A stretch of 64,000 bases of DNA, taken from assembly GCA_019055375.1 (NCBI GenBank), contig JAHQIW010007394.1:27679-91678 (forward strand), in the 5' to 3' direction. The first letter of the stretch is position 1, and the number at the start of each line of letters is the position of its first letter. The stretch comes from Parelaphostrongylus tenuis (Eukaryota; Nematoda; Chromadorea; Rhabditida; Metastrongylidae). Of the stretch, positions 1 through 64,000 are shown piece after piece. Position numbers and translations under genes: made by a program. The notes under the pieces were generated by a model, which saw nothing but the letters and a program-made list of their open reading frames with translations, was not told where the DNA came from and ran no database searches.

Positions 1-1780
1 ATTGAGCTCCGAATTTGTCGACTTTGCTAGCTGCTAGAGTTTTACTATTCGAATTCTTTGTCTCATAATCATCCTGTGCTAGAAAACGATTTTGCAAAAA
101 GCATCCCGCTGATGCGCGATAAAATTATTTTAAGGATGCCTTGGTTCAGCGTCGATATGTACTTACCACGCAAAACCTTTGACGGCTTGTTGATGGCAGA
201 TTGATTGTTTCTATCACAGAGAGAGTGATAGCAGAACGGGAGCCTTAGTAGGGCAATGGCTTACCATAGGCCCCAGAAAAGGTTGAAAGTGGGCTTGATT
301 ACCGTGTGAGGATAAGTCTCCATAGCAGTCCACATTATTGGATAATTATGACATCATACCACAGCTAAAGGAACGGTTAAAGAAAGAATTCTCATTGCTT
401 CAAGCATGACTACCCACTAACAAGAAACATCAATTTTGCAAGCATTTGCCAAGGGATCGCTTTGATATGATTGAAAACCAACAAAATTCGCATATTCAAA
501 TGGACTTGAAATTCATTCTATAAATCAGTTTCCACAGTCGATTCTGGTGAGAATTTCCAATGAAGTTGAAACGGAAAACGTAAGAAACGACTTGAGAGTC
601 ATATTCAATAAACAGCTTCACCTAATCTGGAATAAAGATGTATAACCTACTATTGCTCAAGTACCGTACTAATAACGCAGTTAAAAGAGGTGTTTATGGA
701 ATCCTGATACTGAAGAACATCATACGAGAAGTGATCTCCTATTAGTTCATCGATTTGGGCAAGGCATACTCAGTGAATCGTTTGAGCAAAAAGGACTAAT
801 TCAGGCAGTACTGATGGACTTTTTACTGGTTTGATGTACACTTGGATTGCACATCTACGGATGATTTTTCAGTGGAACTTTTTACCTACAATAGATGAAA
901 TGCTTTTCTATAGAATTGGACATGATGTTTCCAAAACAAAAGTGGCTTTTATACATAGTGATGATATTGTTTACATTACGCTGTGACTTCGCTCAGAATA
1001 TTTTTCGATAAAGGGAACAATCTGCGGTCTGAATTCTCCTGTCATTTCGAGCCATAGTCAAAACTCGTGCAATGACATCTACTGCTGTCGTATATTGCTT
1101 CTGAGCTAAGTCTTCAGAAGAAATGCATCCAAGGTGCGTTAAATGTAATTTATGGAAATTTTGATGGAAATGGGGGCTATTGTCAGGAAAATCTAGATAG
1201 ATCTTCCATTCTCAACAGAATTACATTCCTCGCTTTTTCATTGCTACAATTCCGCAAACGCTGTACTTACAACTACTGCACTGCAATTACAGAATGAGCT
1301 GCGGTAATGCTTTTTCTGTTAAGCAGAAAGCAGAACTGGAAGTATTTTTAGAAGAATTTGTCGTCAAATTGTGGACAAATACTAAGCTATTAGCAATAAA
1401 TTAGTACTTTCGCGAAGGCAAAATCTGTCGTTGAGATGTTGCAGAAAGTGACTCATGCCTTATTTGGGCAATGCTACTTCATATAAGTTTGTTATAGGCA
1501 AATTTTGATGACCTGTGAAGAATTTGATTAAAACTGCTGACTGTCGCAATTTTCTATCATGTGAACTTTTTTCGTTCTTTTCAACTTTTCACTGTTTCCG
1601 TATGACAAATATTCATTGCTATGGAATTGCATGCGAGAAAAAATGTTGCTTTAAGTGGGCTTGAGCTGGTCTCATTGCAGTTTTATGCAACTATTCAGTA
1701 CTTTGTGATCCCAACCACTGATCATCACTGTCAATCAAACGGTCTAAGTCGGTGTAGTAAAACTACAAAGTACGGCCTCT
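1..1780. other. No recognisable gene; AT-rich unassigned DNA
   Basis: No exon, RNA gene or repeat family could be recognised. Stretches near 360-660 read as broken protein-like text in several frames with many stops, which could be an old transposon remnant, but no motif is diagnostic. Confidence 0.4.
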
Positions 1781-1790
1781 TTTTTTTAGA

Positions 1791-1808
1791 GGGGGGGGGG
1801 GGGGGGGC
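1791..1808. repeat. Poly-G tract
   Basis: A run of about 18 G on the + strand, followed by a GA-rich stretch. Its length is likely variable and error-prone in assembly. Confidence 0.85.
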
Positions 1809-1859
1809 GGAGAGTGGAGGGGGTTGGTCTAATGTAGTTTGATTACTTCCGCAGTATTA

Positions 1860-4060
1860 CACAAAATCTTCATGAATTACGACCAATTTTACTACGTAGT
1901 AGGGAATGCTTATAATCCGTGACTGATTTCATGGAGTAGTACAGCTACTTCTGAATTTAGCGACAATGGGAAGCGTTTTTACAAAACAGGATTGTGCGAC
2001 AACCGGTATAAGTTAGAACAATCTCAAGATAAGAAGAAGATGCGAAATAAGCTGCGTGAGCAATCTACATAGGCAGCAATCAATATCAAAGCGTAATAAA
2101 GGCAGATAACATGATTGTTTTGACAATTTTATACCAGGGAAACATTTCAGCTTTTCCGCGTCGAATTGTTTACTCTAATTGCAGCAATTTTTCCAAAGGA
2201 ATGAAGACTTCTCATGAAATGCTAGGTCTATCACTTTTCCCATTCAATGCTACTCGTGTCCATCATGCATCAAAATAGTCCAATATGCTTGTGGATTTGA
2301 CTGCTGCAGTATTTGGTCACCTTCTTTGAATGTCGTTTAACGACGGTCGAATAAATCTACCCAGGAATGACTGCACCAAGAGGCCTGAGTCTTCATCACA
2401 GACAGTAATAGCTCATATGGATTGGAAAGAGCTTTTTACAGGCAGAGCTATTGGCAATTAATGAGCACTTGGGATCATTTTGATATATTATGAAAAGATT
2501 AGTTGGGCATGCATTGCAAGCGAAGAGAACAAATGTTGTATTAACTACACAAGAAAGTCAAGAGCCCCACTCACAAAGCTTTTAGGGAATCTTGAAAACC
2601 TTTCAGCTCCTCTCATTGAATGAAAAACAAAATGTGAACCTTATAATTAAGTTCAATTGCAATCTTATTTCGCGTATCTTGAGAAAAGTAAGATAGAATT
2701 GAAGGAAAGGGTTCCACAAGATTCAACGTATGTAGCATAGCGGCTGTGTTGTCCTGGGATATAGACGATCCGTTGACTGACAGTACAGAACAATCAAAGC
2801 TGAGCACCGTAACGAAATCGGTAAATCGATAACAGACTTATTTGAGAGAAAGGATTTTTATAAACCAAAAATCTTATGTACCTCTGCGGTTTTATGAATG
2901 GAGTCGAATGCATGACATATCAGGAAAGAAGTGATCAAGGTTTTTTACGTCCATTCTGCGGCATCACTCTGTTCTCGCTTCATTTGATCATTACTAGATC
3001 TATTTTCGTTTCTTGTACTTTCGTGTTTATCACTATACTGTCACCATCTAGAAATGAATTAGTGTTTGATCCTATAGCGTTGCTTGATGAATGCGCTGCC
3101 ATTTATTTGATATTTTTCAAAGAATTCTCACTGAATGTAGCCGTTATGACATGTAAACTGAGATTTCTCGACGTTTCAGTGTAGATAATTGAAAATTTGA
3201 CTGCCTAAATGACGTGATCAGAGCGTAAAGATTTTTGGACTTATTTGCGACACGACCCCGAAATGTTTCCTTTGGTGGAAATTTTGCCGTAATCTTGTAT
3301 TGACCTGAAAATTTTTATGAGAATACTGGCACTGATGAGTCAGCACATATTTGTTGGTTACAGTGCTCACCTTAGGCTGAGCGGCGCTCTCATTCCTCTC
3401 GGAATGGCAATTTGGTGCCAAAGTTGTCCAGAATGGTAGAAACAGATCTGATAAATCGTTGGGTTCCAATAGGTTATTGCATTGAATAAATATGCAATCA
3501 ATCACTCCTGCGACGCTACCATTGAGTCTAACGCATTGCGCATTCAGAGATAAATTATCCTTTACTTGTTTATTATCCTAGCTGTTCAAAATTGTTTTCG
3601 AAGGAGACGAGGAATGCTTAGAAATGTCACTTCATAATTCCAGCATTTTGGAATAACAGTGATCACCGATGTTGAGTCTTTCGAATGTTGCTCAGTTTTT
3701 ACTAGCAATAGCTATTCAAAAAATTTGACCAACTATCATGACTTGAAGAGAATTAACATAAAAACAGTAGTGTCCATAAACCTACTAGCATCCGCTACAC
3801 CGCGGAGGACAAGCTATGCAAAATAATTTTACGATTTCATCTCAAAAAATCAGCCTGCGTGATTGTCAAACTCATATCTACTTCAGCTCTGACTAGAATT
3901 TTTTTGGTAGTGCTATAGTGTGCTTCCTTTGCAATTGAAAATAGTATCAGTCTTCATTTTTGCTTCCCGTTCTTTTTTCACGTCACTCAATACCGCATAT
4001 TATGCGGAATTCAGCGTTTCCTACTTGATTCGTTTCCTCGCATCCGCTGTCCATGGGGAG
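1860..4060. other. No recognisable gene
   Basis: There are short open frames only, including a 102-codon frame at 2876-3184 (+) without any recognised domain, signal peptide or splice context. Nothing else is supportable. Confidence 0.4.
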
Positions 4061-4063
4061 ACT

Positions 4064-4251
4064 CAAATTGTGTTTGTGTATGTGTATGAGTGTTTGCGTG
4101 TGTGTGTGTGTGTGTGCGTGTGTATGTGTGTGTGTGTATGTGTCTGTATGTGTCTGTATGTGTGTATGTGTGTGTATGTGTATGTGTATGTGTGTGTGTA
4201 TGTGTATGTGTCTGTGTGTGTGTTGTGTGTGTGTGTGTGTTGTGTGTGTGT

Positions 4252-4343
<92 letters not shown>

Positions 4344-4355
4344 TGTCTGTATGTA
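4064..4355. repeat. (GT)n microsatellite, interrupted
   Basis: About 290 bases of GT dinucleotides are broken by TATG, TCTG and TGG units. The array gives long Cys/Val frames on + and Thr/His frames on -, which are artefacts of the repeat. It ends roughly 250 bases before the strong 3' splice site of the downstream gene. Confidence 0.95.
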
Positions 4356-4603
4356 TGTTGAGCTCCTGTTTTGAGAATTCGACATTCTTGACCAGAATAT
4401 TTAATTATGGTCGAGTGAACACTTCTTGGACTTCTGTGATGGATGTTCCAGAAAGTCCTTAGGTCTTCACTGTAGAAGGTCGCCAACATTTGTGGATGAA
4501 GAGCTATTCCCACACAAGACTGATACCAGTTCCTAACTCGGAAGTAATGAAAGTACTTTTCGAGAATCGTCGTTCGCGTCTCTCTAGCTCTTCTACATTT
4601 CAG

Positions 4604-7600
4604 ATCTACACATGGAAGTTGTATGAGCGATGGTTTCCCGTCGATGATTCCTGCACAAAAGCAAACGTGTTGGCGTTGATGGTGTTAGATGGTCTGATAA
4701 ATGATGTTCGGAAAATTCCTTACGTAGGAATCTACACGGGTATGTAGACATATATTCGCACTGTTTGTTTCTCAAGTGTAGTGTTTTTTATCTTCGTTCA
4801 TCTACTACCACCTTTTCCTCTGTCAGGAGAGGCACGGATACGTTTTGCTCTTGGAAACATAGCCAATGAGGCCAATAATGCATTAGTCCAAGGTTAGTGA
4901 TGTCGATGCATCTACTAACTATATGTTATTCACTAACTACTATCTTTTGCTACAGTGTTTTCTCTAGGGAGAAACTCTTTCAATATTTTGTTGAAAACTT
5001 CCAAAAGTTAACAGTTCGATAACACACAGATTTGAGATCGGTTCCAACATGTCTAAGCAAAGACCATCTAATTTTTAAATTTCTTACCAGTCATTGAAGC
5101 CAGTTCTCAAAATGAATTATTCACTCTAGTAATGGGATGTGTGCTGTATTATAAAACGGATTAATGAGTCACTTTTGATCCACGGAAGCGATGTAAGAAC
5201 CCAAGAAAGTTAACGACATAAAAATTATTGTAAATACATTGATCTCAAAAGAACACCGCGATTACATTAGTTGTACGCTTGCAACATTACTACTGTTACC
5301 CTGGTTCGGACCTACTGCGAACTAAATAGACCTAATTATTCGAATTTGGCGAAATAATATCAAACTCATCTGCTGTAAATCCTTTCTCGTCCATAGATGC
5401 TTAAGAATCTGTAGAAAAAACTTGAGAACGCTCTAGCTAGCTATCGCAGAAAGAATCTGTTCTGTCAGCATTCATAATCAATTGATAAAAAGTTCAAAAT
5501 TTTAAAGCAACACCTAAATCCACAAATAATTTTGCAAAGCTTTCTGTGCAGTGAATGCCTTAAAACGAATCGAATGAAAAAATACGCGAACTTTATGTAA
5601 CAAATGTGAAGCAGATTCTGTAGGATTGATATTACTTATTTGCATACTTGAATGGTCATCTTCAAGATCTGTGCGGACCCCAGCACAGTTTCCATTGGTC
5701 TCTTCTTCTCGCAATTGTCGTCTATGGTGGTAGTTTGAATCGAGCATGGCTTCTGGCGAGAGTTCCATACCGTGATCTGTAAAACATCACAAGCTGCGAG
5801 TACATCTGATTGACTATTCTTACGAACACATCCGCCCAACGTGTAGATGGTCGTCCTCGAGGGTCTTCTCGTGGACTCCACTCTGCAGTTTGTTTCGTCT
5901 ATCCGTCGTCTGATCTTCTTACTTATATGACCGGCCCATCTGTGTTTCGCTATCGATGCATGTTCTTCTGGGTCACGAAGATGCGACAGATTTCGAAGAA
6001 GTGAGCTACTCAAACCGGCTAAACTCGTGAGTGTCAAGTGCTTTTCACAAGACATAATTCAAACGCTATGTGTGCCGCTCGCAGTGGTGTTGACGTGGTC
6101 AAGTTATCAACCCAGTTTAGCCCAGAATAAATAATAGTCCGAAAATATGAGTACTGAGTTATTGGTTACGAGTAAGTAGCAAAAAAAGGCTAGGCGTTTA
6201 CTTAGATCTTTCTTGCTAAAATTCTAGCTGCCTGTCATTAAAAACAAACAGGGACGCCAAACGAAAACAAAAAGAGGGGGCACCGTGGCCGAGTGGTCGT
6301 GATGCTCGTCGCAGCACGTCTGGAGCCGAGTTCCACCCCCTCCCCCCAACTCTCTCCCTCAGTCAACAGCAATGCCCTATGGAACGGTCTCGCTCAACCA
6401 GTATTCTACTGCGTTCAAGATGAAGATGAATAACGAATTGAATTCCAGAGGTAATGGGATCCACACATTGAAAATAACACTGTGAAGTTGGATCTATTAC
6501 AGTGTCAAAAAGTGAAGTGTCAACAAGAATGTTCAACAAATAATTGACTAACCTCGAACATTTATTGGTGAATTGTATGAGTGTTTAGAAAATATCATCA
6601 TTTTTGGGAACCAAATGATAGGAAATTTCATGCGTAGTCCCTATCATAATACTTTGCTTAAGCTCTATGCTGACCTGTACTTTGTTTACGAAGAAAAAAA
6701 AAAAAGAAAAAAATTAATATAATCGACTGTTTGGAGACCCCGCTTGAGAACATTGTAATTTGACGATATATTTTGAGCCTTTCAAGAAGTTGTTATGGGC
6801 ACCCCTGAAGTATGATACCTTTGTTTTGGCCTTCCAGTCTCGCCAGGTAGCATTGCATAATTGCCTATGACAGATCTCATGAAAGGCTCAGAATACATTG
6901 TCAGAATGAAAAACTTCAAATCGTACTAAAGAAGTTTATGAGCCACTTGTAGATCCTAAAGAGTCAAGATATGTTACTCGGCTTAACTGAAGCCGTGGTT
7001 CAATGTTGTTTTGGCGAAAGCACATCTCATGGATTTGTCCTCACCGTTGTTATGTGACTACGAGCAGATCATATAACCCAGATGATATTCTCGGCCTATG
7101 TTCCCATGGCAATACATTTTCCTCTGTCAATTCAAAGTATTTCGCCCTCTTTTCTTCTAATAAGTGCAGAACTGATAAAGGGTGACTTGAAGCCGGCGTG
7201 GAAATTATTTATTTATTTGGTCCACTACCATGTCTACTGTGCGCATCTTTGCATTTTGATAATTTGATTCGTTTCTTCGCATTCATGGTCTCAGTGGTTT
7301 TTGAGCATTTCAAGTGCTATTTCTACTACTGCTTAAGGACTTCGTTTTCTTTATGAATGCCGAGGAATGGGGGTCCGGTCGAGTTGACTGCGCATCTAAT
7401 CTTGTAGAACAGCCAAACTAAAGCGTTCCCTCGTAACTGCAAGAGAGCGTCAAATGTGGAGAAAAGAGGGTTGAAACTGTAGCACCTTACATTATCTTGA
7501 AGTGTATCACTGATTGTTCTCCTGTTTTGACTGCACTTTTGACATTATTATTCGAGTTGATCAACAGTGTCTTCACTGAGCTACACTTATTTTAGGATGG

Positions 7601-7863
7601 CCACTGCAAGAGAACGATTGAAGACATGGTGGACGACATCGGGTATGCGCTGAGGGAATTGTATTTGTTAAAGGGCGAAACTAGAGATCACTCTGTTCCA
7701 AGGTAGGTTAAAAGCATACTGAACAAAAAAAGAACTCCAGCCCTAGAAATAATTGTAGAAATAGGAAAGGTGGAGAAAATTTAGATGGGCACGTTATGCT
7801 TTCGCTCTCTGTTTCATCTTGGTGGTGATGGCGTTGCTAGTGGAATGGTGGGTTCATTTTTGA
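4604..7863 (+). CDS. Unidentified tail-anchored membrane protein gene, 3' part (4 exons seen)
   Basis: The family is not recognised. Exons read are 4604-4739, 4827-4892, 7596-7702 and 7785-7863, with the TGA stop at 7861-7863. The first begins after a strong polypyrimidine-CAG and includes KLYERWFPVDDSC and VLALMVLDGLINDV. The second joins it in phase (ALGNIANEANNALVQ). The third reads EDMVDDIGYALRELYLL and the fourth ARYAFALCFILVVMALLVEW, followed by a six-residue tail. This last exon is one strongly hydrophobic helix at the extreme C terminus, the hallmark of a tail-anchored (C-terminally inserted) membrane protein. The 82-base intron between the last two exons is cleanly bounded. Exons two and three do not join in frame, so a small exon was missed, there is a sequence error, or the locus is damaged. 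The same frame stays open upstream of 4604 to an in-frame TAG at 4459-4461, so the first exon may begin earlier. More 5' exons probably exist. Confidence 0.5.
4893..5640. other. Intron or intergenic DNA, nothing recognised
   Basis: It lies between exons two and three of the tail-anchored gene. It could hide the missing phase-correcting exon, but no convincing splice-bounded open frame was seen. Confidence 0.35.
5650..6055 (-). mobile_element. RTE-type non-LTR retrotransposon, 3' fragment (pseudogene)
   Basis: On the minus strand an open frame contains LRNLSHLRDPEEHASIAKHR followed by RWAGHI. This is the conserved C-terminal region downstream of the reverse transcriptase in nematode RTE-like elements. 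Only this end is present, the frame decays after it, and the fragment lies in an intron of the tail-anchored gene in antisense orientation. Confidence 0.75.
6274..6480 (+). mobile_element. tRNA-derived SINE-like repeat (family D)
   Basis: It starts with a tRNA-like A box (GGCCGAGTGG) and a B-box-like GCCGAGTTCCA. A body follows that ends near GGGATCCACAC. Relatives occur at 20.70-20.95 (+), 21.01-21.24 (-) and 25.15-25.38 (-) kb and share the body and the GGGATCC-type 3' end. The head resembles a Ser/Leu-type tRNA but does not form a normal anticodon arm. Confidence 0.6.
6765..6905. repeat. Family A fold-back element, short decayed copy
   Basis: The left arm (ATATTTTGAGCCTTTC... to TTTTGGCCTTCCAGTCTCGCC) aligns by eye with 55650-55725. 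The right arm (GCCTATGACAG...ATGAAAGGCTC) aligns with 55850-55890. The hammerhead core is degraded: CTGATGA reads as CTGGCGA and GAAA as AAAA. Confidence 0.6.
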
Positions 7864-9050
7864 CTTTATGTCCGAATTCTCTTTTTGAGAGAAACTGTTG
7901 TCCTAACAGTTATCATATCGTTTTATGCTAATTGTATGAGCAAGCAAGTTTCTGAATAGCTACTTATTGAATGGCAATTCGTATAAGAACTCGATCCGCC
8001 AAAATTTCCACAAAGTTTCTTCGCGCTCTCAAGAACTCTTCTAAATTTTCGTTTAACTTTCGTTCATTTAGTCTGACATTTGCAATACTCATAGATGAGT
8101 AGATTTCATGACAGTTTCCTCATTTCACAAAACTTCGGTATCCCTTCGAGATGAACTAACCACAGCACTTGTACCTGTTATCGAAGGCATCTTTACCATT
8201 GCACTTCACTTCCAACTAATGCAATTACCTAATGATTCAGTAAAAAACTATTTTGTTGGTCTCGCGACCCTAGATTATATAATTTCAATCGAAATGAAAA
8301 TGTCCTAATGAGCTAGGATTTCTGAGCAAAGTTTGCTGATGCATATTTAGTCTATATAATGGCGTCAAAGTTTTTCAGAAAGTTGCGTGGAGTATCATAG
8401 GCGTTGCGTTTTCATACGTAGAACATATACTCCTGAATCTTTACAGATAGACAGCAATACATGCAAATGGCTACATATGAATACTTTTTTTCTGAGAACT
8501 ATCGATAATCTTTTAGGTACATCGTACGGCGAAAACTTGGAGTGCAAAAGAGCGGACAAATCAAAATTTCAGCCGGTAAAAGCAAAACACACTTGATGTT
8601 TTGAAATGCAAACCACTGTCTCCACTTATTATTAAGCTGTTAATTTAGTGTATCTAAACGTAACTAAAGGATACTGAAGTGTCTTCGTAATAATCGATAC
8701 TTAGATTGCGTCAGCTGCTCACATTACCTAACGTTTACCATGCTTGTATCTAGAGAAGCGCTTTCATTTATGTTCAGGCAAACAGAATAAAGAGCAGTTA
8801 TGTATTTCGGACAGTGAGGATAAAAAATATAGAGAGAATGAATGAATAGTATTCAAATTCCTCAGAGTAACTGACAAATAGCTCTCATACGAGCTTAATA
8901 TTCCAAATCTGGTAAATTCAAAGTGAATTTGCTATGATGACATCAAGACAGCACATAGTATAATAATTTACGTACAGCGGAACAATGCATTCTTTGTACT
9001 TTTGCGACAGTATGCAGTTGACAAATGAAGGCATCCTCAGTCGAAATATT
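7864..9050. other. Intergenic DNA, nothing recognised
   Basis: Short open frames only (8108-8308, 8387-8596), with no domain or splice evidence. Confidence 0.35.
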
Positions 9051-9059
9051 GGATGTTTT

Positions 9060-9815
9060 CATAAGTCCTGGCAGAAGAGCAATCAACTTTAAATTTAATA
9101 GAATACATAGATTAGTGGTCGTCATTCGATAGCTCGAATTTCGAAAATTCTAATATTAGGACTGGTTTTTGAAGCGGTTCATACAAAACACTGTTAGAGC
9201 AGAAAGAAAATCATGTTTCGCGCTCGAAGTAGTTACTTCCTCGCTTGGACTAATGGGTTTATTTGGCAATCTGAAACAAAAACAATTTAGAACTTGTAGA
9301 ACGATAGGACAAAATCTCCTCTATAAGTGTTGTACAGAAAACCTGAAAGAAATCTCGGCTAGGGAAAAAATTTCCAAATTAATAGTGGAAATTGCGCCCC
9401 TCTCGAATAGTACCTTTTTTCGAGGGGGTAGTCAAAAGTCCTGCGTTTAGCGTCACTTATTTAAAAATTTTTTCACCTATTCTGAAAATTTTTTAGGTTT
9501 TTCTTAATAAGAGTTGCAGAGGAGACTTTGTTCTATCCCTTTATCGGTACAATATCAATTTTCCATCTCACATTGCCAAATGAACCCACTATGAAGTTCA
9601 AGGGACGAGTTAACTACTCCAAGTGCAAATCATGATTTTCTTTCTGCTCTATCAGCTCTTTATGCTCTACATCTTCATCTCTTTAACTCTTTATAGAACA
9701 TTACAAAAATCACTTTAAATATCAAAGTTCTCGAGATTCGGGTTATTGAATGACTACCAGTAATCCATGCATATTATTGAATTTGATGTTTACTGCTCTA
9801 GTACCAAGACTTATG
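9060..9815. mobile_element. Fold-back element, family F, copy 1
   Basis: The left end carries TCATTCGATAGCTCGAATTT and the right end its near reverse complement (GAGATTCGGGTTATTGAATGA), with similar sequence continuing inward (TTTGGCAATCTG versus ACATTGCCAAATGA). No transposase frame is present, so it is a non-autonomous, MITE-like palindrome. Copies occur at 22.04-22.70 and 19.64-20.40 kb, with a partial one at 11.9 kb. Confidence 0.65.
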
Positions 9816-9829
9816 AGATTAAGGCCAAA

Positions 9830-10125
9830 GGATAAAGCTCTTAGCGTTGATCAATCACTGAGGGATGCGCCATGCATTCGTCTTCGATTTTTAACTTCGT
9901 TTGAGGTGACTGAATGCATATCTGGCCTTTAAATTGACTCGCAATGGCCTCCTGCTGAACCGAGTCAGTGCTGCTTATCATCTCAAACAAGTCTAAGACA
10001 GTGTAGTACCACTTTAGCGACCCCGGAGGAATGGATGGCCTGGTGAATCATGAGTGCGAGATAGAAACATTGACCTCGTTTGCGACACAAATCACCTCTA
10101 ACCACTGCGCCACATGCGCACTTAT
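9830..10125 (-). repeat. Family C repeat with tRNA-like head
   Basis: On the minus strand it begins GCGCATGTGGCGCAGTGG, an A-box-like start. A degenerate B-box and a body shared with 27.70-28.22, 36.10-36.35 and 53.53-53.85 kb follow, including the marker ATATGCATTCA followed by GTCACCTCAAACGAAGT. Confidence 0.6.
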
Positions 10126-10139
10126 GAGAAGACCTAATT

Positions 10140-10640
10140 AATTAGCCATAGACAATGACGATAGTGTCTTGATACAAAAACCATATGACGGCAATTGTTG
10201 AATGCTCCAGATGTTTAATTCGACGTCTAATTACGAAGTTCCTTATGTATAGCGTTAATATGAAATAATAATTTTTCAGTTATGGAGTCATGCTTCCACG
10301 GTCTCTATGTTTATATATGGCACAGGGTCTGTAATCACATAATACGCAACATTTGCCTATTAGTTTTTGAGCGCAACAGACAATATCCGTGGAGGAAATC
10401 GATCCATGTGTTTTGTTCAATTGCCACTCAAGGAATTGTCGTTTTCTATCATCGCTGACAAATAAAATGATGACCAGGCATGATTTTCTCTAAAGGCCCG
10501 CAATAACTGTGCTACTGCGTTTCAACGTTGTCATCACGTAGTCGTCAATCTCATTTACCAGAATCACGTTTGCTGTATTACAAGTAAACTTTTTTCGATG
10601 CAGTAACGATTCACAGACTTTTCTCCATAAGTCAACCACA
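10140..10640. other. Intergenic DNA, nothing recognised
   Basis: AT-rich sequence without a supportable gene or named repeat. Confidence 0.35.
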
Positions 10641-10765
10641 AGATTGTTTGATATAATCTATTCGATCCGTTTACGTTTCGATGGTTTCGCCTTCTTTACA
10701 GCCTGGAAGAACTGCGTTGTTCAGAACAAATTCAGCCAAACAGCTCCATAACTCAAATAGTAAAA
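10640..10765 (-). repeat. Family E element fragment with decayed hammerhead-like core
   Basis: The plus-strand stretch TTACGTTTCGATGG followed by TTTCGCCTTCTTTACAGCCTGG matches the left arm of the element at 17.19 kb, including the flanking CAGCCTGGAAGAACT. No inverted partner was found nearby, so this is a half copy. Confidence 0.55.
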
Positions 10766-11434
10766 AAATCACCTAACCTAGATTTCATCACACAAAACGC
10801 AAAACAACTTTTCAGCATACTCATTGCTTTTTATGCTTGTCTACTGAGTTGTATAGGTGGAGACCAACCGTGCAAAAATTAGATAGATAAGAGATTGCAT
10901 CTCCCACATCAAGATAACAGCCATAAATAATGTGTCACGTCAAGTGAAATCGCGAGGCAAACCTCCGTGCGGTTCATGCTCAAATTTATGGTATTTATCC
11001 AGAACGCTCTAAAAATCTTATGCACTGAGCCATGTACCTGTGCGGGGATAGTGACTTCTACTTCAAATTGCTCCCCGTTATGTGCCTGTGTCCTAAACAG
11101 GCCAACTGGGGTACTTATTCTGTTTTAAGTTTATTGACTAAGACTCTTAGGAAGCCGAGCATGCTAAAAAGTTGTTTTGCGCTTGATGCAAATGAACTCT
11201 AGATTTGGTTATTTTTCCCTGTTCGATTATTGAAGGTGTTCGGCTGATTATGTTGTGGCAGCTTGGTCTTTCCAAGTTCCAAAGAAAGCGGAACGCTGAA
11301 ACGTCAGCTGGTGGAATAAAATGTATTGTAACAACCTCATGATTGGCTTGCAATGAAAAATTTGTGAATCATTGAAGAAAGCCTAAATTAGTAAAGAGTG
11401 TCTAGAAATTTACAATAACTATTTTCAACATTTC

Positions 11435-11660
11435 CAATAATGTAGAGTGGTGTACAGAAACGATTGCGTCAGCCGGGATTCAAACCCAGACCTCGCTCTT
11501 TTCGGGAACGTATGGTAAGCGTTGCACCACCTAGGCTCATTTTGCACAACGCTCTTTCTACGCTACAATCTGTCAACAGCCAACCGTCTACGGTCTCGCG
11601 GAGCCGTCACTATCAACATTCAACCCGCTTATGCAGAAGATATTGGGTATCAATAATCAA
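11435..11660 (-). repeat. Family B tRNA-like repeat, half copy
   Basis: The minus-strand B-box-like GGGTTTGAATCCCGGC and an A-box-like head match the arm of the complete fold-back element at 21.67-22.05 kb, including the shared CTGTCAACAGCCAACCGTC body. Confidence 0.65.
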
Positions 11661-11924
11661 TCAGAAATCGTTTTTATTTGACCCCCACTTGTGCCACTCT
11701 ATTTTCAAAATTAGTAGTTTCACTCAATCGGATAACCGGTTGGTAATGTAAATTGCCGCACACCGACTACATTAAGCGAGAAAATAATGAGGTAAGGGCT
11801 ATTTCGAAAAAAGAACCAGTTGGTGGATACATCAGTGCACGATTTGATATAAAAAGAGATAATTCGGTGTGTGCAGCAAAAATCATGTAGTTTCACACAA
11901 ATCTAACAAGAACTATTCATAATA

Positions 11925-12360
11925 GCGTTAGTAATCATTCAAAAGCTTAAATCTCTAGGTTTGGCAACCGCTTTCCTAGGAAAGCTTTTTATAACGCTGT
12001 AGCCTTCAAAATAAGATTATGTTTTACACCAGTCGCATACTTTTACTACTACTTCGCTGAGAGCACGAAAAGCATATAAACGTATAGAGAAAATCTTGTA
12101 ATGTAAGAGTTATATGTTTTAGGTGGAGCATCTTCCGAAATGGAGAAAAAATTTTTGATCAAAGAATAAAAATTGCACTTCACATGTGTGACGCATGAGC
12201 GCAATCGACCGATCGCCGTGTTGAAACCACGGACATTCCCTTCCCCTGGTCCCTCTGCCAGCCCGTAGATTAGCCAAAAAACAAATGCTTACTTATGTGA
12301 ACTCAATCTCATTTCCCTGCTATATTGCAGTAAAACAGTCTTCACAGTAATCAAGCACAA
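11925..12360. repeat. Family F element, partial copy
   Basis: GTTAGTAATCATTCAAAAGC, TTTTATAACGCTGTA and GATTAGCC occur in the same order as in 19.64-19.95 kb. The second arm was not found. Confidence 0.5.
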
Positions 12361-12399
12361 CGCCAGAATCACCGAAACTTACAGTAGCTAGTGGTTACT

Positions 12400-14380
12400 C
12401 ATACTTCCAGGAACAGTTGTGTCCTGCAAATGCGTATGTAAGGCACAAATATTTTCGTTCTACTGCGCATTACAAAAACTTTCAGAAAAAGAGCACGTAG
12501 TGTATTACTCAGGGTGTAACAAAGGAAATGTGTTATTTGAGCTGAATTGGTCACCTGGAACTTTTATTAGTTGCTTCTGTATTAAACTCTTCGTATTGGA
12601 TTATCGTTTATCACTCAACAACACTACAACACCAGCTGCAGTAGGTGGATAAGAATACAGATAGTGTAGACAATGGAATAACAGTTGAGTGAATATCCAA
12701 GCAGACAAGGGCGAGCCTAGATTCAACTTCCTGCTACTTATATTCATATTATTGAAGACTGGGTTTGTGGTCAAACAAGAACAAAGTTGAAGCTAAGGAT
12801 GGAGGTAGCAGATCAAGATTAGAGAACACACATTCATCAATAGTTTATGTGAAGAGTAGATTTGCCAAAACAGGTTCAGTTACGTGACTAATTCATATGC
12901 GCTAAGGAGGGTCACACGGCTTGAGTTAGTCATGAGAGTGTTTGAGCAATTACTGTCAACAGTATCTAAAGTGCATCGAAAGTTCACTCGTTTTTGCAAA
13001 CATAGACCAACAAAGTTGGAATGCATGAGAATACGTGATTGGAGCGTGCAACTCGATAATTTACACCTGAGAAGAGTTAGACAACACTCAGATTAATCAC
13101 CAGCACTCTTATGAGAAGTTCTTGTTCAGCGAAAGGGGCCGTTTCTTCATTTGTTCTCGAATAACATTCTTGTACCGATGATTCATTAACGCATTCAGCC
13201 ATCCATCATTGCAGAATTTATTTGCGCAACCCATTCACCGATCGCTCTCAAAGGCCATTTCGTAAGTGCCACTTTTTCTCATGTCCACTCTCTCGGTCGT
13301 TTTTTCTCTCGACATTACGAACTACTCATCGACATCACCAACGCACTATAGTAATGTAGTGAAATCTTCTTTTGATGTTCTTCACTCTATGATCACGTAA
13401 TTCATCTCCACGTGTCTTTGAGATTTATATTTCATGTTATTGTTCATTCTCAGATTTTCTCAACTAGCTTCATACTGACTGATTTTCTAACTAAATTTGA
13501 TCAACGCTCTTTAATTCTGTGTTTCTTCGACAAAGGAAGTTTCCTAAGTGAAATATACAAACAAAATCATTTTGTGTTTCTATGTGATTTACTCTTTTCA
13601 CCCTCTAGGATCGATGTGTTGGTAGCATATTTGTCTGAGATTTTAATCAGAAATCAGAAAATCTTTAAAGGTGGAAGCGCTCTATTTAGATACGCGGATC
13701 TTTCTTCGTGGGCATAAATTATTTGTCCATTTTTGAACCACTGCCTTAGTTTTCATTAACTACCTATTTTTCTTTTTCTGAGGCAGAATGTAGTGTAAAA
13801 CTCAACTGCAAGAATGCCGAGAAAAAAAAAACAAAATGCGAAACCTCAATTGCGTTTTGAACCAGTCCCATCCTTAACAGGAGGTGCTCATGTGCTACTA
13901 CGCCATGTAACGCCTTTGTTCTGCATTCTTCGAGTTATGTCTGACTTCAATGGATGCCATCAGTTATCACCCGCCAACGAGAATATCCTGAGGCGCATAT
14001 AGGCGCTGAACCAAGCTAAAGCGAAGCTATAATCGAAATCACTGTGTTCTAACTTTATTTATTGTTTGTTCTTTCTCATGACGAAGCACCATGTGGAATA
14101 CAACCACAGGGATGCTGACAGACGAGCAAAACTGGAATCTCATTTGATTCCGATCCGCGACGTCTTGAGGTAATCCATCACACCAACCGAGGCTCTTGCT
14201 CCGCCTTTCTCTCAGCATTGCATTAATTCCACTGGCGCGATCGGCGTCAACAATTAACAGGAAAGGTAAATGCAAGTTCAAAGTCCACCTAAAGTTTTGA
14301 GTTTCGCTTTTTCGCTTTGAGACCTCCTCTATATCATTTCTTTCTTATTTTATACCACATTTGTAAACCATTGAAAAATT
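12400..14380. other. Intergenic DNA, nothing recognised
   Basis: Several 60-100 codon open frames (12419-12652, 12884-13096, 13412-13717, 14039-14281 minus) have no recognised domain and no splice context. They are not called as genes. Confidence 0.35.
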
Positions 14381-15739
14381 GATACCGATGTTTGAGAAAT
14401 CCTACCAGTTTACTGCCTTCCAAGCCTTTTCCCCTTCGTCGAGGCTTGAAGGTGTTGCTAGGTCTTGGACTACCATGTAGGGCGGAGATCCATCCCACCA
14501 GTAGAAATCCTAAATAGGAGGTAGTCCAGTGTTTCCACTTGAAAACTTAGCTTAGGGTAGGTCATAATAATAATTATTACCACCGCCTCCGTATCAACTA
14601 ATTGCAAGGTAAAAGATTTATCTCCAATTTAGAAGGGCTGGTGAATGCCTGCTGTGGTAACGACCTGAGGAAGGCTCAAGCTAGGGTCCCCGAGACTCCG
14701 CGAAACATCAGTAGCTACTGAGCAAATTTTTTTGCCTTAGTACACAGCATCAGGATGATCTCGTCTACGAAGTCAAGGAAAAAGACGACCGGTGAGAGAA
14801 ATCAAATCTTGGGCTTTGACAGGAAGATTGGAAACGAACAAAATGAACATGTCGCAGAGACGCCAGAGAGACTTTTTCTTGCTTTGTACCTTTAACATCA
14901 CTACACTCTTCCCAAACGTCGACGTAAATATTTTTCTTGAAGCCGTTGGTTACATTTAACTATATTGGATTGCTTCAGAAGGAACGAGAAGCAGAAAGCT
15001 TAACATTTGATAGCTAAGCAACGGAGCTTTTGCCGTTTCTGGAGAACGTTTTCTTCACATACATAGAAGGGATCGGCTTTGCCGTTCACTCACATGTCTC
15101 CCATCTAATCATTTCGTACGAAGCCTTATCACTACGCTTGGCTATCCTTCGTCTCCATCTTCTGTGTTTAAGGAAAGTTATTATTATTGACTGCTGCTCA
15201 CCAACCTGTACAGCTGATAGGAGCAAAATGGAAGCCATCTATAGTAAGTTAGAAAGAGCAACCCACAGCGAATAGTCTTCTGTTCTACAACAAGGACAGT
15301 CATTGCAATAATAAATCTTTCTACAAATGCGATAAATGGGAGTTTAGCTTCAGATCACGAAGAACCAGCGAGAACAAGTACGATTAAGACAATTTGGTTT
15401 GAGAGAACGAAATGAGGACGATAACCGTTTTATAGAGCGCTTGTCCGCAGCACATGTTTCATGAAAACTAATTTTTGTGAAGAGCAAAATCATTTAAGAA
15501 CATTTAGTCTTCTAACGGCACGACTTATGTAAAGATCGGTAATCTTCTTGTAAACGGAAAACGAGGCACTGACACCTCATTGGTACCTGCTATGTCTGGA
15601 TTCTGTGCGGGATCTAATTACCACCTTCTAAATGCAAAGCTTCGATTAAAGCATTAACTGTAGACGAACTGCTGTCATTATCTAGTAAATGACAAAACAT
15701 TTCGTGTGCAACAAACATGTTCTAAACAAAATCGTCTTC

Positions 15740-16160
15740 TTATATATCACCTGTATCATCTGCCGCCCCGCTGATCGTCGAGTAACTCGAGCGGGCACTA
15801 GCAAAACTTCCATTTTTCCCTATCGCGTTTAAGAGTAGCCCAGTGGGTCCTCCTCGCTCTAGGAATTCGTTAAGCATCATATCTTTCGTTTAGTCGTTAC
15901 ACGAATAAATCAAATCATCGGTCGGTAGACTTCCTGTGGAGCGCTTGATATTCCGAGGAATCCAGTTGGTAACGGCTCTCGTCCATCGGTTGTCGTTGAA
16001 GCGCATCAAGTGTCCGGTCCACCTTATTTTCGAGATCTTAGCATGTAGAATGGCGTCTTTGATCTTCGTCAGCGTAGCTCGGAACTTCGGATCCTTTCCC
16101 TTATTTGCGAGACACGGGATACTCTCCTCCTTTTACATCTGGCAGATAAAGGTAAACCCG
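15740..16160 (-). mobile_element. RTE 3' fragment of the second RTE subfamily, nested
   Basis: The minus strand reads DAILHAKISKIRWTGHLMRF, then RWTRAVTNWIPRN. This is the same C-terminal region as at 30170-30330 and 35510-35640, where the text is RDAVLHARLSKI and TDWIPR. It sits inside the plus-strand RTE element, so it arrived later or by rearrangement. Confidence 0.7.
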
Positions 16161-17187
16161 ACCTTTGAAGCAGCTTAGAAACGACGTAGCCTGAAATAGT
16201 ATTGTCGTGGTCTTCGTAACAATTATGCCTCACTCTACGCCTTGAAGAGCGAGGAAAAGACCATTATTACATCTACCATAAATGAAATCAAACAGAAAAG
16301 CTCTGTGCCAATCTCTTCCATTACACCGCCGCCTATTCGATCTCAAAATTCACACTGAGGTGAGAACCCGAGACTCTATTGTCTGAAGTTTTATTTGCGA
16401 TAAAAAGCATGGGGAGAGGCGGAGCTTCACGACTTGACAATATCATCACCAACTTCCCCAGAGCGAGAGGCCCTCATGTGCATGTAATTCTCGTATCACC
16501 ATTGTACACTCAAAAAGAAGAAAATCCAAATCAGTTAAGAACTTTACGCGCAGCCGTCTTACATGAGAAGGCTGACATTAGAAATCTTCCTTAATTAGCG
16601 ACCAATATTTTTCTGATGAACTCAGCAATCTGTTCTTGAAGATTACCCCTGTGCGCATACCAAAGATCTTCGATGAGGCACAACCAGCTAGCCAAGTAGG
16701 ATTCCAACAAAAAAATCACTATTGAACCACATCCAAACTGTGTCATGGATTATTGTAGTATTTCGGGAATGTCATCCACTTGCTGTCCCAAATTCATCCA
16801 CTAAGAGAAAGCGTTACAAATCGCAACGAGTGCAATCTTATCAGAGCTTGTCGGCCAAGGTGTAGACCCGTCCTATATACTGATACTGAATGATTGCTAT
16901 CAAAACTCTATACGAAAAGCAGCCTTTCCATTGAACCCTCTTAATACTCTTAGAAAAATTAGTTCAACAAAACGACTTTATGTCGTTAAGGTTGTCTCCT
17001 GCTATAATGAAGTGAATAATGAATCCGCTCCATTGAGGCGAGAGAGGCATGTAATGTTTCAGAATTTTCAATAAACCATCGTTTCACGAAACAGTTTGTA
17101 ATAAACCCCAGGACCGACTATCTATTAACCTTGGCATAGATTGAATAAATGACTATTTTCTTTCTTAAGCCGTTCCTAGGTGTTTTT

Positions 17188-17625
17188 AGATATTATTCAA
17201 CGAATATCTGCGAAACATACAACAATACAGTTAGTAATGCAGCATGAATACTACAATATTCGAGTTGGCTAACGTTTCGGCGGGTCGCCTTCTTCAGAGC
17301 CTGGAAAGAACATATTGTTCCACAATTCACTGAGCTAAAACCTCCATAACACCAGCAAGAAACGTAAAAAATGAATTTTGAATCGCATAGTAAATGCTTC
17401 ATTATAAATCACCATTATGATGTTGTGGGCCCCTTCAATCGTTCATTGAAAACTTGCCGCTTAAGGTCAGTGCATCAATGGGCTGTGCCTAACTCAGAAC
17501 GGAAAGATCACCCTGAAGAAGGCGACCCGCCGAGACGTTAGCCACCTCGAATATTGTAATATTCATGCTGCACTACTAACTGTATTGTTGTATGCTTCGC
17601 TGATATTCAATAAATAATATCAATA
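17188..17625. mobile_element. Palindromic element, family E, with inverted hammerhead-like motifs
   Basis: Arms 17188-17302 and 17512-17625 are near-identical reverse complements over about 110 bases (shared CATACAACAATACAGTTAGT and GCAGCATGAATA), enclosing about 210 bases. Each arm carries, reading towards its outer end, CTGAAGA, a GGCG/CGCC hairpin, GAAAC (GAGAC in the right arm) and GTTAGCC. No protein is encoded. High arm similarity compared with the decayed host RTE suggests it is younger. Confidence 0.75.
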
Positions 17626-18554
17626 ACACCTCGGAACGGCTTAACAGAAGAAAATACTCACTTATCGTTTCACGGACGATATCGTTCTTTTTGAAGAACG
17701 CCAATAAAACAGACGTGGTGCTTAATGAATCAACGATGTGGGGGAAAAAAAGAAGTAGACTACGCAGAAAACAGTACGAAGGAACAGTTGACAAAAATCC
17801 ATGGCCCGAAGGTGAACAAGCCGAAGTGGATAGTCCTCTGACTAAGTAGACTATTTTGTATGTGTATCTTGCACGTTCAGTAAACATGAAGATTGGTATG
17901 AGAGTGAGTCAGGAAAAAAAAAACAGAAGCAGCATGAACTGCACTAGGGCCTCTCAAAAAAACCATCGACGAAATAGTGGATCCTAACTCTGTGTTGACT
18001 TTTTTGATGCAACAGTCTTCCCAGCGCTCTGCTACGCAGTAGAGACGCGGGCTGATATTGCAAATACGTCAAGAAATCCGCCCACCACCCACAGAGCGCT
18101 TAAACAAAGTCTACCGAAATTTAAACGGCACTTGCAGAGTCTAGCTACTTGGCAAAACTTGGACTCCTCAAACTACCCCATCTTTTGTATCCAAGGTTTA
18201 CGTATCGACAATGAAATACTCATATGCCAGTCACATAACAAAAGAACACATGAGATGATTAAAAAGAACAGTGGAATGGACTTCAAAAAAACTAAGAAGT
18301 GCTTCTAGGCGACCACCCAGACAATGGGCTGACGTGTTTATGGCTAACGTCAACCATCTAAATTTGCAGATGATTAGTAGTTTGGAATCAAAGATTTAAC
18401 CATGTTCGGCACAGATTATCACCATAGACGGCAGTTCGCTAGCAAAGAAAGTATTGGAAATGCGCTGAAGCTTCCAGCACAGGCAAAGGAGGGCCATATA
18501 AGTAATTAAATAACTAAGTTATTGCAATCTGAATCGTATTATGAATCCATTAAT

Positions 18555-19065
18555 AGAAATTATAATGGAGGATAGATCTGTCATCTTTCTGACTTTCCTT
18601 CCGGAAATCTGACATAGTCTTTAGTCAATAAAAAGTCGAACAACGCCTGTTAAGCACAGGATAAGCCCTGAACACCTGGAGAGCAGTGCACTTGTCTCCG
18701 TCAATACATCGGCTCGGTTTTCCACACGTTACCTGTTATAACTGACAATATACACTGCCAAGATTGTCTTATCGTCTAAATAGGAATTCTTAAGAAAGTC
18801 TACAGCTAATGTTCGATCTGACTGCTGCCGGACCCCTCCAGACTATACAGTAGCATCATCGACTACGAGATTTATGGAAAAGTAAGGTGAGGACAGCCGC
18901 TTTAAAAAGCAGGACTTGAAGAAAAAAACTGTATATCACATCCACGTAATGACAGGGCATAGTGAAGTTTTGAGATAGTACAAGAGACCACTGTGTCTCA
19001 CTTTCATCGAATCAAAGAAAGCGTTTTGTTTAGTTGAACTGGTAGTCCTAGGCGCTCTGGACAGT
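18555..19065 (+). mobile_element. RTE internal fragment (linker to early RT)
   Basis: DRSVIFLTFLPEI corresponds to ESVIPPVFPSEIRHA in the copy at 34240. A stretch ending YKRPLCLTFIESKKAF near 18990-19060 corresponds to the RT motif LTFIDLRKAF. Stops break every frame. Confidence 0.65.
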
Positions 19066-19069
19066 CAGG

Positions 19070-19630
19070 ATATTCTGTCCAGTACGCAAAGATGTTTATG
19101 ACCTATATAGAAGTTTTACGATTGAAATATCACCACATTGCCTATAACGATATTAACACGGACGAAAGGAAAGGTTCAGAAGCGCGATACATTTTGCAAA
19201 AATTTATTTACGGGATTAGAATGGACAACATGTGGTAAAATCAGTGTTTGGCAACTAAGCCATTTGCAGTGTTGATAACATTGTTCTTATAACAGAAACC
19301 ATAGTAGGCACAAAAAATGCTGCTTGACTTCAACAATTGTTGTCAAAGGATTAATGTTAATAATTTTCATGATGATCGTAATCATGTGATGTGGATCCGT
19401 TTCGTATGTGCTATCCAAGCTCAGTGGAATGATTATCCAAAGATACTCTAAAATTCCATTAATAAGGTGGGATGTGTTGGAGATTAGACGCATGCATGCA
19501 CTTTTTCAGGGACCTCGTTATACCTTTTTTCCTCACTTCCGAATTTTTTCGTTCTTTCACTTTGATTAGGCACTTTTTTCGGAACTATGTGTTAGACGAC
19601 GACAGATTTATAAGCCGATCTCATTTGCTG
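19070..19630. other. Unassigned DNA
   Basis: No gene or repeat family was recognised. Confidence 0.35.
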
Positions 19631-19634
19631 GACG

Positions 19635-20400
19635 AGACATTCCATAGGAGTGTCAGTAATAATTCGAAAGTTCAAATCTCTGGCTAGAGCCCAACTTCAA
19701 GGGTTTTTTAAAACACCCTTTTATAACGCTGTTAAATTCAGAAAAAAATTATGTTTCACACTCTCCTCTCGCCTTCATTTCTACCACGCGTATGATTCAT
19801 TGGAGGCACAAAAAGCATATTAAAGTGAATTTTCTGCAGTATCAGAATAGTACGTTTTCTCTGAAGTTTTCGTCGATACGGTAAAAAATTCCCATTGAAT
19901 AACAATATTTCAAATGCAGCCTATCGCCCCGCCCCTCGCTCCGTGAATTAGCCGGTAAATAAGGTCGTCAAAAATGTGAAACTCGATAGATTTAACCTGC
20001 TAAATGGTATTCCCAGGAAAATAAGTACAGCTTTTGTATCATTTTAACATGCGACATCGAATGATTACTAATAGTCTAGAGAAAGAGCTCCTTCCGCCGA
20101 GGTTCAAAATACAAATTTTTTTTATCTCCTACAGCACTATCAGAAGAGCTTTTCCAAGAAGCAAACACATTTTTAAGTTATTAGAAACTTTTTCTATCGA
20201 ATAAGCACTAGCACTCTAAGGCTTTAAGGAAGGAGTTTTGTCCAGCGAAATATAAGTGAGATAAGAAAAAAATACGTGGTCGTGTTAAACTTAATTTCAT
20301 ATTGGATTTTACAGCGCTATAAAGGAGTGTTGTGAAAATACGGCCACGTAGAGCTCTATTCAGAGATTCGACCTTTCAAATGATTGCTTACACTTCTATG
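19635..20400. mobile_element. Fold-back element, family F, copy 3
   Basis: The left end (TAATTCGAAAGTTCAAATCT) and right end (AGATTCGACCTTTCAAATGA) are inverted matches. An inner pair, TTATAACGCTGT and ACAGCGCTATAA, also faces inward. No protein is encoded. Confidence 0.65.
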
Positions 20401-20699
20401 AAAATCTCCTATCCAACGAATAAAATCGGCATATAAATTCGTGTCCGTCTCACATGTCTCACACTTCAAGTCATATACTGTGGCTTTCCAGGTTGATGTG
20501 GTGAAGTACCGTGATGTACATGAAACATTAGCAGCAGCCAATTTCGCTGCGAGTAAAGAAATGACCAGAAAATGAGCAGCTGATAGCAAACCTTGGACAC
20601 ATCTCTTAAAAAACTAGTTTTGAAAATGTATTTCATTACCGAAAAGCGCGCATATTTGTCCTTTTTCTTTGCGAAATCAAACCACTCTTATATATGAAG

Positions 20700-21245
20700 T
20701 TTTCGGGGTAATTGTTCCAACGGGGAGAGGTGGAAGCCAAGACGGATGTGGTGCTCATTATGGCACAACTCGGGCTGATACCTCATACCCCCTCCAGCAC
20801 TTTCCTCCAGTCAGCAACGAACGCTTTATGTAACGTCACAACCAGGTAGTACTCGAGATTGCAAGGAGATTGGCTCAACCACTATTCTTCGTCGTTAAAA
20901 AGAAAACGAAAAACGATCCGAATGCTAGAAGTACTGGGATCCGCACAGCAAAATGTCATAGCAAGTCGTGTAAATAAACAAAATCACATCTTGACATTTT
21001 ATTGATCCGCGTTCACAGTGTTTTTTATCACTGTGTGAATCCCAGCACTTCTAGAATTCAATTCGTTTTTTCGTCTTATTCTTGAACACCATAGAATGCT
21101 AGTTGAGCGAATCTCCTTGCAACTTCAATAACCTGGCTGTGGCTTCCATAGAGCGTTGTTGTTCACTGCCGGAGAGAGTTGGGGTGGAGCCTGACTCCAC
21201 CCGCGCCGCACAACCACTCGCTCACGGAACCCCTTATCAATAACG
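20700..21245. mobile_element. Converging pair of family D tRNA-like SINE copies
   Basis: The plus copy (20700-20950) and minus copy (21010-21245) meet tail to tail through GGGATCCGCACAG and GTGTGAATCCCAGC, making a fold-back of about 540 bases. Both share the body GCTAGAAGTACTGG / CCAGCACTTCTAG. Confidence 0.6.
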
Positions 21246-21255
21246 AAATTGCTTA

Positions 21256-21302
21256 TTATATATGCGTATATATATATATATATATAGTATATATACATAT
21301 AT
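21256..21302. repeat. (TA)n microsatellite
   Basis: TA dinucleotides with short interruptions. Confidence 0.9.
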
Positions 21303-21669
21303 AGTGAGAGATAGAGAGAGCGATTGGGAGGGAAATATGATAAACAACTCAACTCTGAAATCAACCCTTCCGGGGCGAAGTATAACCATTTCAATACATA
21401 AATTGTGGAAACCCCTCGCAGCAAAAAGTTTTTCTCAAAGTTTTAGTTGCCATACGAAGGCGTAAAAGACCATGCAGCCGTTGTTAGTTTTTGATCATTT
21501 TAATTTTTTGCGTTGTAGCAGAGAAAATAATACTATGTATCAAACTCAGTTCCCTTTGCTCGCTCGGTTGAAGTCTGTGAACGGCTTCTCACTGGAATTT
21601 TGGTAGTCATTCAATAATCAATCATAATTCTTTTTATCTGACCGCCACTTGCGGTGGTATGATCTTGTA

Positions 21670-22045
21670 ATATACCCAATAATGTGGAGTGCTGTGCAAG
21701 AACATTTGCGTCGGCCGGGATTTGCACCCAGATCTCACTCTTTCCGAGAGCATATGCTAACCGTTGCACCACCGACGCTCGTTTTGCACAGCACTCTTCT
21801 TACGCTATAAGGCATTAGCTGTCAACAGCCAACCGTTCCAACCAACAAGTGGGTTGAATACCAACAGCGGCTGCCCCGCGAGACCGTCGACGGTTGGCTG
21901 TTGATAGGTAACGCTTTGTAGCGTAAAAAGAGCGCTGTGCAAAACGAGCGCCGGTGGTGCAACGGTTCGCATACGCTCCCGGAAAGAGTGAGATCTGGGT
22001 TCGAATCCCGGTTGACGCAAATGTTTTTGCACAGCACCCCACATT
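21670..22045. mobile_element. Fold-back element with two divergent tRNA-like arms (family B)
   Basis: The arms are near-perfect reverse complements. The left arm carries a minus-strand and the right arm a plus-strand tRNA-like sequence. The right arm reads GGTGGTGCAACGGTTCGCAT (A-box-like) at about 21953 and GGGTTCGAATCCCGG (an exact B box) at about 22000. Between the boxes lies TCCCGGAAAGAGTG, longer than a normal anticodon arm. Flanking TGTTTTTGCACAGCACCCC is mirrored as GGAGTGCTGTGCAAGAACAT. It has internal pol III boxes but no evidence of decoding function. Confidence 0.75.
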
Positions 22046-22705
22046 ATTGAGTCATTCGATAGTTCAAATCTCGAGAATTCCGATACTAGAATTTACTTTG
22101 AAAATATTGACAAAAAGTGCCGTGAAAGAGGAAACAAGATTGCGTTTTGTACGCGGAATAGTTAACTCATCGCTTGAATATCAAAAGTGTTCATTTGGCA
22201 ATGTCAAACAAATGAAGTTTGTAACTATAAAACGATAGAACAAAGTCTCTTCTACCATGACAGGCAAGAAACTTGAGAATTTTTCTGTAACGGGGAAAAA
22301 ATTTCCAAATAAATAATGAGCATTGCGCGCCTCTCGAATGACGCTGAGCGCAGCGATTCCGACTACCGCCTCAAAAGGGCGCGTCATTCTAGAAGCGTGT
22401 GATTTTCGTTATCTATTCGAAAGTTTTTTCTTCATTGCAGAAAATTTTTCTGGCGTTTTTATCAGAATTGAAAGACTTTGTTCTAACGTTCTACAAATGC
22501 AAACGTTAATTTTTTGTTCCAAATTTCCAAGGAAATTCGCTATGAGATTCAAGCGGCGTGCTAACTACTTCAAGTGCGAAACGTGATCTTGTGTTCGTTT
22601 TTACAGCGCTCTATGTGAATTTTATCGAAAAATTACCTTTATTGTGAAAATTTCCGAAATCTGAGTTGTCGTGAGCTTTTGAATAACTCCCAGAATTTTA
22701 TGAAA
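22045..22705. mobile_element. Fold-back element, family F, copy 2
   Basis: It begins TCATTCGATAGTTCAAATCT directly at the end of the tRNA-like palindrome and ends with an inverted match at GAGCTTTTGAATAACTCC. The internal blocks TTTGGCAATGTC, GGGGAAAAAATTTCCAAAT and CTCTCGAATGA match copy 1. Confidence 0.65.
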
Positions 22706-22710
22706 GTTTT

Positions 22711-22853
22711 TTTCAGCAAGAAAGACCTCCAGAAAATCGTCTATCCAAATTGATGCGTTTCATCCCGAAAGGGTTATAGAAGAGAAGGCGAAGGATTTGA
22801 GTATTTCCCAGGATTGTCGAGGACATATTAAGGAGAACACAGAGCACTTGACA
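22711..22853 (+). CDS. Possible orphan exon, function unknown
   Basis: A polypyrimidine-CAG acceptor is followed by an open stretch reading SIQIDAFHPERVIEEKAKD and LSISQDCRGHIKENTEHLTR, ending at a GTGATT donor. Composition and splice context look coding, but no family was recognised and no partner exon was found. It could equally be a transposon remnant. Confidence 0.25.
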
Positions 22854-22859
22854 CGGTGA

Positions 22860-24670
22860 TTCCTCCCACTTTACCTTCACCCTTCCACTGGATGATTGCT
22901 ACTTTTTCTGTATAAAAGCCATCAACGATGTCGAACACCCATTTGAGAGGACGATAGTTAGTAGCTCTAAAAATGAAGATTAAGGCTTCATTTTCATTTT
23001 GCTCTTTTGTTGTAACCACTTCCAGAAAACAGAGTTGATGAAAAGTTTCGGTGGTATAAGGAACTAGTATGATGATATTTATCTAAATTATCAGACTATC
23101 TCTTCCATTACACCGCCTACACAGGTACTACAGCCTTTTCGGCGTTTTTTTCGATTATGGAACATCCATCAGTGCGGCTATACAAATGGTTAGCAAAGCC
23201 ACCACCAATGCGTTAACGGTCAGAATACAAGCGTTAATGATTTTCAAGACGGGACAAAAAATGGAAATCTGTGGTGGCTTTCTTCTTTTCGAGCGAACGG
23301 AGCTCATCAAACACGTTTGAATGGCAACATGGTCTTCAGATATCTCCACTGGGCTCTATACGAGGATTGATAGAGTAATAAGTGATAAGTCATTTTGGAA
23401 GGAAGATCTGATTTTTCTTCATATCTCAAAATATGAGCAGTTAAAAAAGATTATATACTAGGACCATAAGGTCTCTCTGTTGAGTTTTTTTTCAGTGGAC
23501 TTTCTAGGCTCAGAACGTGACGAATCCACCGAAATGTCGGCCAGTATTGCATAAAATCTGTCATGCTGTCAAATGCCCTTCGCCGTGTTTCTCACTATAA
23601 CATAACACCGTCCTCTTGCCTAATGCCACTTTGAAAAATATTTGATTAACATTTGATCGCTCCTGGGCACCCAAAAGAATAGGCACGATTCCGTAAATCG
23701 TCCGCAGCACTCAATTCATTATCGTTGCTTCGTTATTCCTTATTTCAAAGAAGAACAATCATTGACGAGTTTTTTTATAGGTCCTCATTGATTTATATTA
23801 TCAATTCAACGTTCCATAGCCTTCAACATGTTCATGTTGTTATTATAGTGCAGTTTATTCACAATGTTGAATCGATGAACTATCTGAGAAATTCTCGTCA
23901 CCGTAGCATCTGTTGATCATTCCGCAAAAAACATTTTTGAAGTGGCAGTCGTTCATCAAAAATGCGAAAATTAGTTTATAGCAAAGCTAGGCTAAGAATA
24001 GCATGGCTAGAATGTTGGCATTGTCTCTCATCTCGACAACGAAATATCAGAACGATATCGATTCTGAAGACCTTCCTTCGTCTTCTATGTTTACGTTCTC
24101 AAATTTCCCATAGTTTATGAAAGCACTTTTCGTTTACTTTTGGAGTGTTTTCTTTTTTGATATGAAATTTGATTTATCTGTCCTTTAATGTTCCATTTTA
24201 TTGAAAGAAGAAGAAAAACAAGAAAATGAATTCTCTAATGCCGATAAAATTTAAGAAATCGCGAAAATATGAAAATCGGTTACACTTCTATATTCTTCCA
24301 TGCTTCGTAGCTGTGAGACACGGGTATATCGGCTCAACTATATAATACTTCTGAAAATGTAAAAAAATTTATTATACCGTATTTGATCAGCGTCATTTTA
24401 CAAAATGCGTTTTACTATTACGTTTCTACATGACTGAACACTCACCTACAAAGCTCAGTATTTACTATAACCACGCTTACAAAATTGACAAACAGGCAAT
24501 TTTTCTTTTTTCGTTTTAGCTAATGTTCCAGTTTCTTAAGAGGACTTGTCTCAATCAGTTCCACTAATCGAAAGTAAATTCGATTGTCCATCTCAAAGTG
24601 CGCATCACAACATGCACAACTGCTCATGAATATTGAAGATTTTGGACTCGACTACATACGAGAGTTTTTG
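22860..24670. other. Intergenic DNA, nothing certain
   Basis: Open frames at 22828-23019 (-) and 23155-23349 (-) lack recognised domains. Nothing else is supportable. Confidence 0.35.
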
Positions 24671-24684
24671 AAATTTGTCAACTT

Positions 24685-24790
24685 CGTATATATTATATAT
24701 ATATATATATACGCATATATGTGTATATGCGTGTATATATATGCATAAATATATATGTAAGCATATATATATATATATATTTATATATAC
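24685..24790. repeat. TA/TATG-rich microsatellite
   Basis: Interrupted TA dinucleotides with GCATATATG units, weakly palindromic. Confidence 0.85.
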
Positions 24791-25149
24791 AGATGAATGC
24801 GCATAACTTCACCTTATGTTGTTTTCACATATTTAGTGCATTGACAACAATATATTGACGCGTTAGACGATTGTTGAAATACTTGCCGCCACATGGCCAT
24901 CTTTGCTAAATTACGAAATGCTGAAAAATTGTAGGTTTTCAGTGAGATCTCAGAATAATCGCGTTAGGGCCGGCACACCACGTGTTCCCATGGGCATACT
25001 CAGATCTCTCTGGACTAACAGGTCGTCAAGTCAAAATTCTTCCATAGAGATTTGCTACAATTCTTGTGACTTATCAATCGATTGATGAAGAGGGAGAACA
25101 TGCTTACTAATTGAGAATCTTGCTTACTTTTATTTTACTTTATTGATCA

Positions 25150-25385
25150 GTCTTCAAAGTGTTTTCTTTACACTGTGCGGATCCCACTACTTCTAGCATT
25201 CAGTTTATCTTTTCGTCTTCATTTGAACGCCGTCGAATACTGATTGAGCTCGTCTCCGTGCACTTTCAAGGATAACCTTGCTTTGGCGTTCCATAAGACG
25301 TTGGTGTTGATGGCCGAAGAAAGCGGGGGGTGGAGTTCGGCTCCCACGCGTGCCTCCACGAGCACCACAAAAACTCGGCTTAGAC
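25150..25385 (-). mobile_element. tRNA-derived SINE-like repeat (family D)
   Basis: The minus strand reads from GGTGCTCGTGGAGGC and GGAGCCGAACTCCACC to a body ending GAAGTAGTGGGATCCGCACA, matching the other family D copies. Confidence 0.6.
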
Positions 25386-25389
25386 GCCC

Positions 25390-26910
25390 CTATTGAGAAT
25401 CACCAAAAAAAATTTACAAGAATAACTTGCGTTACCATGGTTTGCCGTTGCGTTCTTGCGTTGAAAATGTTACGTCTGTTTTTTGTTTATTATTAATTTT
25501 AGAAGATTATCGCATTTGCTAACATATGGGACCACATATGGGACCTGTTGCACAGTGACTAAAGGAGGGTTTGTTCCATATACTTCTGTCTAATTTTTTC
25601 ACGGCCGCAGCCTTTCTCGTCTGTCAGATCTCCTGGACCGGAATTTCATTTAAACGTATTGTGAATGCGCATTAAATCAATATGTACGGTGCACAAGCCT
25701 TTACAAGAGACGCAATGCACCGATTTCTTTAGATTAACTCACATATTCTTCGTTTTTCCATAAGTCTGCACATCCCAATATTCTTCTATTTGTGTTTCCA
25801 TGTTTTCGTACGCTTTTTGGGTAAATAAGCTCTTGTGTATGGCGAAAAAAACCCATCAGTAAACGAAGGTCCAACTAGCTCTTCGCATGGTTGTTCTATG
25901 TGGCGAAACAAGCCAGGAAGGAAAAGGGCCCTAACGAAACAAAGATGTACGGCCCTAAACGTCCAAAGATACACATATCGCAGTCAATGCGATTGGTCGT
26001 CAAAGGATTGAGAATGTTAATGAAGACTGCCTTTGAGTCGTATTGCTTTCAATATGAAACTTGAAAAAGAATGGACGTAGAATTCAAAAACGTCTAGAAT
26101 TTCTTAACGTTGACGATAGCCCGAGCTCCGAACCATGCTCAGTTTAGGTTTAATTCGAACGAATTTCGTCAATAAGAGTGAGAGAAAATTATTACAGCCT
26201 CACAAAATTGGTTCCAAAGAACTTCTGCCAGCAAATTCATTAATGAATGTTCTGTTTGGAGTATCGTGAAATTATTGAATGCACAGTGTACGTGAGCATA
26301 GAAATAAACGTGATTCGAGTCCCATTTTCTGCAGCCGTTCTCGAATTCCACCATACTTACTTTCAATAGCTTTATTGAAATCTCTGCAATATCTGTGTGG
26401 TTTTCTTTTTCAAAGTGTGATATCAACATCCAATCAGAGAAAGATAGCTTTTGTACGGGAACTTGTCTTGTTCAGGTAAGTAGCAATGCCAATTGCGAGG
26501 AATTAATATAGTTGTAAATATTTTATTTTCAAAAGAGAAGCGTATCACGGCCACAGTGTCGACTAGATCTCATTCAAGGCTAACAGAGTATTTTCTATTT
26601 TTGGAGTGTCAAACTGATACCGAACTTGTTTGGGAGGAGTTTAACCTTTGCCGTCTAATGGTAGTTTTCTGGACGACTATCTTAGGATTGAGCAAGAATC
26701 GACTCTATCAGAAATCAACGACATACGTAAAAGTTCTTAACCGTCAGTAGAAGCTACTGCCAAAAAAGTTGTAAGACCTTCGTGAGTGGTAGATGGGAGG
26801 AAACAAATCGAATGTAAAAAGTCTCAGGATCCAAAAAGTCGATGTGAGGGAAGAGTCGTTTGAAAACAAAAAACTTACAAAATGATGGTAAGTGCACCGA
26901 CGTTATTTAA
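25390..26910. other. Upstream region of the QSOX gene, nothing certain
   Basis: An open stretch at 26279-26476 (+) ends in a perfect CAG/GTAAGT donor and could be a 5' exon of some gene. It has no recognised domain and no downstream partner was found. Confidence 0.3.
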
Positions 26911-26916
26911 TTTTCT

Positions 26917-27000
26917 CCTCTCTCTCTCTCTCTTTTTCCCTCTCTCTCAAGCTGTGTCTCTGTCACTTTCTATGTCTCCATCATTGCTTCTGTCTCTCTG
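26917..27000. repeat. CT-rich low-complexity tract
   Basis: CTCTCT runs with interruptions, about 430 bases upstream of the QSOX start codon. Confidence 0.75.
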
Positions 27001-27418
27001 TCTATTTTTGCTCGCTCAAAATCATCGTTACGCCACACTGCAAGTGCGATCACATTGCGTACCTATAAAAGGATTCTTGTACTGAGAATTACTGTGATAA
27101 TAGCAGAAGACATTGGTGATCCTATGACAATATCTCTCTTTTATTCTCTAAGCAAAGAACTCATCTTGATTAATCCGTTGGCTTACCCCAACCTTCTACA
27201 CCCTTTCGATAGTGTTAGTTTTTAAAGGAGACAAAGCCGTTTGAAAACTTTGAGCTTTTTAGGTTTCGTTTTGAAATATATTTCAAAGAGTTCTTTAAGT
27301 TACAGCCCAAATTGTAGCGCAATCTCCACAAACATCATTATGGGGCGGTCGCTGTATACAAGTGGTTCCATAGGCCCTCACTGGTTAAATCTTACTTTGA
27401 TTATGAATAATCTACATC

Positions 27419-27425
27419 ATTTCAG
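27419..27425 (+). promoter_or_regulatory. Probable spliced-leader (SL1-type) acceptor of QSOX
   Basis: ATTTCAG lies three bases before the ATG at 27429, preceded by an AT-rich stretch. This fits nematode trans-splicing directly in front of the start codon. The alternative is a cis acceptor with an unseen 5' untranslated exon. Confidence 0.6.
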
Positions 27426-27428
27426 ATT

Positions 27429-30400
27429 ATGCTTCATTTATTACTGACATTTTTACCGTGGGTGCTTTCTGAGATAGCCAATTACAAAACCATCCCGAAA
27501 GGTATGAATCCAACCCTTTACTCAAGTGAGGATTTTGTCGTACAACTCGATGACAATACATTTAATGACACCATATTCTGTAGCGGAAAGAACTGCACCT
27601 CATATCTGGTAGAGGTTGGTTTATGTTAATTGCTTTTTTCTATTTCTGTTCTTCAGAGTGGTATATTCTTAGAAGACGTGAACTGTATATCTATGTGTAC
27701 ATATAGCGTGTGGGCGAAGTGGTTGAGAGTGCTCTGAATCAAACACGAGGTCGATGGTTCGAACTCTCGCTCAATACTTACTAAAACTTCCATCTCTCCG
27801 GTAGCTGCTGCCAGACTTTTTGGGAAGATAAGCAGCTACACTCGATATATCGGTAGGCCACCGGGAGCTGTTGCAAAGGCCAAATATGCATTCAATCACT
27901 TTAAACGAAGCTTAAAATTGAAGGCGAATTCCTCAGGGATCAACCAATTTCTGAAAGATGCACTAGCATTCGACTTTGATTTTTAACTTCGTTTGAGGTG
28001 ATTGAATGCATATCTGGCCTTTACAATGACTCGCGGTGGCTTCCCGCTGTACCGAGTCAGTGCCGGTTATCCTCGTAGACAAATCTGAGACCAATCTGGT
28101 ACTATTTGCCGACCCTGGAAGAATGGATGGGTTGATGGGCCATGAGCGCAAGATCGAACCATCGACCTCGTTTGCGTCGCAGAGCACCACTAACCACCGT
28201 GTCACATGCGCTCTATGTAAATATATATTTATGCTAGAGAGTTACAGTTTTAAGATATGACTATATTTGTCTATTATTATTAATTACTGCTGTTGTTGTT
28301 ATAATAGAGATAATTCTCATCGTGAAAAATGTGTTTCGAATATTCTAACATTGGTCATATGTATTTTATGTGGCCACTAGTTTTAAGTTCAGTAAAGTAC
28401 TAAGTGTATACCGGTGAAGTTTCGTTTTCAATACGACTGTCGAAAATCTGGACGTTTTTGACTCAATAGCTTGCAAGTCAATTATCCATTCCAAACGTTG
28501 AAAATATGTAATCTGCCGCAAGGTTAGCCACTTCTAATGAGTAGTATGATGACAGCTTAGCAGTGCCCATTGAAAGAACAAAGAATTGATGATCAAAGCG
28601 GAAGTCTATACATAGTCTTTTGTGGGAATTACAGCGTAATGTATCCAAATTCAGTACCATTTCAAAACTTTCAGAAGAAAGGGAGGCCATATGGAGTTTG
28701 CTTTCTCAAGAAAATAAAATCGAGCAAGTTAACAACTACAAAAATCTTCAAGAGCGTATCAAACATTAATTCACATTCCCTCATACATTATACACTTCAT
28801 CGAATTTAAACATGTTCTTTCAGTTTTACTCGGATTGGTGTGGTCACTGTCGTTCATTTGCTCCCCTTTATAAGGAATTAGCCAATGATGTTCGAGGTTG
28901 GCAAGATGTCGTGAAAATTGCTGCCATTAATTGTGCTGACTCAATGAATCAAATAACTTGTGAGAATAATGGAATTCACTTTTTTCCATTGATTAAGGTA
29001 AGAATTCTTTTTTTGTATCATAGTTATGCTTCTGAACAGGCACTGCAGTTTGTTTATTTTCTTTTACATCCATTTACGAAAGCCCTCGAGATTGTAGTAG
29101 CGTTCGTCTGCCACTTCAAGGCCTTCGTCTCGTCGTTTATGAATGTGGGTAAATGCTGATAGAGCATTTAATCTGTCTGGAAAACATGCTATTACTATAG
29201 TGGATCGTTTGCTTTTATCACTACAGTGTTAGTCACTTCCCTTAGTAAGTCGAAGGGTGTTTTAAAACAAGTAGTGTTTCAAATTCCTAACCCTAAGAAT
29301 GGTAAACTCATTGAAGTTACACGAGAGTACAAACAACCACTCTGTCAAACAACCACTCTGTCTCATTTTCATCAATCTAAAGAAACCCCTTGATTCAGTG
29401 AAAATAGAAGCGGTTATAGAGGCTTTGGATAACCAGGGCGTCACTACTCGGTGCATAATGATCCTTCGTGAACTTTATAAAGATTTTACGACAAAAATAT
29501 CTCCATTCTACAACAGTATCATCATTGACGTAGGAAGAGCGGTTTGACAAGGCGATACAATTTTGCCAAAACTGTTCACTGCCACCCTACAAAATGTCAT
29601 GCGAACATTGAGACGGCATGGGAGTGAAAATTGACGGCCGACACTTAAACCATCTTCGCTTTGCTGACGATATCGCCTTTATAACACCAAACATCAGCCA
29701 AGCGGAACGAATGTTGACCAATTTCGATAACGCCTGTGGAAAGATTGGTCTTCACCTAAATCTACCGAAAACGATGTTCATGAGGAACGGATGGGTTTTC
29801 CATGCCCCATTCACGCTCAACGGAACGACAATCTCCGAATGCTCCAGTTACGTCTATGTGGGTCGTGAAATCAACATGATAAACTATCTAGCTCCAGAGT
29901 TGAACAGGTGGAAACGAGCGGCTTGGGGAACGTTTAAGAGCATCGAAGATGTAGTGAAGAGGACAAAGAACATCCGACTCCGTGCCCAGCTTTTCGACTC
30001 GACGATCATCCCTGCCCTAACATATGCACCAGAAACCTGATCGCTACGTAAGCGGGATGAAAGACCACTTGGCGTTATCGAATGCGCAGTCGAAAGGTCG
30101 ATGCTAGGAATATCCCGTATCTCGCAAGTGAGAGAAAGAATCCGAAGTTCTGACCTACGTCAACGGTCGAAAATTAGAGACGCCGTTCTACACGCCAGAT
30201 TATCGAAAATAAGGGGGCCGGACACGTGATGCGCTTCAACGACAACCGATGGACGAGAGCCATTACCGACTGGATTCCTCGGGACATCAAGCGCTTTATA
30301 GGAAGACCACCGACTCGTTGGCCCGATTTCTTCAAGAAAGCACGCGATAGGGAAAGATAGAAGTGTTGCTGATACCCGCTCGAGTCATTCGACGATCAAC

Positions 30401-33400
30401 GGGACGACAGGTGATACAGGTGAAGAATGGTAACCCGGAGTTGCCAATAGGTGGATCGAATTTGGTCCTCAGAGTCCTGAATGGCATTTCTCCCACTAAC
30501 CTATCGGGTCTTCGATGAAAAGTTTATACCTTGAATATTTCTTCAAACAAAAAACCAATGAAATTCCTTTTTTCTTCAGACTATAGAATCATGTAACATT
30601 TCACTGAAATATTTTGTATTCTTAGTAAAAATGCAAGCGTTTCTTATCCTAGTATTTTCCTCGAAACTCTACTCATGCCTTCAACGAATCGAAGCTGCGT
30701 CCGTACCATTCGTTAGCCGAAATGAGAGACCAACTCACGAAGGTATGTTAGTCAATCGATTTTTATCATATATCTCTTTGGTTTTCGTAACTCAAAAACC
30801 TGTAAAAAATATGCAATATTCAGTTTTAAATAAATGTAGGTTGTAATGGATGACTACTCAGTGAATCGTTTCGATGATTGGCCAGCGTTCGACTATCTTG
30901 GCGAGTGAGCTCTATAACTCTTTCAAACACACTTTTTTTACAGAATTTATTTACTAATAGCTGTAACATGCAGTGTTGTTACATGGGACGAGCTTTGGAA
31001 TGGAACTCCTAATAGCGCTCAACATTTGGCAGTAGTGTTTGAGAATCATCAAGCCAGCCTTACAGGTGCTCAGGTGAGTTAATTTTTTTCTGAGGGTGCA
31101 AGTGTTAGTTAACCCACTGACGAAGGAGCAAAAATTTTACCTCTCACAGACTTTTTAAGTTCTTTTTTCACATTACACAAAAAATCTCCCTTTTTTGACT
31201 TTTGCGGAGCAGGCCGCCAGGGATCGTCGGCGTCGCAAGCAGATGACTGCCGTCGCCCCCATAATGCAAAATTGTGGCGAGAAACATCGCAGGCAAGGTT
31301 CCCACGCTGGACGCCCAGCTGACCTAGGGCCCTGTTGTGTTGTGGGATCACGTCATGAACTTTCATCTTTCATCAAGAAGTGGTGCGATCACCTTTCCCG
31401 TCGTTGTCGTCGTCGTCGTTGCTGTTGCTGTCGTTGTCGCCGCTGCCGAATGCGCCGTCACCTCTGCATCTGCGGTAGCACGAGATTATTTAATTAATCA
31501 ATAAATTAGAGAATTGAGTGGTGAGCTAAAATACGATCTCAGGCGGGAATCGAACCCACGTTTCATCCTATCCGGATGACGCGTGCTCTAACCACTGCAC
31601 CACCGAGGCACATTTGCCCGACCACTCATTTTTCAACATCTCTATGCTACGGCAAATAGCTGTCAGCCTAACGGGATTTATAAAGCGAATTCGCATATCC
31701 GACCAAACCTGTTAAAGGTGGCTGATAGCTAACATAGAGATGTTGAAGAATGAGTGGTCGGGCAAATGTGACTCTGTGGTGTAGTGGTTAGAGCACGCGT
31801 CCCCGATAGGATGAAACGCGGGTTCGATTCCCGCCTGAGGCCGTGTTTTTGCTCACCACTTAATTTTCTAATTTATATAAGTAACATCATAACATTGCGA
31901 AATAAGCAGTAGAAATACTATAATTTCAATAAATTAGGTAATTACGAACTGCTCAAATATTATTTCGTGTATTTCTCAAGACCAAACTCAAATTTTAATA
32001 TCCGTGATAGTTATTTTTTAAACCATGCCTGTGGTCTGTTATGAGCTCTTATACCTTGCGATATACGTACTTAAGCCTCGATAGCCTCAACAGTTGCACA
32101 GTGCCTTTCGTCTTAGTCAATCCTCTTGAGAGGAATCCAACCCCCTTACATATGGGAGACACAAACGTACTATCTAACTTTATACACTCTATTGCTCTTG
32201 GCTGATATTAGAAACATCATACCGTTGGTTTCGAGTGTTTTCTTTTGACCACGCTCAAATTGAAATTTGAAGGCATGTTGAAAGTTGAACGTGGTCTTGA
32301 AAAACAGTCGAGAAAAAATGATTTGATACTTTATAAGTCTATAACACTGCCCATTCAGAGTGATCTCTTTTACCTGATGGCACGGGTAAATACTTCGTCT
32401 GTAACTCCTTTGTGTAAGGGGCTTGGGTTCACCCGAGAGCGATTGGTTAAAACAAAGGCACTGTGCAACTGACGAAGATGTCAAGACCGAAACACAAATA
32501 CTGTATAAGTGCCCATAAGAGACCACATGCATGTCAAAAAATAATTATTAGGCATGTTAACATATTGATTCGAAAGGCCGATTTTCACTAAGCCTTGGCA
32601 TGTAAGATCAGGAATGAAAAATGAAAAATATCTCAAAAAATCGATATTCATCAAAAGATTTGCCAGAAGTTCATATATCTTCTTCAAATTCGTTAAGTGA
32701 CGTTTCGATAACTTCGCTTTCCATGAAAGCGTTCTGATAGGTTTGAGACTAGGCCTTCAAAAAGATATAACAACCTCGCGCAGCCTTTGAATGAAGATCG
32801 GTTGCTGTAGCATTTCTTGTATTTATATATTAGTGTTGTTTTGTTATGTTAAAACATGGGCCTCATTCCCCTAACCCCGAAAGAGCCCCTGGTACGGCAG
32901 CGCTAGGTAGGACGAGTACGGAAAGGCTGCTAAGATCTCACGATCCAACTAGGCTGCTAAAATCAAAACGGACTGAAATAACAACCTGTACCTACAATGC
33001 AAGAACACTTGCTCACGAATCCGCTATAGAGGATCTATTGATTCAAGCAAGGAGGATAAGCTATGACGTCATTGGTCTAGCTGAGGCGAGAAGACGCCAT
33101 CTTTTCGTGCAGTTTATGACACTGGATAAAAACTGTTTTTTGGGAACATGTGATAGCAGAGGTGTTGGCAGCGCTGGCGTCCTCGACAAATCAAATTTGA
33201 TCGTGAACATTAATTCATTTGAACAACTAACAACCGTATCGGACGATTACGGTTGAAACGATTTGGTTCAATGCCGGCTTTGATCATCTTCGTTGCTTAC
33301 GCCACCAACATCAAGCTGTGAAGAAGACGAAGTCAAAGCGTTTTATATGGACCTCGAAAAATTCTTTAGAAAAGACCATACCTTCTTTAAGATCATTGTT

Positions 33401-36400
33401 GGAGATTTTAAGGAGAAAATTGGATCTAGAAGAGCTCCAGAAGAATTTCACATTAGGACTCACGGACTAGAATGGAATGTACAGGGTGAGAGGCTATCTG
33501 GAACTATCATGACGACTCAAACCACTCATGGTTACTCACAATTCCGAAAGCCTTAATCTCAACAATGGACGTGGAAGTCTCCATATAGAGAGTACCATAA
33601 CAAAATAGACCACATTATAGTAAATCGACGGCTTGCTTGACCGATGTCCCTGTTGTTCCCAAGTTCTACGCGGAATCAGACCATCGCTTTCTCTTCGCAG
33701 CGTTCCGGTATTCGCGGAAAGGTGAGGAAGCCGCTAAATTCAAACAACGAAGTCCCAGAACTACTATGAACTAGAATGTATTGCAATCATTAGTCGGCTC
33801 CTGGGAAGATACCGCTGCCGACAACATCGACGAAGAATACGACCGGCACTTTGATTATCTTAACGTTGGCGCTATGAAAGCCGAGAGTTCTGAAGTCACC
33901 AAGAGACGCTTGTGTCCGCAGATACTCGAGCTGATACGTCAACGTGGAATCACATGAGCTACAGGCAACCAAAACCATACGTCCTAACTTGCAAAGCGCC
34001 AAAGAGAAGCGATAAAAGAAGACTTCAAAGAGAACGAACAGCAGTTATGGCGGAAGCTCCAGAAGCTGGAAAGAGCATTTGCAAAACCCAGCGAGGCTTC
34101 GCCACTTCTAAGACCAAGATGATTGCACTCCATGCCCTGACGGGACACTTACAGTTTCCAGAAGGGCAATGGAGAAAATCATCCACAAGTGCTACTTGGA
34201 TCTCTTCGCAAGCCATGTCTTCTCACCGCCATATAACTTGAAAGAGGATGAATCTGTCATTCCACCGGTCTTTCCTTCCGAAATCTGACATGCTATATAG
34301 CCAGTAAAGAATTGAACAACACCTGGTTTAGACAAGGTTAGAGCAGAGCACCTGAAGAACCTACCACCACTTATCATCAATGTCCTGCCTCGGCTCCTCA
34401 CTCGTTTCCCTGCCAGAATGCAGGTTCCGATTCAGTGAGAAGCCAGCAAGACCATGTTGTTGTTAGAAAAGGGAGACCTTCACGACATAGGCAATTATCA
34501 CCCATTGTTTTGCTGTCCGTTGTCTATAAACTTTTCACTCGAGTCATCCTAAACATAATGACAGAGCACCGGACGAAAGACGGCCATGCGATCACGCAGG
34601 GTTCCAAAAAGGTTTAATACTATAGACCACATTCACACGATCACGAGACTCATTGAAGTTTCACGAGAGTACAAGCAACCACTTTGTCTCACTTTCATCG
34701 ATCTGAGGAAAGCCTTCGAATAAGTGGAAAGAAAAGCGGTTATGGAGGCTCTGGATAACTAGGACGCCCATACTCGGTACATAATGATCCCTCGTGAGCT
34801 TTATAAAGACTTCACGACCAAAATTTTTCCTTTCTACAACAATATTGCCACTGATGTAAGAAGAGAGGTTTGGCAAGGCGACACGTTTCGCCAGAACTAT
34901 TAACGGCTACCCTACAAAACGTCATGCGAACATTGGAATGGGACGATATGGGAGTGAAAATTGACGGTCGACAATTAAAACATCTTTGCGTTGTTGATGA
35001 TACCGTCCCCATAACACCAAGCATCAGCCAAGCGGAACGAATGTTTTTGCGGATTTCGACAACGCCTGCGAAAGGATTGGTCTCTAACTAGATCTGATAA
35101 AAACGCTGTTTATGAGGAACGGATGGATTTTGAATGCCTCATTCAAGTTCAACGGAACGAACATCTCCTAATGCTCTAGTTACGTCTATCTAGGTCGTGA
35201 AATCGACATGATGAACGATCTAGCTCCAGAGTTGAGCAGATGGAAACGAGCGGCGTGGGGAGCGTTTAAGAGCATCGAAGATGCAGTGTAGAGGACAAAG
35301 AACATCCGACTCCGTGCCCACCTTTTCGATTCGACGATTATCCTTACCCTAACGTATGCAGCAGAAACGTGGTTGCTACTAAAGCAGGATGAAAGATCAC
35401 TTGGCGTTATTGAACGCGCATTCAAAAGGCCCATGCGGAGTATCCCGTATCTTGCGTATGAGGAAAGGATTTAAAGTTCCGACCTACGTTAAAGATCGAA
35501 GATCAAAGACGCCGTTCCATACACCAGGATATCGAAAATGAGGTGGGCCGGACACGTGATGAGCTTCAACGAGAACCGATTGACTAGAGCCGTTACCGAC
35601 TGGATTCCTCGGAATGTCAAGTGCTCTATGTGAAGACCAGCGACCCGATGGCCCGATTTCTTCACGAAAGATATAGCGACTATAAGTGTCCATTTACTTG
35701 CTTAGAGGCGTAAATGGATTTGCGAGATTGTCTTTCGCTATACTGTGCTTGATCAACTTTTATTTGTCACTGTGACACATCCATACATACCTCCGTGGAT
35801 GTGCATGGAGGTATGTGGATTATACGCTACACATCGATTCGTCCAGAAACCTATAAAATCTTTGCTGTAGCTTCTTTGAGTAGCTACAACTAAGTGGGGA
35901 GTCCCTCAATTGAAAAAGATGTCTTTATTATTACACACCACAAACTGTTGATAATTCCCAGGGATGCAAGTACTGTATAAGTGGTCGTCATCATACCGAA
36001 ATGTTATATTTGCGCATTGGATCTCATGGTTAATGATTGGAATCTGCTGATTTCTGTGATATTGGCAGACTGTGAAAGATTAATAAAATTAGAGAGATAG
36101 AGCCTTTCGCGTTGATCAGTCCTCGAAGAAATCGCCGTAAATTCCGCTTCATCTACCATTGTTTGAGGTAATCGAATGCAACTTCGACTTTTACAATAAA
36201 TGATGGATAAAGTCAGTGCCGCTATCCACTAAGTTAGTCTGCTGGTAATTTACCTACGTTAATGGATCAATGGCCTGGTGCCTTGAGAGGTGGTTGCACA
36301 CTGTATCAATTGATCGCGGAACACCTCCAACAACCACTGCGCCACACGCACCCGAAAGTTGCCGTTCATAGAATAGTGGTTACTAGCCGCGTCTGTCAGT

Positions 36401-39400
36401 AATACTGCAACATAAACACCCATCATCAACTCCTGTTCTTCTGCTGATCCTTCAAATGACTCCATCCGTCACTGAAGTCTTCGTCACTATCTCCCATCAC
36501 GCTGAACACTACGCTCTTCGTGTTTGAGAGATATGAGGAGTACCAAAATTCTCTTTCCGACTCATCGTAAACTAGTCAGATCACTGGATAAGTTGATCTT
36601 GCCGCAGTTTCCTCGATATTTCGTGAAATCTGTCGGTGACGGCTTCTGTCCAAAGTTTGTCGTTAGGATTCACCATATGTCCTGCGTACCAGGTCCTTCA
36701 CATCTCTTGCGTGTTCTACTAAATTTTTGACTTCCGGTTGTCGACAAAGTCGAAACTGGATTTCTAATCTTGCTTTCTCGTATACTCCTAGCCTCAGTTT
36801 CTCGGCAACAATTTCACGACACAACGCTTTATCATTGAAAAGTCTTTACAGATATAAAATTCACAATATGTGCATCTTACCACTGCAATCTCGTTTTGTG
36901 TTTAACATGTGTGTGCAGTGTGTGTCTTTCAACATCAATATGTACTCTTCTTTTATTTTGAGAGTTCCAGCTACTACTTGACTTGCACAAGCAACGAAAT
37001 CGCCTCCTTGTGCGACGATGCCTGAAGAATCATCCATTAGCAGACGCGCTTCATCTTACCGATTTTCCCTCGTTGGTCATTTTCAAACGAGGAGAAAAAA
37101 AGCCAGTTATCGTGTCTGAGTAAGAAATTGTGTCATTTCATTGTGGTTTGATTTCCGGTCGTTAATATCGCTCTAGCATGTCCTTCTCTATTCAAAACTG
37201 ATGGCTTAACACTGAGACCTCATTTTGTAAAGGTCACTTTGGAATATTTCTTAACATGTCTAGCATGATTTTATCTTGTTAACGGTCTTCAACTCCTAAC
37301 TCTAAGCAAAAAAATATTAACGGATATTCAGTGTGAGAGATCAATCTGTCCGAGATTTCCCCCTCAAAATATTTCTTTACAGAATTTCTAGTTTTTTTCC
37401 GATTTTTACTCCAATTTACTCTGATCGGAATCTTAGGCTTCGTCGATTACTTTTATCGGAGCTGAAGAATTTCATGAATGAAACGGCCCACTCGTCAATG
37501 CAGTCAGTTCAGTTCCATAGTCGTAGGAACCGAACAAATCCCTGTGATGCGGATCCTGAAAAGTAAGTGTTGGCGCTGCAAATTGATTAGAGCGTCGAAT
37601 AGGGTTACTGTTTTCGTCTACTCATCCAGTTGTGTTAGAGTTAAGCGCGTTAAGTTCTGTTACCCGCAGTCATTCATCAATTAACCATTGATGATATGCA
37701 ATTTTCAGGTGTCGTGATATGTTTTATGCTTCCGAGGTGGATATGCTAAAGGCGATGCGGTACGCTTTGTATCGTGAAAGCTCAAGAACAGGTGGTCCGT
37801 TGACTGGAGCGAACCTAACGGCACTTCATTCGTTCGTTAGCCTCCTCGCTGATCATTTTCCCATGTCGACGACATACGGAAACAATGTCAGTGATCCTTA
37901 AGCAAGCACGAGAAGTCCTGATCTCAAGCCAGTGTGATCGCATAGTGATCATTTATATTATGATTTAACTGTTTTTTGTATTTTCTGCAGACAGTCCTTG
38001 AACAGTCAATGCGAGCTGTCAAAGTCTTTGCCCGTTTGCGAGAGTTTATTGAGAATCGTGGTTTGGACAGCTCAATAACCACTGATGATTGGCAGAAGGA
38101 GTTTGTTGCGGCTGAGGTAATTCAACGAACATTTTCTAATTGTGTCTGCTCGTTCCAGTTTTCAAACAAATAGGCTGGTACTAATGTTTGAAAACTGCCA
38201 AACTCACCAAAAAAGAGTAGGTGCGGCCACTAAAACGTAGTAAAAGACCTGGATAGACTAACTCTACAATAGAAAATGTTTTGCAAATTGCCCTTTCTCA
38301 TAAATAAAACGCTTGAGATTGGTACTTTTCCTTCGAATCCGGCATCTAACCCGCTAACTTCTTGCAATTTCACCTTGATCAGAGCGTAAATAACGTACTA
38401 CTCAAAACCGTTAATTATCCTGTCATATTTTCTATACTTAATGAAAATCTAATCAAGAATCCAATATAAATGCCTACCTATTAACAAGTAAGACCTCGTT
38501 GTTCAGCTGCTTGTGCGGGAAAAGTCACCGACGTGTTGTTACAGCCTGTGAAGAAAAGAATTTACCCAGTCTAGCAAACCAATTTGAAATAAGATGCCAT
38601 TTTATTCACCGTATTCTTTGATGAGCAAGAGCAAGAATGTTATTCGTAGATTTATCAGAATAACTCAAGATATCCATTTTGATTTGCAAGTCCATTAGGT
38701 TAAAAGCTAAAAGAATCTTACGCTAACAATTTGAAGTTTTATTAGACAATTTGCACAAATCAGAAAAAAACTTAATTACCGTTAACGAAAGCTCTAAAAG
38801 TCGAGGTAGAATCGATAATGTTTCAGATAAATCAAGGGTCATCGTATGGGAAGCATGACTAACCCTTCGAGTGCGCACTCGCCATTGAAATTGGGCTAAG
38901 TTTCTCACTAACAAAGCCCATTTCTGACGAAATCTTGCATAGGGCGCACGTAGTTTGTATGAGCTTCAAGTTCGACTCCGTTACCAAGCTAAACTTCAAT
39001 CAGAATTTAGCCATGAACAAATTAGCAACATCTCGTTTTCTTCAAGCGTTCTCTAGATAGCAAGACCCTAACGGCGATGTAGATATGACCTTCCGCATTT
39101 TTTTGGCTGAAACTCGCAGAATTCTCAACCATCACCGCTGACAATTGGTTTCCCTCACAGAAGCGCAAAAATGATGCGACAGGTTCGAGGACTGATAAAA
39201 TCAAAATCGAATAGGCCATTAGTTAGGAATTGTAGAAATTGTCTTTGACACATTATGTCGTCATCTGGCTCGGAACCACTTCTACGACTGCCTGTGTGAA
39301 ATAAGGGACTGCATGATATGTCCTAATGGTTAAGAGCGGGACTGCATGAATTTAGGTATGATAAACCTGAGCTCTTGCAATACATGGGATGACGAATTCA

Positions 39401-41608
39401 TGGGCGAAACGAGCAGATCAATTTGTGTCCGCATAAAAAAACCTAAATGGGAAGTAAAAGTCGTAAAGGTACTTTGAGGTGGTAGCGAGAATCTTGAGGC
39501 ACCGAGTCAAAAGCTTCGACGTGGAGAACAAATCCACTACTGAACATGAAGGGAGAGTGTCTAGGCATAACAAATGATGTAACACCTTCTCTCAAAATAG
39601 TTTTCTATCTTACGTGAGACTCATTTTCCATAGCGTAGAAGAGCACACCAGTGATACGACAATTAACAATCGGGTAGGCGTCATTGTCTATTTGAATCTA
39701 TTTACTTTGATACGCATGCAATCTGCAAAATACAGTTCGCTATAGGGAGGAGTTGGAACTCTCCAACGAATGCTAAGAAATGTGGTCGTCGATTTGATTA
39801 TCTACAAGATGACACAGTAATTGAGATGAGATCCCAAGAATTTCTGTGTGCTCTGGAGAACTGTATTAGTGGAAAGATTGCCAATATCGTCCAACAATCT
39901 ATATAGGCGGTACTCACAAGTAAATCTTTGGACACCTTTCGCAAAGACAAATAGGATGCGTTATGATTTTAGGGATATGTTGAGAGCACAAAACAAGGAA
40001 CTTTCATACTTCCTGACTTATCGAATGAACAAGACTGACTTTAAGTCAAGAACGATCTTTGTTTAGCAAATAAATATTTGGTGTACTGCTTCAGCGATTG
40101 GAATCAAAAATACTTCGAAATGAACTTTCCTGACATGAATTCAAGTTCACAGCAAAAATTGCGAAATATTAATCTTTACATAGAGCTAGAGCTTTACAAC
40201 ACAAATCTTTTATGCGTCAGCATGTTCGCCCTTCTAATTAGTTGTGAACTTTGTTTTTTGGATTTTTTAAAGTGGTCACCTGGTCAAATCATTTCGTTAC
40301 ATGGAGTGGTGGCCTTAGTGATACAAAATCTCAAGAAGGCATTTGTGGAGCGGTTTCGGAATCCTTTGATAAGTATTTGTAGATAGTAGACAATATGACC
40401 TGGTACGTCATTCGCGCTTGAAAATGGTATAATAGAAAGTGCTCATGTCATATATCGCATGACTTTTTCGTTTCGGTTGGTGATGATTAATTCATAGTTC
40501 ATGGGCATATTCTAGATCATAGTACGAATGACACGTTGATCGAAATTGCTACAGAATGATAGCGCATTACTAGAAGGAAACTGAATAGACACCATCTCCC
40601 CTCCTTGTAAGACGGCTGCCCCTTGCGTGAATCGTGTTACTAGGAAATTCTCTTGCCTGTTACTGTTTCCTTTTTCATTTCATCCTCAAAAGTCTATAAA
40701 AAAGAAAAGTCATAGGCGGAGGGATATAAAAAGTTTTCGAGTACGACCTCTAAGTGAGGTGAACACAGTTTCAAATTATATTACCTGTCTTAGGAAGCAG
40801 CCGGTAGACCATTTGCTGTGAATTCCGATTGGGAACACTGCCGCGGATCAACTGGTCAATATCGTGGCTACACCTGTGCCCTGTGGGTAGCATTCCACGC
40901 CATCACTGTTTCCGCATATAAGCAGAATAGAGAACACTGTAAGTTCAGCATGCAGCGAAGTTTTTTTTATCCAAAATTCAACCATTCTACCCATGATGAC
41001 GATAATATTTTTCAACAACAAAGATGCTTCATTGATTATTCCAATTCTAGGCGACAACGAACTCCACAAACTTTTTTTTCAGTAGCCGATTTCAAACCTA
41101 GTGAACCATTGAAGGCAATTCGTGCATGGATAGTATCCTTCTTTGGCTGCCTGCATTGCCGTGAACACTTCCTGAAAATGACTGCAAACACATTCCCGAT
41201 TGAGACACAGGTGCAGTGAAAAAAGAGTTCCAAAAGTTTTCTTGAGCATAACGGCAATGGTAACTCAAAAAGCTAATTTTTCAATAATAGAGGATGTGAA
41301 ATGGGAGCGGAGAGGAACTTGTTTTATAGTACAGAACAGTTTTGTCTGCTTTTAAACAATGCTTTCAGGTTCGCAATGCTGATGAGGTCTTCATGTATTT
41401 ATGGCGAGTCCATAATATAGTGAATGCACGTCTACAAGGCCGTGATACAGAAGACCCACTCTATCCAAAACTTCAATTTCCGGCCAAATTTCTTTGTCAG
41501 AATTGCACAGTAAACGGTTCTCTAGTTGAAGAAGAAGTCCGAGATTTTCTACTTGACTACTATAGCAGAATTAAGCCATTCCAAACGCCTAGATTTCTTC
41601 TATTTTGA
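27429..41608 (+). CDS. qsox: Quiescin sulfhydryl oxidase (QSOX), complete, 12 exons
   Basis: QSOX makes disulfides in secreted proteins: a thioredoxin domain takes electrons from client thiols and passes them to an FAD-binding Erv/ALR domain that reduces oxygen to peroxide, in the secretory pathway or outside the cell. Coding exons: 27429-27614, 28824-28997, 30653-30742, 30840-30904, 30974-31073, 36971-37119, 37437-37562, 37709-37886, 37991-38116, 40794-40938, 41083-41210, 41369-41608. All have GT/AG borders and all phases agree, giving 568 residues, a usual QSOX length. A signal peptide is at residues 1-17 (LHLLLTFLPW). The first CxxC is WCGHC at 67-71. A second thioredoxin-fold stretch reads DFPSLVIFKRGEKKP (236-250). 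The Erv domain reads WEHCRGS (411-417), RGYTCALW (422-429), the active CxxC FGCLHCREHF (467-476) and LWRVHNIVNARL (500-511). The third CxxC is CQNC at 532-535. There is no C-terminal membrane helix, unlike many animal QSOX forms, so it should be soluble. Introns 2 and 5 are swollen by RTE and fold-back elements. Confidence 0.94.
27700..28222. mobile_element. Family C fold-back element with tRNA-like ends, in QSOX intron 1
   Basis: The plus-strand tRNA-like head at 27707 (GCGTGTGGGCGAAGTGGTTG, then GGTTCGAAC) and the minus-strand head ending near 28218 face each other. The bodies are inverted matches: AATATGCATTCAATCAC at 27884 versus GTGATTGAATGCATATC near 27998. The arms meet at about 27950. 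Confidence 0.7.
28223..28820. other. Rest of QSOX intron 1
   Basis: AT-rich, with nothing recognised. The acceptor TTCTTTCAG at 28815-28823 closes it. Confidence 0.6.
29285..30475 (+). mobile_element. RTE retrotransposon fragment (RT to 3' end) in QSOX intron 2
   Basis: The RT landmarks are SLCLIF-like PLCLIFINLKKPLDSV near 29340-29400, then the catalytic region HLRFADDIAFITPNISQAER at 29648-29705 with the FADD box intact. NRWKRAAWGTFKSIED and the C-terminal TDWIPR follow near 30270. A break at about 29546 splits the frame and stops occur after 30040, so it is a pseudogene. It lies in the same orientation as the host gene. Confidence 0.85.
31190..31470. repeat. GC-rich patch with (GTC/GTT)n trinucleotides, QSOX intron 5
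   Basis: The first part is unusually GC-rich for the window. It is followed by CGTCGTCGTCGTTGCTGTTG-type repeats at about 31400-31440. It yields Arg/Cys-rich frames that are not believable proteins. Confidence 0.55.
31515..31880. mobile_element. Fold-back element with divergent tRNA-like arms in QSOX intron 5
   Basis: The arms are reverse complements from GAGTGGTGAGC to GCTCACCAC. The left arm carries a minus-strand and the right arm (31770-31842) a plus-strand tRNA-like sequence: GTGGTGTAGTGGTTAGAGCAC (D arm), then a GCG/CGC stem around CCCCGATAGGATGAA, then GCGGGTTCGATTCCCGC (a perfect T arm), then an acceptor-like CCTGAGGC. The anticodon arm has an oversized loop, so decoding is unlikely. 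The pol III boxes look intact. Confidence 0.75.
31965..32560. mobile_element. Family A fold-back element with decayed hammerhead motifs, QSOX intron 5
   Basis: The left arm at about 32040-32150 (CAACAGTTGCACAGTGCCTT) and right arm at 32440-32510 (AAGGCACTGTGCAACTGACG) are inverted matches. The plus-strand right arm keeps CTGACGA at 32469 and GAAA at 32489, but stem II and stem III no longer pair. The left arm core is more degraded. Flanks with CTCAAATTTTAATAT and GGTTTCGAGTGTTTTCTT are shared with the copy at 44.9 kb. Confidence 0.6.
32846..35690 (+). mobile_element. RTE retrotransposon, longest copy of the second subfamily, QSOX intron 5
   Basis: It runs from the endonuclease start (TCTYNARTLAHESAIEDLL, then YDVIGLAEARRR near 33060) through an endonuclease motif, IIVGDFKEKIG at 33395-33425. 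The linker ESVIPPVFPSEIRHA follows at 34240, then the RT motif LCLTFIDLRKAF at about 34685. The catalytic region at 34975-35040 is HLCVVDDTVPITPSISQAER, where FADD has become VVDD. The 3' end carries RWAGHVMS and TDWIPR. Many stops and frameshifts are present, so it is dead. Confidence 0.85.
36100..36355 (-). repeat. Family C repeat with tRNA-like head, QSOX intron 5
   Basis: The minus-strand start GCGTGTGGCGCAGTGGTTG matches the A-box head of the 27.7-kb element. The body retains GTTTGAGGTAATCGAATGCA, but the B box is degraded. Confidence 0.55.
38117..40793. other. QSOX intron 9
   Basis: It is 2.7 kb of AT-rich sequence without a recognised gene. Open frames such as 39848-40066 and 40078-40386 (+) have no domains. 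The acceptor CTGTCTTAG closes it. Confidence 0.6.
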
Positions 41609-41855
41609 ACCATTTACGAATGACAGCAAAATTTTATAAACTCACTAAGATATCAATAGAAACAAGTTTTGCGACGCATTCAATAGATATCTTTCTGACG
41701 CCATTCTTTAACGTAAATGTAGTTTAGTTCAACTGATTTTTTGTTTAGTTACTATATTTGTCTACCTTCGCTCTTCTAAATAATACTGCTGTTTAATGAG
41801 CGAATTTATTCTGAGCATAATCACACCTCAAACATTCAGCTTGTTTTATAAACGA

Positions 41856-41861
41856 AATAAA
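41856..41861 (+). other. Poly(A) signal of QSOX
   Basis: AATAAA lies about 250 bases after the QSOX stop codon and is the first convincing canonical signal downstream. Confidence 0.6.
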
Positions 41862-41987
41862 GTGTGTTACCAGATTTTGCTCCTAAATCGACTCAATTGG
41901 CACAAGATCGTGTGTCCTCTCATGTTCATGAAAAACCGAAATTGATTCAGTAAGACGAGCTCATAGAGGAACACAGTACGAAATCTG

Positions 41988-42003
41988 CCCCCCCCCCCCC
42001 CCC
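41988..42003. repeat. Poly-C tract
   Basis: About 16 C in a row. Confidence 0.85.
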
Positions 42004-42419
42004 AACCCCTAGGAGAAGACTATACGCACACGTATGCATCTATTTATTAATTTCACATCACCTGTCACACAGCTATGTGGATCGTGGCACTCCTATCACA
42101 CGACTCGTTTTCTCCTATTTATTGTCCTCAAAACTCTACTGACATTTCACATAATGTTCCAGCTGCTGCTTGGAGATTTCGTCCACTTTATGAATGTCGT
42201 AGAAAGCTAATATAGTGCATTCTCTTTGCGGTCGTGTAGATACCTGTGCTAAGGCTTCTCATGTAGAATCTAACGGAGCGATGGACGAGGGTCAAAGCAG
42301 CACTTTGTTTTCAGGTGAGGGACATCATTAAGCACTCTGCTATCCCAGTTTATAAACATGTAAGTATCTAACCTTATATGCGAATATTTTTGAGACCTCG
42401 CTTACAATAAGTACGTCCT

Positions 42420-42680
42420 GTTAAGATATTCTGAGCCTCTTATAAAGTCTATTATGACACACTGCAATGCACGTGTTTCGGCCTTACATCTCGTCAGTTG
42501 CACAACGCCCTTCGTCTGTGCCAACCCCTCTCGGGGTGAGAATCCGCTTATATAGAGAAATCGTCGACGAGTACGTCACACTGTCTGTAAAGCGAATATT
42601 CACTTCACCCACGGGTAACATATCACTGCATGTCCAACGACATGATCACTGGATACTGCAATGATTAGCACTCGATTCTT
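42420..42680. mobile_element. Family A element with decayed minus-strand hammerhead
   Basis: The arm ATTCTGAGCCTCTTATAAAG and ATTATGACACACTGCAATGC matches 55650-55695. The minus-strand core at 42462-42503 keeps CTGACGA, GAAA and stem I (GTGCAA with TTGCAG, five of six pairs), but the cleavage triplet reads GCA and stem II is weak. Confidence 0.6.
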
Positions 42681-43470
42681 AGGAGTGGTATTTTTATTAT
42701 AATACCTTTATATTAGACTGTTTTTTAAAGGCCTCGCTCAAAATGAATACATCCTAACAACAACAATTCAAGCCTTTCATAAGTTAAGTGCATATATCTA
42801 AGCATATCTGAGCTTTTAGCTCAACTTTCGAGTTGTTTCTGTTTAAGACGAGGGAACTCTGGAAGAAAAAAATGCATTAGGTTCCGTGCTAGCGTTGTAC
42901 TGTGTGCCATCCTCTTTCATAAGACAAAAAGAGTATTGAATTAATTATCTAGGTCATTACCAAAGATTCTGATAAACAGATCTGTAGTCTTGCTGGTTTA
43001 CATTTGAGATTTTATAATATGCTGTGGACGTTAAAACGTTCTACGTGACTTTCAAGCATGTTGAAGTACAGGGCGGAATCACTGGTCTTCGATCTTCGAA
43101 GCAATATTTGAAACTACAGATTCTCTCTGTCACTTGTGTGTTATGGAAATACTTCTAGCATCGCGCTATTGATGCCACTTTCGATAACACAGATCGCATG
43201 TTCATTCTATAAAAGTCGAAGTAATAAACCGTCCACCATTTATCTATACCATAGGGATGTGCCTTATATTCCACTGCGTTTAGTATCGTAAAGATGGTGT
43301 GCATATTTGACCCATGGAGGGCCTGCTTGTGCCTAAAAATCTATGAAGTTAAAGTTGGCACTTTACTATTTCATACAAGTAGCACCAGTTTGCAATCCAC
43401 AAAGCTACGAAAAGTCGGTTTCCTGGAAGAGCGACGTCGTATCAAACACCATATGCGTAGTACAGAGCAC

Positions 43471-43472
<2 letters not shown>

Positions 43473-43511
<39 letters not shown>
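43473..43511. repeat. (TA)n microsatellite
   Basis: A nearly pure TA array. Confidence 0.95.
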
Positions 43512-43514
<3 letters not shown>

Positions 43515-44890
43515 CAAATATATTGTATAAGATAATAGGGTTCTACTTATGCTACTCCAGGGTTCAACTTATGCTACTAATAATCAATACATTGTTCGCC
43601 TAAATATAAAAGACTAGCCTTCAACCTGAAAAGAGTGGCGTCTTAACAGTGTGCTCTACTAGTAATTATTTTTGCAGTTGCATGATTATCATGTACGTGA
43701 AGACTTTATAGCTGGTAAAGTAGCAAAGCCACATTTATGAGTTGCAGAAGGAACATTGAATGTTGTTTTATAATAAAGGCCCGAAGTTTTTGCAAATAGT
43801 GCGATTTCCACATATTGTATACCTTTTGATACAGTTGTAGAATAGACAGAACATACAATAGGAGTATTGGATCATCATTACCTAATAGTTCCCGGTAGAA
43901 ATGTTTATAGATCGAGAAAAACCCTCTTTCGTGTGCAATAGGCGCCTATGCAGAAAGGCCTATTTTGAACCCTTTACATGTCATTTCATTTTACATGATC
44001 CAACATTGCATGTATCACACTGCACAGTTCCCAGCACTTCCTCCAGACAATTTTTTTTCTTCGTATTCACACCCTACGATGGACTTCGACCTTTTCTGCG
44101 GGTGGCGCTCACTGCTACTTGAGGTATTCTATGCCTTTGTCACCAACGTAGTTGAGTTCTAGATGAGTCTGTTCTACGTTAATTCCTGAAATAAAAATAC
44201 TAGAACGCTTCCACGTGTATTACAAAGAGTGAGCAGCTCCAAGACATATGTAGAACTAATTTCCCGACCACTATGGAAATGGTATGGGAAGGTTGGTGGA
44301 CGCGGTGAGAGGTCGAGCTAGGGCTTGAGAGGTTGAATTGGCTACGTGACAACTGAGATCACTATCACAGCGTTTTCTGCTGTTTGAAATTTGTTCTTGT
44401 TTAATTGATATCTTTACATTGAACGCACTTATAACCACTACAGAAGAGGTTCATTCTGAAAACCGCTTTAGCAGTTGTATTAATGCACTGCAGAACCCTA
44501 TCATAGCACATGCTTTTCTTGTTTTTATCAGTATCTAAGCGTTTTCCTGCATCCGTCCTTTTCACCTTGCCTTTGAACAAATCACCTGCTTCACTGATAG
44601 TGAAACACAACACTACCGACGTTCAATTTCGTTTTATCCCATGACTGAGATTGTTTTTGAAAGCTTTATAAGCACTTAGCACTGCAATTGCAAGTTTATA
44701 AATAGGTGACTTTTAAGTGATTTCCATTAGTGTAATTTTCGTTCTCAAAATTTCTATAAAGTGTCAAATGCTTAGACGATTTTCAATTCATAGTTGAGAT
44801 CGTGTCCGATGTCCAAAAATGCTCAAAACTCCAGAATTAATTAGTCGAGAACAGATGTTCATGGTCACATGATATGTTAGGCTAACTGCA
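43515..44890. other. Intergenic DNA, nothing recognised
   Basis: No supportable gene or repeat. Confidence 0.35.
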
Positions 44891-44894
44891 CAAC

Positions 44895-45235
44895 AATTGC
44901 TCGATGGTTCGCTTAGATCTTTCGTTTCGAGTGTTTTCTTAAGACCACAGCTCAAATTTTCAATATGCCAAAAAATCACTTTTGAGCCACGCATGTCATG
45001 CGTCTGTCAAAAAATGGCTGACTTATAGAGCCCAATACACGTGTTTCGACCTTGACGGTCTCGTCAATCGGGCAGTTACACTTTTTCGTTTTTTGTCAAT
45101 CCTATGGGGGGTGCTCCAATACCCACACTAAGAGTTAGCGACGGCGAACATTTTACACTCTATGTCCAGTGAAATTATCACTGAACATAGAGTGTCTATA
45201 CTCGATTGCTCATGGTTAGTATAGTTAATATGTCA
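44895..45235. mobile_element. Family A element carrying a near-intact hammerhead
   Basis: It shares CGTTTCGAGTGTTTTCTTAA and CTCAAATTTTCAATATG with the flanks of the 32.0-32.5 kb copy. The ribozyme motif lies on the minus strand at 45030-45073, listed separately. Confidence 0.6.
45030..45073 (-). ncRNA. Hammerhead ribozyme motif, one core substitution
   Basis: Minus strand, in order: stem I GCCCGA with TTGGGC (six pairs including one G-U), core TTGACGA (expected CTGANGA, so C3 is U), stem II GACC/GGTC with a five-base loop, GAAA, stem III A-U and C-G around a four-base loop, and cleavage triplet GTA. All core positions fit except C3. Changes at C3 usually cripple cleavage, so it is probably inactive. 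Confidence 0.65.
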
Positions 45236-45599
45236 TATCTTTCGTTTCTGTTCGCTGACCGCTTAGATATTTGACGAACGAAAACGCCATCACCAGCATA
45301 CCACACGTGAAAATGCAGTACGAAGTTGAGCATGAGGCAATTACATACTATTCAAATGCTGCAGTGGATCTGATCTAGTTGGAGCATTCAATAGGTCAAT
45401 TAACAAGCTATTACTTGTTTACAAAACTGAGAATTTGCTATAGATTTTTGCCTCATAAATGATAACAAAGGATTTAAGAAAAACAAAAAAAACATAGAAA
45501 CAAAAATCAAACGTGGTAGATCATGACACCATTCTTGTGATATTGCAGCGAGGCGGCAACTTGTTTACCAACTTATTTGTGTTCTGGATAACTCTCACG

Positions 45600-45720
45600 T
45601 GGCCTCTGGCCGCCGCCACCCGACGCGCGCTCTTCTCACGCGCTCACGCTCCGCCCAGTCGCCTCGACGACACGCATTGGCTGACTAACTGGCTGGCAGG
45701 CACGGATCGCTGCCATCAGC
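45600..45720. other. GC-rich, CpG-rich patch
   Basis: About 120 bases rich in CG dinucleotides (CCGCCGCCACCCGACGCGCG, GCTCCGCCC) stand out from the AT-rich surroundings. A promoter or 5' non-coding exon of the AMPK gamma gene about 4 kb downstream is one possibility. No conserved gene was recognised. Confidence 0.35.
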
Positions 45721-45917
45721 GCCAAATTTGTTTTGCTAGAAACACGAACGAATTGGCATGAACATGATTTGACAATGTCACATTCGAATCGTTCATCTAT
45801 GGTAACCTCCAAGTGATTCCATGCGTCCCCAGTGTTCTTTCTCACTCAAAGCGTCGTCAGTGGCGCAGCAATTATCTATTACTTTGCTTATTTGCTCAGA
45901 TTCACGGAGCATTCTCG

Positions 45918-45982
45918 ATTCATTCATTCATTCATTCATTTATTCATTCATTCATTCATTCATTCATTCATTCATTCATTCA
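45918..45982. repeat. (ATTC)n microsatellite
   Basis: About 16 tetranucleotide units with one TTTA interruption. Confidence 0.95.
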
Positions 45983-46389
45983 TGAACATTTTCATATGAC
46001 TCATCAAAGGCTATCATTTGGACGAAAATATTTCTCACTGTTTTTTCATAAAAACACTTTATCATTGGCATTTCGGAAGCACAAATGCCTTACATACTTT
46101 AAATAAGGAACTGTTGTCATTTTGTTTCTTTTAATAAGTTCAGACCCACGAAAGGTGAATTGAAAGAAACAAAGAAGTCGATGGTTGCTCTTGTTACCTC
46201 AGAAATATCAATGATGTCGATTATTTCATCATATTTTTGAAACTAAAGTGAAATTAAAAGCCATATACCCTAAAGTTCCATAGATAATAGTGGTTCATAT
46301 ATAAGAGCGGTGTGTGCTGGAACGTAACACCCAATAGTAATCTTAGTTATTTTCTAGTAATCTCATCAATTTAGTAATCCTCAGTAACT

Positions 46390-46620
46390 TTTCTTATTCA
46401 TGGAAGAATTTTTTAAAAAATTAAATTTAGAAGAAAAGAGTGGAAAAAAGGTTTTTTTTTTATAATTCAAAAGACAACTCGATTTGAAATTTTGGAATTA
46501 AAAAAATTCAATTTTTTTTTGCAAAAGCAATGTTTGCGAAGTTTTTTGATTTCTTCTAATTTTCTTATTTTTGGAAGAATTCTTAAAAAACTTCGGAAAT
46601 ATGTTTTTGCAAAAAGTTTG
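46390..46620. repeat. A/T-rich tract with a repeated GGAAGAATT block
   Basis: TTCTTATTCATGGAAGAATT at 46393 and TTCTTATTTTTGGAAGAATT at 46561 are a diverged direct repeat in low-complexity A/T sequence. Confidence 0.5.
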
Positions 46621-46934
46621 CCTCTCTTATCTATGAGATTTTAGGTTAGTAGAATAGACTTTATGTAAATTCTTCTTATGTGATATACGCTGAATGAAAC
46701 AGGTATTATGGCGTTGAGTTTTCTTAGTGCACATTGTTGGAGACTATTTAAAGAGATAAGGCAGTTAATGTTCAGAAACCTGCCTATTCGAGCATTTATA
46801 AAAGTAACGAGATTTTCTTCATCTTCAATAACGATGTATCCGCTTGATCTCTTAAATTAGTGAACTAAACTACTGTTTATGTGTAGTCAGTGTTACTGAT
46901 AGAAGATTTTGCAAGAGTGGCAAGTCAAGCTTTT

Positions 46935-47091
46935 TTATTTTTATGATCAACAACTTTTTTAAACTTATGTATTTATATATATTATGTGTATGTATGAATA
47001 CGTATATGCATATACATATACATATATATGTATATATATAATGCTCAAAAAAGTTGTTTATCATAAATATATGTATACGTAGGATTATTAT

Positions 47092-47122
<31 letters not shown>

Positions 47123-47165
47123 CAGATAGATAGATGTAAATATATATATATATGCATATATAGGA
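46935..47165. repeat. Inverted repeat enclosing TA-rich microsatellites
   Basis: TTTATGATCAACAACTTTTTT at about 46938 is mirrored by AAAAAAGTTGTTTATCATAAA at about 47047, with TATA/CATA repeats between and after. It is a small fold-back. Confidence 0.7.
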
Positions 47166-47169
47166 TTAG

Positions 47170-48270
47170 TTTTATGTAAGGTATATAGAACACTCGAAAA
47201 ATATGATTTTTGGTCAGTGTGAAGTAGGTGAATCAAGTGGAAAAGATAAGATTAAAGATCACTCGACTCCGAATTCACGTAAATCAACACAAGGAATTCA
47301 GTTTTTGATACTCATCATTGTCGTTTTCTCACTCTTTAGCTGTCCTTTATCGTGATTTTCAATAAAATGAGCTTTTTTCAATTCATTTGAATTGCTAGTG
47401 GTTTTCATGTTAGATAGCTAATATTGCCATAAAAGATAAAGGCACAAAGTTATGGAGGTTGTCCATTTCCTGTGCTCTACTGCGTGCATCCGATTCTATT
47501 CGTAATATCGAAAAGGTGATTACATCTATATATGACCTGTACATGACATCTATATATGACTTGCGGTGGCCTATTAATATCAAGTATTTGTTTTATCCTC
47601 GCAAACACGCCTGATGCGAAGCTAACCACTGATGAAAGATCTGGATTTGTTGAAGGTACTTCATCGAACTATAGACCGTCCAACTATGTATTCCAGTGAC
47701 TTCTATCGACTGCACTAAACGCGCATCTTAACAGTTGCATAGTCATGAAATTAGTGTTGTAAATAATTCAGTCTCGTCGTGATAATTTTCGTACTTTGTC
47801 ATCTTTTGAAGATATAGTCTCAGAGGAGTGATATAGTAGTATAAATTGCTGGAATAACAATCTTCTCTTATGTAACTCTCCGTCTTATCTTTTTTTTTTC
47901 AAGCGATTTGCATCCATTTTTGCAAGAAACAAGCGAACTGATGCTTGGAAACAGTTTTGAACTATATAACATTAATATGGATTTCCCCATAAACACTTTA
48001 GATTGTATTGGGTTAGAGTTCAATAACTGCAATAGCAGAATCTTCTACGATCCTTTTTGAAGAAGACATTGTGGGAAAAGCTACAAAAATCAGTCTTAAT
48101 TGTACTTTAAATTGAAAAATCTACACTTAGCTGCTGTTTTTATTTAACTTTGTGTGTATCTACCTCGTCTTCATGCTGTGAAGGGTTTGTAAAGGTGATG
48201 GTAAAAGATTATGACATCGTTGATGACGATCATGTAGTCAGGTGACTAGAAAAAAAGATTTTGATTCAGA
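47170..48270. other. Intergenic DNA, nothing recognised
   Basis: No supportable gene or repeat. Confidence 0.35.
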
Positions 48271-48274
48271 GTTT

Positions 48275-48370
48275 TGTTTTAAGACCATATGGGCAAATCG
48301 TAGCACAGTGGTTAGAGATGCCATGCAATGTACACGTTGTCATTGGTTCAATTCCGCACCGCGAGAAGAC
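48275..48370 (+). repeat. tRNA-like sequence, degenerate
   Basis: The A-box-like CGTAGCACAGTGGTTAGAG and a B-box-like GGTTCAATTCC are present, but the acceptor and anticodon arms do not pair as in a real tRNA. It is probably a decayed SINE head next to the family E element. Confidence 0.45.
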
Positions 48371-48477
48371 TACCTTCCAAGTAACCTCCGAGGCCTACAA
48401 ATCAACACCAGACTTGCCTCGAAGGATAAACTCTACTTTGATTACGCATTTCTTGTTGATTAAGTAAAACACGAAGT

Positions 48478-49295
48478 TGATGAAAATCATCTATTCGGCT
48501 GACATTTCGAGGCGTTTCGTCTTCTTCACAGCCGCTTGATCCGAGCCGATGCTCCACGGTCGTTCGTCCTAATTGCGGTGTCCACCTTCTTTGTCTTTCG
48601 AGTCGGATCTTTTTAGGGGGAGCCACCCTCAAAGGAGAACTTTAGTCTGGGGTGATCCTTTCATTCGGGATAGTTCTTGATGATAATGATTGTCCGCTCA
48701 TAATATACTGTTTTCGGTGAACAATTCATCCTATAGGTCTGTATAATCAAAGTTGATGAACTTATTATTCGGCTGACGTTTCGACGCGTTTCGTCTTTTT
48801 TTAAAGCGAAGACCAAAACGAGGAGGAGCGACTGTAGAGCATCAACTCGGATCAGTCAGCTCTGAAGGTGTTATTGAACTGTATTGAAAAAAATAAATGA
48901 AAGTCAGTTTTTTCAAATTGATATAACGCTGAGTGCAAGCGAATAGTAATGTTGACTAGTGCAAGGTGGAGTGTTAATTGAAAACCAAAATATCATCAGC
49001 GGGCATTCATTGTCATGTCATATTGTTTTGAACGAGGTTTCAAAAAACCGCCGAAAAGAAAAGAAAGGCATTCATCATTATGAAGAAACGTTCCACATAA
49101 AGAAAGCATTGCAGAGTGAAACTCTCATTTAAACGATGCTCCTCCGAAGAAGATCCGACTCGAACAAAATGAAGGTGTAAACCATAAAAAGGACGAACGA
49201 CTGTAGATATCGCCTTGGATCAGTCGGCTCTGAAGGGGACACGTCGAGACGTTGGCCGAATAGAAAATTGTTTTTTATAAACTTTGGGTTATGCT
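48478..49295. mobile_element. Family E element with hammerhead-like arms, nested copies
   Basis: Left arm 48478-48660 (minus-strand motif at 48496-48534) and right arm 49090-49295 (plus-strand motif at 49225-49259) are inverted matches: GATCCGAGCCGATGCTCCAC against ATCGCCTTGGATCAGTCGGC, and CGAGTCGGATCTTTTT against GATCCGACTCG. A third minus-strand motif lies at 48770-48805. Each has CGGCT/AGCCG (stem I) flanking GAC...GTC (stem II), GAAA or GAGA, and a GTC or GTT cleavage-like triplet. Confidence 0.55.
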
Positions 49296-49299
49296 CAAT

Positions 49300-49804
49300 C
49301 AACAAGGAATATTTGATGAATCTATATTACCGAAATCAAAGGGGAGTAGATTTTTCAATCTTCTATCTTGATTTATTGGTAAAATAAAGTCATCGTATGA
49401 ACAAGATATGTGTGTTAAATTACTTCTATTACTACTGAATCGGGTGGATGGCACATCCTTCGAGAGATGATCACCACCAATTACTTTGTCCTTTTATTTT
49501 TTATTCTTTCAAAGGTAACTGTTACAATGGAAAATCTGTTGATGCGTGTAAATGTGATGCTTATCTTTGTAGCACTCGCTGAAAGAATTTGAGTGATCAT
49601 TCTGCTTTTTCAGTCATTTGCTTAGTTGCTTCACTAGTGCACTAATTTTATTAAGAAATATGAACGGCGACATTAGGTGGAAAATTTGAGAATCTCTTCA
49701 CATTCTTCTTAATCATTGGCGTGTTTCTATGATAACAATTGACCAGAGGAATATGTATCAATTTTTCCACTTTTACTTAAGAACGTATTGAGGAGTTGAC
49801 GTGA
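49300..49804. other. Region upstream of AMPK gamma
   Basis: AT-rich. TTTTACTTAAG at about 49771-49781 could be a splice acceptor. An in-frame TGA directly precedes the ATG. Confidence 0.4.
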
Positions 49805-52800
49805 ATGTTGGAAACGACAAAGCCATTGAATGTCTATAGTAACAACGAAAGTGGTTATGATTCTCCAAACGTAAGTGGAGAGTCGTCTCGTCGAAGCTCG
49901 ATCGGTTTTAAGGAATACGTGAAGAGTCGCCGGTTCACAATGAGTAACAAAGTAAGACAGTCTTCGCAGAACCTAAAGAAATTTACGCGACTATTCCTAG
50001 TTTGTTGTGTCATGTTATGAACGAGTAAAAAAACCGGTTTTCATAAAAACACACCCCACATGATGAATGTGAAATTAACGCATTGTTTTTTATCACTGTA
50101 TTTTGAATCTGTTCCAGTCAAATCGTGTGACGGTGCCTATACCATTGGCTTCGGATGCTTCCAGAAAGACAAGCAGCACAGATTCGAATTCCTGCGTTGT
50201 TTTCGATGAAGCAGATGATGAAGTGTTGTTACAAAGACCAGTATACCAACGGCGTATGAGTGTTCCAGAGAAAGTCTTTCTTAGCGCTGTGAGTTATTCA
50301 TCTTCTAAGGATTCAACAGAAACTTTGTTGTCTTTGTGTTAATAGATTTCACTAAAATACAGTTATCTACTAATTTCTTAGGACTATGCGATATTACGTC
50401 CATCTATGGAAGCTGATGTCAAATTTGAGATAGTAGCCGCATTTGGTGAGTGTGTCTGAGTGTGATAATTTATAACTTCCACTTTTAAAATATGGATTGT
50501 GAATAGGAAATAAAAGTATCTGAAAGATTTTAGCTCTGAAAACCACACTTATTCATCTGTGAAGTCCTTAAATCGTTTAGAAGTTATTCGTACAAGTGTT
50601 CGTCATTTTTCACAACAGTATACTTTTTGCGACATATAACGAATGAGTCTATGAGTCCTCTTCGGCAGCGTATAAGGAAGTATTGATAAGCATTTCTACT
50701 ATCAGCACTGCTAGAACTATATGGAAAATTATCATTTATGTTACAGATCGTTATACCGATCCGTATCGTCATTACATGCAATCGCTGACGTGCTACGATC
50801 TTCAACCTATTCACAGTGCTGTAGTTGTTATCGACGGAGAACTCAAGGTGAATGTTAACTAGATCGAAAAATTATCTGAGCAATTGTGCATAGGTTATAA
50901 GATCACCTTCGTATCACTTGCACAACTACGTAAACCTCTCGTGTATTTTTTCATTGGAACACTCAACGTCCTTGGGTAGTTGTATAGTATTTAAACAAGC
51001 AATCAAAATTGTCAAACGTTTTTTTGAGTTTGTGTATATCTAAATTAGTATAAGAAATGTTAATATTCATAGGTAAGCATAAATAAGTATTAATTCAAAA
51101 TTTGTAGTAGGAAGTAAAATTGTATCAACTTTTTTTTCCTTCCTACCTATTTTTTTTTAAATTCACTGCTTTGTTGTTGTTAAAAAACATTTTGGGCCTA
51201 AATTTCTCATTAATGCATTGATATTCAGACATCTATCCATGTTTCTCCTTCATTCTGTGTATATTCCAGATTCATAAAGCATTGACTGCATTAAGTCAAT
51301 GTGGTCATCAGGTTGCAATCGTCTCTAATCTAGATGTCAAAGGTATCAATCCGCTTTTTGCATCTGATGATGTTTAAATGTTATCTCAGTCCACTTATTT
51401 CTTTCCAGGTGGTCTTGGAATTATCACCGTGACTGATTGCTTGAAGGCTATCGTGCTTGCATCAGAAGGTGTTCAAGAAGTTGCTGAACAGACAGTCGCA
51501 GAGTTCTTAAAGCTAAATAATCACAAGCGATTGGTAACAGCAGATGTTAACACAAGGTAGTGTTTTCAACTGCTTTTGGTCAGATAAAAGGCATCAGATG
51601 ATTTCATATGCAAAATATGCGCTGCTAAATGTTTTTGTTGAATGTTGACCACTTGAAAAATTGATCATGCATGAGAAGCTTGATCACGAATGATCTTTTT
51701 TAATTTTTAAAAATCCTCTGTCTATCTACCTGTACGAATTGCGTCATATAGTCAGTAGTGACTATCTAGTCGGTTATAGAATATGCTCAGTTACAGTGTG
51801 CCCTTAGCTCGCTCCTATATCCGTTTATAAATAACATATACCATGTTATAATTTCATACACTTTGATATACCCGTCCTTTTGTTGATTTCATTCTCCAGA
51901 ATAATCACTCGATTTGAAACAGTTCGACATATCATTGAGAAGTTAAGATTAAGATATATGGCCGAGCCAGGTCAGGTAGCAAGGGAGCATTCTCACTGGT
52001 GATAAGAGTTTGAAGAGAGGCTTCCATAAAACTCGTGATTCTTTTCGTACTCTTTGTTATTTTGTCTGAGAGAAGTCAACAAATGACCACTAACGCTAGA
52101 CAAGTGAGCAGAAAAACTACTCACTGAAATGTGTTTGTCTTAGTCGATAGTTAACAGGACAAAGATAGTGTGAGCTATTGTGAATTTTATGCGCAAAAAT
52201 CGACCATAAAAATAAACTTCAAATAAATTATAGATGTCATGTGTAAGACATCAATGCTATGGCACTGAATCGTGCCATTACTTTCCTGTTATGTCACTGT
52301 ATTCCCTCCGTGAGCTCTCATAAGATGCAGATAATGGATTAAGTGGCATGAGTACTATAGCTATTGCTCTATGTACGTTAAATAGCTTTTTTTATACTTT
52401 TTTCTGTACCTTTGTCTTAGTGGATACATTTGAGGGTCGGGAATCTTCTAACGATAGCGATTTCAAATATGCCCAGTAATGTTGAGAGATGCTCAAACCT
52501 TTGACGTCAGGCAGGACTCGAACCCGCATTTCACCCTTTCTGGGGGCGCATGCTCAACCAATTGCACTACAAACTCCTGTTTTACCACCATTCTTTCTAC
52601 GCTACAACGCGACAGCGATTTCATTTCTAGTTCCACTGTGTTAGTGATTGGGTTCGCAACGGACGTGTTCTCGCCATTGGTAACCCTTTTTATGCCATCG
52701 GGGCACAATTTTGTGATCATATTGACATTTCACGTGCTAGAACATGTTTATTGAGGTTGAGTAGGTTAGATCGTGTGGGGAGATCAGATTTGTTTATTGT

Positions 52801-52880
52801 AGTAAATTTTCGAGAAAATTGGCCTCCGTTTCAAATTGACTTAGCCGTCCGGCCAGAGTTCTTTCAAATACTGCGGACTT

Positions 52881-52914
<34 letters not shown>

Positions 52915-53180
52915 CTATATATATATATATATATTGGAGCAATGTGCAAAATGGGCGTCAGTAGTGTAACGGATAGAGCACGCATTCCCGGAAAGACGTG
53001 AGGTGCGGGTTCTAGTCCCGCCTGACGCGAATGTTTTGCACATTGCTCCACATCAGTGGGTATATATTTGGAACATCATACCACCTCTATAAGCGGTTAA
53101 ATAAAACGAATTTTATTTGATATATATATGTATAAAAATATATATACATGCATTAATATAAATAAATATAATAAATAAAT

Positions 53181-53211
<31 letters not shown>

Positions 53212-54445
53212 CATGAGTACTCGTCACGCGCGGCTCTTTTTTTGATCCGCGTGTTGCCACGTTCTCAATGAGTAGTCCACAAATCCATGATGTCTTGTGA
53301 GACAAGTGTGACAACTAACATTCAACATTATGCAGCTTCTCGAAGACTACCTTACTGGCAGAATTGATCGGCTGCACCACGCATGGTGAAAAATCAAAGC
53401 TATGATTTATAAGCTGCTAAATATGTTTCGTTATGACATCTCATTGAAAGTTACGAAATAACAGTTATTGTAAATTATTCAAATAATCTATGATGACCGG
53501 CTATTTTCAATTACTGTAATCAAGTTTAGAGCGCATGTGACGCAGTGGCTAGAGGTGCTCTGCGTCACACACAAGATTGATGGTTCGATCGCGCGCTCAT
53601 GGTTCACCAAGCAAGTCATCTCTGCGGGGTCGGTGAATTAGTACCAGCCTGGTCTCAGACTTATCTGGGACATAAGCAGCACTGACTCTATAGAGCGGGA
53701 AGCCACCATGTGTTCCTGTAACGGCCTGATATGCATTCAATCATCTCAGACGAAGTTAAGAATTGAAAACGATTGCATAGTACATCACTCAGGGATTGAT
53801 CAGCGCCGAGAGCTTTATCCTTTATCATTTATAATCCATTTAGTTCTCCCCATCAATATTTTTTCAGTGTTTGGGATGCAGCGAAATTGATATGTCTGAA
53901 CAGAATTCATCGCATTCCAATTGTTCACTTTGAAGCGTACGAAAACTGCAACGAAACGAAAAGACAACAAGGCAATCTGCTCTATGTTCTCAGTCTAAAA
54001 ACGGTTTTCACCGAGACTATTGTGAAGCTGGTATGATCTTTATCAACTTTCTGACTGATCATTGTTTTCACCTCGTTTCGTTTCTACGATCTTGGGAAAT
54101 CGTACACAGTTTTTTCATGAGTGAGGCCTCTACGGAGATCATTATATAATGGGCTTCATTCTTTGTATATCGCACCATTTTGGCACTCATGATTGTAGTT
54201 GCAAAAAAAGCAGTCATATTTTAGTTCAAACACAACATAAAATTATTAAGATCATTGCAACGATGCCCAATACAGTCATGCCTTGTGTTTGATTCGCCGA
54301 CAATGACTTTTAGATGGTATTAACTGACTTATTGCTTTTGAAGTGACAGATGGTTTAGACGGATCCCAAGCCGTCACTTTGCTCGCATATCAAGCAGAAA
54401 ACGGTTTCCGATCGGCGAGTTGGAACGTGGAGTCGATTATACACG
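49805..54445 (+). CDS. aakg: AMP-activated protein kinase gamma subunit (CBS-domain), 5' eight exons, incomplete
   Basis: This is the nucleotide-sensing regulatory subunit of AMPK. Exons: 49805-49951, 50118-50288, 50382-50445, 50747-50847, 51270-51342, 51409-51556, 53868-54030, 54359-54445. All GT/AG borders and phases agree, giving 318 residues so far. The N-terminal 106 residues are Ser/Arg-rich and low in structure. CBS1 (about 137-205) reads YMQSLTCYDL and GLGIITVTDCLKAIVLA. CBS2 (about 225-289) reads HKRLVTADVNTSVWDAAKL and NRIHRIPI, then LLYVLSLKTVF. Exon 8 begins TDPKPS and contains RRVGTWSRLY, matching the PKP and IGT(W/Y) linker before CBS3. Compared with mammalian gamma-1, the CBS2 HR pair and following Lys (H249, R250, K279) are present, but the CBS1 nucleotide-site Arg (gamma-1 R70) aligns with Gln175. 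CBS3 and CBS4 were not found in the window. Intron 6 (2.3 kb) holds tRNA-like and TA repeats. It is a divergent, nematode-type paralogue. Confidence 0.9.
51775..51850. repeat. Family A half copy in AMPK gamma intron 6
   Basis: CTCAGTTACAGTGTGCCCTT and ATATCCGTTTATAAATAAC align with 55720-55790. The ribozyme core itself is absent. Confidence 0.45.
52470..53060. mobile_element. Inverted pair of tRNA-like repeats with internal TA array, AMPK gamma intron 6
   Basis: The minus copy at 52480-52590 (GGGTTCGAGTCCTGCC on minus) and plus copy at 52948-53030 (GTAGTGTAACGGATAGAGCA, then GCGGGTTCTAGTCCCGC) are inverted relatives. The right copy folds as a T arm plus D arm, with TCCCGGAAAGACGTGAG in place of a normal anticodon loop. 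Each copy is flanked by a matching GCAAAAT / ATTTTGC type inverted block. Confidence 0.65.
52881..52935. repeat. (TA)n microsatellite
   Basis: TA units with one CTATA break. Confidence 0.95.
53121..53212. repeat. TA/AATA-rich microsatellite
   Basis: TATATA and AATAAATA units. Confidence 0.9.
53525..53850 (+). repeat. Family C repeat with tRNA-like head, AMPK gamma intron 6
   Basis: The head GCGCATGTGACGCAGTGGCT and GGTTCGATC are followed by the body ATATGCATTCAATCATCTCA, ending near the intron's acceptor. It is a single arm without an inverted partner. Confidence 0.65.
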
Positions 54446-55640
54446 GTAATTTTTACCTCATTTTTTTAAAATATAATACATAGTTAATAACATACGGGAG
54501 AAAATTTTCGAGAAGCATATTTCTTTACTTAAATCATGTTGTTCATCTACTCTCGGGTTTTGTTGTATAAGCTGATACACAGAGAGAAAGATGTTTTGAG
54601 AAGTACGTGAATATTTAGATGTACTACTGCTATAAAACAAGGAACCTGAATGAAAGAATTGTGGAACCACAAACACTATTTGATTTTTGGTTATGGAAAA
54701 TAAGAACTTATGATCTAATGGTGGGTGATTGGTGAGGAGTTTGGCTAATCCTCTTTTTTAGTGGAATAGATCGCGCACACTTTGGTAAAGATCCATGTAA
54801 CTCATAGCATGAATGGCATGCCCTTCTTTATGACAGCGTTCTATAAACAATCCAAATCCGATTCACTTTAATTTAGATAGAACAAGTGACTTTTTTATTT
54901 TCTAACAACTCTTTGCAGACATGTTTAGGAAGTAGTTAATTGAAATAGACGAAAGTTGTAGTGTTAAGCATGCATACTAATGCATAAGAACATCAGTTGA
55001 TCACAGTAATTGTAAGAAGGTGATCTGTGCTTTTTTTGTTGGTTTTGCTCTTACAGAAAATCTTATTGAATGGTTATTTTCACCTTACTTTATGATATGC
55101 CTGACATTTTGTTTTTCTCTTAGCAACGAGCCTAATCATCTCTTGGTTTTCATATGGGCAAAAAACAATCATTGATGTTTGAAACGAGATTCTCAATCCA
55201 GTTTTGTTTCTAAAATTTAATGGAATGCATTCTCCTTTTGTAATCCCTTTGTTAAGAGAACAAATGTTTCCCATAGATGGTGCTCAATACGGTCCTTACA
55301 TAAACAGAACATATTATTCGAAACTCTTATTATACCATTGCAGTATTCTCTAGGCAGTTTGAAATATATCTTTGGATTTGCATATATCGCTATTCAAATG
55401 AAGGGAATATGGTAGTAAGTAATCATACTGGATTAAACTGGTCTAAATCACAATCTTAACTTTTATTTACCACCTCTTCTATGCATGAAAGGACACGATC
55501 TGCACTACTATCACGGGAATGCTGAGATACGAGTGAAATTTTGACCTCATCTAGAGTTGAATGGAACGCGCGATTACCCTTTCTGGGGGACGCCGCACTG
55601 TGCCAAACCTGTTGACGTTGCTGTTGATCGCTCAAACATC
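54446..55640. other. Downstream of AMPK gamma exon 8, presumably intron
   Basis: No CBS3 exon was recognised. AT-rich sequence only. Confidence 0.4.
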
Positions 55641-55647
55641 TTAGCTA

Positions 55648-55892
55648 TATTTTAAGCCTTTTATGAGGTTTATTATGACACTATATAGTGCTAGACACGT
55701 GTTTCGGCCTTTCAGCCTCATCAGTAGCACTGTGCCTTTGGTTCAGTTAGTTCCTTGTGATTCCAAGTATATCCGCTTACAAATAACTGACTGAACCGAA
55801 AAGCACCGTGTTATTGATGAGAGCCGAAACACGTGTCTAGCACTGTAATAAGTGCCATAACAGGCCTCACGAAAGGCTTAAAATAGTGGCTT
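55648..55892. mobile_element. Family A palindromic element with hammerhead ribozyme
   Basis: The arms pair from TTTTAAGCCTTTTATGAGG to CCTCACGAAAGGCTTAAAA, through GTGCTAGACACGTGTTTCGG and CCGAAACACGTGTCTAGCAC, to a central hairpin (TTTGGTTCAGTTAG with CTGACTGAACCGAAA). The whole 245-base unit can fold into one long hairpin. No protein is encoded. The left arm holds an intact minus-strand hammerhead. The right arm holds a decayed plus-strand one (TTGATGA, truncated stem II). Confidence 0.8.
55687..55731 (-). ncRNA. Type I hammerhead ribozyme, all core bases conserved
   Basis: Minus strand 5' to 3': stem I AGTGCTA, core CTGATGA, stem II GGCT-GAAA-GGCC (three Watson-Crick pairs and one U-G, closed by a GNRA loop), GAAA, stem III A-U and C-G around ACGT, cleavage triplet GTC (55696-55694), then TAGCACT, which pairs perfectly with the start. 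Every invariant hammerhead residue is present. The very short stem III (palindromic CACGTG) resembles the ribozymes of Penelope-like elements and retrozymes, which work best as dimers. Self-cleavage is predicted, not shown. Confidence 0.85.
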
Positions 55893-55929
55893 TGTTTCTT
55901 GATCGTGGGTAATTGTAGATTTGAGGTTG

Positions 55930-56920
55930 GGGTGGTGGATGGGAATGCGGTGGTGGTTTGTACGTGGCAGAAAGAGGGTTTTTTTTGAATGGTGGATTGC
56001 GTGTACTAAGTGGGGAGGGAGGATGGGATTTTAGATTAAGTATGAGAGGAATTTATGTTGGGGCTTAGAGGTAGTGTGACTGTGTATGTCGGAGTTGGAT
56101 GGAGGGAAAGCATGATGTTTGTGATCCTAGGGCATTTGGACAGTCGGGGGCTATTGATGGGGTGGTGGAGAGTGGGCGACTTTTTGGGGCCGGGGGGGTG
56201 GTGTAGTTCCTATGGGTATCAACTGAGCGCCTGAGTAGCATTGGGCGTGGTGTGGTCGGCAGGTCGGAGTGATTAGGTTTGGGGGACACTTTGAGAGTGA
56301 GACGTGTTTATAATCTGAGTGGGATGCGGGGAGATGAGTGGTTAGTTGTGCTAGTGGAGAATTGTGTATGGGGTAGGTGGTTTTGGATAAAGGGGATTGG
56401 GCGGTTTTAGGGTGAGTATGGGGGGGAAATGGGTGGTTATGAAGTGTAAGGTGTTATAGAAAAGAAGAGGGGTTGGGGTGGGGACTGGGTTATGGGGACG
56501 ATTAGTTGGGTTGTATTTAGGAGTCTATGCGATTTTGAGATATGGACGGGTGAGTGGGTAGTTCTGGTGGATGGTGGAGGGGATCGGTATGGGAGGTATA
56601 GATGGAGTTTGGTGTTGTCGTAGGGCACGATCAGTAAGTCTGTGGTAAGTGGGAGTGGGTTGTGGTTGATAGGGGTGATGCTGTGGGTTGTGTTTGGAGT
56701 AAGGGAGTGGTTATGTTAGTCGAAAGGGATAGCTTGAGGGGTGGTTGAGTTTGTAGTTGCATTTTGTTGGGTGTCAAGGTTTGATTTTGTAGTTGTGGGG
56801 TGTGTGATGGTGTTTAGATTGTTGGCGCTTAGGACTAGGTGTTTAAAGATGGTCTTTATTGATGTTGCCTCTATGTGAGAGGTTGTGTGGGTGGTGGGGT
56901 CTTAGTTTGTTGTTGTATTA
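55930..56920. other. G/T-rich strand-asymmetric block, first part
   Basis: The + strand is dominated by G and T with few C (GGTGGTGGATGGGAATGCGG-like text). Minus-strand open frames rich in Pro/Thr/Ser arise from composition. No gene is supportable. Confidence 0.7.
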
Positions 56921-56988
56921 ATGCATTGCTTTTTTTTTGTGATTTTTTGCTCTCTGGTGCTCCTTTTCTTTATTAGATTTGCTTTCCC

Positions 56989-57160
56989 TTGCAGACCTTC
57001 AGTCGCCTCCTGCAGCACTCCCCTCTTTTTGTCCCTCTCCTCTCTTCTTTTCTCCCTCTCTCCTCTCGTCCTTCCGATCCCCCTCTTCTGCTCCTTCTTC
57101 CTTCCTCCCTCTCCCCCTCTTCTCCTCTCCTCTCTCGCTTCCTTCCTTTTCTCCTTCCCG
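56989..57160. repeat. Polypyrimidine/polypurine tract
   Basis: Almost pure C/T on the + strand for about 170 bases (CTCCCTCTCTCCTCTCG type). Confidence 0.85.
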
Positions 57161-59944
57161 TTATTGTTTTCACTATGTTCCCTTTTTTTTTGTTGCCCGA
57201 TGTTAAGGTTGTCACATTAAGTTAGCGGGTGTGTTGAGTGGCTAATGTTGGCTGTGAATGGGTAGAGATTGACTGTTTCTTTTTGATTCAGTGGTTCCTG
57301 TCCATGCGGGGAATGTTTGGAGTCGTTTTGGTGTTCGTCCGCTTTGGGAACACAGATGCTTGTGCGTGGTGATCAATTTGTTTGGGGTGGGTGGCTGGCT
57401 GGTGTTCTGGTGTTTGGTTGTGTTTGGGTTTCATGGGGGTGTGGTTTTGTGTTGTGTACGTTCATGATTCTGTGTGTGTTCTTGCATATTATGTCTTCTG
57501 CACAGCTTTTGCGTTTTTTTTGAGGTGTAGGCTATTCTATTAGCACATTGTGTGTTATTGGGTGTTGTCGCGCGTGTTTTTGGTGTGATTTTGTGTTTTT
57601 TGGCATGGCTAGTTGACACTTCATGTTGTATGGGGTCTGTCCTGGGTGTTTTGATTTTAATTTTGCACTTTTGTTTGTGTTCATGGTTATTTGGTGTTTT
57701 AGTGTTGTCCTATTTTGGTTATTGTTGTTGGTTTTGGTTTTATCACTTGTGTCATTGTTCTTTTTCTTGTGTGGGTCGTGGTGCCACTTTGATGGAGGAT
57801 TTTATTGTTTCTTGGGCTTTCTTTTGGGCCGTTCTGGTTCGCACTTTTTTTGTTCTTTTGGTTTATGTGGCTTTTGTGGTTAGAGGTTGTTTTGTTTTGT
57901 TGTTTGTTCTGGGTCTTTATTTTTTGTTGTTCTGTGGGTTCTTGGACTTTTTGTCTTTGCTGCGTTGTACATGCCTATGTATTAGTTCTCAGTTTCTCTG
58001 AACATTTTGGGTTTGGGTTAGTCGGTTGAGTGTGTGCCCTTTGATTGTGCTATCGGCTTTTGCTGCTATTATTTTCTTGTGTCTTCTAAGTTTGGCATTT
58101 ATGTCTGACTGGAATTTTTCTGATTCTGCTTTTTGTTTGTTGTTTTTCAATTTATTTTTATGTTTTTGCGTTTTGTGTCGTTGTACCTGGTTTTTATTTG
58201 CCTGGTTGTGGGAAGATTTGTACGGCTGGTTGCGTGTGGTGGTTGGCTCTGTCTTCGGGGTTTCCACCACTCTTCTTCTTTTGTTTTTTCTTTTTTTATT
58301 GGCTTCATTAGCTTATCTTATTTTTTTTTTTTCTTGTTTTTTGTTTTTTTTCCTTAGTTATTTATTGTGTATGTGGTTCTCTTATTCATGGATTTAAGGT
58401 TCGTCTTTGCTCTGATATATTTATGTTTGTATTGCTTTTTTTCTCCTTTGTACCTTTTTTCCTCCTGTCTAGTCCCCTTTTTCATTTGTATTTCTGTCTT
58501 CCCCGTCTTCTTCTGTGTTCTTCTTTCTGAGTTTCATCTCACTTTTCCCCGTATCCTTCGTCCCCCCCCCTTTATGTTCTGGCACGACCAGTCCTTTTCT
58601 ATTATGTCCTATCGTAAGTAGTTATCTGATTTCAACATCGACTGCCTATCTAGTCACTTCTGCGTTTGCCATGTGGTTAACCTTTTTTTTTGCCTATACT
58701 TTTTGTTTATCGCATGGGGGTGTGGCTCACGGCAATGCTCCTTTAGTTCCTTGTGTGTTCTCGTTGTTTCTTTATGTTACTTTTTGATGATGTCTTACGG
58801 TCTTCCTGCTTGGTTGTCAGGTTCAGTTTGTTTATCTCTTTGGGTTTAATCACATTGAGGTCTTAGTGTTCTGTTGTTTGTCTTTGTTATCGTTTCTGTC
58901 TTATGTTTTTCTTGTTCTTGATTTTTTTTTCTTCCTTTTTTTTTCCTTTATTACATTTTTTTTTTTTTTTAGATCGCAGTTTGTCTTGGTGTTTCCTATT
59001 TGCCTCTTTATCTTCGTTTCGTAACTTGGATGTTTTCTTTTTTATTTGATACTTCTCTCTATATCGTATCGTGTTCCGTTTTTGTTTTTTGTTTTCTTTC
59101 TTTGGCTTATCTGGTTCTTGCTTGGTTGTTTTTCTCCTTTGCTTATCAGCCTATAGGTTCTATTGTGGCACTTTCTTGTCTTTTTCTCTGTATTTGGTTG
59201 TATTCTTGCTGCTTCAGTCTTGTTTTTCATTGTTCCGTTTTTGTTATGAGGTGGCGTTTGTCGTTTCTTTGTCTTTTCTGTGTAGTTGCTTCATTATGTT
59301 TTTTTTGTTTGTTTTTCTTGACTCCTCGCCCCCCCCCCTCTTACTTTTCCTGTATTTTTTGCCATGGGCTTTTTTGGTCTGTTCTGTTTTGGCGGCGTCT
59401 CCTTTTTGTTTGGCTTTCGGAGGGTGTTCTCTACAGGTCTCCCAAATGGTTGTGTGGTTGTTTCTTTTTATTTTTGTCTTCTATTTAAATGCACTTTATG
59501 TTTCTCAGAGCCGCGTTTGTATTTTAATCTTTTGTCACTTCTTTGTTCTGTTTTTGTTCTATTTGTTCTTTTTTACTCTTTCTTTTGTTTTTGGTGCATT
59601 TTTATACGGTAGTTGTCATTTTTTCACTTCCTTTGGTGTTTGGCTCTTTTTCATTGGTTTTTATTTTCGTTTCTCTGTTTATTTTACGTAGTTTGCGGAA
59701 TTTACTGTTTTCGTCTTATTTCTTTGCTGTCCTATGACATTCTTTTACTTACTGTTGCTCCTTCCGCGCGACTATTCTCTTCTTAACTTTTTTTACTTTA
59801 TTATATATCTTTGTTATTTTTCATGCTGTTTTAACTTTTTTCGTTTGTAGTTCTGTGAGTGGAATCACATCCTATATTGTTTTTGATGCTTTGTACAGTT
59901 ATTATCATTTATGTTTCGTACCACTCTTCTACTGTTATGCTTAT

Positions 59945-60025
59945 ATTACTTTTCCTTCCTCCCCCCTCTTCCGCCTCTCTCCCTCTCCCCCTCCCTTTCT
60001 CCTCCCCCCTCTCCTCTCCCTCCTA
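59945..60025. repeat. Polypyrimidine/polypurine tract
   Basis: About 80 bases of nearly pure C/T, C-rich, on the + strand. Confidence 0.85.
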
Positions 60026-60530
60026 ACAAAAATTTGTAATTATATCAGTGTCTTGATGTGGGGGAACATGTTTTTTTCTTTTATGCTTCGCTGTTTTTGC
60101 TTCAGTTTCGCTTGCTTTTTCGTTCCTATATTATTCTGATAACTACCTTTTATGGCATCTTTATTTATACTCATTTCTGCTTAAATACTTTATTAACTAT
60201 TAAGGCATTCTATACTTTATCACATATTAATGATTTTGGGGTTTCGGTCATTCTTAGCTGTAATACTAATATAATGCTGTTCTGATTGTTGTGCATCGAT
60301 CTAAAATCTGTTCTTTAAACTCTTATCTATAATCGTCTGCCTACTTACTTTTGTTTGGTGTATTGGTGTTTGTCTCTTTTTTTGATGTTCGTGTCATTCT
60401 TTGTTTTATGTTTCCTTTTTTCTCCCTTAATTTTGGTCGCTTAGCCTATCCTGGCTTCTCTTATCTGCTTCCTCCCAGTCTTTTTGTCCTCCCTTCTTTC
60501 CTTTATATTTTAATCGAGGTGTCAAAATAG

Positions 60531-61790
60531 TCTATTAAAAGTGTTCATTGTTGATAGTAACCAGTACGATGAAATCATGGTGAAAGGTGAAAGGCAGATC
60601 GAGAACATGGATGGTGCAATGCGCACTACGTGAGCCTTCGGATTATGTAATCGCCGGTTCGAATCTGTTCTATGTCAGGTTACTAGTTTTGCTCATATCT
60701 CAGCATGCTTGTACTTCTATTAAACTGATAGATTCCTATTGTAAATATTCAAAATGAAAATCCGCCTTGCAAATCAGTGAAAAAGACGGGAGGCTTAGCC
60801 GTCTAGAAGTATTTTCAAGAGCCATATAAACGTGAATGATAGCTTAATGCATTTGCTTATAAGCTAATCCGAAAATTATGTGCATGAAGACGCATCTCAC
60901 TTTTTATCCGAAATGGACAAATTTTGAAAGAAAACGACACAAGCATATCTTCTCAGGCCACGGCGACGAGATCCGCTATTAGGTTTTTTCTTCTCGTCCA
61001 TCAATTAATTTACAATTTGCTATGAAACTGAAGAGGCATACGAGTTTTTTCTGTCTTAGAACGTTCGATTTTCTGTTTGTCTGTCGAAAATCTTTCAACA
61101 AGAATATCATAATGCCATTATTGCGACTGAATCACTCAAGACATAAAGCATCACATTTCGATATACAGTGTGTCAGAAACGCATACTTTGAAACATTTCC
61201 ACCTCAGTGCAGTGACATCAATCTGTGTACATCATTAAGACTTGAATTTAACTGTAATTCAATTTTCGAATCAGTGTTTTTCATGTTAAATCATCGAGTA
61301 TTATATGTTTTCCCCCTTTTTATGAAAAATTAACCAGTGTTTCCATGTCATCACAAATCAGATTTCTTCTGATTTGAGATCTGAAATGGAAAATGAGATT
61401 CAAGATCTGATCAGCAGGACTGGAGGAAATCGTGCAAGCTATAGTAGCACAACATATCTATTTGTCAGTAAAGTAGAGGAGTTTCCAGTTGTTCAATAAC
61501 TATGACACCAGCATTTCGTTAATTAAGGTACAAAATGGAGATGGGAATTTTGTTGATTATCAATTTCGTTGAAGGGTATAAGGATAAAACGTTAGGTACC
61601 GATCAATTTCTCATGCGAATCATGAAATCTACTCCCTTCACTGCAACATAGAATGGATTAAAATACCTGCATACTCTAACAGAAGGCTCACGTATGCATT
61701 AAAACGAATCAAGTTAGTATTTTATCATTCGAAAGAAATCTTGTGACAATAATCAATCGAAATTCATTTATTTGACCACTTCTTGCGGTG
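60531..61790. other. Unassigned DNA; possible tRNA-like remnant at 60605-60680
   Basis: GGTTCGAATCTG at about 60655 resembles a B box and GGTGCAATGCGCACTACGTG a degraded A-box region. The arms do not pair. The 103-codon frame at 61022-61333 has no recognised domain. Confidence 0.35.
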
Positions 61791-61794
61791 GTAT

Positions 61795-62100
61795 GATCAT
61801 GTAATATACCCAATATGTGGAGTGCTGGTGCAAAAACATTCGTGCAGCCAGGATTCGAACCCAGATCTCACCTCTTTCCGGGAGCATGTGCTAAATCGAT
61901 GCACAAGATTGTAGTGACGGTTTATCACACGCTCCCGGAAATAAATTCCGATTGATTATTGATACGCAATATCTCAGCATCACAATTGGCTTTCAATGCC
62001 GATAGCGGTGGCCCGGCCAGACCGTAAACGATTGGCTGTTGACAGATAAGCGTTTGTAGCTTTGAAAAAGAGTGCTAAGCAAAATTTTGTGACAATTTGG
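61795..62100. mobile_element. Family B fold-back element with tRNA-like arm, decayed
   Basis: The left part matches 21.67 kb (ATGTGGAGTGCTGGTGCAAA, then minus-strand B box GGGTTCGAATCCTGGC). The right part matches the other arm (GATTGGCTGTTGACAGATAA). The right tRNA-like head is lost. Confidence 0.6.
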
Positions 62101-62104
62101 AGAC

Positions 62105-62735
62105 CACAAAGTGACGAAAGTGTCCCGTGCGTAAAGTCGAACCGACAGCAATATGTGTGTTGCAAGATACCTCTTAACCATATGCTAACATCTCTTCCTG
62201 CAGTGGAAAACAAACTGACAGTGCTCAGTTGTCACTGAAAGCAGTGGGAATATTCATGTGTTAAGGTATTTCATATAAGACTCAAATTAATATATTCTAA
62301 AAATGACTGCTCAATTATAACCTGGACGGTAATTTCAACTTCATCTAATCAGTGTTACAGAACTGAAAGTAATGAGTTGTCCTAGTGCTGTATAAACTTC
62401 GCTGGTTTTGAAAAATCCTACTAAATTATGCGTGGTGTCTTGAGCCTTATTTAACTACATTAGGGATTTTCGTTGCTTATCAGAAGGTATCTTCCGTAGA
62501 TGTGGCTCGATATCTCTTCTCCACTCAAATGTATACGATTTAGGAGATTTTTGTCGCAGCGCCGTCATCATGTCCTGTATTATTGTTATTTCCAGCAATC
62601 CTTTCTTATATCACATGATGGTCGTATATTCGTAGTTGATTAGGGTAGAATGTGTTTTCCACCATGATGTCGATGGCTTTTTCGCAGATGATCACGTGGC
62701 ACAGCCAGTCGGCCAGCTCAGTTCGTGGTAGTTAG
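62105..62735. other. Unassigned DNA
   Basis: Nothing recognised. Confidence 0.35.
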
Positions 62736-62736
62736 T

Positions 62737-62748
62737 GTGATTGTGTGT

Positions 62749-62779
<31 letters not shown>

Positions 62780-62782
62780 GTA

Positions 62783-62815
<33 letters not shown>
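62737..62815. repeat. (GT)n microsatellite
   Basis: GT dinucleotides with TATG interruptions. Confidence 0.95.
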
Positions 62816-64000
62816 TTTGTTATTGCATTTTTCACCCCTGTTTTTCAACGGAAACACAGTGATCGATTGAAGAACAGAGACGTCGACGTGAAGGGGGTGC
62901 ACATTCTGCTGTGATGAAAGGACATGCGAGCTAGCGGGAACACTGAAAATATCCAAACGAGAATTACTCTAGTCATCTTAATAGGCATATTCAAATAAGC
63001 TTCTACTTCAGTTCAACACCACTGCACTGTGTTGTTTCTGCTGCCTCTTTAACCTATGGGAGATGAGAACACTCGAGTACACTTGAATATCAACGCACAC
63101 CTGCGTTGCTCGTGGTCACGATAACCTATGAGCAGGTCTCAAACACAAATTGTGTGCATAACTGCGTAAATAAATTTGTGTGGCTTTAACTCGGATCATG
63201 AATGGAACGCTCTTACTATTACCATCTGTAGATTTTCCAGTCTAACTGCTTTGGAAGTGGTAAAGATCATAGTCACGTTTACGTTTCATAACTGAAAGTA
63301 TTGGCAAGTTATTAAGACGGGCTGACCTCATCCCTACTATTTGAAAAAAGTAGCAATTTCACTTTGAAACGCTGTAAACGTAACATGATTTCCGTTGGAA
63401 ATGGACAGAAATAGAAGAATATATAAAATTAGAAAAAAAATATTTACTCAATTAATAAATCAATCAGGATAATTACAAATTATTTGAATATATGTGCAAC
63501 AATTGTTCTGAAAAATTCGCAGATTGCACTCTGCGAACTTTGTGAAAGAAAGCAGGTGAAACATATATTACATTGAACTATAGTGTTTCGAGCCGTGCTT
63601 CGGTTCTTATCTCGATACCGTACAGTGAACCATACAATTTCATTCTCTATCGACCATTGCCATATGGTTTACAAGAAAATGGTTTTTTTTTCTTCATATT
63701 TCAAAATTCGCTATTAAGAGTGACCAGTATTTGCGTACGGTTGTAAGAAAGAGTTCCGCCCTAGGGTGATGAAGATAAGGTCGCAACTTTAGAAAGATAA
63801 AGAAATATGAACTAAGCTTAGACGCGTTATGATTACTCTATTAAAATGCGCTTATCGATGCGAAGATCATTACCATCATTCTGGCATACACAGCTCCACT
63901 GTGTGGCGCACTGAAAACACTGCCGGTCTAGCGGTGACACGAGCTTCAATTCCTTGAGCTTCAACTCTCTTTACTACATATTATTTTGTCAGGCAGTCCT
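62816..64000. other. Unassigned DNA with a conserved-looking motif at 63575-63630
   Basis: No gene was recognised. The minus strand at 63575-63630 reads GAGATAAGAACCG and CACGGCTCGAAACAC, an arrangement (hairpin then GAAAC) reminiscent of the family E motif. Confidence 0.35.

Follow-up and report, generated by a model that had tools for sequence, protein, structure and literature searches.

The window analyzed here, that is, the whole stretch of 64,000 nucleotides from the nematode Parelaphostrongylus tenuis, carries a small palindromic element with an intact-looking type I hammerhead ribozyme motif in its left arm, together with more decayed relatives and remnants of Penelope-like elements (PLEs) (table 1).

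Table 1. Positions of the hammerhead family and of Penelope-like remnants in the 64,000-nt window
Feature	Position	Strand	Remarks
Whole inverted dimer (palindromic element)	55648-55885		238 bp, 73% self-complementary through the centre
Left arm	55648-55766	minus	midpoint division ours; hammerhead sense outward, toward lower coordinates
Type I hammerhead	55687-55731	minus	every core position intact; matches family consensus over the ribozyme
Right arm	55767-55885	plus	midpoint division ours; hammerhead sense outward, toward higher coordinates
Decayed right-arm hammerhead	55801-55844	plus	C3 to T; 7-nt gap in stem II and loop
TGTTGAC, left copy of possible target-site duplication	55610-55616	plus	
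Single arm, same family	42412-42566	minus	hammerhead 42461-42510 (minus); outward tail present
Single arm, second subfamily	44989-45143	minus	hammerhead 45029-45080 (minus)
Inverted pair, same family	31998-32558		decayed hammerheads 32057-32106 (minus) and 32456-32507 (plus)
Short inverted pair, same family	6753-6911		weak hammerhead 6809-6858 (minus), 16.6 bits with the family model
Penelope-like protein remnant	38673-39605	plus	tblastn pieces from 38673, 38884, 39223 and 39498; outside the element
Penelope-like protein C-terminal remnant	10915-11163	minus	between inverted repeats 10605-10822 and 11157-11373; outside the element

In the 5' to 3' direction of the minus strand, stem I pairs 55731-55725 with 55693-55687 (7 bp) and is followed by the CTGATGA core box (55724-55718), by stem II (55717-55714 with 55709-55706, 4 bp, with a U-G closing pair and a GAAA loop) and by the GAAA core box (55705-55702). 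The stem III region is the palindrome CACGTG (55701-55696), U16.1 lies at 55695 and C17 at 55694, and cleavage is expected between 55694 and 55693. With the CUGANGA, GAAA and UH core and three helices open at stem I, the motif has the make-up of a type I hammerhead. This base-by-base reading confirmed, at the level of sequence, an earlier note on this DNA, which had correctly given the coordinates and the core positions (CTGATGA, GAAA and GTC) and had described a 7-bp stem I, a stem II with a GAAA tetraloop and a palindromic CACGTG. Its view that the motif is a type I hammerhead whose stem III is minimal, and that it lies within a short non-coding palindrome, is likewise supported.

The site stands out from the surrounding DNA. 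A scan for core plus stems found it alone in the window, against 0.03 sites per 64 kb in order-1 Markov sequences, and a sequence-pattern scan at up to three mismatches gave one match where 0.01 were expected. With 186 bp as input, the Rfam model RF00163 (Hammerhead_1), with which the site has all core positions and three stems in common, gives 33.7 bits, 0.3 short of the gathering cut-off of 34; the earlier note had held that a score below threshold would speak against the ribozyme, and the score falls on that side by this narrow margin. The site was reported neither in the Rfam gathering scan of the whole window nor in relaxed Rfam scans of 1001 bp and of positions 1-64000. The relaxed scans placed miRNA families over the hairpin, all far under their cut-offs, which we attribute to the long palindrome. 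A model derived from the family described below gives the site 81.9 bits (E 7.7e-20), the site being itself among the 64 sequences of the model and equal to its consensus.

The motif is not a stand-alone ribozyme. The earlier note had missed a second, decayed hammerhead on the plus strand of the right arm (24.7 bits with the Rfam model, 52.9 with the family model) and four further loci of the family in the window. The family model finds seven ribozymes in the window at E<0.03, most of the window members that it scored being themselves among its sequences. The hammerhead of the first single arm in table 1 has CTGACGA and GAAA, with U16.1 changed to C (48.9 bits with this model). That of the second subfamily has stem I GCCCGA/TTGGGC, stem II GACC/GGTC and a C3 to T change (48.0 bits), and those of the longer inverted pair reach 39.0 and 25.4 bits. 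The right arm of the short inverted pair, as judged by eye, stops at the stem I sequence.

The right copy of the heptamer TGTTGAC is present in a sister locus (L048, contig C2661) and absent from the window. A strongly strand-biased block of 4.6 kb (55886-60510), G+T rich and then T rich with C/T tracts, begins exactly at the right edge of the element, where it stands in place of about 22 bp of the sister sequence; its flanks align to contig C2661 at 96% and 94%. This block may be an assembly artefact beside the palindrome or a real insertion.

Several other features surround the family in the window. Pairs of tRNA-like sequences in inverted orientation occur at 21674-22052, 31501-31876 and 52467-53065 and form a separate inverted-dimer family, the first two being palindromes (379 and 376 bp, about 80% identity). 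More palindromes or long inverted repeats lie at 9059-9816, 10605-11373, 20794-21182, 22090-22634, 27840-28057 and 48448-49310, and the family model finds no hammerhead in these six. Exons with thioredoxin and Erv1/Alr domains, at 28770-29159 and 40794-41219, perhaps belong to one sulfhydryl-oxidase gene; between them lies a fragment of an RVT_1 reverse transcriptase (29612-30040), slightly under the cut-off.

We searched the assembled genome (481.5 Mb in 5105 contigs) for the element and obtained at least 88 matches from the best 40 of 3772 first-look candidates, which were the ones scored. Forty stretches were fetched, one of them nested in another, leaving 39 loci that were compared together with the window. 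Because the intact window copy served as the query, the sample is biased toward well-kept ribozymes. A 22-nt piece of the ribozyme has 75 exact copies in the genome, and its reversed control has none. Additionally, in 32 loci fetched for their PLE genes (104.7 kb), the family model gave 10 matches at E<0.01, in 8 loci. By simple extrapolation from these two small and non-random samples, the genome would hold some tens of thousands of ribozymes in total. A strict pattern finds the full set of core positions in only 20 of the 86 arms, most copies thus being decayed. Of the 40 fetched loci, the 20 that were scanned at the Rfam gathering threshold gave no hammerhead. The two arms of one element are 0.51-0.95 identical, with a median of about 0.75 (22 pairs), and are mostly old. 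Outside this genome, the ribozyme pattern had no matches in a viral contig collection and one matching stretch in a general genome contig collection, where several were expected by chance by our own arithmetic.

The co-variation alignment comprised 64 of the 74 arms having the full ribozyme span. Ten were left out as badly decayed or off register, an omission that favours the pairing percentage (window 32055, both window E arms, L011 2099, L018 1982 and 2404, L024 2524, L031 1876, L043 1657 and L048 6179), and three others were trimmed by 8 nt at the 5' side. In this alignment, 89.5% of the pair cells have standard pairing, against 83.4 when shuffled, and 37 cells have double changes, against 9.5 (0 of 500 shuffles reach 37; structures slid along the alignment give 5-15). 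The covariation score is 0.225 against 0.119 (0 of 500), and further pair types number 22 against 16.8 (1 of 500). Less telling is the number of pairs having any double change, 7 against 4.6, which was reached in 30 of 500 shuffles. About 20 double changes are required on a tree made without the ribozyme columns, itself poorly resolved. Variants of stem I include GTGCTA/TAGCAC, GTGCAA/TTGCAC and GCCCGA/TCGGGC, those of stem II include GGCT/GGCC, GTCT/GGAC and GATC/GATC, and in one copy CGTACG replaces CACGTG in helix III. Since the stems co-vary across the 64 copies, the structure has probably been kept by selection.

The arms have a characteristic arrangement. Neighbouring arms no more than 600 bp apart number 37; of these, head-to-head placement is seen in 27, same-sense placement in 7 (all '--', no '++') and tail-to-tail placement in 3 (given as '-+'). 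The arms being mostly head to head, both hammerheads read outward. For 30 of the 86 arms there is no partner. A self-complementary match runs through the centre in 13 family loci (217-626 bp), and 28 arm pairs have spans of 164-894 bp, nested repeats being present in a few. The pairs have a variable centre and a constant outer end, which reads CTGACAGCATATTTT in most arms. Often one arm of a pair continues outward with a tail of about 50 bp. In the 25 of 28 pairs that have the two outer ends needed for counting tails and duplications, the tail is found on one side in 17, on both arms in 2 and on neither in 6, three of which score barely under the tail threshold. The tail-scoring sequence was derived from the same arms, and the window copy scores no tail. 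In a tree of arms, sister arms were found in 4 of 22 pairs, a count that does not separate repeated formation of dimers from amplification of dimers.

Direct repeats of 6-12 bp occur at the edges of some copies, for instance TGATGGAA (L017), ACTCTTATG (L026), TTTTCTTCAC (L034) and TGTTCAATAACA (L044), the last being the longest (12 bp) and among the pairs excluded from the counts. Repeats of at least 6 bases stand at the expected places in 14 of the 25 pairs, against 6.1 with shuffled partners (maximum 11 in 200 shuffles). At 7 bases or more there are 5 (shuffled mean 1.6, maximum 6.5), which is within reach of the shuffles, and at 8 or more there are 4 (mean 0.69, maximum 3.3), one of them an AT microsatellite. 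These repeats are suggestive of short target duplications of variable length in some copies.

In a sample that favoured complete copies, 77 of 88 outer ends extend past the ribozyme cut site, an indication that the RNA template of most copies was uncut there. Among the 11 that fall short, five end at model positions 53-66, the cut being at 67/68. We considered whether arms end at the cut site itself, and five ends near model 67/68 were too few to call. The arms that end about 15 nt or less from the predicted cut are L016 1286, L017 2629, L025 2204, L041 1064 and L063 3054. By eye, an arm of the short inverted pair of the window also ends near it. Arms that stop there could stem from a cleaved RNA template.

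These arrangements bear on the proposal of the earlier note, namely a non-LTR retrozyme in which tandem hammerheads excise a unit RNA that is circularized and reverse transcribed. Like the animal retrozymes in the passages of PMC7229834 on which we draw, whose transcripts measure about 170-400 nt, the family does consist of small, non-coding and non-autonomous repeats of high copy number with a type I hammerhead. Published animal retrozymes are direct tandems, whereas the family here consists of inverted dimers. The read-through of most outer ends past the cut site also argues against this proposal, and so does the predicted folding of a whole-element transcript. In the 45-nt monomer, stems I and II are predicted to pair with probabilities of 0.999 and 0.997 and stem III with 0.006, which suggests weak activity of the monomer. 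Two points count against the motif as an intact ribozyme: the stability of the monomer fold is unremarkable (z -1.57; 13 of 200 shuffles equally good), and its most favourable fold (-12.3 kcal/mol) does not fully coincide with that of a hammerhead (-10.1). In a single-arm transcript, most stem I pairs have a predicted probability of about 0.7; in a transcript of the whole palindrome, the hammerhead stems fall to about 0 (stem I 0.0), the ribozyme being buried in the hairpin. According to these models, activity is more likely for one-arm transcripts or dimers.

Circular RNA production requires two same-sense hammerheads in tandem, as in retrozymes. With 27 of 37 neighbours head to head, the family is thus not a retrozyme in the published sense, and the production of circular RNA is not supported, given that same-sense neighbours make up 7 of 37 and that, by prediction, the ribozyme ends up in a hairpin when the element is transcribed in full. 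The arm orientation and the read-through of the cut site together rule out a circular-RNA retrozyme as first choice, and we regard this origin as highly improbable. As for dimers, newt and PLE hammerheads are described as acting better in that form (passages in PMC6155905 and PMC7761336).

Another possibility is a transposase-mobilized DNA element (a MITE or a foldback element) that has long inverted repeats at its ends and carries the hammerhead as a passenger. Long inverted repeats and the absence of an open reading frame (ORF) would agree with this, as would the window's 12 inverted repeats of at least 60 bp (within 1.3 kb), of which just two belong to the hammerhead family. Inverted repeats, including the tRNA-like ones, are frequent in the window, and a palindrome by itself is therefore not diagnostic. 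Against a DNA element speak the unequal ends, with a mostly one-sided tail, the variable centre, the varying length (6-12 bp) of the possible duplications and the compensatory change in the ribozyme stems. The combination of equal terminal inverted repeats with a duplication of fixed length was not found in the family, and we think an origin of this kind decidedly unlikely.

Unequal ends of this type are known from PLEs. Bdelloid PLEs have inverted pseudo-LTRs, one of which may carry a tail of 31 bp, and 8-10-bp duplications (PMC3846280). In a PLE of Anolis, the protein cuts both DNA strands and both are extended, reverse transcription starts at two internal sites, and the tail is the stretch between these two sites (PMC11167929). 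The hammerhead family resembles such elements in its head-to-head inverted units with an optional tail on one, in possible short variable duplications, which are weak here, and in its minimal type I hammerhead slightly upstream of two 3' ends. The distance from the predicted cut to the A of the ATG within CTGATGA is 28 nt; in the Anolis PLE the cut falls 26 bp past the start codon, the coding frame being unsupported in our case. We had considered a coding frame from this ATG and rejected it: stops interrupt it in 44 of 71 arms (64 and 63 in the other frames), codon positions show no clear bias and the majority sequence has stops too. The family differs from PLEs in having no ORF, in a tail of about 50 bp against 30-40 bp in PLEs, and in the palindromic CACGTG, PLE hammerheads being without stem III. 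Cervera and de la Pena reportedly described PLEs with hammerheads in their pseudo-LTRs in 2014.

PLEs of the same layout are abundant in this genome. A search for GIY-YIG gave at least 150 matches, all above the cut-off, from the best 150 of 1723 candidates, which were the ones scored. Among neighbouring GIY-YIG places less than 6 kb apart, 20 of 22 are '-+', with ORFs reading outward. An 893-aa ORF with RVT_1 and GIY-YIG is present, and in one PLE copy (L080) a hammerhead-like motif without stem III lies upstream of the ORF. Out of 30 GIY-YIG loci, 27 could be oriented, and for 25 of these the pseudo-LTR that follows the ORF aligned with its L080 counterpart for more than 200 bp. The BLAST ends of this 3' pseudo-LTR fall near one point in 17 of these 25 loci, about 50 nt further in 6 and elsewhere in 2; the loci are not all independent, as L057 and L058 have a common flank. 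These two end clusters closely resemble the pair of ends seen in the hammerhead family.

We did not detect homology between six arms of the family and the 3' region of the abundant PLE (z -0.4 to 1.7), in a comparison that covered the genome's main PLE family. We accordingly rejected the idea that the motif is a pseudo-LTR of this PLE, given the lack of homology and the presence of arms near PLE genes at a density like that of the window. In the 30 GIY-YIG loci, family arms occur in 8, at about the window density, and an autonomous PLE with the family hammerhead or tail was not found. An exact 22-mer lying 4.4 kb from a GIY-YIG place (C5060) was considered and discarded, as the 3 kb retrieved there contained one family arm and gave no PLE match stronger than E 0.4. 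In locus L068, about 655 nt past the GIY-YIG motif in the sense of the ORF, a PLE and a hammerhead arm of the second subfamily meet directly, tail to tail, the PLE with its tail end and the arm with its outer end, possibly as one insertion at the edge of another. In the window, an inverted pair of about 90% identity (17145-17297 and 17513-17665) holds a PLE-type hammerhead motif, CTGAAGAAGGC...GCCGAAACGT, at 17272 on the minus strand.

The same layout would result if the copies were relics, that is, inverted pseudo-LTRs left by internal deletion of once autonomous PLEs and not mobilized as a unit without an ORF. The age of the two arms of most elements fits this. On the other hand, the form without an ORF is common to many copies. 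No ORF was found in the hammerhead family, and tblastn with two PLE proteins against the 39 element loci recovered only a 53-aa piece (L035) and a 29-aa piece (L015). In and around the window element, tblastn gave no match to PLE protein, and the pairing of reverse transcriptase with GIY-YIG is absent. The co-variation of the ribozyme across subfamilies also argues against relics, and we consider this origin unlikely. The chances given to it and to mobilization of the family overlap, because a relic would have the same architecture.

We therefore favour, as the probable explanation, a high-copy non-autonomous family with the layout of paired inverted Penelope pseudo-LTRs but no ORF, mobilized in trans by a PLE protein. 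The weakness of the duplications has lowered our confidence in it slightly. The non-autonomous repeated nature of the element and its PLE likeness, both put forward in the earlier note, are supported. The family would work like a pair of PLE ends with a type I hammerhead, and is neither a PLE, as it has no ORF, nor a retrozyme in the published sense.

Mobilization in trans from two start sites, which we infer from the comparison with known PLEs, might proceed as follows. A short RNA, made up of a 5' body, the hammerhead, some 60-70 nt after the cut site and then the tail, would be used by a Penelope-like RT/GIY-YIG protein. The protein would cut both target strands with a stagger, giving rise to a short duplication, and each 3' end of the target would act as primer for reverse transcription, which would begin at either of two adjacent internal sites. 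Tailed arms would come from one of these sites and tailless arms from the other. Both cDNAs would pass through the hammerhead to variable 5' points and then be joined head to head.

Dispersed minimal hammerheads are numerous in animal genomes, and PMC7761336, in the passages at hand, mentions thousands in metazoan non-coding DNA, some of them in PLE pseudo-LTRs, calls their role in PLEs a mystery and suggests that PLEs mobilize retrozymes. Compared with the hammerheads in those passages, the family described here comes with its surrounding element, its ends and its subfamilies. Our literature search, which covered titles, the opening parts of abstracts and passages and had most subscription papers outside its scope, met no description of an inverted, tailed hammerhead family without an ORF.

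The family may represent a SINE-like class of PLE partners, a broader proposal for which we see even chances: short non-autonomous retroelements using a Penelope-type RT/endonuclease in trans, possibly with tens of thousands of copies in one genome, with the hammerhead, kept by compensatory change, as the clearest conserved module. If this is true, the hammerhead would have an in vivo role in PLE-type mobilization, although the ribozyme of the Anolis PLE is dispensable for insertion in vitro and active only with the protein (PMC11167929). The many diverged copies, with co-varying stems and ends like two RT start points, offer a natural data set on the purpose of the ribozyme, and the minimal hammerheads dispersed in animal genomes could be the ends of elements mobilized in trans.
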